A stretch of 64,000 bases of DNA from Epilithonimonas sp. JDS. GTDB lineage: Bacteria > Bacteroidota > Bacteroidia > Flavobacteriales > Weeksellaceae. The stretch spans positions 1-64,000 of the forward strand of contig NZ_JAJSAX010000010.1 in the NCBI RefSeq assembly GCF_021261315.1, in the 5' to 3' direction. Numbering within the stretch: position 1 is the stretch's first letter; the number at the start of each line of letters is the position of its first letter. Made by a program: the position numbers and the translations under genes. The notes below the pieces were generated by a model. It saw only the letters and a program-made list of their open reading frames with translations, had not been told where the DNA came from and made no database searches. Positions 1 to 64,000 of this stretch are shown here, one piece after another.

Positions 1-304
1 GTATGCTTCAATTCGTTTCTCGTTAATCTAGTTTAATATCGTACATTTTTTGAAAAATGATTGTTAGATTTTTATTTTGGGCAGCTATTTCCGCCTTCCG
101 TTCCCGCTTTTTTTGTCATTGCGAACAAAGTAAGGCAATCATTTGAACGATTCAGCAATCGCAATGACGAAAAAGAGCTCCACTCAAGTCGGGCTGCAGA
201 TTCAGTGTAAAACACGAGATTCCTTTTTAAAGAAAGCTTAGGTGTTCTTCTTCACATTATTATAGAAACTTAAAATTTCTCAAGTGTCAAAAGTTCTCGT
301 GATT
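1..304. other. Intergenic stretch with a dispersed repeat
   Basis: No credible reading frame is visible here. The stretch contains one copy of a dispersed repeat (79-197) and lies downstream of the minus-strand operon that ends at 305. Confidence 0.6.
79..197 (+). repeat. Dispersed repeat family A, copy 1
   Basis: Begins GGGCAGCTATTTCCGCC and ends CTCAAGTCGGGCTGC. The core holds an inverted repeat (TGTCATTGCGA and TCGCAATGACG) flanked by T-rich and A-rich runs, so it can fold into a long hairpin. The same ends recur at 31352-31467 (same strand) and 9479-9583 (opposite strand, divergent core). It lies outside genes. Confidence 0.85.
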
Positions 305-823
305 TTAGCTCTCCGTATTCTCCCTCAAAAGCTCAAACAAATCTTCCGCGCCACCATCGAATTTCTTTCCATTCACAAAGAAAGAAGGTGTTCCGTTCAC
401 GCCGCTCATAATTCCGCTTTCAAAATCTGAATCAACCTTATCTGCCAATGCTGTACTTTCCAAATCCTTTTCAAATTGAGGAATGTTCAGTTTTAATTGT
501 TCCGCCAATTTTATCAATAAGTTCTCATTCAAATCTCTCTGATTTTCGTAAATCGCATCGTGCATTTCCCAGAATTTCCCCTGAAGATTGGCTGCTTCCG
601 CTGCGATGGCCGCCGGTCTGGCGTATTGATGCATTTCCGAAAGTGGAAAGTTTCTGAAAACAAATTTGATTTGACTTCCAAATTCTTTCATCAACTCTTT
701 CAGAACCGGATAAGCGGCGCCACAGTATGGACATTGATAATCGCCGTACTCTACGATAACGAGGTCAGCTTCTAAGTTGCCTTGTGCGTGGTCAGCTTGG
801 CTGACAGCTGGTTTTAGTGACAT
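305..823 (-). CDS. DsbA-family thioredoxin-fold protein, cytoplasmic type
   Basis: A 172-residue thioredoxin-fold oxidoreductase (Thioredoxin_4/DsbA type). The redox motif CPYC lies at residues 31-34 after the strand VIVEYGDYQ, and the cis-proline loop is GTP at 144-146. No signal peptide is visible, so it probably acts in the cytoplasm, unlike classical periplasmic DsbA. It is the last gene of a tight operon: only 3 nt separate it from the peroxiredoxin upstream. A role as electron donor or thiol repair partner for that peroxiredoxin is an inference. Family assignment is secure, the partner is not. Confidence 0.9.
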   Translation of the reverse strand: MSLKPAVSQADHAQGNLEADLVIVEYGDYQCPYCGAAYPVLKELMKEFGSQIKFVFRNFPLSEMHQYARPAAIAAEAANLQGKFWEMHDAIYENQRDLNENLLIKLAEQLKLNIPQFEKDLESTALADKVDSDFESGIMSGVNGTPSFFVNGKKFDGGAEDLFELLRENTES

Positions 824-826
824 AAT

Positions 827-1288
827 TTATTTTGTGTTAAGGGTTTCTAAAGCATCTAATATTCCGTCTGCGCCAGGATTGATGGCCGTTGGCGACAGAT
901 AACTCCATTCGATGATGCCGTCTTTGTTGATGACAAACAAAGCGCGTTTACATTCACCTTCTTCTTCATCATAAACACCATATTTTTTAGCAATTTCTCC
1001 TTTCGCTTCAAAGTCTGCGAGTAAAGGGAAGTGTAAATTTCTGGATTGTGCAAATGCGAGATGACACCATTTGCTGTCCACAGAAATTCCGAAAATCTCT
1101 GCATCGTATTTCTTAAAAAACTTCAGAGTTTCATTGTACAAAGCCATCTGGTCGCTGCAAACCGGACTCCAGTCGGCGGGATAAAAAGCAAGGATGACAT
1201 TTTTTCCTCTGAATTCTGAGAGTGTAATTTTCTGGTCTGGCGTTGCGTACAATGTAAAATCTGGAGCAACATCGTTTTTCTGTAACAT
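827..1288 (-). CDS. Peroxiredoxin (AhpC/TSA family)
   Basis: A 153-residue thiol peroxidase. The catalytic PxxxS/TxxC signature appears as P37-A-D-W-S41-P-V-C44, with Ser in place of the more common Thr, and Cys44 as predicted peroxidatic cysteine. Further cysteines at 75 and 113 could resolve the disulfide, but neither position fits the usual atypical CxxxxC pair. No export signal is present. The gene lies 4 nt after a DUF1275 gene and 3 nt before a DsbA-like gene in one operon. It probably reduces organic or hydrogen peroxide in the cytoplasm. Confidence 0.92.
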   Translation of the reverse strand: MLQKNDVAPDFTLYATPDQKITLSEFRGKNVILAFYPADWSPVCSDQMALYNETLKFFKKYDAEIFGISVDSKWCHLAFAQSRNLHFPLLADFEAKGEIAKKYGVYDEEEGECKRALFVINKDGIIEWSYLSPTAINPGADGILDALETLNTK

Positions 1289-1292
1289 AATA

Positions 1293-1994
1293 TTAGTTTT
1301 TAGTGTTAATTCTTGAAATCAGTATTCCGCAAATCATCAGTAATAATGCAGGAATCATCAAAGTCCATTTTCCAAAATAATCGAGTAGGAAAGGAGCGAT
1401 AAACGCACCGGATAAAAATCCTATCCACAAAAGCAAAAGATGGATGGCATTGGATTGATACGCTTCTTTTTCAACTTTATCATTGGTCATCGTCAGCATT
1501 GCGGTGTTCCTTGCCAGGCTGTTCAAAGTTCCTGTCACAAAATCTGTATTTACCTTTTGGTTTCCTACAGAAGTTACAATCGTGTTCATCATTCCCATTG
1601 AAAATCCGACGATTGCAATGGATAACAAATTATTGATATCATAAAAATAAGCAATAATTGAATAGAAAATGAGAATTCCGGAAACAAGATGAAAAGTTAA
1701 TATTTGGTTCTTAATTCTCTTCCATAATGAAAGACAGGTTCCGGCGTAAATTCCTACTAGAAAACAACTTATGACTGTAATTGATGTAATAACGATTCCA
1801 TACTTTCCTGTTGAAAGCGCCGCTCCCAATGAAGTGGTATTTCCACTCATAAAAGAGACATACGTTTTCCACTGAATCAATCCTGTTGCATCAATATATC
1901 CTGCAATCAAAGCTAAAAATATCGCCAATCTCTCTTGCATCTTAATCGATTCAGAAGAAACGGAATAGTTTGTTTTAATGACAGAATTATGCAT
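1293..1994 (-). CDS. DUF1275 (YoaK-like) membrane protein
   Basis: A 233-residue inner membrane protein with about six hydrophobic segments and the family landmarks GYIDATG near residues 32-38 and FMSGNTTSLG near 48-57. DUF1275 proteins have no firmly established function. It lies 25 nt after the bicupin gene and 4 nt before the peroxiredoxin gene. A second DUF1275 gene is at 3350-4027 in the neighbouring operon, so both operons of this island carry one. Transport or export of a small organic compound is only a guess. Confidence 0.88.
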   Translation of the reverse strand: MHNSVIKTNYSVSSESIKMQERLAIFLALIAGYIDATGLIQWKTYVSFMSGNTTSLGAALSTGKYGIVITSITVISCFLVGIYAGTCLSLWKRIKNQILTFHLVSGILIFYSIIAYFYDINNLLSIAIVGFSMGMMNTIVTSVGNQKVNTDFVTGTLNSLARNTAMLTMTNDKVEKEAYQSNAIHLLLLWIGFLSGAFIAPFLLDYFGKWTLMIPALLLMICGILISRINTKN

Positions 1995-2019
1995 TTTTTA
2001 GAGAGATTGAGTTATAATC

Positions 2020-3066
2020 TTATTTCTTGGGCTGAATGAAAACTTTCTCAGCCGGGAATTTTTCGATTTCGCCTTCTTTCAAACCAAAATTAGTAATGAC
2101 AACGTCTTTTGGATTTCCCGACAGCCATTCGCTCAAATCAATCGATTCATATTTTCCGCTGTTGAAACCAATCAGAATCCTACAAACCGTGTCGCCTATA
2201 TTTTTGATGTAATGTCCGGCTCCCATTGGAACATAACCCACATCTCCGGCACTGAACTGCTCTGTAACACAAGTAGATTCTGCAAGGAAAACTGACATCT
2301 CTGCTTGTCCTGAAATAAAATATTGCCATTCGTCCGCATTCGGATGCCAGTGCATTTCTCTTAAAGCGCCCGGCTGCAATTCCAAAATAGAACCCGACAT
2401 TGTACTGCTGATAGGGAATTCTTTACTCGTTACCAATCTTTGCAAACCTCCGCCTGGAACAATTCTCGGCTGTTGGGAATGCAAAGGATAACGGTGAAAA
2501 CTCGTTAATTCGATATCAGATTCATTCGGACGAGCTTCAGCAACGAAAGACATCTCGTCAGGAACAATTCCCGTTGCGAAGTAGGCTTCTTTTTGAGGTA
2601 AAGCCGCAACTTCTTCTAAAGTTAAATTTAAATTCTGAGCGACAATTTCAGGTGGTACAGAAGAAACAAAATCCGTCACGCTGAACGTATGGTCTTCAGA
2701 AAAATTACCGTTATCAAAAATCAAAATGAAATGACATTCCTCGGTTCCTGTTGCCTGAATCGAGTGACCGTAACCTTTTGGAAAATACCAAACATCGCCC
2801 GGCTCAAAATTGTCTGTATAGCTATGTCCGTCCGGATGAATAATCGTGGTACGAACCGTTCCCGAAATCACGTAAGCCCATTCTGCCGCGTTGGCGTGCC
2901 AGTGCAATTCTCTCATACTTCCCGGTTGCAGTCTCATAGAAACGCCTGCAATCCCAATAGATGCTGGGAAATCTTTTACAGAGGCGCCTCTTGTAGTTCC
3001 GCCGTCGTTGGTTCTTGGTTCTTTTTTCTCGAGTTCGTATCTGAAACTTAATGATGCAGTATTCAT
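2020..3066 (-). CDS. Bicupin, oxalate decarboxylase-like
   Basis: A 348-residue protein of two germin-like cupin domains. Metal ligands are complete in both: H55, H57, E62, H101 in domain 1 and H239, H241, E246, H285 in domain 2, the pattern of manganese-dependent oxalate decarboxylase OxdC. The active-site lid loop, SENST in Bacillus OxdC, reads SEDHT at residues 123-127, keeping the glutamate (E124) needed for decarboxylation but changing three neighbours. The substrate may therefore not be oxalate. No signal peptide is visible. It is the first gene of the four-gene operon behind the promoter at 3112-3180. Confidence 0.88.
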   Translation of the reverse strand: MNTASLSFRYELEKKEPRTNDGGTTRGASVKDFPASIGIAGVSMRLQPGSMRELHWHANAAEWAYVISGTVRTTIIHPDGHSYTDNFEPGDVWYFPKGYGHSIQATGTEECHFILIFDNGNFSEDHTFSVTDFVSSVPPEIVAQNLNLTLEEVAALPQKEAYFATGIVPDEMSFVAEARPNESDIELTSFHRYPLHSQQPRIVPGGGLQRLVTSKEFPISSTMSGSILELQPGALREMHWHPNADEWQYFISGQAEMSVFLAESTCVTEQFSAGDVGYVPMGAGHYIKNIGDTVCRILIGFNSGKYESIDLSEWLSGNPKDVVITNFGLKEGEIEKFPAEKVFIQPKK

Positions 3067-3111
3067 AATGATAAGTTTTTGTGATGAATGATAGTTTGTC
3101 TTTATTTCTAC

Positions 3112-3180
3112 TGTAAAGCTACCTCGGAATCACAAGATTTTGAAGTGCTTTTCGGTGAATGGGCAAAATGAGTCGGTGGG
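3112..3180 (-). promoter_or_regulatory. Shared AraC-type promoter, copy 1 (bicupin operon)
   Basis: Read on the minus strand, a direct repeat CCCACCGAC (3172-3180) and TTCACCGAA (3151-3159) with a 21-bp period precedes a -7-like box TAGCTTTACA (3112-3121). The 39-nt offset between the repeat and the TGTAAAG end of the box is the same in front of the genes at 6099 and 10827. The layout resembles a class II activator site of an AraC-family protein. Confidence 0.75.
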
Positions 3181-3290
3181 AATTTGAAAGGAGTAGTTGG
3201 TATCTTTGGAATAAAGAAAATAGAGGAGAGATAATAGACTTTCAATTCGAATTTTATCGATTGAGATTCCTAACGACGTCCATTTTAATT

Positions 3291-3326
3291 AATAAAAAAT
3301 CCTTCTCAATTTAACTTGGGAAGGAT
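3291..3326 (-). terminator. Rho-independent terminator
   Basis: Stem ATCCTTCTCAA (3299-3309) and TTGGGAAGGAT (3316-3326), with one mismatch and a 6-nt loop, followed on the minus strand by a T-run. It ends the operon whose last gene stops at 3350. Confidence 0.8.
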
Positions 3327-3349
3327 GATTATTTAATTGATAAAAGAAT

Positions 3350-4027
3350 TTATTGAAAGGATAAAGATTTTTTTCTTGTAGGTATCGTATAGTAAGCCGA
3401 AATCACAATACCAGGAATCAACATTGAAACCAATCCGAAACGAGCAGAAATCAAAGCGCCAAAGACACATCCAATCAAAAAACCTGTTAGAAGTAGCAAT
3501 GATTTCTTTAGTTCGATTAATTTTTCAAGAGTATGTTGTGTAGAGATGTAAGAGAAAAAATCAAGGATGGCTTTGGTCACATTGCCTGTCATTACCGTCG
3601 TCGGGCCAAAAGCAGAATTGGCGTATAAACGGGTTACCGTATTCTGGATTCCCATCGAAAAGACAATCAGCATCAGCATAGAATGATACATAAATCCTGT
3701 TGCAATATGATTTTGTTTTAATAAAAAAGCAATACAACCTGCAACAATCAAAAATATACCGATAGATGCAAATATTCCTTTTTCATTTTTATAAAGGCTA
3801 TCCATTTTTCTGGTCAAGATGACTGCCATTATGAAAACGGGAAAGCTGGCAAGATTGCTAAAATCACGCAATTGCGGGTGGTTCGATAATTTGTACGCAA
3901 AAACCACAAAATTCCCTGTGATATGGGCAGAGAATAATCCATCTGCAACCGTAAAAGTGCTTGTATCGACAAAACCTGCACTGAAAGCCATAATCAGGGA
4001 CGAATAGAAGATAGCATCTCTTTTCAT
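3350..4027 (-). CDS. DUF1275 (YoaK-like) membrane protein, second copy
   Basis: A 225-residue polytopic membrane protein of the DUF1275 family, with FSAGFVDTSTF near residues 15-25 and HITGNFVVFA near 35-44 matching the family's two conserved loops. It is clearly diverged from the copy at 1293-1994. It is the last gene of an operon with a quinone oxidoreductase, a lipocalin-like protein and an SRPBCC protein, and is followed by a good terminator. The function is unknown. Its repeated pairing with redox and electrophile-defence genes suggests a related membrane role. Confidence 0.88.
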   Translation of the reverse strand: MKRDAIFYSSLIMAFSAGFVDTSTFTVADGLFSAHITGNFVVFAYKLSNHPQLRDFSNLASFPVFIMAVILTRKMDSLYKNEKGIFASIGIFLIVAGCIAFLLKQNHIATGFMYHSMLMLIVFSMGIQNTVTRLYANSAFGPTTVMTGNVTKAILDFFSYISTQHTLEKLIELKKSLLLLTGFLIGCVFGALISARFGLVSMLIPGIVISAYYTIPTRKKSLSFQ

Positions 4028-4050
4028 TGGTTATCAGTTTTAAATTTTTG

Positions 4051-5019
4051 CTATCTTACAAGAATAATCTTTCCTGTATGTGAACCGTCTTCAAGCAATC
4101 GGTGAGCTTCCGCAGCTTCTGAGAAAGGAAATGTTTTGAAAATGACAGGTTTGAACTGTTTAGATTTAATTAAAGGCCAGACATTTTTCTGAATTTCTTT
4201 AGCCAATTGTTTTTTGAACTCATATTCACGGCTTCTCAAAGTACTTCCTGTAACGGTCAGGCGTTTGGTCATCACTTTCCAAATATCAAGGTCTACACGA
4301 CTGCCACTTACCGCATTGATGTGAACCAATCTCCCTTCAGGTTTTAAAATGTTGATGTTTTTGGCCAGATAATCACCGCCAATCATATCAAGAATGACGT
4401 CGACACCTTCATCTTGAAGTTCGGTTTCAAAATTCTGGGTCTTATAATTAATGTAAGAATCTGCGCCGAGTTCAAGGCATTTTTTGCCTTTTTCGTCAGA
4501 ACCGACTGTGACAATGACGGTTGAACCCAATGCGTGCGCAATCTGAATTCCCGTGATTCCAATTCCGCTGTTTCCGCCGTGAAGCAAAAGGGTTTCTCCA
4601 GGTTGAAGATTTCCTCTCTGAAAGACATTAGACCAAACGGTAAAGACTGTTTCCGGTAAGCTTGCCGCCTCAGCAAAACTTAAATCTGCAGGAATGGGTA
4701 AACATTGACCTTCTCTCACGCTAACATATTCTGCGTAACCGCCACCTGCCAACAATGCACAGACTTTGTCGCCAACGGTAAAATCTACGACATCAGGTCC
4801 GCATTTTACAATGGTTCCGGCAACTTCCAATCCTGGAATTTCGGCGGAAGCTCCTTCTGGTGCAGGATAATTTCCTTCACGCTGAAAAACATCGGAACGG
4901 TTGAGCCCCGCTGCTTTCACTTCGATTAAGACCTCGTCTCCGGATATTTCGGGAGTAGGGTATTCCTGTAATTCCAATACTTCAGGACCTCCAGGTTTTG
5001 TAATAACGATTGCTTTCAT
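4051..5019 (-). CDS. Zinc-free NAD(P)H:quinone oxidoreductase (PIG3/zeta-crystallin type)
   Basis: A 322-residue medium-chain dehydrogenase/reductase. The N-terminal GroES-like fold carries AAGLNRSDVFQREG near 36-49, and the Rossmann motif is HGGNSGIGITG near 147-157. Catalytic-zinc cysteine and histidine ligands are missing, as expected for quinone reductases of this branch, which reduce quinones or enones with NADPH. It sits 27 nt downstream of the lipocalin-like gene and 23 nt upstream of a DUF1275 gene. With the dioxygenases at 11-13 kb it supports quinone detoxification as the island's theme. Confidence 0.9.
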   Translation of the reverse strand: MKAIVITKPGGPEVLELQEYPTPEISGDEVLIEVKAAGLNRSDVFQREGNYPAPEGASAEIPGLEVAGTIVKCGPDVVDFTVGDKVCALLAGGGYAEYVSVREGQCLPIPADLSFAEAASLPETVFTVWSNVFQRGNLQPGETLLLHGGNSGIGITGIQIAHALGSTVIVTVGSDEKGKKCLELGADSYINYKTQNFETELQDEGVDVILDMIGGDYLAKNINILKPEGRLVHINAVSGSRVDLDIWKVMTKRLTVTGSTLRSREYEFKKQLAKEIQKNVWPLIKSKQFKPVIFKTFPFSEAAEAHRLLEDGSHTGKIILVR

Positions 5020-5046
5020 TTTTTTAAATTTTAATATCAGATTCTT

Positions 5047-5490
5047 TCAAACTCTCCTCCAGGTCAATTGATGGGTCACCAATCGTGAATTGCTGGTGAA
5101 TGGTTTCTCACTTTCAAGATGCAGAAAACCATCTTTAAAGATAACGATTCTATTCTGCGTTTGCCCCGTCCAGTTGGGAAAAAGTGAGATGTACATCGTG
5201 TGACTCACCAACTGTTTTTCATCATCCGTTTTGAATGGTCCCGAATACGCAAGATAGGTTGAGCCTTCCTGTGTATATTCTTCCGGCGTGGCATTGGTCC
5301 AATGTTCCTGATGAAAGTTTTTCCGGTTCGTATCCATAATTTGTGCCGACATATAACCGTCGGGATTATACATAATCAGCCCTTTCGGATTTTCACCCAT
5401 CGGATGGGTAATTTCTCCACCGTATACAGGAACTTCGATGAGCTCTACCAAAGTCCAGGTTCCTACAAGTTTTTCAAAGAGTGTTTCCAT
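5047..5490 (-). CDS. Lipocalin-like domain protein
   Basis: A 147-residue single-domain protein resembling the Lipocalin_5 family: it opens with KLVGTWTLVELIE, then GLIMYNPDGYMSAQIMD and later VSHTMYISLFPNWTG. No signal peptide is visible. Members are small beta-barrels of unknown ligand, often found beside oxidoreductases. It is gene two of the operon starting at 6099. A short hairpin (GCGTA/TACGC, about 5509-5524) lies in the 51-nt spacer upstream. A hydrophobic ligand is inferred only from the fold. Confidence 0.8.
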   Translation of the reverse strand: METLFEKLVGTWTLVELIEVPVYGGEITHPMGENPKGLIMYNPDGYMSAQIMDTNRKNFHQEHWTNATPEEYTQEGSTYLAYSGPFKTDDEKQLVSHTMYISLFPNWTGQTQNRIVIFKDGFLHLESEKPFTSNSRLVTHQLTWRRV

Positions 5491-5541
5491 AACTTTAAAA
5501 TGAAATGAGCGTACCGAGATACGCCCATTATTTTTTTTGAA

Positions 5542-6099
5542 TTAGAAAGGTTGGTTGTATTTTCCGGTCAACGCTTTGTTTTCGATACTTTTTGCAAAGT
5601 TGGGCGTTTCCTCGTGGTTATGGGCGTCGGAAGCGGCTTGTCTGGAAGCTGCGGCATCAGCTAGATTCACGTTGTGTTCTTTCAGATATTCGAACATTTC
5701 AGGAGTGGCAGTGGCGTGGATTTCGTTGGTGTACAATGTCGTGTTATCATCGATTTTTGTGGCTTTCAGTTCCCATAAAACCTGAACTTTGGTACGGCCG
5801 CCTTTGGTGATGGAATCTGAGATGGATAACATTCTGCAGTAATCCGGACGGTGTTCAACGGCAACATAATGCTGAACCATCAAAGCATCTCCGATTGTTT
5901 CGACGTTTAAAGAAACAGGTTCGCCATCATACGTGGTAGAAATGGCGGCTCCGATGTGCTGCGTGGAGCATCTTTGATATTCTGCATCGGGAAGGTTGAG
6001 TAGCCAATCTGCGATGTTAACTTTTTCGATTGGGGCATTGATAATCGCTGTAACTGTAGAGTGGGACAATGCATTTTCTGGTGTTTGAATAATTTCCAT
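5542..6099 (-). CDS. SRPBCC-like protein
   Basis: The protein is 185 residues if translation starts at the ATG at 6099. A longer in-frame extension to 6162 would run into the -7 box of the shared promoter at 6143-6211, so the shorter start is preferred. STVTAIINAPIEKVNIADWLLNLP is followed by beta strands and a helix, compatible with the START/Bet v1 (SRPBCC) fold. The C-terminal tail after about residue 145 is alanine-rich and polar. It is the first gene of a four-gene operon ending at 3350. The ligand is unknown. Confidence 0.75.
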   Translation of the reverse strand: MEIIQTPENALSHSTVTAIINAPIEKVNIADWLLNLPDAEYQRCSTQHIGAAISTTYDGEPVSLNVETIGDALMVQHYVAVEHRPDYCRMLSISDSITKGGRTKVQVLWELKATKIDDNTTLYTNEIHATATPEMFEYLKEHNVNLADAAASRQAASDAHNHEETPNFAKSIENKALTGKYNQPF

Positions 6100-6142
6100 A
6101 ATGTTTAGAATTTTAAATTGTTTGTATCTGTTAATTTGATGA

Positions 6143-6211
6143 TGTAAAGCTACATTCAACAAATTTCAAAATCAATTGATGTTCGATGAACAGGCGGAAA
6201 GTGTCGTTGAA
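6143..6211 (-). promoter_or_regulatory. Shared AraC-type promoter, copy 2 (SRPBCC operon)
   Basis: On the minus strand TTCAACGAC (6203-6211) and TTCATCGAA (6182-6190) form a 21-bp-period direct repeat, followed by the -7-like box TAGCTTTACA (6143-6152). Repeat period and offset equal those of the copies at 3112-3180 and 10870-10938. Confidence 0.75.
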
Positions 6212-6271
6212 TGGGTGTTGAAATTTATTAATGAATGGAAAGAAATAATAAACTTTAATATGAATCAAGTT

Positions 6272-6338
6272 TGTCATTCCGTAGGAATCTAAATTATTAT
6301 TTTAAATTCTGCATTGAGATTCCTACGGAATGACAAAA
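6272..6338. repeat. Inverted repeat family C, copy 1
   Basis: TTTGTCATTCCGTAGGAATCT and its reverse complement flank a loop of about 25 nt, giving a long hairpin. A second copy with a different loop is at 31511-31580. Both are intergenic. Confidence 0.85.
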
Positions 6339-6362
6339 CGTGAAAATTATCTTTATTATAAA

Positions 6363-6394
6363 CAAAAAAATCACTGCATTTTACAGTGATTTTT
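6363..6394 (-). terminator. Rho-independent terminator
   Basis: Perfect stem AAATCACTG (6368-6376) and CAGTGATTT (6384-6392), with a T-run on the minus strand. It follows the gene ending at 6423. Confidence 0.85.
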
Positions 6395-6422
6395 GGTTTT
6401 GAAAGATTTACATTAATTCAAA

Positions 6423-6974
6423 TTATTTATAAAGCCACTTCCTAATCAACTTCGTATAATTCGGCATCACCACATAAATCACCAGGAAAACCAGACAGCC
6501 TGTACTCACCAACGTATCAAAATACCGATTGGCAGGAATATTCATTAATCGTAAGGAGGGCAATAACAGCAATTGCATCAACAAGGATAAAGGATAAATG
6601 GCAGACCACGTCGCCAGATATTGTTTCCAACGAACCGGAACTTTGTTGTCTGTTTTTTCACCATAAAAAAGAAAATCGAGACCGGATTTGATTTCGTAAT
6701 TGTCTTCTTTTGTGAATAACGGATGGGCTTTGTCTATCAATTTTCTTCTGGTATCAGATTCCATCCAGTTTCGGAGATTTTCAATTGTATCAAAGCGGAT
6801 AATAACGGTGTAAACAAACGTCAGATTTGCAATCGGTCGAACGATTTGCCAGTCGATGAAACCTTTGGCACTTTTGGAAACGGGCAGAATTTCATCAAGC
6901 CATTTTTCATATTCGGATTGTTTACCGTCGAGAACGTGGTGCGTGATGACCACCGATGCGCCTTGTGTTTCCAT
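6423..6974 (-). CDS. Monooxygenase (ABM) domain fused to membrane helices
   Basis: A 183-residue protein. Residues 5-100 resemble an antibiotic biosynthesis monooxygenase ferredoxin-like domain (SVVITHHVLDGKQSEYEKWL, then FIDWQIVRP and a helix with FDTIENLRNWMES). After a linker there are hydrophobic segments near 125-142 and 152-170, so the C-terminus is anchored in the inner membrane. This domain pairing occurs in uncharacterised proteins. The gene stands alone with its own terminator. ABM domains can oxidise quinones or bind heme, but the substrate here is unknown. Confidence 0.8.
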   Translation of the reverse strand: METQGASVVITHHVLDGKQSEYEKWLDEILPVSKSAKGFIDWQIVRPIANLTFVYTVIIRFDTIENLRNWMESDTRRKLIDKAHPLFTKEDNYEIKSGLDFLFYGEKTDNKVPVRWKQYLATWSAIYPLSLLMQLLLLPSLRLMNIPANRYFDTLVSTGCLVFLVIYVVMPNYTKLIRKWLYK

Positions 6975-7006
6975 AATATGTTAGGTGTTAAAAAATCAAT
7001 AGGGAT

Positions 7007-7117
7007 GGGCTTTAGCCTGTTCATTACTGAAAAATAATAGGGTAGGCTTTAGCCGAAACTTAATCTAAATTGGCTAAAGCCGAGTTTATTTACATTTTAA
7101 TCATCGGGCTAAAGCCC
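7007..7117. repeat. Cluster of four GGCTTTAGCC hairpin units
   Basis: GGCTTTAGCC at 7008-7017 and 7045-7054, and its reverse complement GGCTAAAGCC at 7072-7081 and 7107-7116 (the last within GGGCTAAAGCCC). The four units can pair in several ways. They lie between the histidine kinase gene and the monooxygenase-like gene. Confidence 0.85.
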
Positions 7118-7135
7118 GACGCAATTGATGAGCCT

Positions 7136-9343
7136 TTAAAGCGATTTCATAAACAATTTAGTTTCGAAGAAAGATTTCAGCAAAATATCTTTTACTTCTT
7201 CCAAAGCTGTTTTTGATGCCGGATTTTCTTTGGTTGTTAATTCTAAAATGTCTAATTTTTCCTCTAATAAAGTTAGCAAACCCATTATCGCCACACTCGA
7301 TTTTAAATCGTGGGCTCTCAATTTCAGCAATTTAAAATCTTTATTTTCATAAGCCAGTTTCAGTTCCTGTAAATGAGTCGGGACATTATCTAAAAACTGC
7401 TGCGTCACGGTTCTTTCAAAATCTTTGTCGCCATTGCTGATAGACTTCAAATAACTAAGGTCGATGAACTCATAATGAGAAACGGTTTCTGTAGTTTTTA
7501 CTTCGGTTTTTCCGTTTTCTTTCAATCCGAAACTCGAGATTAATTTGAATAACTCTTCCTCTTTTATCGGTTTAGAAATGTATTCGTTCATTCCACGGCT
7601 CATACATCTTTCGCGTTCGCCGGCCAAAGCGTGTGCGGTCATTGCGATGATAGGCGTGTTCAGTTTAAGTTCGTCACGGATGGTTTGTGTGGCAACGTAA
7701 CCGTCCATTTGTGGCATCTGAATATCCATTAAAACCAAGTCACAGTCGTTGTTTCTGAGAAATTCTACAGCTTCCAGACCGTTGTTTGCGGTTTCAAAAT
7801 CGATATTCCATTGTGACAGAAGATGTTTCATCAGACTTTGGTTGATAGCGTTGTCATCCACGATTAACACTCGCAAAGGCGCGTTTGTTTTATCTTTAAA
7901 ATAATCGGTATCAACTTTCGGAACTACATTCAGCTGTTCTTTCGCAATTGTATAAGGAATGTAAAAATGAAAAGTCGTGCCTTTTCCCTGTTCGCTTATC
8001 ACTTCGATATCGCCGTTCTGCAACTGAATCAGACTTTTCACAATCGATAATCCAAGTCCGGTTCCGCCGTAATTTCGGGTCGTCGAATCTTCGCCTTGAT
8101 TGAATCTTTCAAAAACTTCAATGAGTTTTTCTTTATCAATTCCGATTCCGGTGTCAGAAACTTTAAAGCCAACAACAACTTCATTTTCGTTCTGTTGTTT
8201 ATTGTAAATTTCGATGTTAATGTTTCCCTGATGTGTAAATTTGATGGCATTTCCGATGAGGTTGACCAGAATCTGAGTCAGTCTTGTTGCGTCACCATTC
8301 AAAGTATCAGGAATGGACGAATCTATTTTACTGGAAATCGTTAATCCTTTTTCTTTGGCTCTTTCTACAAAAAATGTTTCGACTGAATTCACCAATCCAT
8401 TGATGCTGAATATGCCTTTGGTAATGCGCATCATTCCGGCTTCGATTTTCGATAAATCTAAAATATCATTGATAATCGCCATTAGATTTTCCCCCGAACG
8501 CTGAATGGACGAGACAAATTCTTTCGAAGTTTCATCCAAAGGTCTTTTCTGCAAAAGGTTCGTAAAGCCCAAAATTCCGCTCAGAGGCGTTCTGATTTCG
8601 TGACTCATATTGGCGAGGAAATTTTCTTTGGTTTGTGCAGCAACCGACGCTTTTTTCTCTGCAACATCCAATTCCTGAATCAACAATCGCTGACGTTTGA
8701 ACTGGCGAAGAATGTGATAACCGACAATGGAACCGCTTAAAATTAAAAGAATCAATAAGGAAATATCATATAATCTCGCTTTTTGTCCCATCGCTTCAGT
8801 CTCTTTGCTGAGGTCAACCATATGAAGTTTTCGGCTTTCGTAGATTTTTGCAGTGATGGAAGTGATTTCATTAGAGATTTTTCTGGCTCTCGGGTTGGCG
8901 ATGGAAGTGTTGTCGTCCATATTTCCAAGGGTGTGATAACGGAGCAGTAATTTGTCTTTCGTCTTTTTCTTTTCCATCGCAAGAACGCTCAATCTATGTA
9001 TCCACTTTTCTTCCACATCGTCTGAGTTATCTTTGGAAAGTGAATCGAGAAAGTTTTCTATCTGACTGATTTTTTGGTCGATTCCTTCGAGATGAGTGGT
9101 GTCGTTGGTGGCAATGGAAGCTCTGATTCTGCTTTCAACACCGAGAATATCACGGTCGATTTCACGCAGATGATTGCTGGAACGCAACTCGTTGAGAAGT
9201 CGGTTGTTATTTTGGATGAGCTCTTTGGTATTTTTAGCCGAATTGATTTGAACCGCTATCAACAGGAGAGAACCCGCAATAAATGTGAGGATGATGAAAT
9301 AACTGAACCGTCTGTTTCCCATTACTGAGGATATGTTTTTCAT
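7136..9343 (-). CDS. Hybrid sensor histidine kinase with receiver and HPt domains
   Basis: A 735-residue inner membrane kinase. Transmembrane helices lie near 13-32 and 193-211 and enclose a mostly helical, CHASE3-like extracytoplasmic sensor. Then come HisKA with phospho-acceptor H248 (NMSHEIRTPLSG), HATPase with N-box 361-370, DTGIGI 397-402 and GGTGLGL 426-432, a receiver with D540 and K591-P, and a C-terminal HPt with H678 (RAHDLKSSVAIMG). All phosphorelay residues are present. The LytTR response regulator 257 nt upstream on the same strand is the likely final acceptor. The stimulus is unknown. Confidence 0.93.
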   Translation of the reverse strand: MKNISSVMGNRRFSYFIILTFIAGSLLLIAVQINSAKNTKELIQNNNRLLNELRSSNHLREIDRDILGVESRIRASIATNDTTHLEGIDQKISQIENFLDSLSKDNSDDVEEKWIHRLSVLAMEKKKTKDKLLLRYHTLGNMDDNTSIANPRARKISNEITSITAKIYESRKLHMVDLSKETEAMGQKARLYDISLLILLILSGSIVGYHILRQFKRQRLLIQELDVAEKKASVAAQTKENFLANMSHEIRTPLSGILGFTNLLQKRPLDETSKEFVSSIQRSGENLMAIINDILDLSKIEAGMMRITKGIFSINGLVNSVETFFVERAKEKGLTISSKIDSSIPDTLNGDATRLTQILVNLIGNAIKFTHQGNINIEIYNKQQNENEVVVGFKVSDTGIGIDKEKLIEVFERFNQGEDSTTRNYGGTGLGLSIVKSLIQLQNGDIEVISEQGKGTTFHFYIPYTIAKEQLNVVPKVDTDYFKDKTNAPLRVLIVDDNAINQSLMKHLLSQWNIDFETANNGLEAVEFLRNNDCDLVLMDIQMPQMDGYVATQTIRDELKLNTPIIAMTAHALAGERERCMSRGMNEYISKPIKEEELFKLISSFGLKENGKTEVKTTETVSHYEFIDLSYLKSISNGDKDFERTVTQQFLDNVPTHLQELKLAYENKDFKLLKLRAHDLKSSVAIMGLLTLLEEKLDILELTTKENPASKTALEEVKDILLKSFFETKLFMKSL

Positions 9344-9390
9344 AAGTGTCTGTACTTATTTTGAATTGTTGAAAACGACTTGGAATTGTA

Positions 9391-9451
9391 AAACCACTCC
9401 GTCAAAAATTCTATGATTTTTCGCCACCCCTCCAGAGGAGGGGAATTTTTA
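9391..9451 (-). repeat. Dispersed repeat family B, copy 1
   Basis: On the minus strand it reads CCCCTCCTCTGGAGGGGTGG, then GCGAAAAATC and TTTTTGACGGAGTGG. The same layout occurs at 14985-15112. It sits next to family A copy 3 in the kinase-regulator spacer. Confidence 0.8.
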
Positions 9452-9478
9452 CGCTCTGATTGGAACGTTGAATCTCTC

Positions 9479-9583
9479 GCAGCCCGACTTGAGCGGAAAT
9501 CCTTTTTTGCTTGTTCTTTAGTTCTATTTAGACTGAAATCGTCTGCAAAAAAGATTGGGAGCGGAAGGCGGAAATAGCTGCCC
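9479..9583 (-). repeat. Dispersed repeat family A, copy 3 (divergent core)
   Basis: It carries the two conserved ends of family A (GCAGCCCGACTTGAG and GGCGGAAATAGCTGCCC). The core is unlike copies 1 and 2 but again folds: TTTTTTGC pairs with GCAAAAAA. Confidence 0.75.
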
Positions 9584-9600
9584 AAATCACTCACAAATAA

Positions 9601-10296
9601 TTAGAAAACATTCATTCTCGTGTTGAGAGCCTTTCTGTAAGCATCTGCGACGGGAATGAATTTTCCGTTTATCATAATTCCACCGTCCTGAAGGGTGTCT
9701 ATTTTGCCAACAGAAACGATGTAAGACCGATGAACTCTGATGAAATGGTCTTTCGGAAGACGTTCTTCCGCTGTTTTCATCTTGCCGTGGATGGCGAACA
9801 TTTTTTCTCTTGTGTAAAATTTCACATAATCGCCCATTGCCTCCGCATAAAAAATATCGTCGAGCTTCAAACGCCTTGTGATATTGGAATCTCTTACAAA
9901 AAGGAACTCATCTTTGGTGACTTCCACATCTTCTTTTCTGCTTTCCAGAATCGATTGCGCTTTGCTGACGGCCTGTAAAAATCTCGCTGGCATCACGGGT
10001 TTCAGGATGTAATCTGCGATATTCAATTCGAAAGCTTCGAGTGCGTAATCTTTGTTGGATGAGGTGAAAATGATGATAATGTCTTTCCCTGAAAGGTTTT
10101 TAGTAAGTTCGATTCCGGTCATTTCCGGCATTTCGATATCCAAAAATATCAAATCTACTTGATTGTTCTGCAAATGGTTGTAAGCTTCAATAGCGTTGGA
10201 ATATTCATTGACAATCGTCAGATTCGGAACTTGTTTTGCCAAATGCGCCAAAGTGGTTCTTGCGATATCGTTGTCATCAACAATTAAAGCTTTCAT
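9601..10296 (-). CDS. LytTR-family response regulator
   Basis: A 231-residue cytoplasmic DNA-binding regulator. An N-terminal receiver (1-120) carries acidic D8/D9, phospho-acceptor D53 in IFLDIEMP, and K98-P. The C-terminal LytTR domain (about 130-231) carries FIRVHRSYIVS near 187-197 and ends in the usual PVADAYRKAL region. It precedes the hybrid kinase at 7136-9343 on the same strand, with two dispersed repeats in the spacer. A functional pair is likely but unproven. Targets cannot be named from the sequence. Confidence 0.92.
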   Translation of the reverse strand: MKALIVDDNDIARTTLAHLAKQVPNLTIVNEYSNAIEAYNHLQNNQVDLIFLDIEMPEMTGIELTKNLSGKDIIIIFTSSNKDYALEAFELNIADYILKPVMPARFLQAVSKAQSILESRKEDVEVTKDEFLFVRDSNITRRLKLDDIFYAEAMGDYVKFYTREKMFAIHGKMKTAEERLPKDHFIRVHRSYIVSVGKIDTLQDGGIMINGKFIPVADAYRKALNTRMNVF

Positions 10297-10350
10297 AGGG
10301 ATAGTTTATTATGGTTGACACAAATATAATTATTCCTTTTCTTATTTTCT

Positions 10351-10827
10351 TTAATTTCTGAAGTAAGAGCGTATCATCCAAGCCATTTCTTCGTGCGTTT
10401 CTATCAGGCTTGTGATGAAGTCGCTGGAGCCGTAATCTTTGTATTTTTCAGCAAAAGGCGTCACATTTCCTCTTAAAAAATCGATAATACTTTCGTGGTC
10501 TTTTAGTAAATCTTTCATATAGCCTAATCCATCATTGGTTCTGTCGCTGTACTCTGTAAGATGCGTTAATTCTAAATAAGCTTTCATAGTTGCAGGTGCG
10601 TAATGTCCGATTTTTCTTAGACGTTCTGCAACGCTGTCAATCAACTCGTCCAGCTGTTTGTACTGCTCTTCAAAGAAAATATGATTGGCGTGGAAATTAT
10701 CGCCGGTCACGTTCCAGTGGGCATTTCTTGTTTTGATGTAAAGTACCGTTTCGTCAGCTAAAAGTTTTGCCAATTGTTCTGCAACAGCTTCTGTGTTTTG
10801 CTCTGTAAGTCCGATGTTTGTTTTCAT
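10351..10827 (-). CDS. dps: Dps-family ferritin-like DNA protection protein
   Basis: A 158-residue dodecameric mini-ferritin that oxidises and stores iron using hydrogen peroxide and shields DNA. The inter-subunit ferroxidase ligands H37, H49, D64 and E68 occur at the spacing of E. coli Dps (H51, H63, D78, E82). The N-terminal tail is short and has few lysines, so DNA binding may be weak. It is a single gene behind the shared promoter at 10870-10938, which it has in common with the peroxiredoxin/bicupin operon and the quinone reductase operon. This fits oxidant-induced expression. Confidence 0.94.
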   Translation of the reverse strand: MKTNIGLTEQNTEAVAEQLAKLLADETVLYIKTRNAHWNVTGDNFHANHIFFEEQYKQLDELIDSVAERLRKIGHYAPATMKAYLELTHLTEYSDRTNDGLGYMKDLLKDHESIIDFLRGNVTPFAEKYKDYGSSDFITSLIETHEEMAWMIRSYFRN

Positions 10828-10869
10828 AATTTTAAGATTTAAGTAGGAGCGGTATTGCTCTTTTTCTGA

Positions 10870-10938
10870 TGTAAAGTTCAGAATGAATCTTAAAAAAGTG
10901 ATGAATTTTTCGGTGAACGGGCAAAATTGGTCGTTGAA
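10870..10938 (-). promoter_or_regulatory. Shared AraC-type promoter, copy 3 (dps)
   Basis: On the minus strand TTCAACGAC (10930-10938) and TTCACCGAA (10909-10917) repeat with a 21-bp period. The -7-like box GAACTTTACA (10870-10879) lies at the same 39-nt offset as in the other two copies. Confidence 0.75.
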
Positions 10939-10990
10939 TTTACAGGTTAAATCTTTAAAAATTCTTTCTGTGAGAATGTCACAAAATGAG

Positions 10991-11050
10991 ATTTATTAAA
11001 CTAGTTAAATGTACAGCATTTTCCATCGTCCTAAATTTGTCCTAACAAAA
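10991..11050 (+). promoter_or_regulatory. Shared 60-bp promoter, copy 1 (dioxygenase operon)
   Basis: 53 of 60 bases match 15139-15198. It contains a palindromic core AACTAGTT (10999-11006) and the Bacteroidota -7 box TAAATTTG (11032-11039). A clear -33 TTTG is missing, and the palindrome sits near -43 from the expected start site, as for an activator. Confidence 0.8.
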
Positions 11051-11066
11051 TTAAAGAACAAACAAA

Positions 11067-11999
11067 ATGGAAAATAGAATTTTAGGATTGCACCACATTA
11101 CAGCAATCGCAAATAATGCAAAAAGAAACTTAGATTTTTATACTCAGGTTTTAGGTTTAAGATTAGTAAAGAAAACGGTGAACTTCGATGACCCGGGAAC
11201 TTATCACTTTTATTTCGGGAACAAAACCGGAACTCCGGGAACAATTTTGACATTTTTTCCTTGGGAAGGAATTGGGCAGGGAACCAACGGAACAGGTTTG
11301 GCAACACACATCGGATATTCTGTTCCAAGAGGAAGTTTAGGATTCTGGAAAAACAGATTACAGCAATTCAATGTCAATGCTGAAGAAGGTGAAATATTTG
11401 GTGAAAAACTGATTTCATTCAAAGACCCGGACGGACTTCAATTACAGTTCATCGAATCATCAACTCCGGATGACAGAAAAATCTGGACGACCGATGACAT
11501 CAAGGATGAGAACGGTTTGAAAGGTTTTCACAACGTTACTTTAAGCCTGAAAAAAGCTGACCCAACCATCAAGGTCCTGACTGATATTCTTGGATATGAC
11601 CTTCAAAAACAAGAAGGCGAAAGATTCCGTTTTGCGACAGGTGCAATAGAAACTGCAAACCTTATCGATATTATTGAAAATGATAAAATTCCTTTCGGTA
11701 GAAATGCCGCCGGAACCAATCACCATATCGCTTTCAGAGTATCAAATGATGACATCTTGATGGAATATCGTGAAAAAGTAATGTCTGCGGGATTAAGCAT
11801 CACACCGAAAATCGACAGAGACTATTTCTACTCTTTATACTTCCGTGAACCGGGTGGTGTTTTATTCGAAATCGCAACAGACAATCCAGGTTTTACTGTA
11901 GACGAACCTTTGAGTGAATTGGGACAAAATTTAAAACTTCCGAAACAATACGAAGCAATGCGTTCTCAAGTAGAAGAAGCGTTACCTAAATTATCATAG
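11067..11999 (+). CDS. Ring-cleaving dioxygenase (VOC superfamily, MhqA/MhqO-like)
   Basis: A 310-residue extradiol-type enzyme made of two glyoxalase/bleomycin-fold halves. The first opens with LGLHHITAIANNAKRNLDFY, the second with GFHNVTLSL, and later carries the metal-ligand regions NHHIAF and GGVLFEIATD. This branch opens hydroquinone-like rings with Fe(II), as for Bacillus MhqO and Sphingobium LinE. The gene is first in an operon with a paralogue (12070) and an esterase (13025), the same partnership as mhqO and mhqD in Bacillus. The enzyme is cytoplasmic. The exact quinol substrate is inferred. Confidence 0.9.
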   Translation: MENRILGLHHITAIANNAKRNLDFYTQVLGLRLVKKTVNFDDPGTYHFYFGNKTGTPGTILTFFPWEGIGQGTNGTGLATHIGYSVPRGSLGFWKNRLQQFNVNAEEGEIFGEKLISFKDPDGLQLQFIESSTPDDRKIWTTDDIKDENGLKGFHNVTLSLKKADPTIKVLTDILGYDLQKQEGERFRFATGAIETANLIDIIENDKIPFGRNAAGTNHHIAFRVSNDDILMEYREKVMSAGLSITPKIDRDYFYSLYFREPGGVLFEIATDNPGFTVDEPLSELGQNLKLPKQYEAMRSQVEEALPKLS

Positions 12000-12069
12000 T
12001 TCACTCTTTTTAATTTATATAATTAAAAAATTAGTAATCATCAACTTTAAACTTTAAATCAAAACAATT

Positions 12070-13023
12070 ATGGCACTCATCACAGGACTTCACCACGTCA
12101 CCGCCATCACAGGCGACGCACAGGAAAATATAGACTTTTACACCGGAGTTTTAGGACTTCGATTAATTAAGAAAACCGTCAACTTCGATAATTCTGAAGT
12201 ATATCATTTTTATTTCGGGGACGAGTTTGGAACGCCGGGAACGATTATGACGACTTTTCCGTACGGAAAAGGTCTGGCGAATGGAAGACACGGCAAAGGA
12301 ATGCTGAATACAACGGCTTTTTCCATTTCAATGGATGCTCTGGATTATTGGCTGGAAAGGCTGGATAAATTCAATATTCCTTACAAACAGGCACAGCAAA
12401 GGTTTTCGGGTGAAGTTTTTATTTATCTGGAAGATTTTGACGGGCTAGGTTTGGAGTTGGTTTTCAATGAAAAAGATGACAGAAAAGGGTATGGTAACGG
12501 ATTGATTCCACAAGATTTTGCCATCAAAGGTTTCCATCACGTTGAGATTTGGGTAGATGCTTACGAAAGAACTGCCGCACTTTTGACCACACAAATGGAC
12601 CACCAGTTAATTGCTGAAAGCTCTGACAGATTCAGATTTGGAACGGAAGATAAACCCGGGAAATATGTCGATTTGCTTTGTACGCCCAATTCTCTGAAAG
12701 GTTTGGCTGGAAGAGGAACGGTGCATCACGTTGCTTTTGCGACTCCCGATATGAAATCACAATTGGAAATGATTGAAAGACTGAACAAATTTGGTTTGCA
12801 GCATACTGAAGTTAAGGATAGAAAATACTTCACTTCCATTTATTTCAAAGAACCTGGCGGAGTTTTGTTTGAAATTGCGACTTCAGGGCCTGGTTTTGAT
12901 ATTGATGAAGAATTGGCATCTATTGGTGAAGATTTGATGCTGCCGGAACAGTTTGAAGAAAACAGAGGCCACTTAATAGATGTTCTTCCAAAAATTAATT
13001 ATCCAACAGAAAAATTTAAATAA
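12070..13023 (+). CDS. Ring-cleaving dioxygenase, second paralogue
   Basis: A 317-residue paralogue of the protein at 11067-11999, with the same two-half VOC layout: GLHHVTAITGDAQENIDFY, GFHHVEIW, VHHVAFAT and GGVLFEIATSGPGF. It follows the first copy after 70 nt and overlaps no gene; the esterase starts 1 nt after its stop codon. Two diverged copies side by side suggest different ring substrates rather than dosage, but this is inference. Iron ligands appear intact in both. Confidence 0.9.
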   Translation: MALITGLHHVTAITGDAQENIDFYTGVLGLRLIKKTVNFDNSEVYHFYFGDEFGTPGTIMTTFPYGKGLANGRHGKGMLNTTAFSISMDALDYWLERLDKFNIPYKQAQQRFSGEVFIYLEDFDGLGLELVFNEKDDRKGYGNGLIPQDFAIKGFHHVEIWVDAYERTAALLTTQMDHQLIAESSDRFRFGTEDKPGKYVDLLCTPNSLKGLAGRGTVHHVAFATPDMKSQLEMIERLNKFGLQHTEVKDRKYFTSIYFKEPGGVLFEIATSGPGFDIDEELASIGEDLMLPEQFEENRGHLIDVLPKINYPTEKFK

Positions 13024-13024
13024 A

Positions 13025-13645
13025 ATGAATCATACTTTAGATATAAAAACAAGCGGAAAATCATTGAATGAAGCTGAAAAAGTTTTGATAATGATTCACG
13101 GAAGAGGCGGAAGCGCACAGGATATTCTGAGCTTATCCCAACATTTGAATGTGGAAGATTATGCTTTATTGGCTCCACAGGCAACGAATGGAAGCTGGTA
13201 TCCATTGTCCTTCATTGCACCGGTTGAGCAAAACCAACCTTGGTTGTCATCAGCCCTCGAAACCGTTGGTAAAACTGTGGAAACGGTTTTGGATGCAGGA
13301 ATTAAGGCTGAAAATATTTACTTTTTCGGATTTTCCCAGGGTGCTTGTTTGACATTGGAATTTTTAGCAAGAAATGCACAGAAATTTGGTGGAGCAGTAG
13401 CCATAATCGGTGGTGTTATTGGAGAAAAAATCAACCGTGAAAATTACAAGGGCGATTTTGCACAAACCCCGATTTTACTGGGAACAAGCAATCCGGATTT
13501 CCACGTTCCGGTAGAAAGAGTTTACGCAACAGCGAATATTCTGAAAGAGATGAATGCCGATGTGACGGAGAAAGTCTATGCAAATTTCGGACATTCCATC
13601 AATCAGGAGGAAATGGAACTGGCAAATTCTATCGTTTTTAAATAG
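13025..13645 (+). CDS. Alpha/beta hydrolase, phospholipase/carboxylesterase family (MhqD/YtpA-like)
   Basis: A 206-residue serine hydrolase. The nucleophile elbow is GFSQGACL, the oxyanion region IHGRGGSAQD, and the late histidine is in NFGHSINQEE. The ATG at 13025, one base after the upstream stop, gives the family's usual length; an upstream in-frame extension would run through the end of the dioxygenase gene. Coupling of such a hydrolase to quinol dioxygenases is known from Bacillus (mhqD/mhqO), so it may hydrolyse ring-fission products or glutathione-like conjugates. The substrate is unproven. Confidence 0.88.
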   Translation: MNHTLDIKTSGKSLNEAEKVLIMIHGRGGSAQDILSLSQHLNVEDYALLAPQATNGSWYPLSFIAPVEQNQPWLSSALETVGKTVETVLDAGIKAENIYFFGFSQGACLTLEFLARNAQKFGGAVAIIGGVIGEKINRENYKGDFAQTPILLGTSNPDFHVPVERVYATANILKEMNADVTEKVYANFGHSINQEEMELANSIVFK

Positions 13646-13687
13646 ATTAAAGATTTTACACATTAGATATCAGACGTCAGATTTAAA

Positions 13688-14045
13688 ATGAAATAATATA
13701 GAAATTACTAAAATATTCAGTGACGAAAATGGAGAATCTCATTTCGAAGACATCGAAATTCCGTTAATCAATCAGGGAGAAATTGGATATTTATCCGAAG
13801 ATATTTATGTTAAAAAACTTCAATTCAGAAAAGTTTCTGCTGATTACGACTACGATTTTCATCACGCTCCGCAAAAGCAATATATTGTACTTTTGAATGG
13901 CGGTGTGGAGATTGAAACTTCTCTTGGTGAAATCAGACAATTTCAAACTGGCGAAATCCTTTTGGTTGAAGATATTTCGGGAAAAGGCCACAAAACCAGG
14001 AATCTTGAAAAGAAAGAGCGGACATCGTTATTTATTCATATTTAA
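13688..14045 (+). pseudogene. Cupin-domain gene with a one-base frameshift just after the start codon
   Basis: A clean open frame runs from 13704 to the stop at 14043-14045 and encodes a small cupin-like protein (FHHAPQKQYIVLLNGGVEIET, GEIRQFQTGEILLVEDISGKGH), but it has no in-frame ATG, GTG or TTG near its beginning. The ATG at 13688 is followed by AAA-TAA. Removing one A from the AAA run joins it perfectly to the frame (M-N-N-I-E-I-T-K) and gives a 118-residue protein. Either the gene is newly inactivated, or this is a sequencing error, or programmed slippage occurs. Confidence 0.75.
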
Positions 14046-14067
14046 AATTAATTAAACATAAACACTT

Positions 14068-14379
14068 ATGAATACATTAAACTTTTTGGTCATCGGAAAG
14101 AATCAGGAAATTCTTGAGACCTTAAAAAGAATTATCGAAAATAATGAAGGCTGGAAAGCAGAAATCGAGAACGATGAAACGGTCTGCTACGATTTTATTA
14201 AAGACAATCAGGTAGATATTGTGCTGTTGAGTTCCGGTTTGGATGAGGAGTTTGAAAATGATATTAAAATATTTTGCACAAACTTAGAGAAAGAAGTAAA
14301 GGTAATCGACCATTACGGCGGTGGAAGTGGACTGTTGAAGAATGAAGTTTACAGTCTTTTTCCTAATTTGCAGCCGTAA
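14068..14379 (+). CDS. Receiver-like protein lacking the phospho-acceptor aspartate
   Basis: A 103-residue protein that follows the receiver-domain pattern: beta strand LNFLVIGKN, helix EILETLKRIIENNEGW, strand AEIENDE, helix, then strand DIVLLSSGLDEE. At the end of that third core strand, where a receiver has Asp, there is Ser, and the N-terminal acidic pair is replaced by GKN. It therefore cannot be phosphorylated in the normal way. It lies 9 nt upstream of a Crp-family gene and is probably cotranscribed. A protein-protein signalling role is inferred. Confidence 0.6.
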   Translation: MNTLNFLVIGKNQEILETLKRIIENNEGWKAEIENDETVCYDFIKDNQVDIVLLSSGLDEEFENDIKIFCTNLEKEVKVIDHYGGGSGLLKNEVYSLFPNLQP

Positions 14380-14388
14380 ACTTAATTT

Positions 14389-14973
14389 ATGTTTGAAAAT
14401 ATCATCAAGAACGTTACCCGTTTTATCAGTCTGAGCAGTGAAGAGGAGAAAATATTCACCGATTTATTGGTCTGTGAAACCATTCCGAAGAAAACAATTT
14501 TGTTGCGGGAAGGTGAAATCTGCCAGTTTGAAGGCTTCATTCACAAAGGTTGTTTGAGGGCTTATTACCTTGATGATAATGGCTTTGAAGTGACGATTTT
14601 GTTTGCCATAGAAGATTGGTGGATAAGCGATATCGCCTCGTTTCAGGACCAGAAACCTTCCAATTTATATATTGAAACAATTGAAGATTCGGAGATTTTT
14701 ATGCTGAATCCGACCACCAAAGAAAAATTGTTGCAGGAAATTCCGAAATTCGAAAGGGTCTTCAGAATGTTGGTTCAGAGAAATCTCTTTACCCTTCAAA
14801 ACCGATTGGTGAATACCATTTCCAAAAGCGCATCAGACCGATATCTGGAATTTATCAAAGTATATCCTACGATTCCGCAGCGGGTTGCGCAATATTATAT
14901 CGCTTCTTATCTGGGCGTTTCTAAAGAATTTGTAAGTACGATTAGGAAGCGTTTGGCGACGAAAGACAAGTAA
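14389..14973 (+). CDS. Crp/Fnr-family transcriptional regulator
   Basis: A 194-residue regulator. The cyclic-nucleotide-binding-like beta barrel covers about 20-120 (IPKKTILLREGEICQFEGFI), followed by a long dimerisation helix and a C-terminal helix-turn-helix (YYIASYLGVSKEFVSTIRKRL). There is no N-terminal iron-sulfur cysteine set. The recognition helix differs from the two regulators at 24.5-25.8 kb, so different targets are expected. The pirin gene with the shared promoter lies downstream, so this protein is one candidate to bind it. Confidence 0.88.
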   Translation: MFENIIKNVTRFISLSSEEEKIFTDLLVCETIPKKTILLREGEICQFEGFIHKGCLRAYYLDDNGFEVTILFAIEDWWISDIASFQDQKPSNLYIETIEDSEIFMLNPTTKEKLLQEIPKFERVFRMLVQRNLFTLQNRLVNTISKSASDRYLEFIKVYPTIPQRVAQYYIASYLGVSKEFVSTIRKRLATKDK

Positions 14974-14984
14974 TAATTACACAA

Positions 14985-15112
14985 AAATATTCCCTCCACT
15001 GGAGGGGTGGCGAAAATTCAAAGAATTTTTGACGGGGTGGTTTATATATAGTGTGTAAACTACCCGCCTTTTTGTTTCACAAAAATCCACCCCTTCAGAG
15101 AAGGGGAATTTA
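14985..15112. repeat. Dispersed repeat family B, copy 2 (paired units)
   Basis: CCCTCCACTGGAGGGGTGG with GCGAAAATTC and TTTTTGACGGGGTGG matches 9391-9451. It is followed by an inverted relative ending CCACCCCTTCAGAGAAGGGG, so the whole can fold back on itself. Confidence 0.8.
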
Positions 15113-15138
15113 GCTTACTATTTTTTTGCTTTAAATGT

Positions 15139-15198
15139 ATTTATTAAACTAGTTAAATGCACAGCAATTTCCATCACCATAAATTTGTCCTATCAATA
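15139..15198 (+). promoter_or_regulatory. Shared 60-bp promoter, copy 2 (pirin gene)
   Basis: 53 of 60 bases match the promoter at 10991-11050, including the AACTAGTT palindrome and the -7 box TAAATTTG (15180-15187). The pirin start codon lies 34 nt after the -7 box. Confidence 0.8.
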
Positions 15199-15220
15199 AC
15201 GAATAAATAATAAAACAGAT

Positions 15221-16096
15221 ATGGACAGAAAAGATTTTTTAAAGAAAGGATTACTCGGAACAGGAATGTTCGTAGCAACCGCATCATTGGGAAATACAAT
15301 GAAAAATGAGATTGACGAAATCGAACCTTTGGAACCAATCGGATACAATCATTTACCGAATACAGATTCAAAAATCAAAGACAATTCTGTGATTCACAAA
15401 GCAGATTCCAGAGGGAAGGCAGACCACGGTTGGTTGGTGAGCAATCATACCTTCAGTTTTGCGAATTATCACAATCCGGAAAGAATGCATTTCGGTGTAT
15501 TAAGAGTGTTGAATGATGATAAAGTGGAGGCGGGACGAGGCTTCGGAACGCACCCCCACGATAATATGGAGATTATCAGCATACCGTTGGAAGGTGATTT
15601 GGAGCACAAAGACAGTATGGGAAATTCGGCGATTATCAAGAGTGGAGACATTCAGGTGATGAGTGCCGGAACCGGACTTATGCATAGCGAATTCAATAAA
15701 AATAATGACAGTTTGGTGAAGTTTCTGCAAATCTGGGTGTATCCAAACAAAAGAAACGTGAAACCGCGATATGACCAGATTACTTTAGATAAAACAAAAA
15801 GTCAGAATCAATTCCAGCAGATTCTTTCTCCTAATTCGGATGACGAAGGAGTTTGGATTCATCAAGATGCTTGGTTTCACTTAGGAAACTTCGAAAATAA
15901 TGTTGAAACCAATTACCAAATCAAGAAAAAGGGAAATGGTGTATATGCATTTATCTTAAAAGGAAGCGCGGAAATCGAAGGACAAAAAGTGGAAACAAGA
16001 GATGGTTTTGGCGTTTGGGATATTTCCGATTTGAACGTTAAATCAACTTCAGAAGGTAGTGAAATTTTATTGATGGAAGTTCCAATGACGATGTAG
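15221..16096 (+). CDS. Pirin-family bicupin with a Tat-like leader
   Basis: A 291-residue protein. The N-terminal leader DRKDFLKKGLLGTGMFVATA resembles a twin-arginine signal with Lys in the second position. The pirin core begins near 65 (SRGKADHGWLVSNHTFSFANY) and keeps the metal-site pattern FGTHPHDNMEIIS and TGLMHSEFN. Some pirins oxidise quercetin and others act as redox-sensing cofactors. The leader suggests a periplasmic form, unusual for pirins, which are normally cytosolic. It shares its promoter with the ring-cleaving dioxygenase operon. Confidence 0.88.
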   Translation: MDRKDFLKKGLLGTGMFVATASLGNTMKNEIDEIEPLEPIGYNHLPNTDSKIKDNSVIHKADSRGKADHGWLVSNHTFSFANYHNPERMHFGVLRVLNDDKVEAGRGFGTHPHDNMEIISIPLEGDLEHKDSMGNSAIIKSGDIQVMSAGTGLMHSEFNKNNDSLVKFLQIWVYPNKRNVKPRYDQITLDKTKSQNQFQQILSPNSDDEGVWIHQDAWFHLGNFENNVETNYQIKKKGNGVYAFILKGSAEIEGQKVETRDGFGVWDISDLNVKSTSEGSEILLMEVPMTM

Positions 16097-16273
16097 TTCG
16101 AAAACTGCATAAGTAATTCTTTTCTTCTGACTATTTCTCTTTGTAATGACCGGTCGACAATTTTGAAAAAAACATCAGAATTCAGGTGGATGTATATAAC
16201 GGCATTATATTGGGTTACTGTTGTTACGTAACGGCTGTTACATTGCTGTTTTGAAAAATCAAAAAAATTAGAC

Positions 16274-17422
16274 GTGTCAAAATTATCGGATTTAGTCCTA
16301 TCTTCTCAGATATTAGGTAAAGCATCTATAGCAGAAGCTGCCAAAACAGATTCTGTAACTTCCTTTCCTGAAAAAACTTTAGTAAAACTAAAATCCTCAA
16401 GACTTTTAACCGCAAGTATTCCTGAAGAATTTGGAGGATTGAATCTAGGCTTGACTCCCGGGACAAATTTGGCACTGCTTAATATTCTGAAAAATATTGG
16501 CAAAGGAAATCTGGTGATGGGACGGATATTGGAAGGCCATATCAATGCGCAGATTTTGATTAATCAGTTCGGTAATGTAAAGCAGAAAAAGCTTTTTTCA
16601 TCAGAGGCATTTGAGGGTCACCTCTTTGGTGTCTGGAACACACAGGCTACGGATGGAACTTATTTTTCTAAATCGAAAAGAGGTGTCTACTTTTTAAATG
16701 GCTCAAAAACATTTACGACCGGAGCTGGATATGTGACCCGGCCTATCGTAACTGCTGCCAGGAAAGATGGCTCGTGGCAGATGTGTGTAGTTCCTTTTGA
16801 AAATGAAACCGCTAAGATAGATTCTAGCTGGTGGAATCCAATGGGTATGCAGTCGAGCAGAAGCTTCAAAACAACATTCACGAAAACCAATATTCCAAAA
16901 ATAAATTTACTAGGTTCACCGGGAGAGTACTATCAACAGCCAGGTTTCAGTGGTGGTTCCGTACGATTTGCAGCCGTTCAGCTTGGAGGCGCGGAACAGC
17001 TATTGGATGAAACTAAAGCCTATTTAGTTGCATTGGACAGAATTCAGGATCCTTTTCAAAAAATGAGATTAGGTCAGATGGCAATAGCAATAGAATCTGG
17101 AAACCAGTGGCTAAATGGCGCGGCTGTAAAAATGGATGACTATTTGAGGGAACCCACAAAAAGAAATGGCGAAGATTTTATTTTTCTCAGCAATATGATG
17201 CGTACGGCCATAGAGCAAATCTGCACAGATGTAATGATTCTTTGTCAAAAATCTGTTGGGGCGCGTGGACTTAACAGACCATATCATTTCGAACGCATAA
17301 TCCGTGATCTAAGTACGTATCTCCGACAGCCAGCTCCTGATGCTGTTCTGACAGAAATTGGCAGTTTTATACTTAATTCTGATACACCCGCAACTGACAT
17401 TTGGAATCAAATTAAAAAATAA
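16274..17422 (+). CDS. Acyl-CoA/acyl-ACP dehydrogenase-like flavoprotein
   Basis: A 382-residue protein of the acyl-CoA dehydrogenase fold with a GTG start. SIPEEFGGLNLG near 48-59 is the family's N-terminal landmark. The C-terminal half has the dimer and FAD region (QKSVGARGLNRPYHFERIIRD). The usual catalytic glutamate position cannot be assigned with confidence. It overlaps the next gene by one base (TAATG) and so is translationally coupled to a PIG-L deacetylase and a NodS-like methyltransferase. It may desaturate an acyl chain destined for a glycolipid. That role is inferred from context only. Confidence 0.82.
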   Translation: MSKLSDLVLSSQILGKASIAEAAKTDSVTSFPEKTLVKLKSSRLLTASIPEEFGGLNLGLTPGTNLALLNILKNIGKGNLVMGRILEGHINAQILINQFGNVKQKKLFSSEAFEGHLFGVWNTQATDGTYFSKSKRGVYFLNGSKTFTTGAGYVTRPIVTAARKDGSWQMCVVPFENETAKIDSSWWNPMGMQSSRSFKTTFTKTNIPKINLLGSPGEYYQQPGFSGGSVRFAAVQLGGAEQLLDETKAYLVALDRIQDPFQKMRLGQMAIAIESGNQWLNGAAVKMDDYLREPTKRNGEDFIFLSNMMRTAIEQICTDVMILCQKSVGARGLNRPYHFERIIRDLSTYLRQPAPDAVLTEIGSFILNSDTPATDIWNQIKK

Positions 17423-18153
17423 TGATGAATTACAACACTAATTATAGTAAAGTTCCTTTGGCACCTGAGCACTGTGCTGCTGGATTCGGGACGACATTGA
17501 TTGTCGCACCACACGCAGACGATGAAAGTTTAGGATGCGGCGGCGTGATTTCACTACTACACAAATATGGGCAGACCGTTTATATTATGCTGCTTAGTGA
17601 TGGAACGATGTCTCATCCAAACAGCAAGCAATATCCTGCTGAAAAATTGAGGGATCTACGTGAACAGGAATTAATTGACGCTTGTTCAGTTCTTGATGTA
17701 CCAAAAGAAAATATTATTTTTTGCAGATATCCGGATAGAAATGTTCCGTCAATTGGCGACGTAAGATTTGAAAATACGGTTAGCAGCATATCTAAAATGA
17801 TGAATATAATAAAGCCTCACAGTATTTTTGTGCCTTGGCGACGGGATCCTCATCCCGACCATCAAGCCGCCTTCCAGCTGGTCAATTCTGCTGAAACTGC
17901 AAATGCGAAGATATATGAATATCCAATTTGGTTAGAAGAATTGGGAAAACCTGGAGATGAGCCCAATCAGGAAGAATCGATGCCGTTCCGACTGGATATC
18001 AGTAGTGTGCTTTCCCAAAAACAAAAGGCAATTTCACAGCATCGCTCGCAGATAACGCGCATGATCAATGATGATCCGGAAGGATTTATGCTTTCGCCAG
18101 AGATGCTCAGGCAATTTAATATGCCATACGAAACCTTTTTTATCTCAAAATAA
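17422..18153 (+). CDS. PIG-L (LmbE-like) family N-deacetylase
   Basis: A 243-residue zinc hydrolase. The metal motif PHADDES at residues 30-36 and HPDHQAA near 146-152 hold the two histidines and the aspartate that bind zinc in this family. Members remove acetyl groups from N-acetylglucosamine units linked to lipids or small thiols (GlcNAc-PI, BshB, MshB). It overlaps its neighbours by one base at both ends (TAATG). Beside two glycosyltransferases and a methyltransferase it probably deacetylates an amino sugar intermediate. Confidence 0.92.
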   Translation: MMNYNTNYSKVPLAPEHCAAGFGTTLIVAPHADDESLGCGGVISLLHKYGQTVYIMLLSDGTMSHPNSKQYPAEKLRDLREQELIDACSVLDVPKENIIFCRYPDRNVPSIGDVRFENTVSSISKMMNIIKPHSIFVPWRRDPHPDHQAAFQLVNSAETANAKIYEYPIWLEELGKPGDEPNQEESMPFRLDISSVLSQKQKAISQHRSQITRMINDDPEGFMLSPEMLRQFNMPYETFFISK

Positions 18154-18737
18154 TGGAAAAAAAACAATCTTTAGATTCTCAGTACTTCAAAGACATCTAT
18201 GAAGCTAATGAAGACCCCTGGAATTTTGAAACGAGCGAGTATGAGGCGGGCAAATATGCAGCGACAATCTCAGTTTTGCCAAAGCAACACTATAATAAGA
18301 CTCTGGAAATAGGCTGCTCCATTGGTGTTTTAACGCAACTTTTAGCCCAAAAAAGCAACTTTTTACTGGCTACTGATATTTCCCAGAAAGCTTTGGATCT
18401 TGCCTCCAGACGCTGTGCAAATTTGAATAATATATCCTTTAAAAAACTAAATTTTAAAGATGAACTGCCAGATGACAGATATGATTTGATTATGGTATCC
18501 GAGGTTGCTTATTATCTTTCACCTGCTGACTGGCAGATGGTAATAACCAAATTATATGAAAAATTGAACTTTAATGGCAATATTGTTCTGGTCCATTGGC
18601 TACCTGAGGTGCATGATTATCCTCAAACTGGAGATGAAGTACACAGCAGTTTTGAAAAAATAATGCAGGATAGGATGAGCAATGTTTTCAGCGCAAGGGC
18701 GGAAAATTACAGAATTGATGTTTGGGAAAAAGCGTGA
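18153..18737 (+). CDS. SAM-dependent methyltransferase, NodS-like
   Basis: A 194-residue class I methyltransferase. It opens with SQYFKDIYEANEDPWNFETSEYE, the typical start of the NodS-like group, then motif I LEIGCSIGVLTQLLA near 50-64 and ATDISQKAL. NodS N-methylates the deacetylated terminal glucosamine of Nod factors. Its coupling here to a PIG-L deacetylase matches that order of reactions. The last 31 bases overlap the 3' end of the convergent GT2 gene. Substrate assignment is inference. Confidence 0.88.
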   Translation: MEKKQSLDSQYFKDIYEANEDPWNFETSEYEAGKYAATISVLPKQHYNKTLEIGCSIGVLTQLLAQKSNFLLATDISQKALDLASRRCANLNNISFKKLNFKDELPDDRYDLIMVSEVAYYLSPADWQMVITKLYEKLNFNGNIVLVHWLPEVHDYPQTGDEVHSSFEKIMQDRMSNVFSARAENYRIDVWEKA

Positions 18738-19891
18738 TGAGAATAATCCATAAGCCTTGACTCTAAATCCCGGATCGCAGTATCTATAGGTACTGCAGCG
18801 GATTTTTGTAAAAAAGTTAGTTTCTTTTGATTCAATTTTCCATACCACTCTCCAAAGTAAGATGAACTGTTGTACCAATCGAAAATCTCATCATCAAAAA
18901 ATATCTCTGGTACCATTTCTCTTGTCTTTTCAAAAAAATCTGACTTACTCATCAGATTTTTAGAGTTCCAGAGATCCATTAAAAATCGTTTTAAAGTAAG
19001 CCTGCGTATAATGGACGTGCTTGGCTCTACCAAAAAGTCTTCCATTCTCAGACCTAGATTTTTCCATTCATTAAGCTGATATGAAAGACCAATTTCCGCA
19101 CGGCCGATGCACCGAGCGGAAGTTTGAACAATTACTTTGTGACTGTGCCTGAACTTTGTATCGATCTTTTCCAATCTGTCATAAAAAGCACAATCCTCCA
19201 AGTGCGTGACGTCAGGAACACCTCCGGATCTCTCATAAGATTCACTGGTAATTGCAAAACTGCCATTAAAATGCTGATGATGCCGGGGAGCCGGATCATG
19301 TTCCGGATTGACGATTATGCCTTCCAGGGCGGAAATTAGAAGCTGATATTTTTCATCATTCAAATGATGCTGACGAGTAAATTCATCCAGATTATCCAGT
19401 TCGTCAGGATAAAGTAATATTCTTCCTCCTACAGCCTCTGCGCCGTTCTCAATTTCAAGTTTTGTCTGTGTGATCCAATCCCTCGAAACCGTTGTGTCAG
19501 CGTCAGTTGTCATAATGATTCCTCCGCCGTTCCTAATTAATCTTGAGTATGCACAATCCATTAATTTTCTCCTGACATAACCAATATTAGCCTTTTCTTG
19601 TGTCAATGTTATTTCCTGTAAATATAAATTCACAAAAGGATTTTCCAGCTGGAAATCCTTAATCAGCTTGACCGACGAATCTGTGCAGTTGTTAGCTAAG
19701 ACTAAAATTTCGAATTGTAATAGGTCTAAAGACTCGCCATCTCTGTCTACTTGTTCACAAAAGGGCTGCAATGTTCTCAAAATATAGCCTTCTTCATCTT
19801 TTACAGGAATAACAATACTGGACGTTACTGTTGGTAATATCGGGTATTGGGAAAAATAATGATTTCCTGAATGAATATGATCGTCGGTCAT
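18707..19891 (-). CDS. Glycosyltransferase family 2
   Basis: A 394-residue inverting GT-A enzyme. VIPVKDEEGYILRTLQPF near 26-43 is the nucleotide-sugar strand, TTDADTTVS near 127-135 is the DxD metal site, and EDCAFYDRLEK near 231-241 gives the acceptor-side ED motif. No clear membrane helix is seen, so it probably works on the cytoplasmic face. It converges on the methyltransferase gene with a 31-nt overlap and is transcribed towards it from the 291-nt divergent region with the cupin-like gene at 20183. Confidence 0.9.
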   Translation of the reverse strand: MTDDHIHSGNHYFSQYPILPTVTSSIVIPVKDEEGYILRTLQPFCEQVDRDGESLDLLQFEILVLANNCTDSSVKLIKDFQLENPFVNLYLQEITLTQEKANIGYVRRKLMDCAYSRLIRNGGGIIMTTDADTTVSRDWITQTKLEIENGAEAVGGRILLYPDELDNLDEFTRQHHLNDEKYQLLISALEGIIVNPEHDPAPRHHQHFNGSFAITSESYERSGGVPDVTHLEDCAFYDRLEKIDTKFRHSHKVIVQTSARCIGRAEIGLSYQLNEWKNLGLRMEDFLVEPSTSIIRRLTLKRFLMDLWNSKNLMSKSDFFEKTREMVPEIFFDDEIFDWYNSSSYFGEWYGKLNQKKLTFLQKSAAVPIDTAIRDLESRLMDYSHHAFSQTSIL

Positions 19892-20182
19892 TTATTGAAT
19901 TTTGATTGATGCGATATTGAAACGAGATAGAAGTGTAGAAAAAATCATCGAAATAATGGAAGATTTTTCTTAAAACAATTAAAAAATTATTTGCAATTCT
20001 GATACCATTTATCTCAGTGATTATTTGATATTTAATCATTTGATTTCATAAAATGTTGTTTTTTTTTGTTATTTTTATTAGACCAAAATGATGTCATACA
20101 TTATGTAGTTCTACCTATTTTTTTGCACCTTCACTGAAAGTCAAAACCCTTAACTAATCTTCTCAATTCAAACCAAATAAAA

Positions 20183-20596
20183 ATGATTAATATTAAGATC
20201 AAGCGTGAAAAAATGAATGCTGTTTTTACAAAGCATCATCTCCGAGGTCTGCCATTTGATGCAGTCATTCACCATTTTAGTGAAAAGGATCAACATGAAC
20301 ACATCCATGATCATCCGTTTAGTTTTACCACACACATTCTAAAAGGAAGTTATATCGAAAGAATTTACGAGATTAATGAAGATGGATCTTACACCGCTAC
20401 TGTACATCATAGAGAAGAAGGTACTACGCATTTAGTGTCAGCCCATACGATACACGAGATTATTGAACTGCCAGATGGAGAATGCTTTACATTGATCAGA
20501 CCAAACGAAAAGGTGAAAGAACCTTCTTTCTATAGATTTGAGGATGGCAAAGTTTTTAAAAGACAATGGAATCAGCGTAAGTTCAGGGAATTATAA
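20183..20596 (+). CDS. Small cupin-like protein of unknown function
   Basis: A 137-residue protein with a histidine-rich first strand (DQHEHIHDHPFSFTTHILKGSY) and a later TIHEIIELPDGECFTLIRP, consistent with a single cupin barrel and a metal site of three to four histidines. It may start at the second Met (MNAVFTKHH, residue 11). It stands alone between divergent GT2 and convergent GH1-like genes, inside the glycan cluster. A sugar-processing or sensing role is possible but nothing identifies it. Confidence 0.7.
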   Translation: MINIKIKREKMNAVFTKHHLRGLPFDAVIHHFSEKDQHEHIHDHPFSFTTHILKGSYIERIYEINEDGSYTATVHHREEGTTHLVSAHTIHEIIELPDGECFTLIRPNEKVKEPSFYRFEDGKVFKRQWNQRKFREL

Positions 20597-20684
20597 GCAC
20601 TATAATACTTTCATATCTACTAACGAACTTCATCCTATATCTAACAACTGTAAAGCGAGATCTATTCCGGTCAAATGGTTAAGA

Positions 20685-21863
20685 TCAAAATAAAAACTTC
20701 AATTCAGAAGTTTTAAGCTTAAACCTATTTAATATTTCTAAACTTTCCGCGTGTATTTCACGCTCCAAAGATTTGGAATCTGTGATGTCCCATAGTCCGC
20801 TGTGATGCCAAATGTCTGTAACATCCCAATCTGGCCTGTCGATAATCGGGTAGATGCAACACCCCAGCAATGGCAGTCCGCTTTGCAATATTGAAAAACA
20901 TTCATTTTGAATCATGCTTAGCCATTTTGGGCGATCTCTTCCTGGATGACTTGTCTCTGAAATAACAATTGGTTTTTCATAACCCGTATAAACTTCTTCA
21001 ATCAACGAGTGAAGGCTTTTCCAAGAGGGATGCGGTGGGGATTCATTCCATGGAATAAATTGATGCCCAGGGAATGTCCATTGGTTATTATAATAAAAAT
21101 TAACACCGATAATATCTAAATATTCAGGCTTTCCTCTCAGTTCAGGACATAATCTTCCTGTAAGAATTTCCAGAACCTGAAACTGTTCGCGATGCTTACT
21201 GTTCGCTTCCAAAACTGAATCTGGATCAGATGTATCTTGCGGGATAATACTGACCAAAGGTTCCGTTGTCATTATTTTAATTGAAGGATCTACTTCCTTC
21301 ATCATCTCAATTCCCTCGATGTATGCTCGCATCAGCATATATTTCACTTCCCAACCTTGGTTGACACAGTATGGGCTTGTGCCTTTTGCGTCGCCACCAA
21401 GCCAGGAAAGAAAACTGACTTCATTGATCGGCGTGATGATCAGCTCGCCCTCAGGCACAAGGCTTCGGTATTTTAAAACGAAAGCTTTGCAAAGGTGTGA
21501 AAATCTTCGGGCAAACATTGGATGCAAGGGAGAAAGATCATCCGGAAAACCAAAGTGACAAATATCCCAGATGATTTGTATGTTATGATTTGCGGCATTG
21601 ATAATAATCTCCTCGACCTGTGTCCAATCGTAATTGTATGGTGATTTTTCCACAAAACTCCAGCGGATTCCTTCCCGTACGGTAGTGATTCCGATTGATT
21701 TTAATCTCTGATAATCTTCGTTAATAAAACGGTCGTGTCCTGTTAATTTTATCAGATCTACACGCTCGCCAAATGCGTTTTGCTGATCTGCACATTCAAA
21801 ACCGGCCATCAGGAAAGATTTGAAAGGGTTTTTTAAATTTAGGTAATTATTGCTGTACTGCAT
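20685..21863 (-). CDS. GH1-like glycosidase, cytoplasmic
   Basis: A 392-residue clan-A (beta/alpha)8 protein. The acid/base site is TPINEVSF near 143-150 and the nucleophile site is VISETSHPG near 307-315, so both catalytic glutamates are present. It resembles distant family 1 beta-glucosidases but is shorter than the usual 440-480 residues. No signal peptide is seen, which is odd for a catabolic enzyme and points to a job within a biosynthetic cluster, such as trimming or transglycosylation. Its start overlaps the mutase gene by 17 nt. Confidence 0.8.
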   Translation of the reverse strand: MQYSNNYLNLKNPFKSFLMAGFECADQQNAFGERVDLIKLTGHDRFINEDYQRLKSIGITTVREGIRWSFVEKSPYNYDWTQVEEIIINAANHNIQIIWDICHFGFPDDLSPLHPMFARRFSHLCKAFVLKYRSLVPEGELIITPINEVSFLSWLGGDAKGTSPYCVNQGWEVKYMLMRAYIEGIEMMKEVDPSIKIMTTEPLVSIIPQDTSDPDSVLEANSKHREQFQVLEILTGRLCPELRGKPEYLDIIGVNFYYNNQWTFPGHQFIPWNESPPHPSWKSLHSLIEEVYTGYEKPIVISETSHPGRDRPKWLSMIQNECFSILQSGLPLLGCCIYPIIDRPDWDVTDIWHHSGLWDITDSKSLEREIHAESLEILNRFKLKTSELKFLF

Positions 21864-22953
21864 TTTCCTCTTTGATAATCTTCCGGAAAAGTGCTAAAGA
21901 CTGTGCCACAACCTGATCCATATTGTAATATTTATAAGTTCCCAATCGACCCGTGAAAAATACATTTGGCGTTTCATCAGCCAATTTTTTGTATTGATTG
22001 TAAACGTCTTGGTTTTCCTTTCTTGGAATAGGATAGTATGGATCTCCTTCCGCAGTAGGATACTCGTAAACAATCGCAGTCTTATGATGTTTTTGTCCTG
22101 TCAGATGTTTGAATTCTGTGATTCTTGTATAAAGGTTTGAAGTGGGATAATTGATGGTTCCGCATTCCTGATATTTATCTTGATCCAAAGTTTCAAATTT
22201 GAAGTCGATCGATCTGTAAGGCAATTTACCAAACTGATAATCAAAATAACCGTCAACCGGTCCTGTGTAAATCAGTTTTTTGTGCGGAATTATATCAACT
22301 ATATCTTTGTAGTTTGTATTCAGCATTACATTAATATTCTTATGAGAAAGCATTTGCTGAAACATATCAGTGTAGCCATTTTTTGGCATGGCCTGCAAAG
22401 AATCAGTGAAATACCTGTCGTCGCTGTTAGTCCGTGTTGGGACTCTAGCGGTTACTGAAGCATCCAGTTCCGATGGATCCAGATCCCATTGCTTCTTGGT
22501 GTAACCACGGAAAAATTTTTCATAAAGCTCTTTTCCAACAACATTCAGAACGACATCTTCCGAGGTGAGAACAGGTTTTCTCAATTCGGCTTTGGAAGCA
22601 AGGAAGTCCACAACCTGATCAGAAGTTAAGTTTTTCCCATAAAGTTTATTGATGGTTGTGAGATTAATTGGAATAGGAACCAGTTGCCCATCTACGCTTC
22701 CAAGGACGCGGTGTTCATAAGGCCGCCACTCTGTAAATTGACTCAGGTAGTTGAACACATCTTCTGAATTGGTATGGAAAATATGCGGGCCGTACTTATG
22801 AATTAGTATGCCTTCTTTATTATAAAAATCATAGGCGTTTCCGGCGATGTGATTACGTTTGTCAACAATCAGGATCTTTTTTCCCTCATTAGCCAGTCTC
22901 TCTGCTAAAACCGATCCGGCAAACCCACAGCCGATAATTAAAAAATCATACAT
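21847..22953 (-). CDS. glf: UDP-galactopyranose mutase
   Basis: A 368-residue flavoenzyme that converts UDP-galactopyranose to UDP-galactofuranose. The FAD-binding start IIGCGFAGSVLAERLANEG and HIAGNAYD near 37-44 are diagnostic, and later ARVPTRTN and FTGRLGTYKYYNMDQV match the active-site and C-terminal motifs of the family. It overlaps the upstream GT4 gene by 8 nt and the downstream GH1-like gene by 17 nt, so the three are translationally linked. It implies that the cluster's product contains galactofuranose. Confidence 0.95.
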   Translation of the reverse strand: MYDFLIIGCGFAGSVLAERLANEGKKILIVDKRNHIAGNAYDFYNKEGILIHKYGPHIFHTNSEDVFNYLSQFTEWRPYEHRVLGSVDGQLVPIPINLTTINKLYGKNLTSDQVVDFLASKAELRKPVLTSEDVVLNVVGKELYEKFFRGYTKKQWDLDPSELDASVTARVPTRTNSDDRYFTDSLQAMPKNGYTDMFQQMLSHKNINVMLNTNYKDIVDIIPHKKLIYTGPVDGYFDYQFGKLPYRSIDFKFETLDQDKYQECGTINYPTSNLYTRITEFKHLTGQKHHKTAIVYEYPTAEGDPYYPIPRKENQDVYNQYKKLADETPNVFFTGRLGTYKYYNMDQVVAQSLALFRKIIKEENAVQQ

Positions 22954-24046
22954 AGATTTTGCTGGTTTTATTAACTTCGTTGATTAGTAAATTCATCTTT
23001 TCAAAAGTGTTGTCCCACGATTCATTTGCTAAAAAGCGATCCACTTTTGCAAGCCATTCTTTTTTTGAATCTTTACTAAGCTCTTCCTCTGCATAGGAGA
23101 TGAAGGTGTCCGCACTGTCTGCGATATACACCAGATTGTTTTCTCCGTAAGGCTTTATAACATCCTTGATCGGAGTAGAAATGACGGGAAGTCCCGCAGC
23201 AAGGTATTCAGGTGTCTTTGTGGGACTGATGAATTCTGTGGATTCGTTAAGTGCAAAAAGCACGAGTGAAATATCCCAGTGACTGATGTAATTAGGCAGT
23301 TCTGAATATTTTTTTGGCCCCAGATAATGAATGTTTTCTGCTCTTGGCAAGTCGTCTTCATCAATCTTTACGACAGGACCAATAATGACAAAATGCCAAT
23401 CAGGTCTTCTTGACGAAACTTCTTTTAACAACTCAATGTCAAACCGTTCGTCGATTACACCAAAAAATCCGAACCTTGGATTTGGAATGTGTTTTTGATC
23501 TTCCGCATCAACTGTATTGTATCTTGCCGCTCTAAAATGGTATTTGTCGATACTGCTTGGGAACGGATGTATATTGTGATGTCTGTCTTTTTTTGCCTGG
23601 TAAAGCGTGTGGCCGCCTGTAAAAACGACATCTGCTTTTTTGAAAAGTTCTTCTTCCAGTACCAAAAGCTGTGGTGGCGCGAATCGGAAAGCAGAAAGCT
23701 CGTCCATTGAATCATAGATCGTGACGCCAGGTTCCAGATGTGAAGTATATTCCAAAGCCATAGGTGTATAATACCAGCATAGATAATTGGAAATATTTTG
23801 GTCTGCAATGACTTTGTTAACCAGCCTTTCTAATCTGGCCTTCCGGTCTTCATTTTGATCTCTAAGAAATATTTTAACTATAAAAACGCTGTCCTGTAAG
23901 TTCATTTCATAGAAATCGGATATCCCAATGCGGGGCTCTTCGAAATAATAAACATTATTATCTTTAGAAAATCTGGTTAATAAATGTTGTGGGCGCTGGT
24001 AAACGAAATCCCAATGTAAATGGCTGAAGCATAAAATATTTTGCAT
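22946..24046 (-). CDS. Glycosyltransferase family 4 (TuaH-like)
   Basis: A 366-residue GT-B enzyme. The ATG at 24046 gives MQNILCFSHLHW, a typical start; an upstream TTG at 24064 is less likely. LHWDFVYQRPQHLLTRF near 10-26 and the donor-site helix SPTKTPEYLAAGLPVISTP near 283-301 support the family. It is the first gene of the GT4-glf-GH1 operon. It may use the UDP-Galf made by its neighbour, although Galf transferases usually belong to other families. Confidence 0.88.
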   Translation of the reverse strand: MQNILCFSHLHWDFVYQRPQHLLTRFSKDNNVYYFEEPRIGISDFYEMNLQDSVFIVKIFLRDQNEDRKARLERLVNKVIADQNISNYLCWYYTPMALEYTSHLEPGVTIYDSMDELSAFRFAPPQLLVLEEELFKKADVVFTGGHTLYQAKKDRHHNIHPFPSSIDKYHFRAARYNTVDAEDQKHIPNPRFGFFGVIDERFDIELLKEVSSRRPDWHFVIIGPVVKIDEDDLPRAENIHYLGPKKYSELPNYISHWDISLVLFALNESTEFISPTKTPEYLAAGLPVISTPIKDVIKPYGENNLVYIADSADTFISYAEEELSKDSKKEWLAKVDRFLANESWDNTFEKMNLLINEVNKTSKIYV

Positions 24047-24520
24047 AAAAAAAGAAGTGTACAAATTGAAATGATAATAATATCCGATATTCTTTAAAAA
24101 TCATCTATTGATTTAAAACTAAAAGAATTGCGTAAAGCTAGACGTAATATGTTACACCGATTATGATGCGAATCATAAAGATTGTCAGTAATTACGTTAT
24201 TTTATAAGTGTTTATAAAATATTACTATCAAGCCATCATACTGAGTCAAGAATGCTAAAATAAATTATTATAAAAAAAACCTGACTTTAATGCTAAAACA
24301 ATTCAATTTTCAGTTTTAGACTATGTAAGTTCTAAACCCACGTCAAATTGGGTTTTGAATTTTATGACATCGAATCAATATTACAATGACTGCATTGCAA
24401 GCAAATTGATTTGTGATCTCGCAAATTAAAAAATCTGCCAGTGTGATAATGTTAAATGGTCTGAAATTAGTGTTTTAGTAGAAGTTACTGTTTTTAGTAA
24501 TTAAGTTTATTACTTTATTA
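24047..24520. other. Divergent intergenic region
   Basis: AT-rich region between the GT4 operon and a Crp/Fnr gene. It holds the palindromic box at 24163-24176 and no credible gene. Confidence 0.6.
24163..24176. promoter_or_regulatory. FNR-type box ATGAT-N4-ATCAT, copy 1
   Basis: ATGATgcgaATCAT, a perfect 5+5 palindrome of FNR/CRP spacing, 117 nt upstream of the GT4 gene and 345 nt upstream of the Crp/Fnr gene at 24521. Copies with different centres are at 26067-26080 and 60399-60412. Confidence 0.6.
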
Positions 24521-25162
24521 TTGAGAGTAGTTCAAATTACGATAAAATTACAGCAAAAATATTGGAAAGATGATTCAAGAGCTATTAAAAAAACAACTGG
24601 TTCGGAAACAATAAAATATTGCGCTGGTGATATCATTTTTTCTGTAGGGGACAAACCTTTATATTTTTTCTACATTTCTGACGGAAAAGCCAAGCTAATT
24701 AGTAAAGATGGTGATTCAAAAGATTTAATTCAGGAATTTAGTCAGGGAGAGACAGGACTTGCAGGATTTTCATTATTTATCACTGAACCCTATCCAGTAA
24801 CTGCCATTGCTGTAACTGACTGTTTAATCATAAGAATTCCCGTTGTTGATTTTGCCGATTTGATTCAGAATAATGAAGAGTTAAAATTGTACCTGCTTAA
24901 TAATATTTCCGATTCCCTTTACCAAAAATTTATTAGTGCTGATATTCAATTCAAACGGAGTGGCCCAGAGAAGATAGTTATGCTTTTAAATTTCCTCAAA
25001 AGAAAACATACCGATAAAACTCCGTTCTCATTTAAAGTCTTGCTCAGCCGAAAGGATATTGCGGATTTAACTGGACTGCGCGTTGAGACGGTTATAAGAA
25101 ATGTTAAGAAGTTAGAGCAGCAAAAAATCCTGAAAATTATAAATCATAAGATATATTACTAA
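24521..25162 (+). CDS. Crp/Fnr-family regulator with FNR-like recognition helix
   Basis: A 213-residue regulator with a TTG start, since no in-frame ATG lies near the N-terminus; the exact start is uncertain. The sensor barrel spans about 30-125 and the helix-turn-helix reads SRKDIADLTGLRVETVIRNVKKLE. The recognition helix carries E-T-V-I-R, where E and R match the FNR residues that read TTGAT half-sites. It has no FNR-type cysteine cluster, so the signal is not an iron-sulfur centre of that type. It converges with a paralogue at 25249. Confidence 0.87.
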   Translation: MRVVQITIKLQQKYWKDDSRAIKKTTGSETIKYCAGDIIFSVGDKPLYFFYISDGKAKLISKDGDSKDLIQEFSQGETGLAGFSLFITEPYPVTAIAVTDCLIIRIPVVDFADLIQNNEELKLYLLNNISDSLYQKFISADIQFKRSGPEKIVMLLNFLKRKHTDKTPFSFKVLLSRKDIADLTGLRVETVIRNVKKLEQQKILKIINHKIYY

Positions 25163-25248
25163 ATTGGATCTTGCAGATACAACCATTAATCATAATTTTA
25201 CTGTGATCTGTGTCAAAAAACATCAATAAATATGCTGACTAAAAATGG

Positions 25249-25845
25249 TTAGAAATGAATCTTACCATTGATGATTTTCAAAATACCTTCCTTTTCGAAC
25301 TTTTTAATGTTTCTAATCACAGTTTCTGTCCGTAAGCCTGTCATCGCTGCAATTTGCTTACGTGTTAACGGTACAGCAAAAGAAAATGCACTTTGGTCTG
25401 GGCTGAAACTTTTGTGATAGTCTAATACACCTTTGATTCTTACATTCGCATATTTTGACGAATTGTTTTCCAGCATCACGTATTTTTGATACAGACGTTC
25501 TGCCATAAATTTGTTAATATCTTTCGAAATATCAGGATGATCATCAAGCATTTGGAGGAAATTAATTTTAGATAAGCGTAGCACGCTGACCTGATCAAAT
25601 ACAACTGCATTCACAGGATACTTTTGATCAATAAAAAGCAGCATTTCACAAACACTAATCCCCTCATCCAGTATCGCAAAAATTAGCTCATAGCCCTCTT
25701 CATTGTAATGGTTTAATTTAATATTTCCCTTAATAATCTGGTAATAATATTTTGGAGTATCGTTTTCACTGAAAATAACGTCGCCTTGTTTGTAGTGTTT
25801 TACTGTTGCGCCGTAACTTTTAAGGAGTTCTTCTGATATCAGCAT
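25249..25845 (-). CDS. Crp/Fnr-family regulator, paralogue
   Basis: A 198-residue regulator similar throughout to the protein at 24521-25162. The effector barrel spans about 10-115 and the helix-turn-helix reads TRKQIAAMTGLRTETVIRNIKKFE with the same E-T-V-I-R recognition helix. Cysteines are too few for an FNR cluster. The two genes converge with an 86-nt gap, probably after an inverted duplication. An ATGAT-N4-ATCAT box lies 222 nt upstream of its start, so self-control or cross-control is possible. Confidence 0.88.
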   Translation of the reverse strand: MLISEELLKSYGATVKHYKQGDVIFSENDTPKYYYQIIKGNIKLNHYNEEGYELIFAILDEGISVCEMLLFIDQKYPVNAVVFDQVSVLRLSKINFLQMLDDHPDISKDINKFMAERLYQKYVMLENNSSKYANVRIKGVLDYHKSFSPDQSAFSFAVPLTRKQIAAMTGLRTETVIRNIKKFEKEGILKIINGKIHF

Positions 25846-26701
25846 ATTTACTTAGTCATAGTTTAGTTCATTGTAGTCTTAATTCACAGTAGCGATGACT
25901 AAAGGTGATTTATTATTGATGTACTGCCACGTGTCGTTTTTATTCTTTGTACTAAAAAGTATTACTGAAAAAATACTAATATAATTACTTTGGCTACAGA
26001 GATTGACAACTTACAAATCTGTAATCTATATAATTACAAACTTCATAAATTTTGTTCAAACCGTATATGATTCAAATCATAGGACTTGTGGTCATCAACT
26101 TAGATTTGTGTTGATTTCAAATGAATTTATCTGTTAGTGACATTACTACAGAGGGATTTTAATCATATTATTCATCAAACGTAGTTATCTGTTTTTTACA
26201 GCTAAAGGTTGATGATAATATCTCAAGCATTATTCACTTTTGCCAAATTAAATAAGAATAGATCGCTTGCTTTCTTACTCTGTAAAACTAATTTCATTGA
26301 TTCCTTTTCATTTTCTAAAAAAAATTGTTGAACAGCAGATTTTTAGAAATAGAGTCATTTTTTGGTGATGACTTAACATAATATTTTCATTGATTCTATT
26401 TGAATCAATGAAATTTTGTTTAAATATTCAATTTTAATGAATTGAAAATCAATTTAATGTATTCAATGTTAAGTTTTATTAATATTTATTTGTTCAATTA
26501 AAATAAAGAATGTACTATTGTAATGTTTCAATATGAAGCAATGGAATAAATTGCCGTTTCAAACAAATGTTGAAGGTTATATTCAATTAGACAACAATAT
26601 TATTGGCGATAATTACAACAGGATTATCTGTATCAATAATCGAATATGATGATTGAATGGATATTAAAAGCTGAAGAAAATTAAAATATATATAACTGGA
26701 A
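25846..26701. other. Long AT-rich region without a gene
   Basis: About 850 bases between the divergent Crp/Fnr gene and the TonB receptor gene. I find no credible frame. It contains the palindromic box at 26067-26080. The length suggests a complex control region or a decayed gene. Confidence 0.55.
26067..26080. promoter_or_regulatory. FNR-type box ATGAT-N4-ATCAT, copy 2
   Basis: ATGATtcaaATCAT, a perfect palindrome of the same form as 24163-24176, located between a Crp/Fnr gene and the sugar-utilisation locus. Confidence 0.6.
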
Positions 26702-28969
26702 ATGAGAAAATCTTTAACTAAAATTTCAGCTCTCGGACTGATGCTTTCCTTCGCCACAGTTTTTGGACAGGAAAAGACTGACAGTCTTGCAGTGAAAAGC
26801 GCTATCAATGCTGCTGCAAAAAATGAAGAAGGCGTAAAAACTGTGACTGCGTCTTCCAAAGAAGACAACAACAGAAACGTAATGTTGAACGCAGCCAACA
26901 ACACGAGTCCAAGAGACGTGAATATCGGTTTGCCATCAACAGTCGGTGGAATTACCATTCTTGAAAACGATTTGCCTGCCGTTTATTTCTTCTGGCCTGA
27001 ACTTCCCAACAAAACCTGGAGACAGAGTGTAGGCTTGGAAAAAACCGGATTATTGAAAATGGACCAACTAGCAAACACAATGGGCGACCTTGGTTTTGCA
27101 GTAAACTCTTATTCTCAAACCGGAACTAAAGATTTTAAATTAAAAGGAAAGTTCACAACGAGTACTTTCGGTTGGCTACAGGGTGACGTGAATGTTTCCG
27201 GACCAATTTCTAAAAATGGCTGGACGTACACCATTGGCGCTTTTGCCAACTTCGACCCGAGCACTTATAAATTGGGTTTTACAAGAAATGTAGATGAAAC
27301 AAAGATTTTCAGAGCAGGTGTTACCAAATATTTTAATGATGATAAAGGAAAAATCTCGATTCAATACAAATACGCAGATTCTTACAGCATTACCAATTAC
27401 GCCGTTTTCCAATACGGACCGGAAGGTAAAGTAACCGAGCTCGACAATTTCAGAATTGGTAGAGATTCTTACGTGGTAAGAGACGGACAAATCAAAATGA
27501 AAGACATCTTTTCCGGACAAACCTATTGGGCCAATATGGACGGAAATGACAGCAGAAATACATCTCACAACATCGATATTTTCGGTAATTATTTGCTGAA
27601 CAACGGCTGGAATTTCAAATTCTCAACGAGAGCACACTTTGCTACCGCGAAATCTTCCAACATCATTCCTTTAAGTATTTTCAATGCTGATGCGGCTTCG
27701 GGCTACACGATTGCTTCAACAGGTCAGGCTTACACCGGAGCAGTGGGAACGCAGCTGGCAATGCACACCCCTTCAACACCGATTACCAATATTGCAGGAC
27801 GTTTTTCACTGAACAAACAAATAGGAAATCACAATGTGACGTTTGGCGTTTTAGAACAATATTATAACATTGATAAATTTACTTCGAACAGGTCGTTCTT
27901 CTTCCAAACTGTTGAACCGCAACCTCAAAGATTGATTGGTCCAACGACTGATGCGGATGGTTTCTACAATTATAATGCAGGTGGCGAATTCCACAGTGGG
28001 TCAGAAAACAAAGTTTCAGTTTATGGAACAGATGAGTGGAAAGTTTCTGATGATTTTAATTTAAGCTATGGTTTGCATTTGAAAAATCACAGTATTAATG
28101 GAGAATATTCTTTGACACCAAGAACTGTTGGTTTCAATTTCACAGACCCTTCACAATTCAACCAAATCAATCAAAGCTTTTTCCAGATTGGTGGTAGTTT
28201 GAATGCTACTTACAACATCAGCAAAAACTTTGGTGTTATCGCAAACGCTTTATATACCGAGGAAAACAGAAGACTGGAAAGTTATTCTCAGGCTTTTGAA
28301 CCGAATACCAATAAAATAAAAAGTCCATTGGGAGCGTTGGGAATTTTCTGGAACACAGATTATATTCAGTTGATTTCTCAGGCGACTTATCTTAAAAAGA
28401 ACAACAACCTGAACAGATATAACTTGGTCAATCCAGCGAATACGACTCAGGCTCAAAACGTTACGGTTTACTATGATATTCAGACCATTGGATGGACAAC
28501 CGATTTTGTGGTAAAACCTTTCAAAGGATTTAATCTTCATTACCTATTGACTTTGCAGAATCCTGTTTACAAGAAATTCAATTTCAATGCTTTCGGAACA
28601 GCTTACGATTACAACGACAACAATGTTTTGGGAGTGGCTAAGGTATTAATGGAAATCGACCCAAGCTATACGATTGACAAATGGAGATTCTGGGCAAGTT
28701 TCAGATATTTCTCAAGACAATATGCGAATCTTACGAATGCACTTTACTTCGCTCCAAGATGGGAAACTTTCGGTGGGGTAAGTTATACGGTGAACAAAAA
28801 CATCAACCTTGGCGCAACCGTTATCAACTTCCTAAACCAAAGAGGAGCAAGCGGAACCATCAACGGTGCCGAACTGATTACCGATGCCAATCCATACTAT
28901 GGAAAACTGTTGACGGGAACTTACATTATGCCATTGACAGGTCAGTTTTCTGTAAGCTTTAATTTCTAA
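26702..28969 (+). CDS. TonB-dependent outer membrane receptor, SusC-unlike, with a short plug
   Basis: A 755-residue outer membrane transporter. A signal peptide ends near FGQ (residues 22-24). No carboxypeptidase-like or DUF4880-type N-terminal extension is present. A reduced plug region (about 60-140, with SPRDVNIGLPSTVGGITILEN) leads into a barrel that ends in FSVSFNF with the C-terminal aromatic residue typical of outer membrane proteins. No SusD follows. It starts the operon with two GH3 enzymes, so import of a glucoside or oligosaccharide is likely. Confidence 0.88.
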   Translation: MRKSLTKISALGLMLSFATVFGQEKTDSLAVKSAINAAAKNEEGVKTVTASSKEDNNRNVMLNAANNTSPRDVNIGLPSTVGGITILENDLPAVYFFWPELPNKTWRQSVGLEKTGLLKMDQLANTMGDLGFAVNSYSQTGTKDFKLKGKFTTSTFGWLQGDVNVSGPISKNGWTYTIGAFANFDPSTYKLGFTRNVDETKIFRAGVTKYFNDDKGKISIQYKYADSYSITNYAVFQYGPEGKVTELDNFRIGRDSYVVRDGQIKMKDIFSGQTYWANMDGNDSRNTSHNIDIFGNYLLNNGWNFKFSTRAHFATAKSSNIIPLSIFNADAASGYTIASTGQAYTGAVGTQLAMHTPSTPITNIAGRFSLNKQIGNHNVTFGVLEQYYNIDKFTSNRSFFFQTVEPQPQRLIGPTTDADGFYNYNAGGEFHSGSENKVSVYGTDEWKVSDDFNLSYGLHLKNHSINGEYSLTPRTVGFNFTDPSQFNQINQSFFQIGGSLNATYNISKNFGVIANALYTEENRRLESYSQAFEPNTNKIKSPLGALGIFWNTDYIQLISQATYLKKNNNLNRYNLVNPANTTQAQNVTVYYDIQTIGWTTDFVVKPFKGFNLHYLLTLQNPVYKKFNFNAFGTAYDYNDNNVLGVAKVLMEIDPSYTIDKWRFWASFRYFSRQYANLTNALYFAPRWETFGGVSYTVNKNINLGATVINFLNQRGASGTINGAELITDANPYYGKLLTGTYIMPLTGQFSVSFNF

Positions 28970-28979
28970 AATTTTAATA

Positions 28980-31274
28980 ATGAAAAAAACAGTTTTAAAT
29001 GTTGCCGCATTATTTTTAGGACTAACAGCGTTTGCACAAAACATTCAGACCGTGACCAATTCCAAAGGTCCGGTTTTGGGGTATTCTGCAGATTCTGGCG
29101 TTAAAATCCTGACAGTTGGCGGAAATAAATTCAAAGATTTAAACAAAAACGGAAAGCTTGACAAATATGAAGACTGGAGACTTCCGGTTGACGAAAGAGC
29201 CAAAGATTTAGCTTCAAAAATGTCGGTGGAACAGATTGCAGGATTGATGTTGTACAGCGGTCATCAATCGGTTCCGGCACCTGCAGAAGGTTTCAGAGCA
29301 GGAAAATATAACGGAATGTTCTACATAGAAAGTGGCGCCAAAGCTTTCGATTTAACAGACCAGCAGAAGAAATTTTTAAAGGACGATAATCTTCGTCACG
29401 TCTTGGTAACGACAGTAGAATCTCCGGAAATTGCAGCAAAATGGAGCAATAATATTCAGGCTTACATCGAAGGTTTAGGATTGGGAATTCCTGCCAACAA
29501 CAGTACGGACCCGAGACATTCGGCAACGGTAACGGCAGAATTCAATGAAGGAGCTGGCGGACAAATCTCCCTTTGGCCTGACGGTTTGGCAATGGGCGCA
29601 ACTTTCGACCCGGAATTGGTGAAGAAATTCGGAAACATCGCCGCGCAGGAATATAGAGCGTTAGGAATTTCAACGGCTTTATCGCCTCAAATCGATTTGG
29701 GAACAGAACCACGTTGGTACAGAATCGCTTATGTTTTTTCGGAAAGTCCTGAGTTGACCGCAGATTTGGGAAGAGGTTACATCGACGGATTTCAAACTAC
29801 TATCGGAAGCAAAAACGGTTGGGGAAGCAAAAGTGTGAATGCAATGGTCAAACATTGGCCGGGCGGCGGACCTGAGGAAGGCGGTCGCGACGGTCACTGG
29901 GCGATGGGAAAGTACGCAGTTTATCCGGGAAATAATTTTCAGAACCACGTAAAACCTTTTACGGAAGGTGCTTTTAAACTTAACGGTGGAACAAAAGAAG
30001 CTTCTGCGGTAATGCCTTATTATACAATTAGTTTCAATCAGGATACGAAAAACGGCGAAAACGTTGGAAACGGTTACAGCAAATATCTAATCACCGATTT
30101 ACTGCGTGGAAAATACAAATACGACGGCGTAGTTTGCACCGATTGGCTTATCACGGCAGACGAACCAAAATCTCCAGGAGGATTTGCCGGAAAACCTTGG
30201 GGCGCAGAGAAACTATCCATCGCAGAACGTCATTACAAAGTTTTGGAAGCTGGCGTTGACCAATTTGGAGGAAACAATGACAAAGCACCTGTTTTGGAAG
30301 CCTATCAAATGGGTGTAAAAGAACACGGCGAAAAGACATACCGTGCAAAATTTGAGCAGTCTGCGGTTCGTCTGTTGAGAAATTTCTTCAGAACCGGATT
30401 GTTCGAAAATCCTTATGTAAACACAGAAGAAACCAAAAAAATCGTTGGAAATCCTGAATTTATGAAAGCGGGTTACGAAGCTCAGGTAAAATCAATCGTG
30501 ATGCTGAAAAACAAAGCCAATATTCTTCCCATCAAAGAAAGAAAAACGGCTTACATTCCGAAGCGATATTCTCCGGCAACGTTCAACTGGTGGGGAATTT
30601 ACACCGGACCATCTTTGGAATATCCTGTGGATATTGAAAAATTGAAGCAGCATTTTAATGTGACCGATGACCCTGCGAAAGCTGATTTTGCATTGGTTTT
30701 TGTGAAAAGTCCGCACAGTGAAGAGGGTGGTTACAGCGATGTTGATGCCAAAGAGGGCGGAAACGGTTATGTCCCGATTTCTCTTCAATACCAAACGTAC
30801 ACGGCAACCGAAGCCCGTGAAAAAAGTATCGCAGCGGGAGACCCTGTTGTTGCACCCAATGTACACGACAGAACCTTCAAAAACAAAACGTCTACAGCGA
30901 CCAATTTCACAGATTTGTTAGCGATAGAAAACGCTTACAAAGCAATGAACGGAAAACCTGTCATCGTTTCTATCACCGCTTCCAAGCCGATGATTTTTAA
31001 TGAATTCGAAAAACACGCAGATGCAATTCTGATGAATTTCAACGTATCAAATCAGGCAGTTGTGGACATCGTGACCGGAAAATACGAACCTTCAGGATTG
31101 CTTCCGCTTCAGATGCCCGCAAATATGGCGACGGTTGAAAAGCAGAAAGAAGACGTTCCTTACGATATGGAAACGCACAAAGATTCCGAAGGTCACAACT
31201 ACGATTTCGGGTACGGAATGAACTGGTCTGGCGTGATTAAAGATGCCAGAACTCAAAAATATCATAAGCAATAG
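28980..31274 (+). CDS. GH3 family glycoside hydrolase, secreted
   Basis: A 764-residue enzyme with a signal peptide ending near FAQ (residues 18-20). The N-terminal (beta/alpha)8 domain has the KHWPGGG motif and nucleophile aspartate in VVCTDW. The second, alpha/beta domain contains SIVMLKNKANILPI, as in beta-glucosidases and glucan glucohydrolases. A C-terminal fibronectin-like domain is absent, unlike in the paralogue at 33838. It lies 10 nt after the receptor gene and is followed by a strong terminator. The substrate cannot be fixed from sequence. Confidence 0.9.
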   Translation: MKKTVLNVAALFLGLTAFAQNIQTVTNSKGPVLGYSADSGVKILTVGGNKFKDLNKNGKLDKYEDWRLPVDERAKDLASKMSVEQIAGLMLYSGHQSVPAPAEGFRAGKYNGMFYIESGAKAFDLTDQQKKFLKDDNLRHVLVTTVESPEIAAKWSNNIQAYIEGLGLGIPANNSTDPRHSATVTAEFNEGAGGQISLWPDGLAMGATFDPELVKKFGNIAAQEYRALGISTALSPQIDLGTEPRWYRIAYVFSESPELTADLGRGYIDGFQTTIGSKNGWGSKSVNAMVKHWPGGGPEEGGRDGHWAMGKYAVYPGNNFQNHVKPFTEGAFKLNGGTKEASAVMPYYTISFNQDTKNGENVGNGYSKYLITDLLRGKYKYDGVVCTDWLITADEPKSPGGFAGKPWGAEKLSIAERHYKVLEAGVDQFGGNNDKAPVLEAYQMGVKEHGEKTYRAKFEQSAVRLLRNFFRTGLFENPYVNTEETKKIVGNPEFMKAGYEAQVKSIVMLKNKANILPIKERKTAYIPKRYSPATFNWWGIYTGPSLEYPVDIEKLKQHFNVTDDPAKADFALVFVKSPHSEEGGYSDVDAKEGGNGYVPISLQYQTYTATEAREKSIAAGDPVVAPNVHDRTFKNKTSTATNFTDLLAIENAYKAMNGKPVIVSITASKPMIFNEFEKHADAILMNFNVSNQAVVDIVTGKYEPSGLLPLQMPANMATVEKQKEDVPYDMETHKDSEGHNYDFGYGMNWSGVIKDARTQKYHKQ

Positions 31275-31303
31275 TTCATCATAAATAGGTTAATTGATGT
31301 CTT

Positions 31304-31337
31304 GAGACCGGGCATTATGTTCGGTCTCATTTCTTTT
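31304..31337 (+). terminator. Rho-independent terminator after the GH3 gene
   Basis: GAGACCG (31304-31310) and CGGTCTC (31322-31328) form a stem followed by a T-rich tail. It separates receptor plus GH3 from the rest of the locus. Confidence 0.8.
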
Positions 31338-31351
31338 TACTAGAATATTTT

Positions 31352-31467
31352 GGGCAGCTTTTCCGCCTTCCGTTCCCGCTTTTTTGTCATTGCGAAGAAA
31401 CTGAGTCAACAAGTTGAACTTTTCAGCAATCGCAATAACAAAAAGAGCTCCACTCAAGTCGGGCTGC
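31352..31467 (+). repeat. Dispersed repeat family A, copy 2
   Basis: Same ends and same core type as 79-197 (TTTTTTGTCATTGCG core, ends GGGCAGC and GGGCTGC). Confidence 0.85.
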
Positions 31468-31510
31468 GTGAGATTCGCTGTTAAAATTATTGAGATAAGT
31501 CAACGGCATT

Positions 31511-31580
31511 TTTGTCATTCCGTAGGAATCTCAACAATGATATTTAAAATACTGAGCTTAGATTCCTACGGAATGACAAA
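31511..31580. repeat. Inverted repeat family C, copy 2
   Basis: Same arms as 6272-6338 (TTTGTCATTCCGTAGGAATC and its complement) around a different loop. Confidence 0.85.
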
Positions 31581-31702
31581 CTAACTGTTATCTAATTGTT
31601 TGTCTTAGATGAGTAGAACGCCTTTGCGAACTTAAAAACAGTTTAATAATCAAAAAAACCTTAGTCCCGAAACTTCGGGATTAAAAATTAAAATCAATCA
31701 AA

Positions 31703-32581
31703 ATGAAAAAATTAATCATAGCAAGTTTATTTATTGCAGGTTTAACAACCATCAACGCTCAAAAATCAATTCCATTATACAAAGGAAAAGCGCCAGGAAC
31801 AGAAAACTGGACGCAGAAAGAAGCACAGCAATTCAATGAATTGTTCAAAACCGAAGTCGTTTTCAATGTAGCGCAACCTTCAATGTTATTGTTCGAAGCC
31901 GATAAAACAAAAGCGAACGGAACGGTAATCGTTGTTGCTCCGGGTGGGGGTTTCCAAAGTTTATCCATCAACCGGGAAGGAATTGACGTCGCCAAAAAAT
32001 TAGCAGAAAACGGAATCACGGCAGTCGTTTTAAAATACAGATTATTGGAAACAAAATCCAACGACCCGGCCAAAGAAATGATGGAAAACATCAAAGACCG
32101 AAAAGCATTTGATGCAAATACAGCTCCTATCAAAGTGATGGCAGGCGAGGACATCAAAACCGCAATTTCCTACATCAGAACCCACGCAAAAGAATTGAAC
32201 ATTAATCCTGAAAAATTAGGAGTTATTGGATTTTCTGCCGGGGCAAGTGTGATTTTGGAAAGCGTTCTTCACAGCAAAGATGCTTCAACCTTACCGAATT
32301 TCGCAGCTTCGATTTATGGCGGACCAAGTCAGGAGATTTTAGATACGGAAATTCCAAAAGCATCTCTTCCAATGTTTATTTGTGCAGCAAGTGATGACCA
32401 ATTAAAACTCGCTCCGAAATCAGTTCTGTTGTACAATAAATGGCTTGAAGCAGGACAGCCCACCGAACTTCACATCTACGAAAAAGGCGGTCACGGCTTC
32501 GGAATGGGAAAACAGAATCTGCCTGTTGACAAATGGTCTGATGTGTATTTAGACTGGCTGAAATTCCACAAGTTTTTATAA
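31703..32581 (+). CDS. Secreted alpha/beta hydrolase, acetyl-xylan-esterase-like
   Basis: A 292-residue esterase with a signal peptide ending near INAQ. Oxyanion region VVAPGGGFQSL, nucleophile elbow GFSAGASV and late histidine in KGGHGFGMG give a complete triad with D374-like aspartate in SDDQLK. This group deacetylates plant polysaccharide side chains or cleaves similar esters (BD-FAE type). It lies between two GH3 enzymes and would remove ester groups that block their action. It has its own upstream region rich in repeats. Confidence 0.87.
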   Translation: MKKLIIASLFIAGLTTINAQKSIPLYKGKAPGTENWTQKEAQQFNELFKTEVVFNVAQPSMLLFEADKTKANGTVIVVAPGGGFQSLSINREGIDVAKKLAENGITAVVLKYRLLETKSNDPAKEMMENIKDRKAFDANTAPIKVMAGEDIKTAISYIRTHAKELNINPEKLGVIGFSAGASVILESVLHSKDASTLPNFAASIYGGPSQEILDTEIPKASLPMFICAASDDQLKLAPKSVLLYNKWLEAGQPTELHIYEKGGHGFGMGKQNLPVDKWSDVYLDWLKFHKFL

Positions 32582-32794
32582 AATATTTAAACTCAAAATA
32601 TAAACCACAAAAGGCACAAAATTCTTTTGACACATTAGTCACATCAGATTTAAGTTTAAAAACTTTGAAAATAAAAGAACACATTAGCTGAAAATCAAAG
32701 ATTTTCAAAAGCTTTAATGCTCTTTAAAAAGTTTAGTGTTCAAACTTTACGGTCAAAAAAAACTTTTGTGCCTTTTGTGGTTCAACCTAAAACA

Positions 32795-33823
32795 ATGAAA
32801 TCATTTTTTAATATCGTTTCTTTTTTCGCGGCAATTGCTGTGTCCGCGCAGTCGTCTCCCGTGATTTCAGAAATGGATAAATACGTAAAACCCCGCTATC
32901 GTGTCATCGTCGACAATGATTTTGGCGGCGATCCGGACGGATTGTTTCAGCTCGTTCATCAGATTCTTTCGCCTTCGACAGAAATTAAAGGAATTATCGG
33001 TTCCCATTTGAAACCAGGAGACCCGTTTGATAAATCTAATGTTACTGCTGAAAACGCAGTCAAGAAAGTCAATGAAACTTTGGAAGCAATGAATCTTAAA
33101 AACAAATTTTTCGTTTTCCAGGGTTCAAATGACCCATTGAAAGATTTGAAAACACCCAATATTTCCGAAGGTGCAAAAGCCATTGTTGCAGAAGCGATGA
33201 AAGCAGATGAAAAAAATCCTTTGTTCATCGTTTGCGGCGCAGGTTTGACGGAAGTGGCGAGCGCTTATTTAATCGAACCAAAAATCGCTGACAAAATTGT
33301 TGTCGTTTGGATTGGAGGTCCGGAATATCCCGATTTGGCAACGCCACCTCCTGGTTACACGCCTTTAGAATACAATCTTGGAATCGATATCAAAGCAGCG
33401 CAGATTGTTTTCAATGAATCGAATTTAAACATTTGGCAGATTCCGAGGAATACCTATCGACAAACTTTGATGTCTTACGCAGAACTCGTAACGAAAGTAA
33501 AACCAGAAGGAAAAACAGGAGCTTATCTAACCAAGAAAATCGAGGATTTAATGGAAATGGTTCAGAAATTCAATCTGAAAATCGGTGAAACTTACATAAT
33601 GGGAGATTCACCGTTGGTTTTGCTGACAGCTTTACAATCATCATTTGAAGCCGACCCGTCATCAAGTTCTTATGTCATTAAAAATGCTCCTAAAATCAAT
33701 GACAGCGGACTTTACGAAGACAATCCGAAACGAAGAAACATCAGAGTCTACACCCAACTCGACACTCGACTGATGTTCGAAGATTTCTACTCAAAACTAA
33801 AATTATTCAATAACAAAAAGTAA
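32795..33823 (+). CDS. Secreted nucleoside-hydrolase-like protein
   Basis: A 342-residue protein from the ATG at 32795, with signal peptide ending near VSAQ; an upstream in-frame extension does not look like a leader. VIVDNDFGGDPDG replaces the calcium-site DTDPGxDD of inosine-uridine nucleoside hydrolases, with Asn/Asp changes, and FIVCGAGLTEVASAY follows. It belongs to the wider IUNH fold, but whether it cleaves nucleosides is doubtful. In sugar-utilisation loci such proteins may act on glycosylated compounds. It is cotranscribed with the GH3 gene 14 nt later. Confidence 0.8.
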   Translation: MKSFFNIVSFFAAIAVSAQSSPVISEMDKYVKPRYRVIVDNDFGGDPDGLFQLVHQILSPSTEIKGIIGSHLKPGDPFDKSNVTAENAVKKVNETLEAMNLKNKFFVFQGSNDPLKDLKTPNISEGAKAIVAEAMKADEKNPLFIVCGAGLTEVASAYLIEPKIADKIVVVWIGGPEYPDLATPPPGYTPLEYNLGIDIKAAQIVFNESNLNIWQIPRNTYRQTLMSYAELVTKVKPEGKTGAYLTKKIEDLMEMVQKFNLKIGETYIMGDSPLVLLTALQSSFEADPSSSSYVIKNAPKINDSGLYEDNPKRRNIRVYTQLDTRLMFEDFYSKLKLFNNKK

Positions 33824-33837
33824 AAAAATATATAATT

Positions 33838-36297
33838 ATGCAGAAGAATATATCAACGCTGATAGGACTTTCTCAGAAAGCAAAATATTCAGGATTATTC
33901 CTGGCTTTATTGGCTGCATCGCCGTTTTCGAATGCTCAGACTAAAAATAAAACGGTAACGGTTGACGGAAAAACATTTAAAGATTCCAACGACAACGGGA
34001 AGTTAGATGTTTGGGAAGACACACGTCTTTCTGTTGACAAGAGAATTGATGCCATCATCAAGCAAATGACCAACGAAGAAAAGGTCAATCTATTAATCGG
34101 AACCGGAATGCCCGGAATCGAAGTGCTGACAGGTCCTGTCGGAGATTCAAAACAAGGTTTGGTTCCAGGAGCAGCAGGTGGAACAGATTCTTTTAACAGA
34201 TTTGGAATTCCGGCGACGATTGTTGCGGATGGACCAGCTGGTTTGAGAATTCAGCCAACGAGAGATAACGACTCAAAAACGTATTATGCAACGGCATTTC
34301 CAGTTGGTACCGCTCTGGCTTCGACCTGGAATAAAGATTTGCTGGAAAAAGTTGGAAAAGCAATGGGAAATGAAGTGAAGGAGTATGGAGTAGATGTACT
34401 TTTGGCTCCGGCTCTCAACATTCAGAGAAATCCATTGAACGGAAGAAATTTCGAATATTATTCTGAAGACCCATTAATTTCAGGAAAAACTGCAGCTGCG
34501 ATTGTGAACGGAATTCAGTCGCAAGATGTTGGAACTTCCATCAAACATTTTGCTGCGAATAACGAGGAAACCAACCGTTTGACCATCAACGCTCACGTTT
34601 CCGAAAGAGCAATGAGAGAATTGTATTTGAGAAATTTTGAAATTACCGTTAAAGAATCTCAGCCCTGGACGGTAATGTCATCTTATAATAAACTGAACGG
34701 CGTTTACACGTCAGATTCTAAAGATTTACTGACTCAGGTTTTAAGAAATGAATGGGGTTTTAAAGGAATTGTAATGACCGACTGGTTCGGAGGTTTCCCG
34801 GGATTTGAATCGATTAAAGACGGCGGACTTTCTGATGTTGTCAAACAAATGAATGCAGGAAATGACCTGTTAATGCCAGGAATTCCGGCGCAGAAAAAAG
34901 TGTTGTTGGAAGCTTTAAATACCGGTAAATTATCTCAGGAAGTGGCAAACCTGAATGCGAAAAGAATCTTGGAATATATTTTCAAAACACCAACCTTCGC
35001 ACATTACAAATACAGCGACAAACCTAACTTAGTTGAACACGCAGAGGTAACGAGAAACGCGGCAACCGAAGGAATGGTTTTGCTTAAAAATGAAAAAAAT
35101 GCATTGCCATTTGCCGATAAACAGAAAGAAGTTTCGTTATTCGGAGTGACTTCTTATGCCTGGATTACAGGCGGAACAGGCAGCGGAAGTGTGAACAATA
35201 AACACACGGTTTCTTTGTTGGAGGGTTTAAATTCTGCAGGCTACAAATTAGATAAAGAATTGGTTGATTTATATAAACCATTTGCAGAAAAAGAATCAAC
35301 TGCCGAAAAAGAAAGCCGAAAAGCAAGAGGCATTTTAGCACTTCCGGGAAGACTGGCTGAAATGAAAATGGACGACGCTTTCCTGGCTAAAAAAGCTGAA
35401 ACTTCTGAAATCGCTTTCGTAACTTTAGGAAGAAACTCAGGAGAAGGCGGCGATAGAGTGGTGAACGAAGATTTCAATCTGGCAACGGAAGAAATCGAAA
35501 TGCTGGACAAAATCTCCAAAGCATTCCACGCAAAAGGAAAAAAAGTGGTGGTGATTTTAAACATCGGTGGTGTTATCGAAACGGCTTCGTGGAAAGATAA
35601 AGTGGATGCAATTCTATTGGCTTGGCAACCAGGTCAGGAAGGCGGACATTCCGTAGCTGACGTCGTTTCCGGAAAAGTAAATCCTTCAGGAAAGCTGACA
35701 ATGACTTTCCCAGTCAATTATTCCGACCACGCATCAGCAAAGAATTTCCCGGGAATTCCTGCGGATAATCCAAAAGAAGTGACGTATGAAGAAGGCGTTT
35801 ATGTTGGGTACCGTTATTTCAATACATTCAATGTGAAACCGTCTTATGAATTTGGTTTCGGTAAGTCGTACACGGATTTTGCTTACAGCAATTTAAAACT
35901 GAACTCTAAAACTTTCAATAATAAATTAGAAGTAACGGTTGAAGTAAAGAATACTGGAAAAGTAGCAGGAAAAGAGGTAGTGGAATTATACCTTTCTGCA
36001 CCCAACCAATCCATCGATAAACCAAAATCTGAGTTGAAAGCCTACGCCAAAACCAAAGATTTGAAACCGGGAGAATCTCAAACCATCACCTTGACTTTAA
36101 ATCCGAAATTTTTGGCTTCTTACATTACCTCAAAATCCGCTTGGGTTGCGGAAGCAGGAAATTATAAGGTTTCTGTCGGTGCCTCTTCGTTAGACATTAA
36201 ACAAACTGCAGATTTCTCGCTGCCAAAAGAATTACTAGTGGAAAAAGTACAGCATGTTTTCCCGGCTGATAAACAGTTTGAAGATTTGAAACCTTAA
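33838..36297 (+). CDS. GH3 family beta-glucosidase-like enzyme with Fn3-like domain
   Basis: An 819-residue secreted enzyme with signal peptide ending near SNAQ (residues 32-35). TIVADGPAGLRI, KHFAANNEETNR and nucleophile IVMTDWFGG mark the GH3 barrel; GMVLLKNEKNALPF and GRNSGEGGDR mark the second domain with the acid/base region. Residues about 700-790 form the fibronectin-like domain (EVTVEVKNTGKVAGKEVVELYLS). It is the usual beta-glucosidase or beta-xylosidase layout. It is only distantly related to the GH3 at 28980, so the two likely cut different linkages. Confidence 0.92.
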   Translation: MQKNISTLIGLSQKAKYSGLFLALLAASPFSNAQTKNKTVTVDGKTFKDSNDNGKLDVWEDTRLSVDKRIDAIIKQMTNEEKVNLLIGTGMPGIEVLTGPVGDSKQGLVPGAAGGTDSFNRFGIPATIVADGPAGLRIQPTRDNDSKTYYATAFPVGTALASTWNKDLLEKVGKAMGNEVKEYGVDVLLAPALNIQRNPLNGRNFEYYSEDPLISGKTAAAIVNGIQSQDVGTSIKHFAANNEETNRLTINAHVSERAMRELYLRNFEITVKESQPWTVMSSYNKLNGVYTSDSKDLLTQVLRNEWGFKGIVMTDWFGGFPGFESIKDGGLSDVVKQMNAGNDLLMPGIPAQKKVLLEALNTGKLSQEVANLNAKRILEYIFKTPTFAHYKYSDKPNLVEHAEVTRNAATEGMVLLKNEKNALPFADKQKEVSLFGVTSYAWITGGTGSGSVNNKHTVSLLEGLNSAGYKLDKELVDLYKPFAEKESTAEKESRKARGILALPGRLAEMKMDDAFLAKKAETSEIAFVTLGRNSGEGGDRVVNEDFNLATEEIEMLDKISKAFHAKGKKVVVILNIGGVIETASWKDKVDAILLAWQPGQEGGHSVADVVSGKVNPSGKLTMTFPVNYSDHASAKNFPGIPADNPKEVTYEEGVYVGYRYFNTFNVKPSYEFGFGKSYTDFAYSNLKLNSKTFNNKLEVTVEVKNTGKVAGKEVVELYLSAPNQSIDKPKSELKAYAKTKDLKPGESQTITLTLNPKFLASYITSKSAWVAEAGNYKVSVGASSLDIKQTADFSLPKELLVEKVQHVFPADKQFEDLKP

Positions 36298-36611
36298 AAA
36301 ATTTGTTGTAGAAAAAAAAGTTACATAAAAATGGCGCTATTTTAGTTTAAATGGCGCCATTTGCTGTTTATGAAATCGAAAGTTATGTTTTAAAGTCGAT
36401 TTTTGAAGGATGTTTATAATGTTATCAAGATTTTGATCACTTGCAATAATCTTTCTTATTATTTCATTATATCTCTACTATAAAATCCAACTCACTCAAT
36501 CAGAAATATAGATGACTCAATTTTTTTATTTATTGCAGTATCATTTAACTCATCAATCTGGTAATATTGTAAAAAAAATATCTAACTTGTAATTGTTCTA
36601 TTTTCGATACT
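36298..36611. other. Intergenic region
   Basis: Holds the terminator hairpin at 36329-36362 and AT-rich sequence with no gene before the cysteine desulfurase. Confidence 0.55.
36329..36370 (+). terminator. Hairpin terminator after the GH3 locus
   Basis: AAATGGCGC (36329-36337) pairs perfectly with GCGCCATTT (36354-36362). The T-run after it is weak. Confidence 0.65.
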
Positions 36612-37751
36612 ATGACTGATTTTCTTTACTTGGATTACAATGCTACAACGCCTGTTGACCAACGAGTTGTCGATGCGATGCTTCCTTATTTTAATTCTCT
36701 GTTTGCCAATTCGGGAAGTTCTCATTTGTTTGGACTCACTGTGAAAGAGGCAATTGATGAAGCTGGTGAACAAATCGCAGAATTAATTTCGGCAAATCCA
36801 AAAGAAATCATCTATACATCCGGCGCTACGGAAGCCGTCAATCAAGCTATTAAAGGAATTGAGAAAGTGAATGGTAAAAATCATATCATCACTTTCAAAA
36901 CCGAACACAAGGCAGTTTTAGACACTTGTCAAAATATAGAACAGCAAGGATTGTCTGTAACTTATCTCGATGTAGGAAGAGATGGATTGATCAACCTGGA
37001 TGATTTGAAAAACGCGATCACTGATAAAACATTATTGGTTTGTGTAATGTTTGTCAATAATGAAACAGGCGTCATCCAGCCAATCAAAAAAATTATCAAA
37101 ATCGCTCACGATAAAAATTGTCTTGTTTTCTGTGATGCCACGCAGGCTGTGGGCAAAATTCCGGTAAATGTCAAAGATCTTGGGATTGACCTGATGGCTT
37201 TTTCGGCGCACAAATTTTATGGTCCGAAAGGGGTTGGTGCATTATATATTTCTTCCGAAATTAAAAAATATATAGATCCTCAAATTCACGGAGGAGGTCA
37301 ACAATTTAATTTGCGAAGCGGCACTTTGAATGTTCCAGGAATCATCGGAATGGGAAAGGCAGCGGAAATAGCAATGGAAGAAATGGCCGCAGATTCACGA
37401 AAAATTAAAGGACTAAGAGATAACCTCGAAAATTCGCTATTAAAAATTCCTAACACATCCATCAACGGAGATAGAGACAAACGCATCTTCAACACGTCAA
37501 ATATTTGCTTTTCTGATGTAAATTCCGAGCAGATGATTTTATCATTTGGAAATATCTGTGTATCAAGCGGTTCGGCTTGCAATGCGACAACATCCAAACC
37601 ATCCCACGTTTTGAAGGCAATGGGAATGAGTGATCTGGATGCACTTTCTTCAATTAGATTTAGTTTAGGTAAGTTTACGACCAGATCGGAGATTGAAATG
37701 GCGACAGAAAAAATCGAAAAAATAGTGCTTCAACTACGCAAAGAAAGTTAA
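36612..37751 (+). CDS. Cysteine desulfurase family protein (NifS/IscS-like)
   Basis: A 379-residue PLP enzyme that moves sulfur from cysteine to an acceptor. YLDYNATTPVD opens it, the PLP lysine is in FSAHKFYGPKG near 197-207, and the persulfide cysteine lies in CVSSGSACNA near 316-325. It converges with the moaCB gene and overlaps it by 4 nt. Beside XdhC and a Moco pathway it most likely provides sulfur for the sulfurated cofactor or for MoaD, rather than being the housekeeping IscS. This assignment rests on context. Confidence 0.9.
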   Translation: MTDFLYLDYNATTPVDQRVVDAMLPYFNSLFANSGSSHLFGLTVKEAIDEAGEQIAELISANPKEIIYTSGATEAVNQAIKGIEKVNGKNHIITFKTEHKAVLDTCQNIEQQGLSVTYLDVGRDGLINLDDLKNAITDKTLLVCVMFVNNETGVIQPIKKIIKIAHDKNCLVFCDATQAVGKIPVNVKDLGIDLMAFSAHKFYGPKGVGALYISSEIKKYIDPQIHGGGQQFNLRSGTLNVPGIIGMGKAAEIAMEEMAADSRKIKGLRDNLENSLLKIPNTSINGDRDKRIFNTSNICFSDVNSEQMILSFGNICVSSGSACNATTSKPSHVLKAMGMSDLDALSSIRFSLGKFTTRSEIEMATEKIEKIVLQLRKES

Positions 37752-38656
37752 TGACTATCTCCGTTCTTCACTGAAAAAACGTGCAAAATCTGCGGGAATA
37801 AGGCTTGTACATATTCCTTCACAGCGCATGCGGATCCAGGCAAAGTTAAAATCAGCATATCATCAGAAAAACCAGCAATTCCTCTGGAAAGCATCGATGT
37901 TTTCACGCGGTCTTGTCCATAATTTCTGGCAGTTTCCATGATGCCCGGAATTTCCTTTGTGATGAATGGCTGCACAGCTTCCGGCGTCACATCACGATTG
38001 GACAAACCTGTTCCGCCTGTAAACAACAGCAGATCACAGCCTTTGCTTTTATGCAATTCAATTTGTTGACGAATGTCCAGAATATCATCAGGAACAATAG
38101 AGTAGTCAATATGATTGATTCCTTGATTGTTAAGAGACTCGACCAAGAATTTACCTGAAGTATCTTCTTTAATTCCTTGCGAAACAGAATCACTGCAAAC
38201 CACAACTGCAGCTTTCAAATTTTCAGTCTCCATATTTTTCTGATTGCTTTTTCCACCCTGCTTTTCCAACAATTTAATATTGGAGATCTCGACATTTTTA
38301 TCGATAGGTTTCAACATATCATAGATCACCAAAGCCGCAACAGATGCGCCATGCATCGCTTCTACTTCGACACCGGTCTTGTAAATGGTATGAACTTCAA
38401 CAGTGATATTGATGTTCAAATCATTCATTTCGTAATTGATGGAAGCAAATTCAACCGGCAACGGATGACAATCGGGAATCACATCGCTCGTTTTTTTGAT
38501 TGCCAACAAAGCAGAAGCTCTTGCAAATTCCAAAATGTTGCCTTTTGGGACAGTTCCATTCTTCACGGCTTCTACAGTTGAGATATTTGAAGTTTTGATT
38601 GTCGCCGCAGCGATCGCTTTTCTAAGTGTGAAAGTTTTAAAAGTAATATCTACCAT
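37748..38656 (-). CDS. moaCB: Bifunctional MoaC/MoaB (MogA-like) Moco protein
   Basis: A 302-residue fusion. Residues 1-150 are MoaC, which with MoaA makes cyclic pyranopterin phosphate (KKTSDVIPDCHPLP and GVEVEAMHGASVAAL are its active-site landmarks). Residues about 150-302 are the MoaB/MogA adenylyltransferase domain (VVVCSDSVSQG, LLFTGGTGLSNRDVTPEA). A short lysine/asparagine-rich linker joins them. It is the last gene of the ten-gene Moco operon. The fusion replaces separate moaC and mogA genes, which are not seen elsewhere here. Confidence 0.93.
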   Translation of the reverse strand: MVDITFKTFTLRKAIAAATIKTSNISTVEAVKNGTVPKGNILEFARASALLAIKKTSDVIPDCHPLPVEFASINYEMNDLNINITVEVHTIYKTGVEVEAMHGASVAALVIYDMLKPIDKNVEISNIKLLEKQGGKSNQKNMETENLKAAVVVCSDSVSQGIKEDTSGKFLVESLNNQGINHIDYSIVPDDILDIRQQIELHKSKGCDLLLFTGGTGLSNRDVTPEAVQPFITKEIPGIMETARNYGQDRVKTSMLSRGIAGFSDDMLILTLPGSACAVKEYVQALFPQILHVFSVKNGDSH

Positions 38657-38659
38657 TGC

Positions 38660-39097
38660 TTATTGGTTTATTTTCCATTGATGTGTTTCGTCCTCAAAGA
38701 TCTCTTTGCCCCAAATCGGAAGTTCGTTCTTAATGCGTTCCACCACTTCATTACAGGCCAAAGTAGCCTCTTTTCTATGCTTGGAAGAAGTGAATACAAA
38801 CAAACAAATTTCCCCAGCATTCACAACACCAAGACTGTGATGGATATGCATACAAGTGATGTCATATTTCGCAAAGATCTCTTCTCGGATCGCTGTCATT
38901 TGATTCAATACTAAATCTTCATAAGCTGTGTACTCAATTGCTTTTACCGTTTTACCATCAATTTTATCAGCACGGATCTGTCCTAAGAAGATCTGATGTG
39001 CACCAATTTCCGTCTTCGAAGAATGTTTTGTGATACTTTCTGCGATAAACAACGGCGATATGGGTGAATGCTGAAATATGTTTTTGATCTTACTCAT
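38660..39097 (-). CDS. moaE: Molybdopterin synthase catalytic subunit
   Basis: A 145-residue MoaE. GAHQIFLGQIRADKIDGKTVKAIEY is close to the family's N-terminal half; IHHSLGVVNAGE and SSKHRKEATLACNEVVERIKNELPIWGKE cover the active-site histidine, arginine and lysine region. With MoaD it inserts two sulfurs into cyclic pyranopterin phosphate. It overlaps the moeB gene by 8 nt and ends 3 nt before moaCB. Confidence 0.94.
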   Translation of the reverse strand: MSKIKNIFQHSPISPLFIAESITKHSSKTEIGAHQIFLGQIRADKIDGKTVKAIEYTAYEDLVLNQMTAIREEIFAKYDITCMHIHHSLGVVNAGEICLFVFTSSKHRKEATLACNEVVERIKNELPIWGKEIFEDETHQWKINQ

Positions 39098-40202
39098 TGA
39101 TCTTTTGATTTAATTGATTGATGCCACCTTCCAAATGGCTGATGTTGTAATCAGAACCAAGAATTTCCTGTAAAACTTGCGCACCTGCAAGACTTCTCTT
39201 ACCTGACTGGCAAACTACAATGACATTCTTGTGCTGAATTTGTGTTGAATTCTCTTTTAATTGAGATAAAGGTATCGATAAATAGGGAATCCCAAGCTTG
39301 GGATATTCATTGATCTCACGTACATCAATGATGGTGGTTTCTGGATCTTTTGAAATTAAATTAAATTCTGCAGGAGAAATATTTTTAATTCCAATTTGCT
39401 TTATTCCGCAGTGAACTTCATAATCCATCTTCTCAAATTCCGTTATCGAAGAAGGAATACTTTTGTTCGTCATATTCTCCGCAGGTATTTCGAAAATGGC
39501 AGTTTGATAATCCAGAACATTGATGGTCATTAATCTATTGATCAATGCTTCTCCGATTCCTGTGATTAGCTTGATCGCTTCTGTAGCCTGCAACGTTCCG
39601 ATAATTCCGGGCAAAACGCCAATAACACCAGCATCATTACAATCCGGAACTTCTCCGGGTTTTGGCGGTTGAGGAAAAAGATCTCTATAATGCGTTGAAG
39701 ATCCTTTCTTATCTTCAACATTGAAAACAGCGACTTGACCTTCATACTGATAGATCGCCCCGAATATCAAAGGTTTTTTCAAGATTCTGCAGACATCATC
39801 TAGCAAATAACGTGTCGGGAAATTATCCGTGCAATCAATTACGAAATCATAATCAGATAAAATCTGAATGGCATTATTTGTACTAATTCTCTCCGAAATT
39901 ATATTGATTTGAATTTCAGGATTCATTGAACTAAGCCTTTCAAATGCAGCTTCGGTCTTGAGCTTCCCGATGTCACTCGTTGCGTAAAGGATCTGTCTAT
40001 GCAAATTGCTGAGCGAAACTCGATCATCATCTACAATACCAATATTTCCAACACCTGCTGCAGTCAGATATTGAAGAAGAGGACATCCCAAACCACCAGC
40101 ACCGATCACAAGAACCTTTGCTATAGTCAATTTTTCCTGAGCTTCAATCCCAAAACCCTGGAGTTTGATCTGTCTGTCGTATCGTTCCAAATTCAACATC
40201 AT
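39090..40202 (-). CDS. moeB: MoeB-type MoaD adenylyltransferase with rhodanese domain
   Basis: A 370-residue protein. Residues 1-240 are the ThiF/MoeB E1-like enzyme with the nucleotide loop GAGGLGCPLLQYL and DNFPTRYLLDD. Residues about 270-370 are a rhodanese domain with the active cysteine in VVCQSGKRS. It activates the MoaD C-terminus as acyl-adenylate and the rhodanese part hands over sulfur, probably from the cysteine desulfurase encoded nearby. It lies directly after moaD (1 nt gap). Confidence 0.93.
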   Translation of the reverse strand: MMLNLERYDRQIKLQGFGIEAQEKLTIAKVLVIGAGGLGCPLLQYLTAAGVGNIGIVDDDRVSLSNLHRQILYATSDIGKLKTEAAFERLSSMNPEIQINIISERISTNNAIQILSDYDFVIDCTDNFPTRYLLDDVCRILKKPLIFGAIYQYEGQVAVFNVEDKKGSSTHYRDLFPQPPKPGEVPDCNDAGVIGVLPGIIGTLQATEAIKLITGIGEALINRLMTINVLDYQTAIFEIPAENMTNKSIPSSITEFEKMDYEVHCGIKQIGIKNISPAEFNLISKDPETTIIDVREINEYPKLGIPYLSIPLSQLKENSTQIQHKNVIVVCQSGKRSLAGAQVLQEILGSDYNISHLEGGINQLNQKINE

Positions 40203-40203
40203 A

Positions 40204-40434
40204 TTATCCGCCTGAATAGGGTGGCATCAAAGCTACCACGTCGTTATTTTTTAAATCCGTATTTTCTGAAATAATCTTTTGATTGACCGCAATCCTCAGT
40301 TTTAAATCTTCCAGCTGAGGAAATTTCTCATTAAGCTGATTCAGCAATTCATCAGAGTTTTCAGCTTCCAATTCAAAATCAGAACCTAAAATTTCTTTCA
40401 ATCTTCCAAAGCTTATGATCTTAATATTGGCCAT
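40204..40434 (-). CDS. moaD: Molybdopterin synthase sulfur carrier subunit
   Basis: A 76-residue ubiquitin-like MoaD ending in the essential Gly-Gly (VALMPPYSGG). The short KIISFGRLKEIL start and the central LNEKFPQLEDLKLRIAVN fit the family. It is flanked by the periplasmic molybdopterin-like gene (4 nt) and moeB (1 nt). Confidence 0.94.
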   Translation of the reverse strand: MANIKIISFGRLKEILGSDFELEAENSDELLNQLNEKFPQLEDLKLRIAVNQKIISENTDLKNNDVVALMPPYSGG

Positions 40435-40438
40435 TAAT

Positions 40439-40924
40439 CTATTTTTTAAGTTGAATCGTTTTCAGCATTTTGACATAACGTCTTCCTGTCGCAAAATCTG
40501 TTGGCGACAAGGTAGAGATACCATCTTTTGATCTGCCTTCAATTTCGGGAATGATGAGAACGCTGTCACCAACGGGAGAATTGAAGATCTCGTTCCAGGA
40601 AAAAACCACTTTATAACCGTCTTCCGCAACGCAAACAATGTAATATTCGCTTAAAACCTTTGGCGATTTCTCCTTAAATGAAATTTTGGAAAGAACGTCT
40701 CGAAGCAAAACTCCTTTCACATTCTTGATCGTCGAACGGTACTCTTTCAAATGATTGGTAATCTGAAGGCTATCGATCGTATGTTTTGAATATTTTGATA
40801 GATCCGCAGCTGTTACTATTGTTTTTTGATTGTCAGGATCAATGATCTCAAAGCTTTTAGATTGGGCAAAGCTTAGAATAGTGAAAAGAAAAGATAGTAG
40901 TAATATAAAATTTTTCATTTTCAT
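40439..40924 (-). CDS. Secreted molybdopterin-oxidoreductase-fold protein, unknown function
   Basis: A 161-residue protein with a signal peptide ending near SFAQ (residues 18-21). TIKNVKGVLLRDVLSKISF and YYIVCVAEDGYKVVFSWNEIFNSP resemble the small part of the sulfite-oxidase (SUOX) fold. It is far too short for a full enzyme and no Mo-ligand cysteine of the YedY type is certain; C98-like cysteine sits elsewhere. It is embedded in the Moco operon between moaD and a TauE/SafE transporter. A role in cofactor or molybdate handling outside the cytoplasm is conceivable only. Confidence 0.6.
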   Translation of the reverse strand: MKMKNFILLLSFLFTILSFAQSKSFEIIDPDNQKTIVTAADLSKYSKHTIDSLQITNHLKEYRSTIKNVKGVLLRDVLSKISFKEKSPKVLSEYYIVCVAEDGYKVVFSWNEIFNSPVGDSVLIIPEIEGRSKDGISTLSPTDFATGRRYVKMLKTIQLKK

Positions 40925-40927
40925 TTT

Positions 40928-41662
40928 TTAGATTGTGCTAGATATTAATTTGTAAGAAGCCATCAAAAGTACGACTGCGAGGACATATTTCAATCCGTTT
41001 TGATTTAGTTTTTTGGATGCCAGGTAAGAACCTAATAATCCACCAGCAAAAGCACAAACAATGTACATCCACATATCATTTGTAAAGGCAATCTCTTTGG
41101 TGAACATTCCGCCTAATCCTGCTACAGAATTGACAAAAATAAAGGCTGCACTGATGGCTGCTGTTTGTTTTTGATTGGTCCATTTTAATAGAATCAGAAC
41201 CGGCGAGAGTAAAATTCCGCCCCCAATGCCTATCATCCCCGAAAGTAAACCGATAATTCCTCCGAATATTAATGATAGATAGATTTGAGGATCCTTGAGT
41301 TCGCTGTCTTCCGGACTTTTGAAGAAGAAAAATCTGATGACAGGGAAAAGTAAAAGGACACCTAAGATCCGTTTGTACAAATGGTCTTCGATATGGATCA
41401 TTCCGCCAACAAAAGCAAGTGGAATAGACGCAATTGCAATCGGAATAAAGGTTCGAAGTTTAAAATGCCCGCCTCTGTAATACTGTATAAAAGCGGTCAA
41501 TGACACGAACAAATTCAAAACGAGAGCGGTCGGTTTCATCTCTTTAGGAGCTACGCCGTACAAGGCCATCAAAGCCAGATAGCCGCTTGCACCGCCGTGT
41601 CCGACTGCCGCATACAAAGCTGCGATGACAAATAAAATTAAATAAAATATTTCTACATTCAT
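40928..41662 (-). CDS. TauE/SafE-family (TSUP) membrane permease
   Basis: A 244-residue polytopic inner membrane protein with about eight hydrophobic segments. The repeat landmark GHGGASGYLALM near 22-33 recurs as GMIGIGGGILLSPVLIL near 141-157, as typical of TSUP proteins that move sulfite, sulfonates or other anions. It lies 3 nt from the SUOX-fold gene and 10 nt from moeA. Inside a Moco operon it may carry a sulfur compound or molybdate, but the substrate is not given by sequence. Confidence 0.88.
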   Translation of the reverse strand: MNVEIFYLILFVIAALYAAVGHGGASGYLALMALYGVAPKEMKPTALVLNLFVSLTAFIQYYRGGHFKLRTFIPIAIASIPLAFVGGMIHIEDHLYKRILGVLLLFPVIRFFFFKSPEDSELKDPQIYLSLIFGGIIGLLSGMIGIGGGILLSPVLILLKWTNQKQTAAISAAFIFVNSVAGLGGMFTKEIAFTNDMWMYIVCAFAGGLLGSYLASKKLNQNGLKYVLAVVLLMASYKLISSTI

Positions 41663-41672
41663 TCCTCGGTCT

Positions 41673-42851
41673 TTACTTTAATAATATGATCTCAACAACT
41701 TCATCCTTATCACAACCTTCTGCATTTTCCGGCAAAATCATCAGAGAATTGGCTTCTGCAAAGGATTGCAGACGGTACGATTCCTGCGCGCGTAGTGGCG
41801 TGACTTTTCCGTCAGCGTATGTTGCTTTGAGAAAATGTGTAAGACCTGTTTTTTTCTTGTAGGCAGATGTCGCAGTTGCGTTGATTTTTTCAGTTATTGT
41901 CGGACGCTTCATTACTTTTGAAAGCAAAGGTGCGATGTACAAATAAAAACAAGTCAGTGCCGACGATGGATTTCCCGGTAATCCAAAGACCAGTTTTTCA
42001 TCTTTGGTTCCAAAATAAAACGGTTTTCCTGGTTTTTGTCTGATCTTATGAAACTCCTGTTCAATTCCACATTTTTTTGTAGCATCAATGACGTAATCGT
42101 AGTCGCCTACGCTCACGCCGCCAACCAAGATCACAATATCGGTTTTTGAAATCGCCAAGTTCAAGATTTTTTCAAGTTCCAGGGGATCATCCTTTACCCA
42201 AAATTTTTCTATCAAATTAATGCCGCATTGCTTCAGGACACTTTCCAACTGATAGGAATTGGATTCGAAAACCTGACCGAATTCCAGATCGTTTCCTGGT
42301 TGCACCAACTCATTGCCCGTTAAAATTAATGAAACAGAGGGCTGTGCAAAAACTGTAACTTCCGTACATCCAATCCCAGCCAGATAACCGATGGCTGCAG
42401 CTGAAAGATAGCTGTCTTTCCTAACTGCAACAGTATCTTTCTTTGCATCGCTTCCGGCATCTCTTAAATTTAAACCATTTTCGAGGTCAGAATCTTCAAT
42501 AATCAGATAATCATTATTTTCTATTTTAATTTTCTCCTGCATTACGACTGTGTCTGCACCAATCGGAAGTGGCGCACCAGTGAAAATCCTGCAAGCTGTT
42601 GAGTTTTCTAAATGAAACGGTTCTGTAGTTCCAGCAGACATTTCGCCTACAATTTTCAGCTTTAAATCTTTATCTTCAAAACGGATTGCATAGCCATCCA
42701 TTGAAGATTGTGAAAAATTTGGGATATTATATTTTGAATAGATATCTTCCGAAGTAGTGTAACCAAACGTTTCTTTTAAAGGGAGAATCTGATGTTTTTT
42801 TTTCGGAATATTTTGATTGATGATATCCTGAGCTTTCTGTACACTGATCAT
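41673..42851 (-). CDS. moeA: Molybdopterin molybdenumtransferase
   Basis: A 392-residue MoeA. FSQSSMDGYAIRFED near 44-58, FTGAPLPIGADTVVMQE near 89-105, VSVGDYDYV near 247-255 and FGLPGNPSSALTCFY near 292-306 are standard family blocks. It inserts molybdate into adenylylated molybdopterin. Its start overlaps the mocA stop by 4 nt (ATGA), so the two are coupled. Confidence 0.95.
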   Translation of the reverse strand: MISVQKAQDIINQNIPKKKHQILPLKETFGYTTSEDIYSKYNIPNFSQSSMDGYAIRFEDKDLKLKIVGEMSAGTTEPFHLENSTACRIFTGAPLPIGADTVVMQEKIKIENNDYLIIEDSDLENGLNLRDAGSDAKKDTVAVRKDSYLSAAAIGYLAGIGCTEVTVFAQPSVSLILTGNELVQPGNDLEFGQVFESNSYQLESVLKQCGINLIEKFWVKDDPLELEKILNLAISKTDIVILVGGVSVGDYDYVIDATKKCGIEQEFHKIRQKPGKPFYFGTKDEKLVFGLPGNPSSALTCFYLYIAPLLSKVMKRPTITEKINATATSAYKKKTGLTHFLKATYADGKVTPLRAQESYRLQSFAEANSLMILPENAEGCDKDEVVEIILLK

Positions 42852-43444
42852 TCTTTTGATTTTAAATTTTCATAATCCACTTTCGTATCAATATCAATAG
42901 CGCCTTTTTCAAATTCGAAAGTTTCTACATCTTCCATACTTCTCTGAATAATTTTCTTCGCACCTTGCTCACCTGAAAGTTCCATCAAAACATTAAAATG
43001 TTTTTTAGAAAATAAGGCAGGAACACCTACTGTATCGGAATACCGAGCTGCGATGATATTTTTGTTTGAATTCTCTTTAAGCTGGAACATCTCCGTAAAA
43101 ATTTCGCTGGTCAAAAAAGGCTGATCACAGACCGAGATAAAACAATGCTCCAGATCCGGAAACAGCTTTATTAAGGCTTCGAGTCCAACCTTAATTGATG
43201 AAGCCATTCCAGATTGCCAATTATCGTTAATGGAAATCTGTATGTTTTTATTCTCGATTTTCGACGCTATCTCATTGTGGTAGGCACCTAACACCAGGAT
43301 GATGTGATTTTGATTGAAAACTTCCAGCGCTGTATCGATGGTTCTGTCCAGCAACATTTTTCCTTGGTAGGAGAGAAGCTGTTTTGCAGTTCCCATTCTT
43401 GACGAATTTCCTGCTGCCAATAATATAATTCCGGTATTTTTCAT
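42848..43444 (-). CDS. mocA: Molybdenum cofactor cytidylyltransferase
   Basis: A 198-residue nucleotidyltransferase: LLAAGNSSRMGTAKQLL at the start and SVCDQPFLTSEIF near 99-111 are the MocA landmarks. It attaches CMP from CTP to Mo-molybdopterin to form the MCD cofactor used by xanthine-oxidase-family enzymes. MobA makes the guanine form, but the sequence context (xdhC and an xanthine-oxidase-type operon) favours MocA. It lies between moaA and moeA with 0 to 4 nt spacing. Confidence 0.9.
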   Translation of the reverse strand: MKNTGIILLAAGNSSRMGTAKQLLSYQGKMLLDRTIDTALEVFNQNHIILVLGAYHNEIASKIENKNIQISINDNWQSGMASSIKVGLEALIKLFPDLEHCFISVCDQPFLTSEIFTEMFQLKENSNKNIIAARYSDTVGVPALFSKKHFNVLMELSGEQGAKKIIQRSMEDVETFEFEKGAIDIDTKVDYENLKSKE

Positions 43445-44425
43445 TTATCCACCGATTGTGATCATACTTCTGTTCTCGATGATGGAAGCATTGATCTTTT
43501 CAAATTGTTCATTCAATTGTCCGCCTTGCGTTTTTGCCTTAGACCCGATTGTACTTTCTATGATAGGTAAAATATCCTGACCATTTCGCAAAGGTGTTAA
43601 CAAATCGGTTTCCTGTTTTGAGAACAGGCAATTTTTCAATTTTCCGTCAGCAGTGAGTCTTATTCTGTTGCAGCCACTACAAAACGGCTCGCTCATTGTG
43701 CTGATAATGGAAAAACTTCCTTTGTGACCTTTGATGCTGTAGCTTTTTGCGGTATCGTTCGGACCAATTGGCAAGGGAATGAAGTCATAGTTTTCATTAA
43801 TGATATCCAGAATTTCCATCTGCGTCATCACTTGGTTGCTGCTCCATTGGTTCCCGCTGAAAGGCATAAATTCGATAAACCGAATATCCACAGTATTGGT
43901 TTTAGTAAACGCGATGAAATCCGAGATCTCATCATCATTGACACCTTTCATAGCGACCACATTGATCTTGGTCTTGATTTTATTCTGTAGTAATAGATCG
44001 ATATTTCTAAAAACGCGGTCAAAATAATCCCGACGTGTGATCTTCAGAAATCTATCTTTCTTCAAAGTGTCAAGGCTGATATTGATGCTGTGGAAATTGG
44101 CTTTAATAATTTCAGGAAGCATATCGTCAATACGAATTCCGTTTGTGGTGCAGGTCAATTGCACCTGTAATTTTCCAAGATTGCTGATGATCTTTGAAGC
44201 ATCTTTTCTCACGAAAGGTTCTCCACCAGTGAGCCTGATCTTATTGACGCCGTGCTGCACAAATAGTTTCGCAATGGTATCGATCTCATCTACCTGCATC
44301 AGTTTTGAATTTGGTGTGAAATCATAATTTTCCTCCGGCATACAATAGAAGCAGCGCAGATTGCAATTGTCGGTCAAAGATATCCGCAGGTAATTATGGG
44401 TTCGTCCAAATTGATCGGTCAGCAT
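43445..44425 (-). CDS. moaA: GTP 3',8-cyclase
   Basis: A 326-residue radical-SAM enzyme for the first step of Moco synthesis. The N-terminal [4Fe-4S] motif is CNLRCFYC near 18-25, the C-terminal cluster CSGCNRIRLTADGKLKNC near 253-270, and the protein ends in the conserved Gly-Gly (MITIGG). It lies one base from mocA. Confidence 0.96.
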   Translation of the reverse strand: MLTDQFGRTHNYLRISLTDNCNLRCFYCMPEENYDFTPNSKLMQVDEIDTIAKLFVQHGVNKIRLTGGEPFVRKDASKIISNLGKLQVQLTCTTNGIRIDDMLPEIIKANFHSINISLDTLKKDRFLKITRRDYFDRVFRNIDLLLQNKIKTKINVVAMKGVNDDEISDFIAFTKTNTVDIRFIEFMPFSGNQWSSNQVMTQMEILDIINENYDFIPLPIGPNDTAKSYSIKGHKGSFSIISTMSEPFCSGCNRIRLTADGKLKNCLFSKQETDLLTPLRNGQDILPIIESTIGSKAKTQGGQLNEQFEKINASIIENRSMITIGG

Positions 44426-44436
44426 TATTTTTTTAT

Positions 44437-45555
44437 TTAATTACTGACAATATCAGTATGAATTTTTTCTTTTTTATCTCTCAGAGAAAGACCTTTTCGT
44501 TGATTCAAAACCGCTTGTATTTCAGCTACTATGGAAATGGCAATCTCTTCTGAAGTCTCTGCTCCGATATCTAAACCGACTGGTCCGAAAAGTTTATTTA
44601 GCTCTTCATTACCAATCACCATACCAGAACTGGCCATATCTTCTATCATTCTGTCAAGTTTTGTCTTCGGACCTAAGAGACCTACATATTTTAAAGGCTT
44701 ATAAATGATCAGTTTTAGCAATGCCAGATCATAATTGTAATTGTGCGTCATCAAAACAAAAATGCTTGATTCGTCGATTTCAATTTTGTTAATGATCTCC
44801 TCGGGCGTAGCAAGAAGAACTTCGTCCGCTTTTGGGAACCGCTTTTTTTGTGCGTGGGTAGCTCTTCCATCGGCAAGAATTATTTTCCAACCAAGGATTG
44901 AAGCTGTCTCTACCAAAGGTTTAACGTCATTTCCTGCACCTGCGATGATCAATGTGGTTTGCGGGGGAATATATTGGAATAGGATTTCATTGGATGAAGC
45001 CTTCTTTATCACATTTTTTTTCCCGTCGAAAACTTGTGAAGAAAAGTTCAATACTTCAGTTTCTGAAATGGTATTAGGATCCAATAATGTGACTTCTTGA
45101 TTTATGATCGATGCAATGGTTCCAATCTGAGTATTTTTTTTCTCCAATGAAAATATGGTCGTAATGACAGATTCATTCCGGCCTTCCGTTGTCTTTTCCA
45201 AAAGAGAAATTGGATTTTGAGCTGCGTTTTCATCAATATATTCAAATAAGATATGGACAATCCCGTTACAACCAAGCTGAACTCCAAATTTTACGTCATC
45301 AGGATTGCTGGTGTCGTAAGTAATTAGTTTGTTATTTTTTTGATGAATAGCCAATACTGCTTTTTTCAAGGCATCACCTTCCAGACATCCACCGCTGATC
45401 GCGCCCGTAAGTTGTCCATCTTCTGTCACCAACATTCTTGCGCCGGGCTGACGGTAAGAGGAACCTTCAACCTTCACGACCGTTGCTAAGGCAGTCTTTA
45501 AACCATTGCCTTTTGCTTCTCGGTAAGCTTTTACAATATCATTTATCTCTTTCAT
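44437..45555 (-). CDS. xdhC: XdhC-family Moco insertion/sulfuration chaperone
   Basis: A 372-residue XdhC/CoxI-like protein. N-terminal half: KVEGSSYRQPGARMLV and AISGGCLEGD near 54-63. C-terminal Rossmann half: TTLIIAGAGNDVKPLV near 195-210. It binds the MCD cofactor, protects its terminal sulfido ligand together with a cysteine desulfurase, and inserts it into xanthine-oxidase-type enzymes. It is the first gene of the Moco operon, divergent from its client enzyme at 45881-49636. Confidence 0.92.
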   Translation of the reverse strand: MKEINDIVKAYREAKGNGLKTALATVVKVEGSSYRQPGARMLVTEDGQLTGAISGGCLEGDALKKAVLAIHQKNNKLITYDTSNPDDVKFGVQLGCNGIVHILFEYIDENAAQNPISLLEKTTEGRNESVITTIFSLEKKNTQIGTIASIINQEVTLLDPNTISETEVLNFSSQVFDGKKNVIKKASSNEILFQYIPPQTTLIIAGAGNDVKPLVETASILGWKIILADGRATHAQKKRFPKADEVLLATPEEIINKIEIDESSIFVLMTHNYNYDLALLKLIIYKPLKYVGLLGPKTKLDRMIEDMASSGMVIGNEELNKLFGPVGLDIGAETSEEIAISIVAEIQAVLNQRKGLSLRDKKEKIHTDIVSN

Positions 45556-45880
45556 TGGACATTGACGTTAACTGCTTTCAAATCTAATTTAGAAATTTTC
45601 GATGGAACAAATATGCCTAAATTTATTCTTTCTATTCAAATTTACATAAATATTACAATTTACAGGTCTAAGTTTTAAAAATCGGTAATAATGGTCGGCG
45701 AAACAGTGATCCGTATAAATTTCCTGATGGTGTTATCAAAACAGTAATTTTTAGTTTAAATAGATTTGGGGTAATACCTTGACCCAAATGTTTATTTAAT
45801 TGATAATGATTCCAATTAACTATTATGTTCGCATAACGGTTCTTTTTTTGTAATACGTTCATTATACCAAATTACATCGT
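45556..45880. other. Divergent promoter region between Moco operon and oxidoreductase operon
   Basis: AT-rich, no credible gene. A -7-like box TAAATTTG on the minus strand lies at 45637-45644, about 80 nt upstream of xdhC. The -33 element is not clear. A half-site TGATTCCAATTA near 45807 could bind a Crp/Fnr protein. Confidence 0.5.
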
Positions 45881-46366
45881 ATGGGAAATCATGGAAAAAA
45901 GTCAGTTACACTTAAAGTGAATGGTAATAACCATCATTTGGAAATATTACCTTGGGTCTCACTTCTGGATGCGCTCCGTGAAAGGATACATTTGACCGGA
46001 ACCAAAAAAGGTTGTGACCACGGACAATGTGGTGCATGCACCGTCCTGATAGACGGGAAAAGAAAATTAAGCTGTCTTACGCTTGCCGTGATGCAGGAAG
46101 ATACCGAGATCACTACGATTGAAGGCATTGCTAACAATGGAGAACTTCATCCGATCCAACAGGCTTTCATTGATCATGATGCATTCCAATGCGGCTATTG
46201 TACGCCTGGGCAAATTTGCAGTGCGATAGGTTTAATTAATGAAAATAAAGCAGAAACGCGTGAAGAAGTTCAGGACCTGATGAGCGGAAATCTTTGCCGT
46301 TGTGGAGCGAACAGAGGAATTATTAATGCTGTGATGGCGGTAAAACAAGGTATATCTTATGAATAA
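45881..46366 (+). CDS. Aldehyde/xanthine oxidoreductase, [2Fe-2S] subunit
   Basis: A 161-residue subunit with two [2Fe-2S] clusters: CDHGQCGACTVLIDGKRKLSC for the plant-type ferredoxin cluster and QCGYCTPGQICS with LCRCG for the helical cluster. It corresponds to PaoA/YagT of E. coli but lacks the Tat leader found there, so this enzyme should stay in the cytoplasm. It overlaps the FAD subunit gene by 8 nt. Confidence 0.94.
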   Translation: MGNHGKKSVTLKVNGNNHHLEILPWVSLLDALRERIHLTGTKKGCDHGQCGACTVLIDGKRKLSCLTLAVMQEDTEITTIEGIANNGELHPIQQAFIDHDAFQCGYCTPGQICSAIGLINENKAETREEVQDLMSGNLCRCGANRGIINAVMAVKQGISYE

Positions 46367-47378
46367 TTTTTCCTATCAAAAAGCCATAGATGTGAATAAT
46401 GCTATTTCGATCATTAATGAAAATGCTGACAACAAGATTATTGCAGGAGGCACCAACCTTATTGATTTGATGAAATATTTCGTAACGGAAGCTGAAACTG
46501 TCGTTGACATCAACAAAATTCCCAATATAGATAAGCTTGAAGAACTTCCCAACGGAAGCGTTCGTTTGGGCGCATTGAAAAGCAATGCAGATACGGCTTA
46601 CCATCCAGTGATTGAAGAAAGATATCCATTGTTGTCAAAAGCTATTTTGGCTGGAGCATCTGCGCAGATCAGGAATATGGCAACCAACGGAGGCAATCTT
46701 CTGCAAAGAACGAGATGCTATTATTTTTATGATATTCACACACCTTGCAACAAGCGTGAGCCAGGTTCTGGTTGTTCTGCGATTAATGGTTACAATCGTA
46801 TTCATGCCATCTTGGGTCACAGCGAAAATTGCATTGCTGTTTTTCCTTCGGATATGTGTGTAGCACTTGCAGCATTGGATGCAGTGGTCAATATCTCGGG
46901 CCCAGATGGAGATCGAAACGTTGAATTTTCAGATTTTCACAGACTTCCTGGTGACACACCACAAATTGATAATAATTTGAAAGTTGGTGAAATCATTACT
47001 GGAATTGACCTTCCAAAAAAAGGATTCTCCGAAAATTATTCATATCTAAAATTAAGAGATAGAAGTTCCTATTCTTTTGCATTGGTTTCAGTGGCAACAG
47101 GTTTGGATCTTGAAAACGGCCTTATCAAAGAAGCCAGAATTGCGATGGGAGGAGTTTCTCATAAACCTTGGCGTGTAAAGGAAGCGGAAGAATTTTTGAA
47201 GAAAAAAGAACCAATTGCTGACAATTTTGCAGCAGCAGCAGATCTCATTCTGAATGGTGCCGTCGGATACGAACACAATAGTTTTAAAATTAATCTCGCA
47301 AAAAAAGCCATTGTCAGAAATTGTTTGATGTCTCTTAACCCAAAATCTCAACGTCCAGGGGCAAAACCTTCTTTATAA
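46359..47378 (+). CDS. Aldehyde/xanthine oxidoreductase, FAD subunit (PaoB-like)
   Basis: A 339-residue FAD-binding subunit with AGGTNLIDLMKYF near 28-40 and GGNLLQRTRCYYF near 111-123. CNKREPGSGCSAING near 131-145 is the cysteine set that binds an extra [4Fe-4S] cluster in PaoB, absent from ordinary xanthine dehydrogenase FAD subunits. It therefore belongs to the PaoABC-type aldehyde oxidoreductases. Electrons pass from the iron-sulfur subunit to FAD and an acceptor that is not identified. Confidence 0.92.
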   Translation: MNNFSYQKAIDVNNAISIINENADNKIIAGGTNLIDLMKYFVTEAETVVDINKIPNIDKLEELPNGSVRLGALKSNADTAYHPVIEERYPLLSKAILAGASAQIRNMATNGGNLLQRTRCYYFYDIHTPCNKREPGSGCSAINGYNRIHAILGHSENCIAVFPSDMCVALAALDAVVNISGPDGDRNVEFSDFHRLPGDTPQIDNNLKVGEIITGIDLPKKGFSENYSYLKLRDRSSYSFALVSVATGLDLENGLIKEARIAMGGVSHKPWRVKEAEEFLKKKEPIADNFAAAADLILNGAVGYEHNSFKINLAKKAIVRNCLMSLNPKSQRPGAKPSL

Positions 47379-47398
47379 TTAGTATTAAATGTAAATTT

Positions 47399-49636
47399 AT
47401 GGAAAATATACCGTCAATTGGAAAACCTGTAAGTCGTCTGGAAGGTCATCTCAAAGTAACAGGAAGCGCAAAATATGCAGGAGAATATGAAGTAGATGAT
47501 TTACTGTATGGATATGTGGTCAATAGCACGATTACAAAAGGTAAAATAAAATCGATTGATACATCGGAAGTTAAAAAAATGGAAGGTATCATCGAGGTTT
47601 TTACGCACGACAACAGACCTTCCACAGCTTGGTTCGATTTCCAGTATGCTGATATGGATGCGCCACCTGGAACTGTTTTCAAACCGATGAAAGATAATGA
47701 GATCAAATACAATGGTCAGCCGATCGCTTTGGTCGTTGCAGAGACTTTTGAGATGGCTCGTTATGCAGCGACAAAAATTAATATAGTGTATGAGGAAGAA
47801 ATGTTCGAAACAGATCTGAAGTCGAATTTGGATCAATCTCGTGAGCCGAAAAAAGGTCTGGCTTCTATGCTGAAACCTCCGCCACCCAAACCAACAGGTG
47901 ATTTCGAAAAGGAATATCAAGATTCTTTCGTTAAAATCGACAGTCAATTCTCCCACGGAACGGAACATCATAATCCTATGGAAATGTATGCTTCGACCGT
48001 GATCTATGAAGGAAAAGATAAATTAAAAATATACGATAAAACCCAGGGAACAATCAATTCCCAAATGTATGTTGCCAATGTTTTTGGCTTGAAAATGAAA
48101 AACGTTCAGGTAATTTCTCCCTTTGTAGGCGGCGGTTTTGGCTCGGGTCTTCGCCCGCAGCATCAGCTTTTTATGGCTGTAATGGCTTCGTTAGCATTAA
48201 AACGAAATGTTCGCGTAACATTGGATCGGGCACAGATGTATATGATCGGGCACAGACCACCAACCTTGCAACATACAAAATTCGGAGCCGATGAGAATGG
48301 AAAGGTTAATGCCATTTACCACAAAGCTACAGGTGAAACTTCACGTTTTGAAGATTATGTAGAAATCGTTGTCAACTGGTCAAATATGCTTTATCCCGCA
48401 GAAAACACTTTGCTGGAGCACGAGATTGTGCCGTTGGATGTTTATAGTCCACTGGATATGCGGGCACCTGGAGGAAGCACTGGAATGCATGCCATCGAGG
48501 TAACTATGGACGAAATTGCGTACAAGTTAAAAATTGATCCTTTAGAATTGAGGTTGATTAATTATTCTGAGATCGATATAAGCAGCGAGAAAGAATATTC
48601 AAGCAAAGAATTAAGAAACTGCTATTTGCAAGGTGCTGAAAAATTTGGTTGGAGCGAGAGAAATCCGGAACCAAGAAGTATGAAACGAGGCAACAAATTA
48701 GTCGGATACGGAATGGCCACTGGAATCTGGGATGCCAATCGAATTTTTGGAAGAGCAGAAGCGATTATGACAGCAGATGGTAAAGTAGAGATAAAAAGTG
48801 CCGTAACTGATATAGGAACAGGAACTTTGACTATTATGACGCAGATTGCAGCAGATGAACTTGGTCTTCCAATAGAAAATGTTAAATTTTCTCATGCTGA
48901 CAGCAAAATGCCTTTTGCGCCTATCCAAGGTGGATCTTTTACGACGGCAACGGTCGGACCGGCTGTCCAAAATGCCTGTCAGGCTCTGAAGAAGAAGTTA
49001 TTCAAAAAAGCGAAGGATATCGAAGGTTCGTTTTTGAAAGATGCTAAGTTTAATGAAGCCATCTTCCAAAATGGCTTTATCATTTTAAAAGATGAGGCAT
49101 CTAAAAAATTGGATATTAGTGATGTCTTCCACGCTAATGATGGAAAAGCAATTAAATCAACCAATTCTGCAATGCCAAATCCACTAACCTACGGGAAAAA
49201 AGCGAGAGCTGTTCACAGTGCTGTTTTTGTTGAGGTTGAAGTCGACGAAGAACTTGGTACTATAGAATTAGTACGTGCCGTAACAGCTGTTGCAGCGGGA
49301 AAAATTATTAATCCGAAAACTGCTGAAAGCCAGATTTTGGGAGGAATGATATGGGGAATTAGCAAAGCACTTCACGAAGAAACTATTCTTGATCATAATT
49401 TAGGAAGGTATATGAATGCCAACCTAGGTGAGTATCATATTCCAGTTCATGCTGATATACATGATCTGCAAGTTGTGTTTGTTGAGGAAAATGATGAATT
49501 TGTCAATGATCTTGGAGTAAAAGGCGTGGGAGAGATTGGCGGTGTCGGAATGCCCCCTGCAATAACAAACGCAATTTTTCATGCTACGGGAAAAAGAATC
49601 TATGAGCTTCCGGTACATTTCGAAAAACTAATCTGA
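47399..49636 (+). CDS. Aldehyde/xanthine oxidoreductase, molybdenum (MCD) subunit
   Basis: A 745-residue catalytic subunit. GSAKYAGEYEVDDLLYG opens the domain; VGGGFGSGLRPQHQ near 242-255 is the pterin-site glycine-rich loop, and the catalytic glutamate is in GVKGVGEIGGVG near 708-719. It belongs to the PaoC/YagR branch, which oxidises aromatic and other aldehydes to acids. Detoxifying aldehydes would fit the stress genes elsewhere, but the substrate is unproven. It is the last gene of a three-gene operon. Confidence 0.94.
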   Translation: MENIPSIGKPVSRLEGHLKVTGSAKYAGEYEVDDLLYGYVVNSTITKGKIKSIDTSEVKKMEGIIEVFTHDNRPSTAWFDFQYADMDAPPGTVFKPMKDNEIKYNGQPIALVVAETFEMARYAATKINIVYEEEMFETDLKSNLDQSREPKKGLASMLKPPPPKPTGDFEKEYQDSFVKIDSQFSHGTEHHNPMEMYASTVIYEGKDKLKIYDKTQGTINSQMYVANVFGLKMKNVQVISPFVGGGFGSGLRPQHQLFMAVMASLALKRNVRVTLDRAQMYMIGHRPPTLQHTKFGADENGKVNAIYHKATGETSRFEDYVEIVVNWSNMLYPAENTLLEHEIVPLDVYSPLDMRAPGGSTGMHAIEVTMDEIAYKLKIDPLELRLINYSEIDISSEKEYSSKELRNCYLQGAEKFGWSERNPEPRSMKRGNKLVGYGMATGIWDANRIFGRAEAIMTADGKVEIKSAVTDIGTGTLTIMTQIAADELGLPIENVKFSHADSKMPFAPIQGGSFTTATVGPAVQNACQALKKKLFKKAKDIEGSFLKDAKFNEAIFQNGFIILKDEASKKLDISDVFHANDGKAIKSTNSAMPNPLTYGKKARAVHSAVFVEVEVDEELGTIELVRAVTAVAAGKIINPKTAESQILGGMIWGISKALHEETILDHNLGRYMNANLGEYHIPVHADIHDLQVVFVEENDEFVNDLGVKGVGEIGGVGMPPAITNAIFHATGKRIYELPVHFEKLI

Positions 49637-50285
49637 AGCTTTGATTATTAACTTCTTATTTTTTCTAGTACAAAGTAAGAGTGGTTAGGTGTATGACTGG
49701 TTAATCGACTTTTAGATGTTTGCTAACTTAAAATTTAGTCAAATCATTGCTAGAAACGAATGTTATCAATAAAGCTTCTGCCATTAAAAACAAGAGTATT
49801 CAGAATATCTGCTTCCAGCATTTGTTCTAATTCTTGTTTTTAATAAAGTCTGGTTCTTTATACCACTGGAGAATTTAAAGATTCTACGATAAATATTATG
49901 TCCGGTATTCGAACGGAACTTCTTAGACTCCTTTAGTGACATTAAATCTTCAACACCATTTAATAATATTGCTACAGATGTATTAACGTATATATTGTAC
50001 GGACTTTTGTAAAATATATCCAATGGCGAATATTGTTATTTGAGTATGTGGGATGATACATCTTGGTCGGTATTAGAGCAAACAATTTTAACGGCGTGAT
50101 TAGATCGATTGCTGTAAAAACTTTGCCTAATTCAGCTCACATATTCGTTTGGAAATGATTTGAAAGTTTAATGAAACTTTATATGGAAATATATTAATTT
50201 GTGCACCGACTTTACTTATTGAAAGTTTTTATGGATTTGTATCTGAGAAATACAATACCTATATTTGATCTAAATAACCTACATT
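49637..50285. other. Intergenic stretch, possible decayed DNA
   Basis: About 650 bases, AT-rich. A 79-residue frame on the minus strand (49784-50023) has no recognisable motif or ribosome site and is probably chance. I see no repeats of the families listed elsewhere. Confidence 0.5.
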
Positions 50286-50498
50286 ATGAACCACGAAGAA
50301 GCAATACAAAATAAGAAAGATCAGATCGCTAATTCTAATGGAGCACTCAGTGCGGAAACTGTGTATGTCATTCCTGAAATTCGTGAGGAAGCGGATGCTT
50401 TTTTAGAGTTTATACTTCGGGGAGCAATTAAATATTCTGATGAGCTCTCTCTTAACTATTCAAGCAATGGAAAGTTTACTGTCTGGATATCTCAATAG
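50286..50498 (+). CDS. Small hypothetical protein
   Basis: A 70-residue acidic protein beginning MNHEEAIQNKKDQIANS. A loose helix is followed by SAETVYVIPEIREEADAFLEFILRGAIKYS and a C-terminal strand (KFTVWISQ). It has an upstream AT-rich leader and no partner gene. I do not recognise the family. Composition and codon use look like coding sequence, so it is listed as a probable gene. Confidence 0.6.
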   Translation: MNHEEAIQNKKDQIANSNGALSAETVYVIPEIREEADAFLEFILRGAIKYSDELSLNYSSNGKFTVWISQ

Positions 50499-50630
50499 TT
50501 CATCTTTATTCTTATCAAAGATTGATTACTCAAATCTGACTTTGGGAAATGACTTGTAAAAAACCTAACATCCGAACCTCTACCGAGTAGATTTTTTTTC
50601 TAGATTTCTAAATGAAATTGGAGAAATAAT

Positions 50631-51782
50631 TTATTTTACTGGAAACTCTGGCCTTCTCATTTTGTATTTGGTACCATTTAGAGATTCCAAAAAAGAGATC
50701 AAGGCAGATTTTTCATCTTTTGTCAGTTTTAATGGTTGCATCAAAGAATCAGTAACAGGATAGTAGGCATCTTTTAATTTTTGCTCAGGCTTTGGGTCGA
50801 TCATATGCATCCCGCTGTTATAGATGTTTATTATGCCTTCCAACTGGTCAAACAGACCATTATGCATCCAAGGTCTGGTCAGATTAAGGTCTCGTAGCTG
50901 TGGTGTTCTGAATTTCCCAACATCTTCGGGCTTCTTCGTGACATTATAAAGTCCCAGATCTTCGTATTCCCTCTTGTAATATGTCAATCCGATATTGTGG
51001 AAAGATTCATCAGTCAGGTTTTTTCCATTGTGACAGTTCATGCATCTTGCTTTCGTGCGGAAGATGTGCATTCCGTAGATTTCCTGGTCAGTAAGCGCAT
51101 TGTATTTTCCATCAATGAATTGGTCAAATCTGCTGGGCTGGCTTTTGATGGTCTTTTGAAATTCGGTAAGCGCTTTTACGATCTTGTCGTAGGTCACTTT
51201 TTTATCACCATAAGCGTTTTCAAAAAGAATCGAGTAGCCCTTGATTTTCTGGATTTTTTTTGGTAATTTTTGTACATCCATTGCCATTTCGTGATGAGCG
51301 CCAAGTGGACCAGAAGCTTGCTCTTCCAAGGATTGGGCTCGCCCGTCCCAGAAAAAAGCTTTACGATCGGCAATATTGTAAAGAGACATTGTGTTCCTGT
51401 TTCCCATAAGATGATCATTTCCCAATGCGACACGTCTTTTGTCTGTCCATCCCATTTCTGGGTCGTGGCAAGAGCTGCAGGAGATTTGATTGGAATTTGA
51501 AAGTTTTGGGTCAAAGAATAACATTTTTCCGAGGATTACCTCAGGACGTTCCTGCTCTTTGAAATATAAGGAATCTCTTTTGATGGAAGAGAATTCCGTC
51601 CATGTCACGGCATAGTGGATGGTTGGTTTTGGCCATTCTGTGATCGCTTTCTTGTAGCTTTTGACGATCTCCTCGATGCTTGGATCCGGATTGTCCATCA
51701 GATCTTGTCCTACTTTTGGAGTAAAACTGAACAATATAAAAACTAAAGCACTGAAAATTGCAAGAAAAAATCTCTTCATCAT
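50631..51782 (-). CDS. Di-heme cytochrome c peroxidase family protein
   Basis: A 383-residue protein with an N-terminal signal or anchor (FFLAIFSALVFILFSF). Two heme c sites, CSSCH near 102-106 and CMNCH near 249-253, define the CcpA/MauG family. A peroxidase of this type reduces hydrogen peroxide in the periplasm or modifies a protein partner. It is the last gene of an operon with a TonB receptor, a DUF4876 lipoprotein and an outer membrane barrel, an unusual setting for a simple scavenger. Its start overlaps the barrel gene's stop by one base. Confidence 0.93.
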   Translation of the reverse strand: MMKRFFLAIFSALVFILFSFTPKVGQDLMDNPDPSIEEIVKSYKKAITEWPKPTIHYAVTWTEFSSIKRDSLYFKEQERPEVILGKMLFFDPKLSNSNQISCSSCHDPEMGWTDKRRVALGNDHLMGNRNTMSLYNIADRKAFFWDGRAQSLEEQASGPLGAHHEMAMDVQKLPKKIQKIKGYSILFENAYGDKKVTYDKIVKALTEFQKTIKSQPSRFDQFIDGKYNALTDQEIYGMHIFRTKARCMNCHNGKNLTDESFHNIGLTYYKREYEDLGLYNVTKKPEDVGKFRTPQLRDLNLTRPWMHNGLFDQLEGIINIYNSGMHMIDPKPEQKLKDAYYPVTDSLMQPLKLTKDEKSALISFLESLNGTKYKMRRPEFPVK

Positions 51783-53299
51783 TAAAATGTTATACCTAAA
51801 CTAAAGCCGACAAAATTATTGTTTTTTTCTTTGATCCTTGTCGTGGTCCATTGTCCACTTACAAAGAAAGAGGGTAGTTTCTGAATTTTGAGATCATATC
51901 TCAACATTGCTCCAACAGTAGTGATATCACTTGTCAGGATTCTGAAGTCATCATAGATCCATTCCAGTTTGCCAGAACTTACATTGGTGTCCAAGGCGTT
52001 GATGGCCTTATTCACATTGCGAAAAGCATAATTTGGTTGGAAGGTCAAAACCTGATTTTTATTGATCTCTAGTTTCAAGTCCAAGTCCAATCCCAAAGTG
52101 TAAGAGTCGTATTTTTGACCAGAAAAAGGATAGATTCTACGGTCTGTAACTTCCTGATAAGAAAGAAATGGTATTGCCGTTACAGTGTATTTTTCTTGAC
52201 TGAGTTGATAAAGCCCTTTAATGCTCGTTGTGTAATGTTCTTTTTTGTAGGCTTTTCTTTTGAAGATCACTTCGGTGTTGTCAGAATTGCTGGTGTAGCC
52301 ATATTCTTCACCCGTGCGGATAGTAGAATTATAACTAAGTATCAGACCTATCCGATTATTATTTAAATTAATGAATTTAGCCGCTTCAATTTGAGATATT
52401 TTACTTTCTAGATCACTGGTATCATAATATCGATTGCTATTTTTGGGGTATACACTTTTTACATTATTTGAGCTCGAAAGCGTTCCGATGATGTAAAAGT
52501 CTTTCCCATTTTTGCTGGAAATCTGTCCACCAATCTTGTAACCAAATTCCTCAAACTGGGTTTTGAAACTGTTGTTGAAAAAATAATTAGTATAACCAAA
52601 TCCAATGGATTGATAAACAATTGGATAGCTGACGGCATTCACAAAGCTCAACGCACTATTCTGTGTATACTTATTAAATTCACCAAATATTCCTACTTGA
52701 TAATTTCTGTACACTTTATAATTGATCCCGGCAGAAAGTAGCAGGTCGGATGTCGTGTTTCTGAGGCGTGGATCCCTTGATCTGTACGCCATTTGAGCAT
52801 CATAACTTCCGGAAAGGCCAAAAGAATAACGTTTCATCTTTTTTGCAAAACCTCCCGCGAAGTGGTAGTTTTCTAAATTTATATCGCCGCCGACAGAATC
52901 TAATGTGACGTAAGGCGCAATTCTTTCAAAATCCAGATTCTCATTGTACCGAAGGTCTTTTCTCGTCATATTGCTATATCTGGCATTGCCCCATACGACG
53001 TTATTGGATTTCAATTTCTTGTATGAATTGGTCTTTACACTCATCCCGTTGTCACCAGAACCCATTTGCCTAAGGTAGGTTTTTAGTTTATCTGACTGAT
53101 AATTTACATTAAATTCCGAGATCGAAAAATCACTATAATCCGACATATTTGCCGGATTATAGTAATAGTTTTTCATTTGTATTCTTTCCTCATTATATTG
53201 ATTGCTGATCTTTGGAAATAGCCGTAGGCTGTCTTGTCCAAAAGTTAAGGTGTAACCTAAAGAAAGAAAAAAAATGAAGAAAAATTTTGATCTATTCAT
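51782..53299 (-). CDS. Outer membrane beta-barrel protein (DUF6850-like)
   Basis: A 505-residue protein with signal peptide ending near TFGQ, then mostly short amphipathic beta strands with aromatic girdle residues (FSFSISEFNVNYQSDK, SYDAQMAYRSRD). The C-terminus FSLGITF has the terminal aromatic residue of outer membrane barrels. No enzyme motif is visible. I match it by memory to DUF6850, a family found next to DUF4876. It is adjacent to a peroxidase and a TonB receptor. Confidence 0.7.
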   Translation of the reverse strand: MNRSKFFFIFFLSLGYTLTFGQDSLRLFPKISNQYNEERIQMKNYYYNPANMSDYSDFSISEFNVNYQSDKLKTYLRQMGSGDNGMSVKTNSYKKLKSNNVVWGNARYSNMTRKDLRYNENLDFERIAPYVTLDSVGGDINLENYHFAGGFAKKMKRYSFGLSGSYDAQMAYRSRDPRLRNTTSDLLLSAGINYKVYRNYQVGIFGEFNKYTQNSALSFVNAVSYPIVYQSIGFGYTNYFFNNSFKTQFEEFGYKIGGQISSKNGKDFYIIGTLSSSNNVKSVYPKNSNRYYDTSDLESKISQIEAAKFINLNNNRIGLILSYNSTIRTGEEYGYTSNSDNTEVIFKRKAYKKEHYTTSIKGLYQLSQEKYTVTAIPFLSYQEVTDRRIYPFSGQKYDSYTLGLDLDLKLEINKNQVLTFQPNYAFRNVNKAINALDTNVSSGKLEWIYDDFRILTSDITTVGAMLRYDLKIQKLPSFFVSGQWTTTRIKEKNNNFVGFSLGITF

Positions 53300-53323
53300 T
53301 ATTAGAAAAGATTATTTCCAATG

Positions 53324-54535
53324 TTATTTTACGATACCATTTTTTAGACTTGGTTCAGAATTGCGAACAAAATCCAAAGTAGAATTGTTGGTGTCTTTGT
53401 AAAGGTTTTTACCGTTTGACATCGTTCCAAGTATTTTTCTTCTTACTGTTTTTCCATTGTATCCAGGAGATGCAGTTGTCCATCCTGCATCAATAGAAGG
53501 TGTGGTAACTATTTGAAGGAAGTCATTCTCACGGGTTGTGTTAAGTGCATCTACAATCCAAGTATTTGGGATTTTATAAACACTTCTATTCGTAACGCCT
53601 CCTGCTGAATTGGTGTAAGAATAATCGTATTTGTTTTGTGCCAAGAATGTCTCAGAAGTCTGTCCTTCCGGAAGTCTTGCCAACGCGTATCCTTGCTGAC
53701 TGGTTGTGTAGAGGAAAATCATATTGAAAGTCATTTGGGTGTAAGCGATGTTCATATTGGGAACACTTGGGTTGTCGACTTGGCCAAGGCTTGGGTTTGT
53801 TGAAGGAAACTCAAAATCGGCATTTGTCAAATTGAATCCATTAGAAGCAGTATGGTCGATCGCATTATCTGCGACAACGATGAAACTTCCTGGCTGCACC
53901 GGATGCTCTTTGCCTGTTCCCGGGACAATCATTACCGCACTGATAGGGAAAGCCTGATCAACAATGTTCGGTGTTACCGTCCTAGCTACAGTTGTGAAAA
54001 ATTCTGAAGTTGCAATCATCAAGCGGTCTGCATAAAGCACGTCATTTGTATTGTTGGTAATTTTGAAGTAACGGGAATTGTTGTAATTTTTACCGTCGTT
54101 GGTTTTGACGCCTGCAAAGAACACTTCTTCTATAATAAAGTCTTTGTTGAATTGTTTGATGATCAAAGGCAAAGATAAATTCACCACACCCGTATTAACA
54201 TCTTTTTGAGCAGTTGCACCTACTTGTACTTCCTCGTTGTCTTTGGTTACAACAGTTCCATTAGCTACGATTTTATAAGACCCATAAGGTAGTTCAAACG
54301 AATAGGCACTTGCATTTTCCAATGTTTTTTTTGTGATGGCTCCGGAATTGGTTTCAAGGATTTCAAGTTCAATTGTTTTGAAAGTGGCAATATTGTCGCC
54401 TGCCAAAGTTACAGTAAGAACACTTTTGTTAGAAACTTCTGTCCCAAAGTCATCATCGTCGCCAGAGCAAGAAACTATTAATGTAGTAGAAGCTAGGACG
54501 GCCATAAAACCGATTGCTAAAAATCTTTTTTTCAT
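53324..54535 (-). CDS. DUF4876 surface lipoprotein
   Basis: A 403-residue lipoprotein: hydrophobic leader, lipobox IVSC with the lipidated cysteine near residue 23, followed by SGDDDDFGTE. Such an acidic stretch next to the cysteine acts as an export signal to the cell surface in Flavobacteria (LES type). A carboxypeptidase-like or Ig-like start is followed by VDQAFPISAVMIVPGTGKEHPVQPG and DAGWTTASPG. I recognise the family as DUF4876. As surface lipoprotein beside a TonB receptor it probably captures the ligand. Confidence 0.78.
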   Translation of the reverse strand: MKKRFLAIGFMAVLASTTLIVSCSGDDDDFGTEVSNKSVLTVTLAGDNIATFKTIELEILETNSGAITKKTLENASAYSFELPYGSYKIVANGTVVTKDNEEVQVGATAQKDVNTGVVNLSLPLIIKQFNKDFIIEEVFFAGVKTNDGKNYNNSRYFKITNNTNDVLYADRLMIATSEFFTTVARTVTPNIVDQAFPISAVMIVPGTGKEHPVQPGSFIVVADNAIDHTASNGFNLTNADFEFPSTNPSLGQVDNPSVPNMNIAYTQMTFNMIFLYTTSQQGYALARLPEGQTSETFLAQNKYDYSYTNSAGGVTNRSVYKIPNTWIVDALNTTRENDFLQIVTTPSIDAGWTTASPGYNGKTVRRKILGTMSNGKNLYKDTNNSTLDFVRNSEPSLKNGIVK

Positions 54536-54548
54536 AATATATTAAATT

Positions 54549-57308
54549 TTAAAAGTTATAATTAAGTTCCATTCCGAAGTACGGTTCGTTCCCATCCTTT
54601 CTGATGATTTTTGTTCCCAGGAAATAGTATGGATGTTCGTAACTGAATAGTCTGTTTACAAACATTGACGTTTTAAGACCTTTGTAAATAATCTTTGTTA
54701 CTTTGAAATTCGCCCGGATTGTATAGGTATATCTCCTCGCAAGATTATCAGTGGTAGAAACATTTCTCACAAGCCATTGTTTATAAGTGTCAGTCCTGTC
54801 TGCGTCTGTAAAAGGATGTGTCATTCCGTCCAGATCAATATAAGAAATTGGTTCTGGTATTCTTTGATCATATTTCTGATAATTGTACAGAGAACCTTGT
54901 ATTGAAGTGGAAACTATTAATCCTAAATTTGGAAGGTAAGTATCAACTATTAAATTATAGTTGAGGTTTTCATTCACATATCCAGTAGCATTTTTGTAAA
55001 TTCCGTAATATGGGTAAGAGCTTCCTGCTAATGAAATATCAGGGCGCTCCAAAACAGGAACCGTATTTCTGTATTGTGTTTTGAACCAGGCTCCAGATAA
55101 ATTAAATTTGGTATTGATGCCTTTGATCCTCGGGGAAGCGTAGCCAAATTCGATCCCATCTTTAAGCGTGGCACTTCCGTTTTCTGTGATACTGTAATCA
55201 CCAAATTCTCGGATGGTTTCATATGGGACATTACTCAAATCAGGTCCGTTTTCTCCCCATTGTGACAGGTCGATATAAGCTGTGTTGTATTTCTTATAAG
55301 AATGAACTGGGTTTTGTGCTGTGCTTCGGAATCCGTTTTTAAGGTCTTCTTTGTAATAGGTGATGAAGAAGTCGTGACCTTTGTAACTTAGATCCAAACG
55401 CATCTCTTTCTTGATGTTCTTTGCAGCAGTTAAGTTTTTATTTTCACGGTTCTGGACATAAGTCATAAAGTTGACGTATCGATAGTTTTCGTCATTATGG
55501 TAATAATTCACCTGAGCATAATCCGAAAATTTCTGATTGGGATATAACATTAACAAAGTCGGTTGCTTGTACAGGATTCCGTAGCCTAGTGTTACATCTA
55601 TTTTCAAGGGATTGTCATTAATGAAAATATGTGGTAGGTTGTATTGGAAGTTAGCTCTGGGCTCTGCGAATATCTTATTGCTGATAGCATAGGAATTATC
55701 GATTCCCAGAAGTTTGGAAACCCGAAGACCTGTATACAAAGAAAACTTGTGCTGATTGAGCTTGTAAGACATTTGGTTACCTGCAAAGACAGCCAGATTC
55801 TGCCACGCAGGAATGTCATCAAATGCCCTCGGTCTTGCTCCAATAACTGCTGACGGAGGAGTGGACAAATCCCATTGTTGCCCTTTCCCGAAGTTCTTGG
55901 AATACTTCCAATCAATCCCTATTTCATAGTCATTATTAAGTTGACCAATTTTATGGGAGCCTGTAGCCTGGGAAAAAATGGAAAGATCCAAAGGTTTTCC
56001 GTCCGTAGATGATTCTGCGATGTAACGGGTACTAGGGTAAATCCCAATATTTTCTCCGGCCGTACTCGTCAAAGAAAGAGATCTCGGTCCGGATAGCTGT
56101 ACCAATTTAACTTGTTCTATGCGCTCGAACCCTTGTCGGATCGCCGTATTCAAAACCAGTTTGTCGAAAATCGCGTTAGCATTAAGTTTGTAGATGAAGT
56201 TATTGGTAAAGCTGACACGCTGGTTGGAGTTTGTATAAGAATCTGTCAAGGCATAACCTGTATCAGGGTCATACTTCTTTTTATCGATGTTGTTGGAGAA
56301 ATCGATATTCGAACGCCATTCTAGCGGTCTTTGCCAAAGATTTGTTTTTAATTTGGAGCGTAATGATGCCGTAATCCGCTGATAGTTTTCAAATTCATCA
56401 GTTGGATTTTGCTTGAAATCCAAATAGTCTATATTGGCATTGATACTCCAGTTTTTATTAATAAGAAAACCTTTCCCGACATAATATTGTTTGCTGAAAC
56501 CATCTGCCTTAAATCTTGCTTCCAAAGGCGAATACCCAATTTTTCTCTCGATTTTGATGACCCCTGAAGTCAAATCTCCGTAAGCAGCAGAAGGGATTCC
56601 CCTTATAACCTCTACTTTTTCAATATCATTGGTGGATATCGTCCGCATATCGACACCAGTGGATGACGTTGCTCTGTTGCGGACAGCATATCCCATTTGC
56701 GCATTGTCAACAGATGTTTGCAAGTTGGCATTGGTATTCCAGACATTGTCATCTATCATAAACTGGACACCAAGCGATGTAGTGTTGTATGCTGTATTGC
56801 TGGTGGCTGTGATTGGTCCTCTGTTTTCTCGTAAAGTCACCTCATTGGTTACACTCAAGTTGGGATCCTTGGACAATCCACCGGGAAGTAATTCCATTAG
56901 ATCTGCAAAACTCGAAGGTTGCAAATGTTGCATTGCCTGTCTGTTGATGACAGATTTGCTGGTCAAGCCTTTACCTTCCTTGGCAGTAATAATAACTTCT
57001 GCAATTTTTGTCACTTTTTTTAACTCTATCGTGTGCGTTTGCTGACTTTCAACGTTCAGATGAAATTCTTTTTCATCGTAACCATCGCGCGATATGAGTA
57101 TGATGTGTCTTCCTATTGAAAGATTTAGAACGGCAATCCCATCCTTATTGGTAAGTACGGCTTGTTCTTGGTTCTGTTTTACTGTTGCATTCACCAATGG
57201 TTCTTTCAAATCATTGAGAACTTGAATTGTAATAGGAAAACTTTCGGATTGTGCTTTTACATTGATGCACACAAAACTCAATAGACAAAGACAGAAGTAT
57301 TTAAACAC
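54549..57308 (-). CDS. TonB-dependent receptor with carboxypeptidase-like N-terminal domain
   Basis: A 919-residue outer membrane receptor with a GTG start. Signal peptide ends near KAQ (residue 19). Residues 24-105 form a carboxypeptidase regulatory-like domain (DLKEPLVNATVKQNQEQAVL), then the plug with ASFADLMELLPGG near 130-142 and VEVIRGIPSAAYGDLTSGVI near 232-251, then the barrel ending ELNYNF. It is the first gene of the operon and lies behind a Fur-like palindrome, which suggests iron control and import of an iron compound such as heme or a siderophore. Confidence 0.92.
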   Translation of the reverse strand: MFKYFCLCLLSFVCINVKAQSESFPITIQVLNDLKEPLVNATVKQNQEQAVLTNKDGIAVLNLSIGRHIILISRDGYDEKEFHLNVESQQTHTIELKKVTKIAEVIITAKEGKGLTSKSVINRQAMQHLQPSSFADLMELLPGGLSKDPNLSVTNEVTLRENRGPITATSNTAYNTTSLGVQFMIDDNVWNTNANLQTSVDNAQMGYAVRNRATSSTGVDMRTISTNDIEKVEVIRGIPSAAYGDLTSGVIKIERKIGYSPLEARFKADGFSKQYYVGKGFLINKNWSINANIDYLDFKQNPTDEFENYQRITASLRSKLKTNLWQRPLEWRSNIDFSNNIDKKKYDPDTGYALTDSYTNSNQRVSFTNNFIYKLNANAIFDKLVLNTAIRQGFERIEQVKLVQLSGPRSLSLTSTAGENIGIYPSTRYIAESSTDGKPLDLSIFSQATGSHKIGQLNNDYEIGIDWKYSKNFGKGQQWDLSTPPSAVIGARPRAFDDIPAWQNLAVFAGNQMSYKLNQHKFSLYTGLRVSKLLGIDNSYAISNKIFAEPRANFQYNLPHIFINDNPLKIDVTLGYGILYKQPTLLMLYPNQKFSDYAQVNYYHNDENYRYVNFMTYVQNRENKNLTAAKNIKKEMRLDLSYKGHDFFITYYKEDLKNGFRSTAQNPVHSYKKYNTAYIDLSQWGENGPDLSNVPYETIREFGDYSITENGSATLKDGIEFGYASPRIKGINTKFNLSGAWFKTQYRNTVPVLERPDISLAGSSYPYYGIYKNATGYVNENLNYNLIVDTYLPNLGLIVSTSIQGSLYNYQKYDQRIPEPISYIDLDGMTHPFTDADRTDTYKQWLVRNVSTTDNLARRYTYTIRANFKVTKIIYKGLKTSMFVNRLFSYEHPYYFLGTKIIRKDGNEPYFGMELNYNF

Positions 57309-57719
57309 ACCAGTTATTTAAAATAAGGGTGCAAAAGTATAGATTAGATTAAGCTAATCCAATTTTTATTTAGACTTATTTAAAATAATAAGTATGATTT
57401 TTGTCTTGTTTGGATAAAGATCTAACAGGTATGAGTAAAAAAGTTACCTTGATATGGTCAGGAGAAATAAGAGCCTTTCTATTTTATCAGTAAAGAGAAT
57501 AGTAGGATCTTAGACATAAACTTGCCTTAAAAGTGACAGGCAGAATCCTATGATCGGCGGTTGTATCAATTACTCTTTTCGGAGCGAGGTGTAATTTTAT
57601 AATTAGTGAAAAAATATTCTGAGGCACCAATTATTAAAATAAAGTTAAATCTATATGCAAGTGAGATCTGGCAGAATATTGTTTGTATTTTTATATCAAT
57701 GATGCAGAAAATAATTAAA
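57309..57719. other. Intergenic region with iron-responsive promoter
   Basis: AT-rich, divergent to the HAD gene. It holds the promoter and palindrome at 57332-57388. An in-frame GTG at 57606 could extend the HAD gene, but I consider it unlikely. Confidence 0.5.
57332..57388 (-). promoter_or_regulatory. Promoter with Fur-like palindrome for the TonB receptor operon
   Basis: Minus-strand -7 box TACTTTTG (57332-57339) with a TTG near 57360-57362. Upstream, TTATTTAGA-N4-TTTAAAATAA (57366-57388) is an imperfect palindrome like the Fur boxes of Bacteroidota. Confidence 0.6.
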
Positions 57720-58547
57720 ATGACCTTTTTGAAAAATCCCAAAATAAAAGCCGTCTTCTTTGACGTAGATGGAACACTATTCAGTTTTAAAACAAAATCA
57801 ATTCCGGAATCGACTAGGAAAGCTCTAAAGAAGCTTCGGGAGAATGGAATCAAGGTTATCGTTGCAACCGGTCGGTCAGTCAACGATCTTAATCATATTA
57901 GACATATTGAGTTTGATGGTTTTCTTACGTTCAATGGTGGGCATTGTACGACAATTGACGGTCAAGTGATGTTCAGAAAAGTAATCAGCCCTGATGATAT
58001 CAGAAATCTGATAGATTACTCGGAAAGATCTGAGGTGAGCTTTTCCTTGATGTACGATGATAAAGTAAGAATCAGTCACGAAAGTCCAAAGGTCCTTGAA
58101 CTGTATCGTCACGTTGATATTCCTGTGCCGCCTTTATTTGATAAAGAAGATGCTGATATTGAAAATGTTCTGCAGGTCAACGTCTTTATTGATCCTGAAC
58201 ATGATGATTCCTTTATGCAGGAGGTCATGCCAAATTCACTGTCTTCAAGATGGACACCGTTATTTGCGGATGTCAATCCCGAAGGCGTAAGCAAACAGGG
58301 AGGTGTTGAATATTTTTGTAAATATTATAATATCGATATCTCTGAAACAATGGCTTTTGGTGATGGCGGAAATGATATTTCTATGCTGAAGTCCGTAAAG
58401 GTAGGCGTTGCCATGGGGAATGCCGGAGATAATGTCAAGGAAATTGCCGACTATATCACGGAAGATGTCGATAATCGCGGAATAGAAAAAGCATTGATGC
58501 ATTTTGGGTTGTTAGATGAAACTTCGGCAGATGTTAAGCATGAGTAA
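57720..58547 (+). CDS. Cof-type HAD-IIB family phosphatase
   Basis: A 275-residue protein from the ATG at 57720, the usual length of the family; earlier in-frame starts (57606, 57699, 57702) add an unconserved extension. Motif I is VFFDVDGTLF near 14-23, motif II ATGRS near 50-54, and motif IV FGDGGNDISML near 220-230. It dephosphorylates sugar phosphates or similar metabolites in the cytoplasm. No neighbour hints at its substrate. Confidence 0.9.
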   Translation: MTFLKNPKIKAVFFDVDGTLFSFKTKSIPESTRKALKKLRENGIKVIVATGRSVNDLNHIRHIEFDGFLTFNGGHCTTIDGQVMFRKVISPDDIRNLIDYSERSEVSFSLMYDDKVRISHESPKVLELYRHVDIPVPPLFDKEDADIENVLQVNVFIDPEHDDSFMQEVMPNSLSSRWTPLFADVNPEGVSKQGGVEYFCKYYNIDISETMAFGDGGNDISMLKSVKVGVAMGNAGDNVKEIADYITEDVDNRGIEKALMHFGLLDETSADVKHE

Positions 58548-58802
58548 TTCTTTTTTTGAATGATCTCATAAATTGCATGTTACATATGTGCTTTAATCCT
58601 TCACTATTTTTGTCGTGATTTCTCCATTCCAATTTTTTAATTATACGGTATACAGTTTTTTTGAAGTTTGACCATTTGATAGATATTACGGTTCCAAATA
58701 TATCTGATGTAATATTTTTCCTGATGATTAAATTCTATGTTGAAAACAGTTTCAGAGAAAAAGTATTTTCATTTAAGGGGTCAGATATAAAGCGATAACG
58801 TT

Positions 58803-59363
58803 TTATATATCTTCCAGATTTTGTTTCCTTCTCTCACCAAATTGTTTATAAAAAGAAGGGCTAAATCCTGTTATTTTTTTAAATTGATTGGAAAAGTGTG
58901 CTACACTGCTGTAATTCAATTTGTATGATATTTCAGTTAAATTCATCTCATTGTAAAGTATCAGTTCCTTGGCTCTCTCGATCTTATGGATAATAATAAA
59001 ACGCTGAATTGTGATTCCCTTAACTTCTGAAAATGTATTAGCAAGATAAGTATAATTATACCCTAATTTTTCGCTGATATATTCTGAATGATTTTTTGAT
59101 GGCTGCTCATCTGAGTAATGTATCATCTGGATAACAACAATCTTTATTTTTTCAATTAGAATGCTTTTTTTGTCGTCCAAGAGCTGCAATCCTGACTTCT
59201 TGAGGATTTCCGCTAATTCCCTTCTTTTATTTTCACCTGTTCTGGATAATGTTTCCACAAGCACCAGGTCTACACGTAAATATTGTATTTTCAAAGTATC
59301 GAGTGCGTTCTCTACAATAAGCTTACAGCGCATACTTACCATATGTTTAATATATAATTTCAT
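58803..59363 (-). CDS. AraC-family regulator with HMA-like N-terminus
   Basis: A 186-residue regulator. Residues 1-80 (MKLYIKHMVSMRCKLIVENAL) look like a heavy-metal-associated or ACT-like fold; related proteins carry a CxxC pair here, but this one has Ser-x-x-Cys. Residues about 90-186 are the two AraC helix-turn-helix units (YISEKLGYNYTYLANTFSE and EISYKLNYSSVAHFSNQFKKITGFSPSFYK). It is not adjacent to any listed operon. It is the only AraC protein in the window and so a weak candidate for the three shared promoters at 3.1-10.9 kb. Confidence 0.85.
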   Translation of the reverse strand: MKLYIKHMVSMRCKLIVENALDTLKIQYLRVDLVLVETLSRTGENKRRELAEILKKSGLQLLDDKKSILIEKIKIVVIQMIHYSDEQPSKNHSEYISEKLGYNYTYLANTFSEVKGITIQRFIIIHKIERAKELILYNEMNLTEISYKLNYSSVAHFSNQFKKITGFSPSFYKQFGERRKQNLEDI

Positions 59364-60558
59364 ATCTCTCTCTGCAAAAAGGCATTGGATAATTACACAT
59401 TTGATCTTAATAAATTCTGATCGTACTATGGCTAATCCAAAAGTGTTTTTTGTTCTAGAATCGCTGTAACTAATTAATACCTATAAAATTTTTAAGTTGT
59501 AATTTACGCATGTTGCACAGCTTACCTGTTACAAAAGAATTAATTTAACTTACACTAATCACACATTAGTTGTGATTTTTTTTCAAAAAAAGTGTGATAA
59601 TTGCAAGTATTAATTAAAGATTTACAACATAGAAATTTAAAAAAAAACCGAAATTTGCTGCAATGATTTTCGATTAGTTATTGATTGTTAAATAATTAGA
59701 AATCTATATGATTTTACAAATGCAGGCGATGAAAAAACTGTTCTAATTATCATTACAATTGAAATTATTTAGAAATTCAGAAGTACCTTTATAGTGCTTT
59801 TAACAAATATGGTAGGCTAATATTTAGTCTGCCGATTTGTTAGAAGATAACTGTTGAGTTCACGGTATCTATACGAAGAATACCAACACACTAATTCTTT
59901 TTATTCTTGGAATAATATTTTTATCACTGTACATCAATTCCGCCCTCTTAATATTTTTTGAGACGTTTCTGTTTTAAGATAGATTTGGATGTGCTGCCTT
60001 TAATATATTTAATCCTATTCAATCCCATCTCATATATTTATATCGCCTTTGTTTTGTCCTGACGTATCCAATATCCTGGATTCGTGATCTAAGGCATCTT
60101 CATTGTCGTTATGATGGTAGCCGTCGGAAAATGACAAACCTATTCGATGATTCCAAATAGAGAGAAATAGCATCTTTCTTGACAAGTATTTTTTTCTAAA
60201 CTGTCAGAAAAAATGGGTCATGTCAAAATATTGCTCTGCCGCACAAATCAAGGTTTCAATGAAAATTCATCTCTTAACTGGGATTTATATTATTTTAATC
60301 ATATATGCTATCATTCTAGCCTGATTTGAAGCAGAGAGCTATTATAAATAGCTCCATTATAGAGTTTTATAAATACGTTATATTATCTTATCAAATTTAT
60401 GATCTAAATCATAATGTTATCAAAATAACTATATTTCGATCATAAATTTAGAAATAAGAGTTTTTTCTTGTATTATTAATACTAATTACGTTAAATATTA
60501 TGAATTTATTAATTGAGGTCTGATATTTGTAAAAGTGACCATAAATAAATCATAACGT
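59364..60558. other. Long AT-rich region without a gene
   Basis: About 1.2 kb with no credible gene. A short hydrophobic frame without a start codon near 59890-59970 may be a remnant of a membrane protein. A palindromic box at 60399-60412 lies 147 nt upstream of the next gene. Confidence 0.55.
60399..60412. promoter_or_regulatory. FNR-type box ATGAT-N4-ATCAT, copy 3
   Basis: ATGATctaaATCAT, identical in form to the boxes at 24163 and 26067, upstream of the secreted sugar dehydrogenase-like gene at 60559. Confidence 0.6.
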
Positions 60559-61737
60559 ATGAGAAATAGAACTATTATTAAAATCATTCCGGTTGTCAGC
60601 GCTTTTATATTTTCTAATATATCAGCTCAGCGGGGAGTTCCTCCAAAAGACGTAACCACAATTACGCATTCTACAAATTATGCCCAACATCTGGATTTCC
60701 TTCCAGAGATGGTCAATCTTTTAAAAGTACCTGACGGATGGAAAGTTTCAATTGCGGCATCAGGTCTTGGAAAACCCAGGATGTTATATTACACACCTAA
60801 CGGAAATCTCTACATCACCAGACGTGACACCGGAGATGTCCTTCTTCTGAAAGACCCAAATGGTGACGGTAAATTTGAAGAAGTTAAAACCGTTGCTTCC
60901 GACTTCAAAGGGGTTCACGGCATCACAATGAAAGACGGGAGGCTTTATTTGTGCAACAATAATGAATTGCGAAGATACAAAGTGAATCAGGATGGGACAT
61001 TAGGTGATAAAGAAATGCTCTTCAAAGATATGCCGAGTGCAGGACAACATCCTAACAGAACTATGGATTTTGGACCCGATGGTAAACTTTACATTTCAAT
61101 CGGATCGCTATGTAATGATTGTAAGGAATCTGATAGAGAGGCAGCAACTTTGGTGCAAGTCGATCCCATAACTTGGAAACGTACTATTTTTGCATCAGGA
61201 CTTAGAAACACAATTGGATTTGGCTGGAGTCCTGTCAACGGCGAATTGTGGGGCGTTGACAATGGTGGTGATGCAAAAGGTGATGACTGGCCGCCTGAAG
61301 AACTAAACAATATCAAAGAAGGAAAAAATTACGGCTTTCCGTTTGCTTACGCAAAGAAAGAAGTCGATATATCCCGTGAAGATCCTGCCGGGAACAGCAA
61401 AGAAAAATGGGTAGAAACTACAGAACCTTCAGTTATGGAGTTTCAGGCGCATATGGCACCCATCGGATTTCAGTTTTTTCCCGCTGGTTCGCCATTCAGT
61501 GGTGATGCGCTTGTCAACTGGCACGGATCCTGGAACCGAAGTAAATCTGTAGGTTTCAAAGTGCAAAAGATCAAATTTTCAAATGGTCAGCCGGTGGCAG
61601 CAGAAGATTTTTTGACTGGTTTTCTTCAGGGCAAAACAAGATTTGGGAGACCTGCTGGTCTTGCTATAACTCCGACTGGAACAGTGTTTATTTCGGATGA
61701 TGCAAACGGTGTTCTTTATAGTATTAAACAAAAATAA
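60559..61737 (+). CDS. Secreted sorbosone/glucose dehydrogenase-like beta-propeller (PQQ type)
   Basis: A 392-residue protein with a signal peptide ending near ISAQ (residues 21-24). KVSIAASGLGKPRMLYY, GLRNTIGFGWSP and WHGSWNRSKSVGFKV fit the GSDH family of six-bladed propellers, which use PQQ to oxidise sugars. PQQ synthesis genes are not in the window, so activity depends on cofactor from elsewhere. It lies 5 nt before a second propeller gene, so the two are probably cotranscribed. Confidence 0.88.
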   Translation: MRNRTIIKIIPVVSAFIFSNISAQRGVPPKDVTTITHSTNYAQHLDFLPEMVNLLKVPDGWKVSIAASGLGKPRMLYYTPNGNLYITRRDTGDVLLLKDPNGDGKFEEVKTVASDFKGVHGITMKDGRLYLCNNNELRRYKVNQDGTLGDKEMLFKDMPSAGQHPNRTMDFGPDGKLYISIGSLCNDCKESDREAATLVQVDPITWKRTIFASGLRNTIGFGWSPVNGELWGVDNGGDAKGDDWPPEELNNIKEGKNYGFPFAYAKKEVDISREDPAGNSKEKWVETTEPSVMEFQAHMAPIGFQFFPAGSPFSGDALVNWHGSWNRSKSVGFKVQKIKFSNGQPVAAEDFLTGFLQGKTRFGRPAGLAITPTGTVFISDDANGVLYSIKQK

Positions 61738-61742
61738 TAATT

Positions 61743-62708
61743 ATGAAAAAAATATTAATCTGTGTCCTTTTTACAGGCTGTACGGCCGCAATTCCGGATC
61801 AGCCAACTGCAAGAATAGAATTTAATGCACCCGAAACTTACCCTGAAGGAATTGCTTACGACAGTATTTCAGATGTTTACTTTGTTTCTTCAGCTAGGCT
61901 TGGTAATATTGGTAAGGTAACCACAGCTGGCATTTACAGCACAGTAATTACTGATCCTACCTTCAAATCTAGTTATGGTGTTAAGATACATCCTGATGGG
62001 AAACGTGTTTTTGCCTGCGTAGGTGATGCGAATTACAGCAAATTCAGCACGCCTGAAACTAAGAAAAAAATGGCCCGCCTTGTCGGTATCGATATGGCTA
62101 CAGGGAAAAAAACAGATGATATAAATCTGGCACACCTAGTTCCCGGGAATCATTTCCCAAACGACCTCACTTTTGACGGTCAACAGAACGCATACATAAC
62201 AGACAGTTTTGCTAATGTCATTTATAAAGTAACTCCAGGTGGAAAGGCATCAGTTTTCACAGATAGTTCTATGTTTAAAACAGAAGGTGTTGGTCTCAAT
62301 GGGATCGTTTATCATCCATCCGGATATCTGCTTACAATCAGTGGTGCAACCGGAACTATATATAAAATAGACCTCAATACACCGAAAAATGTCACAAAAG
62401 TGATGACCGACCAATTTTTTATGAATGGTGACGGACTGCTGCTTACCAGTAATAATAAACTTGTGGTGGTACAAAATGGAGGAAGCGATAAAATATATGA
62501 ACTGACTTCGATGGACAACTGGTCATCAGCAAAATTATCTGCATCAACGTTAGGAGCAGACCGTTTTACTTATCCCTCAACCGCTACAAAAGCAAAAGAT
62601 AAGGTTTGGATAATGAATGCCAAGTTTTCAGAACTCACAGACAGCACAAATGTTCCTTCTAAAAAATTTGCGATACAGCATGCGAGGTTGATGCCGTTAC
62701 CGAAATAA
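61743..62708 (+). CDS. SMP-30/gluconolactonase-like propeller lipoprotein
   Basis: A 321-residue protein. A short leader ends in LFTGC, a near-lipobox, so it is a probable lipoprotein. The rest shows repeating propeller blades (ETYPEGIAYDSISDVYFVSSARLG, NHFPNDLTFDGQQNAYITDSFANVIYKV, YHPSGYLLTISGATGTIYKID) with the metal-site style of SMP-30 lactonases. As partner of the sugar dehydrogenase 5 nt upstream it may open the lactone product. Catalytic residues are not all assignable. Confidence 0.78.
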   Translation: MKKILICVLFTGCTAAIPDQPTARIEFNAPETYPEGIAYDSISDVYFVSSARLGNIGKVTTAGIYSTVITDPTFKSSYGVKIHPDGKRVFACVGDANYSKFSTPETKKKMARLVGIDMATGKKTDDINLAHLVPGNHFPNDLTFDGQQNAYITDSFANVIYKVTPGGKASVFTDSSMFKTEGVGLNGIVYHPSGYLLTISGATGTIYKIDLNTPKNVTKVMTDQFFMNGDGLLLTSNNKLVVVQNGGSDKIYELTSMDNWSSAKLSASTLGADRFTYPSTATKAKDKVWIMNAKFSELTDSTNVPSKKFAIQHARLMPLPK

Positions 62709-62877
62709 TTACAAAACAATATCAGATTTGCTGGATTTTTATTTATCATACCCCCATATAAATATACAGGAAAGAATACATTTTTAGATGGTGTGCTAAT
62801 TCATATGTATTTCTAGGCTTAGTTTTTGTAAAGAGAACAATATCAATCACTAACCAATTAAAAAAAATATTATTATT

Positions 62878-63486
62878 ATGAAAAAATTGATTTTAAGCTC
62901 TATGGCATTGATAGCGATCATAGCTTGCGAAAAGAAAGAAACAACAAGTGCAAGTGGCTCAGTTGACAGTTCAGCGGTAACGGCTGATACTTCCGTTACG
63001 ATGACCGACTCCACATCGGTAGCTCCAACTACAAACCAGAGCAACTCTGACTTAACAGATCAGGATAAGAAATTTGCTGACGCCGCTGCACAAGGTGGGA
63101 TGGCAGAAGTGATGCTTGGAGAGCTTGCTTCATCAAATGGAACCAATGCGTCGGTAAAAGCTTTAGGCGCTATGATGGTAAGGGACCACGGTAAAGCTAA
63201 TGAGGAACTCAAAAGCTGGGCTTCGGCAGCCGGATATTCATTACCAAGCTCAGTCACTGCGGAGCAGCAGAAGACCTATGATGAGCTGAAAGCTAAAAAA
63301 GGCGCTGAGTTTGACCGTATGTTCGCAGATGTAATGGTTAACGATCACAAAAAAGTTTTAGCCGCGTTTAAGAAAGAATCTACGGAAGGTAGTGAAGCAT
63401 CCCTTAAATCATTTGCCACAAAGACGGTTCCGACTTTGGAACACCATTTAATGGAGTCCGAAAAAACAAAATCAACTGTCAAATAA
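62878..63486 (+). CDS. DUF4142 lipoprotein
   Basis: A 202-residue lipoprotein with lipobox IIAC (cysteine at residue 17) and a serine/threonine-rich linker to about residue 60. The DUF4142 domain follows: a ferritin-like four-helix fold with FADAAAQGGMAEVMLGELA, MMVRDHGKANEELKS and LEHHLMESEK. Members are thought to sit in the envelope and may bind metals through conserved His/Glu; no enzymatic role is established. It has a strong terminator at 63539 and its own upstream region. Confidence 0.9.
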   Translation: MKKLILSSMALIAIIACEKKETTSASGSVDSSAVTADTSVTMTDSTSVAPTTNQSNSDLTDQDKKFADAAAQGGMAEVMLGELASSNGTNASVKALGAMMVRDHGKANEELKSWASAAGYSLPSSVTAEQQKTYDELKAKKGAEFDRMFADVMVNDHKKVLAAFKKESTEGSEASLKSFATKTVPTLEHHLMESEKTKSTVK

Positions 63487-63538
63487 GCTGATTAAATCAC
63501 ATTGGTGCTTGGAAATGACACATATTTTCCCAATTAAT

Positions 63539-63580
63539 AAAGGGAGAGGCCTGATATCAGGCCTCTCCCTTTATTTTAAT
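63539..63580 (+). terminator. Rho-independent terminator
   Basis: A perfect 17-bp palindrome centred at 63555-63556 (AAAGGGAGAGGCCTGAT and its complement) followed by TTTATTTT. It ends the DUF4142 gene and could also work on the minus strand. Confidence 0.92.
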
Positions 63581-63652
63581 CAATCTATTTGAGTATTACA
63601 TTTCTTTTTAATTTGTATTCTAAGCTCTTATTAAAGTGCATCACGTTATTCT

Positions 63653-63767
63653 CTATGTGCGAGTTATTGGTGTAAGACCATTCAATGCCGAAACGTTCGG
63701 CAGTTTTCCATTGATATCAAATCTGGATCCGTGGCAAGGGCAGTCACAAGATACCTCAGAAGGATTC
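63653..63767 (-). pseudogene. Remnant of a Rieske [2Fe-2S] domain C-terminus
   Basis: On the minus strand, EVSCDCPCHGSRF keeps the second cluster-binding half of a Rieske domain, but the next codon is a stop (within a TTTT run at 63719-63722). Shifting by one base restores DINGKLPNVSALNGLTPI, matching the usual tail. The first half of the domain and a start codon are missing. It is a decayed fragment of an oxidoreductase with a Rieske tail. Confidence 0.8.
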
Positions 63768-63831
63768 TAAATCTTAGTTTTATCAAAACTGTTCCAGATA
63801 GTTTATACAATAGGTGTTACTAAGTTTTAAG

Positions 63832-64000
63832 TCATCCAAGATCTTTTTTCCATTGGATCTTCATATTTGAATAAACAGGATTTTCTTCGGCCTCTTTCCA
63901 TTTTTTATAAAATATCTCAGCCGCTTTTGCTTTTGCAGGGTCACCTGTACCGCGTTCGTTAAGTTTGTAATCATTGTTGGCATCATACTTTTTTCCGCCT
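63832..64000 (-). CDS. 3' end of an unrecognised gene, cut by the window edge
   Basis: The last 55 codons of a minus-strand gene: hydrophilic, with DYKLNERGTGDPAKAKAAEIF and a lysine/tryptophan-rich tail ending KKDLG. I do not recognise the family. The frame is open to the window edge. Confidence 0.55.
   Translation of the reverse strand, partial: GGKKYDANNDYKLNERGTGDPAKAKAAEIFYKKWKEAEENPVYSNMKIQWKKDLG

Follow-up and report, generated by a model that had tools for sequence, protein, structure and literature searches.

In a 64,000-nucleotide stretch of the Epilithonimonas sp. JDS genome (the window), three predicted operons share one promoter design, in which a pair of direct repeats lies at a fixed distance from a -7-like box. 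The repeats are very likely the operators of a LytTR response regulator encoded in the same gene cluster (9601..10296); we make this assignment because the sites follow the regulator across genomes, the operators have the architecture of LytTR sites, and no other regulator is conserved alongside them. Features given below as coordinate ranges all lie on the minus strand.

A 30-bp operator at a fixed distance from a -7-like box

A first-pass annotation of the window had described the repeat TTCAnCGAm-N12-TTCAyCGAA upstream of three operons, with the proximal copy exactly 39 nt from the sequence TGTAAAG. We located all three: TGTAAAG starts at 3112, 6143 and 10870, and the proximal copy is 39 nt away (start to start) in each case. 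Operator 2 (6182..6211; TTCAACGAC-N12-TTCATCGAA; 42.3 bits), which precedes the SRPBCC/quinone reductase operon, and operator 3 (10909..10938; TTCAACGAC-N12-TTCACCGAA; 47.1 bits), which precedes the genes for Dps, the response regulator and a histidine kinase, match this pattern exactly. Operator 1 of the bicupin operon (3151..3180; pattern scan and matrix, 48.0 bits) consists of the distal copy CCCACCGAC (3172-3180), a TTTTGCC core and the proximal copy TTCACCGAA (3151-3159); its distal copy deviates, giving two mismatches in the 30-bp pattern. That pattern, TTCAnCGAnnnnTTTYGCCYRTTCAyCGAA, is the conserved unit. The repeats thus stand as first described, but the extent of the motif had been understated, as the spacer between them holds a conserved TTTYGCC.

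PMC9723704 gives the -7 box consensus of Bacteroidota sigma-A as TAnnTTTG and places the box at -12 to -5, from which we predicted the transcription starts. The bicupin operon carries the box TAGCTTTA (3114..3121) 29 bp past operator 1, with a predicted start A at 3109. The same sequence, TAGCTTTA, precedes operon 2 (6145..6152; predicted start A at 6140), and GAACTTTA precedes dps (10872..10879; predicted start A at 10867). Relative to the predicted start, the operator spans about -71 to -42, upstream of the -35/-33 region, as at LytTR-activated promoters.

The full motif is confined to one cluster

Sites were scored with a matrix of 30 columns derived from other genomes. Besides the three operators, no window position scored 0 or higher, and the best score in ten mononucleotide shuffles was 3.4. 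The loose repeat pattern gave four matches in the window at up to three mismatches (1.36 expected); across the genome, allowing two mismatches, it gave 49 (23 for the reversed control), so taken by itself this pattern is weak evidence. A 28-bp pattern with up to three mismatches was found at only three sites genome-wide, all of them in the window, and we therefore reject a dispersed genome-wide regulon in Epilithonimonas sp. JDS. In this genome the regulon is local, whereas the first-pass annotation had expected a genome-wide excess of the motif.

Site and box are conserved across related loci

We collected 114 sites from 45 related loci, picking them without reference to the box. The box lies exactly 29 bp downstream at 112 of them, and all remaining offsets from 20 to 49 combined yielded one box. 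TAnnTTT is present at the sites, apart from its first base, which differs at 41 of 43 dps sites. Among the 110 unique sites, the GCC of the core TTTYGCC is invariant and 97% have an A at the predicted start; the last base of the box is A in 99%, versus G in the consensus. The second repeat is not followed by a TTTYGCC of its own. The motif averages 1.44 bits of information per column, compared with 0.24 for the spacer and 1.12 across columns 60 to 76. The operators, their fixed spacing, the gene order, the co-occurrence and the horizontal spread are read directly from sequence. The earlier proposal of one common activator-type promoter design and one regulon is supported.

Could the repeats reflect inherited promoter similarity, such as duplicated promoters, with no specific regulator? 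The related loci do have the region through descent or transfer. However, the 29-bp spacer is nearly unconserved in sequence while its length is fixed, and operons that have moved within genomes retain their site. One genome has the SRPBCC operon split from the regulator onto another contig, in a second, about 110 kb separates the SRPBCC and bicupin operons from the regulator, and a third has a shortened bicupin gene on another contig; the sites are kept in all three. We give this explanation almost no credence.

An alpha/beta hydrolase gene often follows dsbA, and five of 29 such genes have a site (offset test, within 330 bp). The sites in two loci (L172 and L173) resemble three repeats, and these also precede an alpha/beta hydrolase gene. 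Judged from its sites, the hydrolase is a partial member of the regulon.

A LytTR response regulator and a hybrid kinase lie within the operator cluster

The genes for the regulator and its proposed cognate sensor, a hybrid histidine kinase (7136..9343; HisKA, HATPase, REC and HPt by domain matches), sit within the operator cluster. The regulator, proposed as the operator-binding protein on the basis of domains, motif, fold and co-occurrence, combines REC (PF00072, 3.2e-22) and LytTR (PF04397, 2.7e-19) domains. Its best structural match by E-value is full-length ComE. The FhRhHRS motif that characterises LytTR response regulators, according to PMC4227749, reads FIRVHRS here, and F185, R187, H189 and S191 are invariant across 19 aligned sequences. 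We rejected an identity as BtsR, as the NCBIfam equivalog model scored 119.8 bits against a cut-off of 246. The kinase occurs in 45 of 45 loci, and its sensor part has no Pfam match at E 0.001.

LytTR operators are 9-bp direct repeats 10-13 bp apart (PMC11347149), and published sites mostly have a 12-bp separation and lie upstream of the promoter (PMC6193735, PMC11347149). The window operators fit this definition, and we assign them to this particular regulator from co-occurrence. Two features of the sites count against the assignment. The 9-mer has no close match to the LytTR consensus, and the invariant spacer GCC is absent from the descriptions of LytTR sites in the available text of PMC11347149 and PMC6193735.

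Sites follow the LytTR regulator between genomes

Among 148 genomes of the family, all 18 that encode a close orthologue of the regulator (at least 85% identity) carry sites near the regulator gene. The 129 genomes lacking an orthologue gave nine scattered matches in eight genomes, with two to three mismatches (reversed control, 19), and the full motif was in no excess over the reversed control there. The association of orthologue and site has a Fisher p of 3e-17, with one genome, G040, left out and relatedness uncorrected. The loose pattern occurred exactly at nine places in eight orthologue-less genomes of the family, a small excess over the three of the reversed control that speaks against the assignment, and TTTYGCC was in place at none of these nine. 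Two regulator-bearing genomes had extra matches with three mismatches on other contigs (one in G020, two in G135), which we treated as chance; the G020 match had no matrix score of 7 or above.

G040, whose regulator is 54% identical, has a 38.8-bit site after the kinase gene and before a different gene, with the box variant CATCTTCA at 29 bp. On its 11-kb contig, only the response regulator and the kinase match among the 17 window proteins. By sequence comparison, the locus has crossed between genera and probably between orders. Because it has spread horizontally, its parts occur together in part through shared transfer. Likewise, the loci were retrieved with the regulator as query, so finding it in every one of them is no evidence. 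Across these loci, we found no other conserved transcription factor; a Crp/Fnr-type gene at 14389 was rejected as the regulator, as its orthologue cluster is present in just three of the 45.

The first-pass annotation had attributed the repeats to an AraC-family activator, citing their 21-bp period. Dimers of AraC also recognise direct repeats spaced by about 21 bp, each subunit making two contacts. An activator of this family encoded elsewhere could bind the repeats, each subunit contacting TTCAnCGA and, about one helical turn on, TTTYGCC, with the LytTR pair a mere member of the regulon. The conserved TTTYGCC lies 12 bp beyond the first base of the first box, which would suit two contacts per subunit, and the genome offers candidates (49 HTH_18 matches). 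The period is indeed present, but it is not specific to AraC, since LytTR operators have equal architecture, and the second repeat lacks a TTTYGCC core. Of the 45 loci, 13 contain AraC-like genes, which belong to no cluster common to many loci. The nearest one to the window sites is about 48 kb away (C2:58845), so the expected AraC gene with the motif nearby did not materialize, and no site occurs outside the cluster at up to three mismatches. The sites track the LytTR regulator, and genomes without its orthologue show no excess of the full motif. An AraC-family regulator is therefore very probably the wrong attribution.

Some diverged systems count against the LytTR assignment. Where the regulator is at least 64% identical, one of 46 loci (L062) lacks a site. 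L062 and L067-L069 have none at a 7-bit matrix threshold, and L192 and L194 none at 6 bits. L071 (9.4 bits) and L195 (12.9 bits) are both without a TAnnTTTR box at 29 bp, and L193 (10.3 bits) has TACATTTG at 28 bp. With a 60% identical regulator, L064 has a tentative pair, TTCAACGAT-N12-TTCAACGAT, with TACTTTTG at 29 bp and no GCC; the one reading frame downstream is short, at about 50 codons. Among eight class-level genomes with regulators 42-53% identical, none has the motif at up to two mismatches.

Predicted target genes suggest redox and electrophile stress

A Dps-like ferritin-fold protein (10351..10827; PF00210, 82 bits, with Dps models below their equivalog cut-off) is encoded in 45 of 45 loci. 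Downstream of the kinase gene lies an ABM-domain-like protein (6423..6974; 21.9 bits, just under the 23.1 cut-off). Operon 2 is predicted to encode a conserved 185-aa protein (5542..6099), a Lipocalin_5-type lipocalin-like protein (5047..5490; profile match), a putative NAD(P)H quinone oxidoreductase of the PIG3 family (4051..5019; TIGR02824, 453.7 bits, cut-off 296.8) and a DUF1275 protein (3350..4027; profile match). The bicupin operon would comprise a bicupin of the oxalate decarboxylase family (2020..3066; predicted activity; TIGR03404, 358.4 bits, cut-off 254.2) and, by profile matches, another DUF1275 protein (1293..1994), an AhpC/TSA peroxiredoxin (827..1288) and a DsbA/Thioredoxin_4-like protein (305..823). 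The SRPBCC label once given to the 185-aa protein is unproven: neither Pfam nor NCBIfam gave a match at E 0.001, its insignificant Pfam match has E 0.19, and its AlphaFold2 model (mean pLDDT 41) is too poor for fold assignment.

As first proposed, the targets are mostly redox or electrophile genes, the peroxiredoxin, PIG3 quinone reductase and DsbA-like protein among them, and the gene set probably serves oxidant or electrophile defence. Less probably, the same LytTR regulator has another role, such as the handling of oxalate, acid, manganese or iron, in which the bicupin, Dps and DUF1275 proteins would form the core. In favour of this, Dps stores iron, the bicupin scores above the oxalate decarboxylase subfamily cut-off, and the sensor part of the kinase is unmatched in Pfam. 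However, the three redox proteins just named indicate redox or electrophile stress, as does a reductase of the Oxidored_FMN (Old Yellow Enzyme) type that 26 of 45 loci encode, usually after the kinase.

A proposed LytTR phosphorelay and its relation to known systems

We propose that the hybrid kinase, on sensing a stress, hands phosphate on to the regulator via REC and HPt domains of its own, a route that we infer because of the kinase domain order. On one face of the DNA, a dimer of the phosphorylated regulator would occupy the two 9-bp repeats (around -50 to -42 and around -71 to -63) and would also read the TTTYGCC between them. It would then recruit RNA polymerase to a -7-like box, TAnCTTTACA, that is probably weak alone and has A at its end in place of the consensus G, and would activate rather than repress. 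Three outputs are predicted: the dps-regulator-kinase transcript with downstream genes, forming a positive feedback loop; the 185-aa protein/lipocalin/quinone reductase/DUF1275 operon; and the bicupin/DUF1275/peroxiredoxin/DsbA operon. More tentatively, the locus may be a portable stress-response island: a kinase-LytTR phosphorelay with its own operator code, which would have travelled across genera and orders of Bacteroidota with two 9-bp repeats and an invariant GCC core preserved at one exact promoter distance. The same LytTR domain would read both elements, and the island would be dedicated to defence against quinones and phenolics or an oxidative burst beside plants and fungi.

Among the open-licence papers listed by our searches, titles and abstracts showed no description of this regulon, in keeping with the first-pass annotation. 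To our knowledge, few two-component operators have been assigned in Bacteroidota. Here, regulator, operator and gene set are matched to one another by sequence alone, with predictions exact to the base. This small regulon occupies a single place in the genome and has passed between genera, which makes it a clean example of a signalling unit that can be transferred. It offers a hypothesis for the DUF1275 proteins and the 185-aa protein, namely redox or electrophile stress, and its conserved spacer GCC yields a testable prediction of how the LytTR fold reads DNA.

AgrA, ComE and PlnC represent LytTR two-component activators. The present system resembles them in its REC and LytTR domains, FhRhHRS motif, ComE-like fold, location of the regulator within its own regulon, and a pair of 9-bp direct repeats, separated by 12 bp, that lie upstream of the promoter. 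It differs in repeat sequence, in the TTTYGCC spacer, in a hybrid kinase with REC and HPt, in a Bacteroidota -7-like promoter, and in its targets, which are redox and stress genes instead of genes for bacteriocins or virulence. The quinone and electrophile regulons of Firmicutes are controlled by MhqR, a repressor of the MarR type. Those regulons hold overlapping kinds of enzymes, and MhqO-like and MhqD-like genes adjoin the window locus; these genes, however, carry no operator of the three-operon design in a matrix scan and occur in three of 45 loci.

The LRS systems HdrRM and BrsRM, as described in PMC6193735, share the 9-bp repeats, 12-bp spacer, fixed promoter distance and positive autoregulation, the last predicted here; they rely on a membrane inhibitor protein, in contrast to the kinase and receiver of this locus. 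The RcoM1 and CoxC operators (TTCNNGCA and TTNNNGCN, respectively) consist of three repeats at two-turn intervals (PMC11347149). Like them, the sites described here have half-sites starting with TTC and a two-turn period, and those of L172 and L173 also look three-repeat. Whereas RcoM and CoxC are one-component gas sensors (PMC11347149), the system described here is a two-component one, and its typical site has two repeats.

Three operons of the window share an operator and promoter design

All three operons, which lie on the minus strand, carry the direct repeat TTCAnCGAm-N12-TTCAyCGAA upstream of their first gene. The operators of the SRPBCC/quinone reductase operon (6182-6211) and of dps (10909-10938) match without mismatch, and that of the bicupin operon (3151-3180) has two mismatches, both in the distal copy. 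As the first-pass annotation had stated, the proximal copy lies 39 nt from the start of TGTAAAG at all three operators. Predicted transcription starts at 3109, 6140, and 10867 precede start codons at 3066, 6099, and 10827, respectively, giving predicted leaders of 40-43 nt. In the promoters of the three operons the -7 box has A as its last base, where the consensus has G, and this holds for 99% of unique sites; a conserved C and a YA(G) start come next.

Within a single window the loose pattern reaches only mild significance (4 matches versus 1.36 expected, up to 3 mismatches). The significance of the repeats comes from other genomes. A motif search of the full genome yielded three sites and none outside the window (28-bp pattern, up to 3 mismatches; 0 matches to the reversed control). 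The regulon is therefore local in Epilithonimonas sp. JDS.

Operator and promoter are held at a fixed distance across genera

To collect related loci, genome contigs were scanned with the response regulator protein encoded at 9601-10296, and the best 79 of a longer list of matches were taken. The matches listed include Chryseobacterium, Epilithonimonas, Flavobacterium, Pedobacter, Sphingobacterium, and Dyadobacter. Searching these loci with a 30-bp consensus (up to 4 mismatches), from which the promoter box was left out, identified 114 sites, with at least one in 45 loci. The site consensus is TTCAnCGAnnnnTTTYGCCYRTTCAyCGAA; GCC in columns 17-19 is invariant in the 110 unique sites, partly because the search consensus contained it.

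Past 112 of the 114 sites, a [TGC]AnnTTT[AG] box begins at exactly 29 bp; at all other offsets from 20 to 49 combined it occurs only once. Only two sites depart from this: L061 10715, in the regulator-kinase gap, and L060 15491, with TAACTTCA. The motif averages 1.44 bits of information per column, against 0.24 for the spacer and 1.12 for columns 60-76; the spacer is thus fixed in length and nearly free in sequence. Column 72, the start position if the box spans -12 to -5, is A in 97% and is preceded by C or T in 89%. At 41 of 43 dps promoters, the first base of the box is not T. Sites used to train a matrix score 27 to 51 with it, and no match of at least 8 bits turned up in 359 kb of loci whose regulators are distant.

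Comparative evidence points to the LytTR response regulator

Within the cluster lie genes for a REC-LytTR regulator (9601-10296, minus strand) and for a hybrid kinase carrying REC and HPt domains (7136-9343, minus strand). In the regulator, the LytTR signature reads FIRVHRS, and the best structural match by E-value of its AlphaFold2 model (mean pLDDT 86.5, pTM 0.53) is full-length ComE. LytTR operators are described, in PMC11347149 and PMC6193735, as paired 9-bp direct repeats separated by 10-13 bp, most often 12, with the promoter downstream.

The first-pass annotation had taken the period of the repeats as typical of AraC-family activators. The shared design stands, with the 39-nt distance kept and the motif extended to 30 bp, but the gene content of the loci does not support AraC: a profile from 26 AraC genes of this genome found AraC-like proteins in only 13 of the 45 loci. 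No other regulator gene is widely conserved in these loci. The LytTR regulator is present in 45 of 45 by construction, since the loci were picked through it; dps and the kinase are the sole other genes found in all, and the next genes occur in 38.

The family was covered by 148 genomes. The regulator is encoded at ≥85% identity in 18, all with two or more sites, one or more of which lie near the regulator gene. Another family genome, G040, encodes a homologue of 54% identity and also carries a site. The remaining 129 gave nine matches in eight genomes, each carrying 2 or 3 mismatches, below the 19 that the reversed pattern gave in those 129 (Fisher test omitting G040, P ~ 3e-17, uncorrected for kinship of the genomes). 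The loose repeat pattern lacking the core, at 0 mismatches, occurs in 21 of the 148, of which 12 have the orthologue, 8 lack it, and one is G040. In the orthologue-free genomes it occupies 9 places versus 3 for the reversed control, a small excess that counts against the LytTR assignment; TTTYGCC is in place at 0 of the 9.

A class-level scan of 395 genomes (up to 2 mismatches) found one to three sites in each of the three genomes with the regulator at ≥82%, a single 2-mismatch match in one further genome, and none in eight genomes with 42-53% homologues. L062 alone lacks a site among 46 loci with the regulator at ≥64%, and in L064 (60%) the one candidate is tentative. The operator code extends to closer orthologues, Dyadobacter (65-67%), and G040 (54%), and not to the searched 42-53% homologues.

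Since the parts move together, their co-occurrence proves less than the counts imply, and most weight falls on relocated operons and G040. The 11-kb G040 contig matched only regulator and kinase of 17 window proteins (E 0.001). These are followed by a 38.8-bit site, with the box variant CATCTTCA at 29 bp, upstream of a 162-aa gene with no significant Pfam match. Site and box are kept where the SRPBCC operon is on a different contig from the regulator (G124), where the SRPBCC and bicupin operons are ~110 kb from it (G111), and where the bicupin gene, on another contig, is shortened and in pieces (G321, L196:6377-6988). The last is apparently a decayed regulon member with its operator retained. 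As the relocated operons retain site and box, any effect of the site would depend on a regulator encoded at another place in the genome. That the operators belong to the LytTR regulator, whose binding is predicted, is strongly supported by this comparative evidence.

The locus has spread horizontally and encodes putative defense enzymes

Of seven rpoB genes compared, the closest was that of Epilithonimonas xixisoli (98.3% protein identity; C. edaphi and C. rhizoplanae, 92.6%). At the DNA level, E. xixisoli matches the window at 87-90% in four long blocks of the locus versus 94% in the rpoB region, whereas C. edaphi matches at 92-93% over five blocks (556 to 7864 bp) versus 84% in the rpoB region. 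Flavobacterium, Pedobacter, and Sphingobacterium proteins are 84-92% (regulator) and 88-91% (bicupin) identical, with rpoB at only 73-77%. From these identities, transfer of the locus between genera is well supported and transfer between orders is likely.

The enzymes encoded include a peroxiredoxin, a DsbA-like protein, a PIG3-type quinone reductase, an oxalate decarboxylase-family bicupin, a Dps-like protein, and two DUF1275 proteins. Of the 45 loci, 26 also contain an Oxidored_FMN reductase, of the Old Yellow Enzyme type, mostly straight after the kinase. The 185-aa protein encoded at 5542-6099, labeled SRPBCC earlier, is 86-99% identical over 16 orthologues from several genera and has no significant match in Pfam or NCBIfam. 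From this gene content, oxidant or electrophile defense is the best reading of the regulon's predicted role, although it may instead answer oxalate, acid, or metal stress.

Divergent from dps (11067-13645 and 14389-16096) lie two genes of the Glyoxalase/dioxygenase superfamily and one for an MhqD-like esterase scoring below cut-off, followed by a cNMP-binding (Crp/Fnr-type) regulator and a pirin. A TAAATTTG box near 11031 points to a separate promoter for these genes. Orthologue clusters of these genes occur in only 3 of the 45 loci.

Variant sites and comparison with known systems

Four diverged systems have weaker motif-like sites (10-28 bits) in the regulator-kinase gap (L060:10716, L061:10715, L169:783, and L193:8806), possibly for separate control of the kinase. 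By eye, TA boxes lie 28-30 bp off (TACATTTG in L193, TACCTTGT in L169, and TATTTTGT in L060/L061); some resemble the TAnnTTGY box described in PMC9723704. In the window this gap (9344-9600, 257 bp) is longer than in some relatives, contains CCCGACTTGAGCGGAAATCC (one occurrence in the window), and is possibly an inserted element.

Upstream of an alpha/beta hydrolase gene, two loci (L172:11472-11522 and L173:10300-10350) carry three consecutive 21-bp repeats instead of two; the pair nearest the promoter is spaced from the box as at other sites. These are reminiscent of the triple operators of RcoM/CoxC. The regulon as a whole would be of the known LytTR two-component type; it has an unusual conserved spacer core and is clearly mobile.
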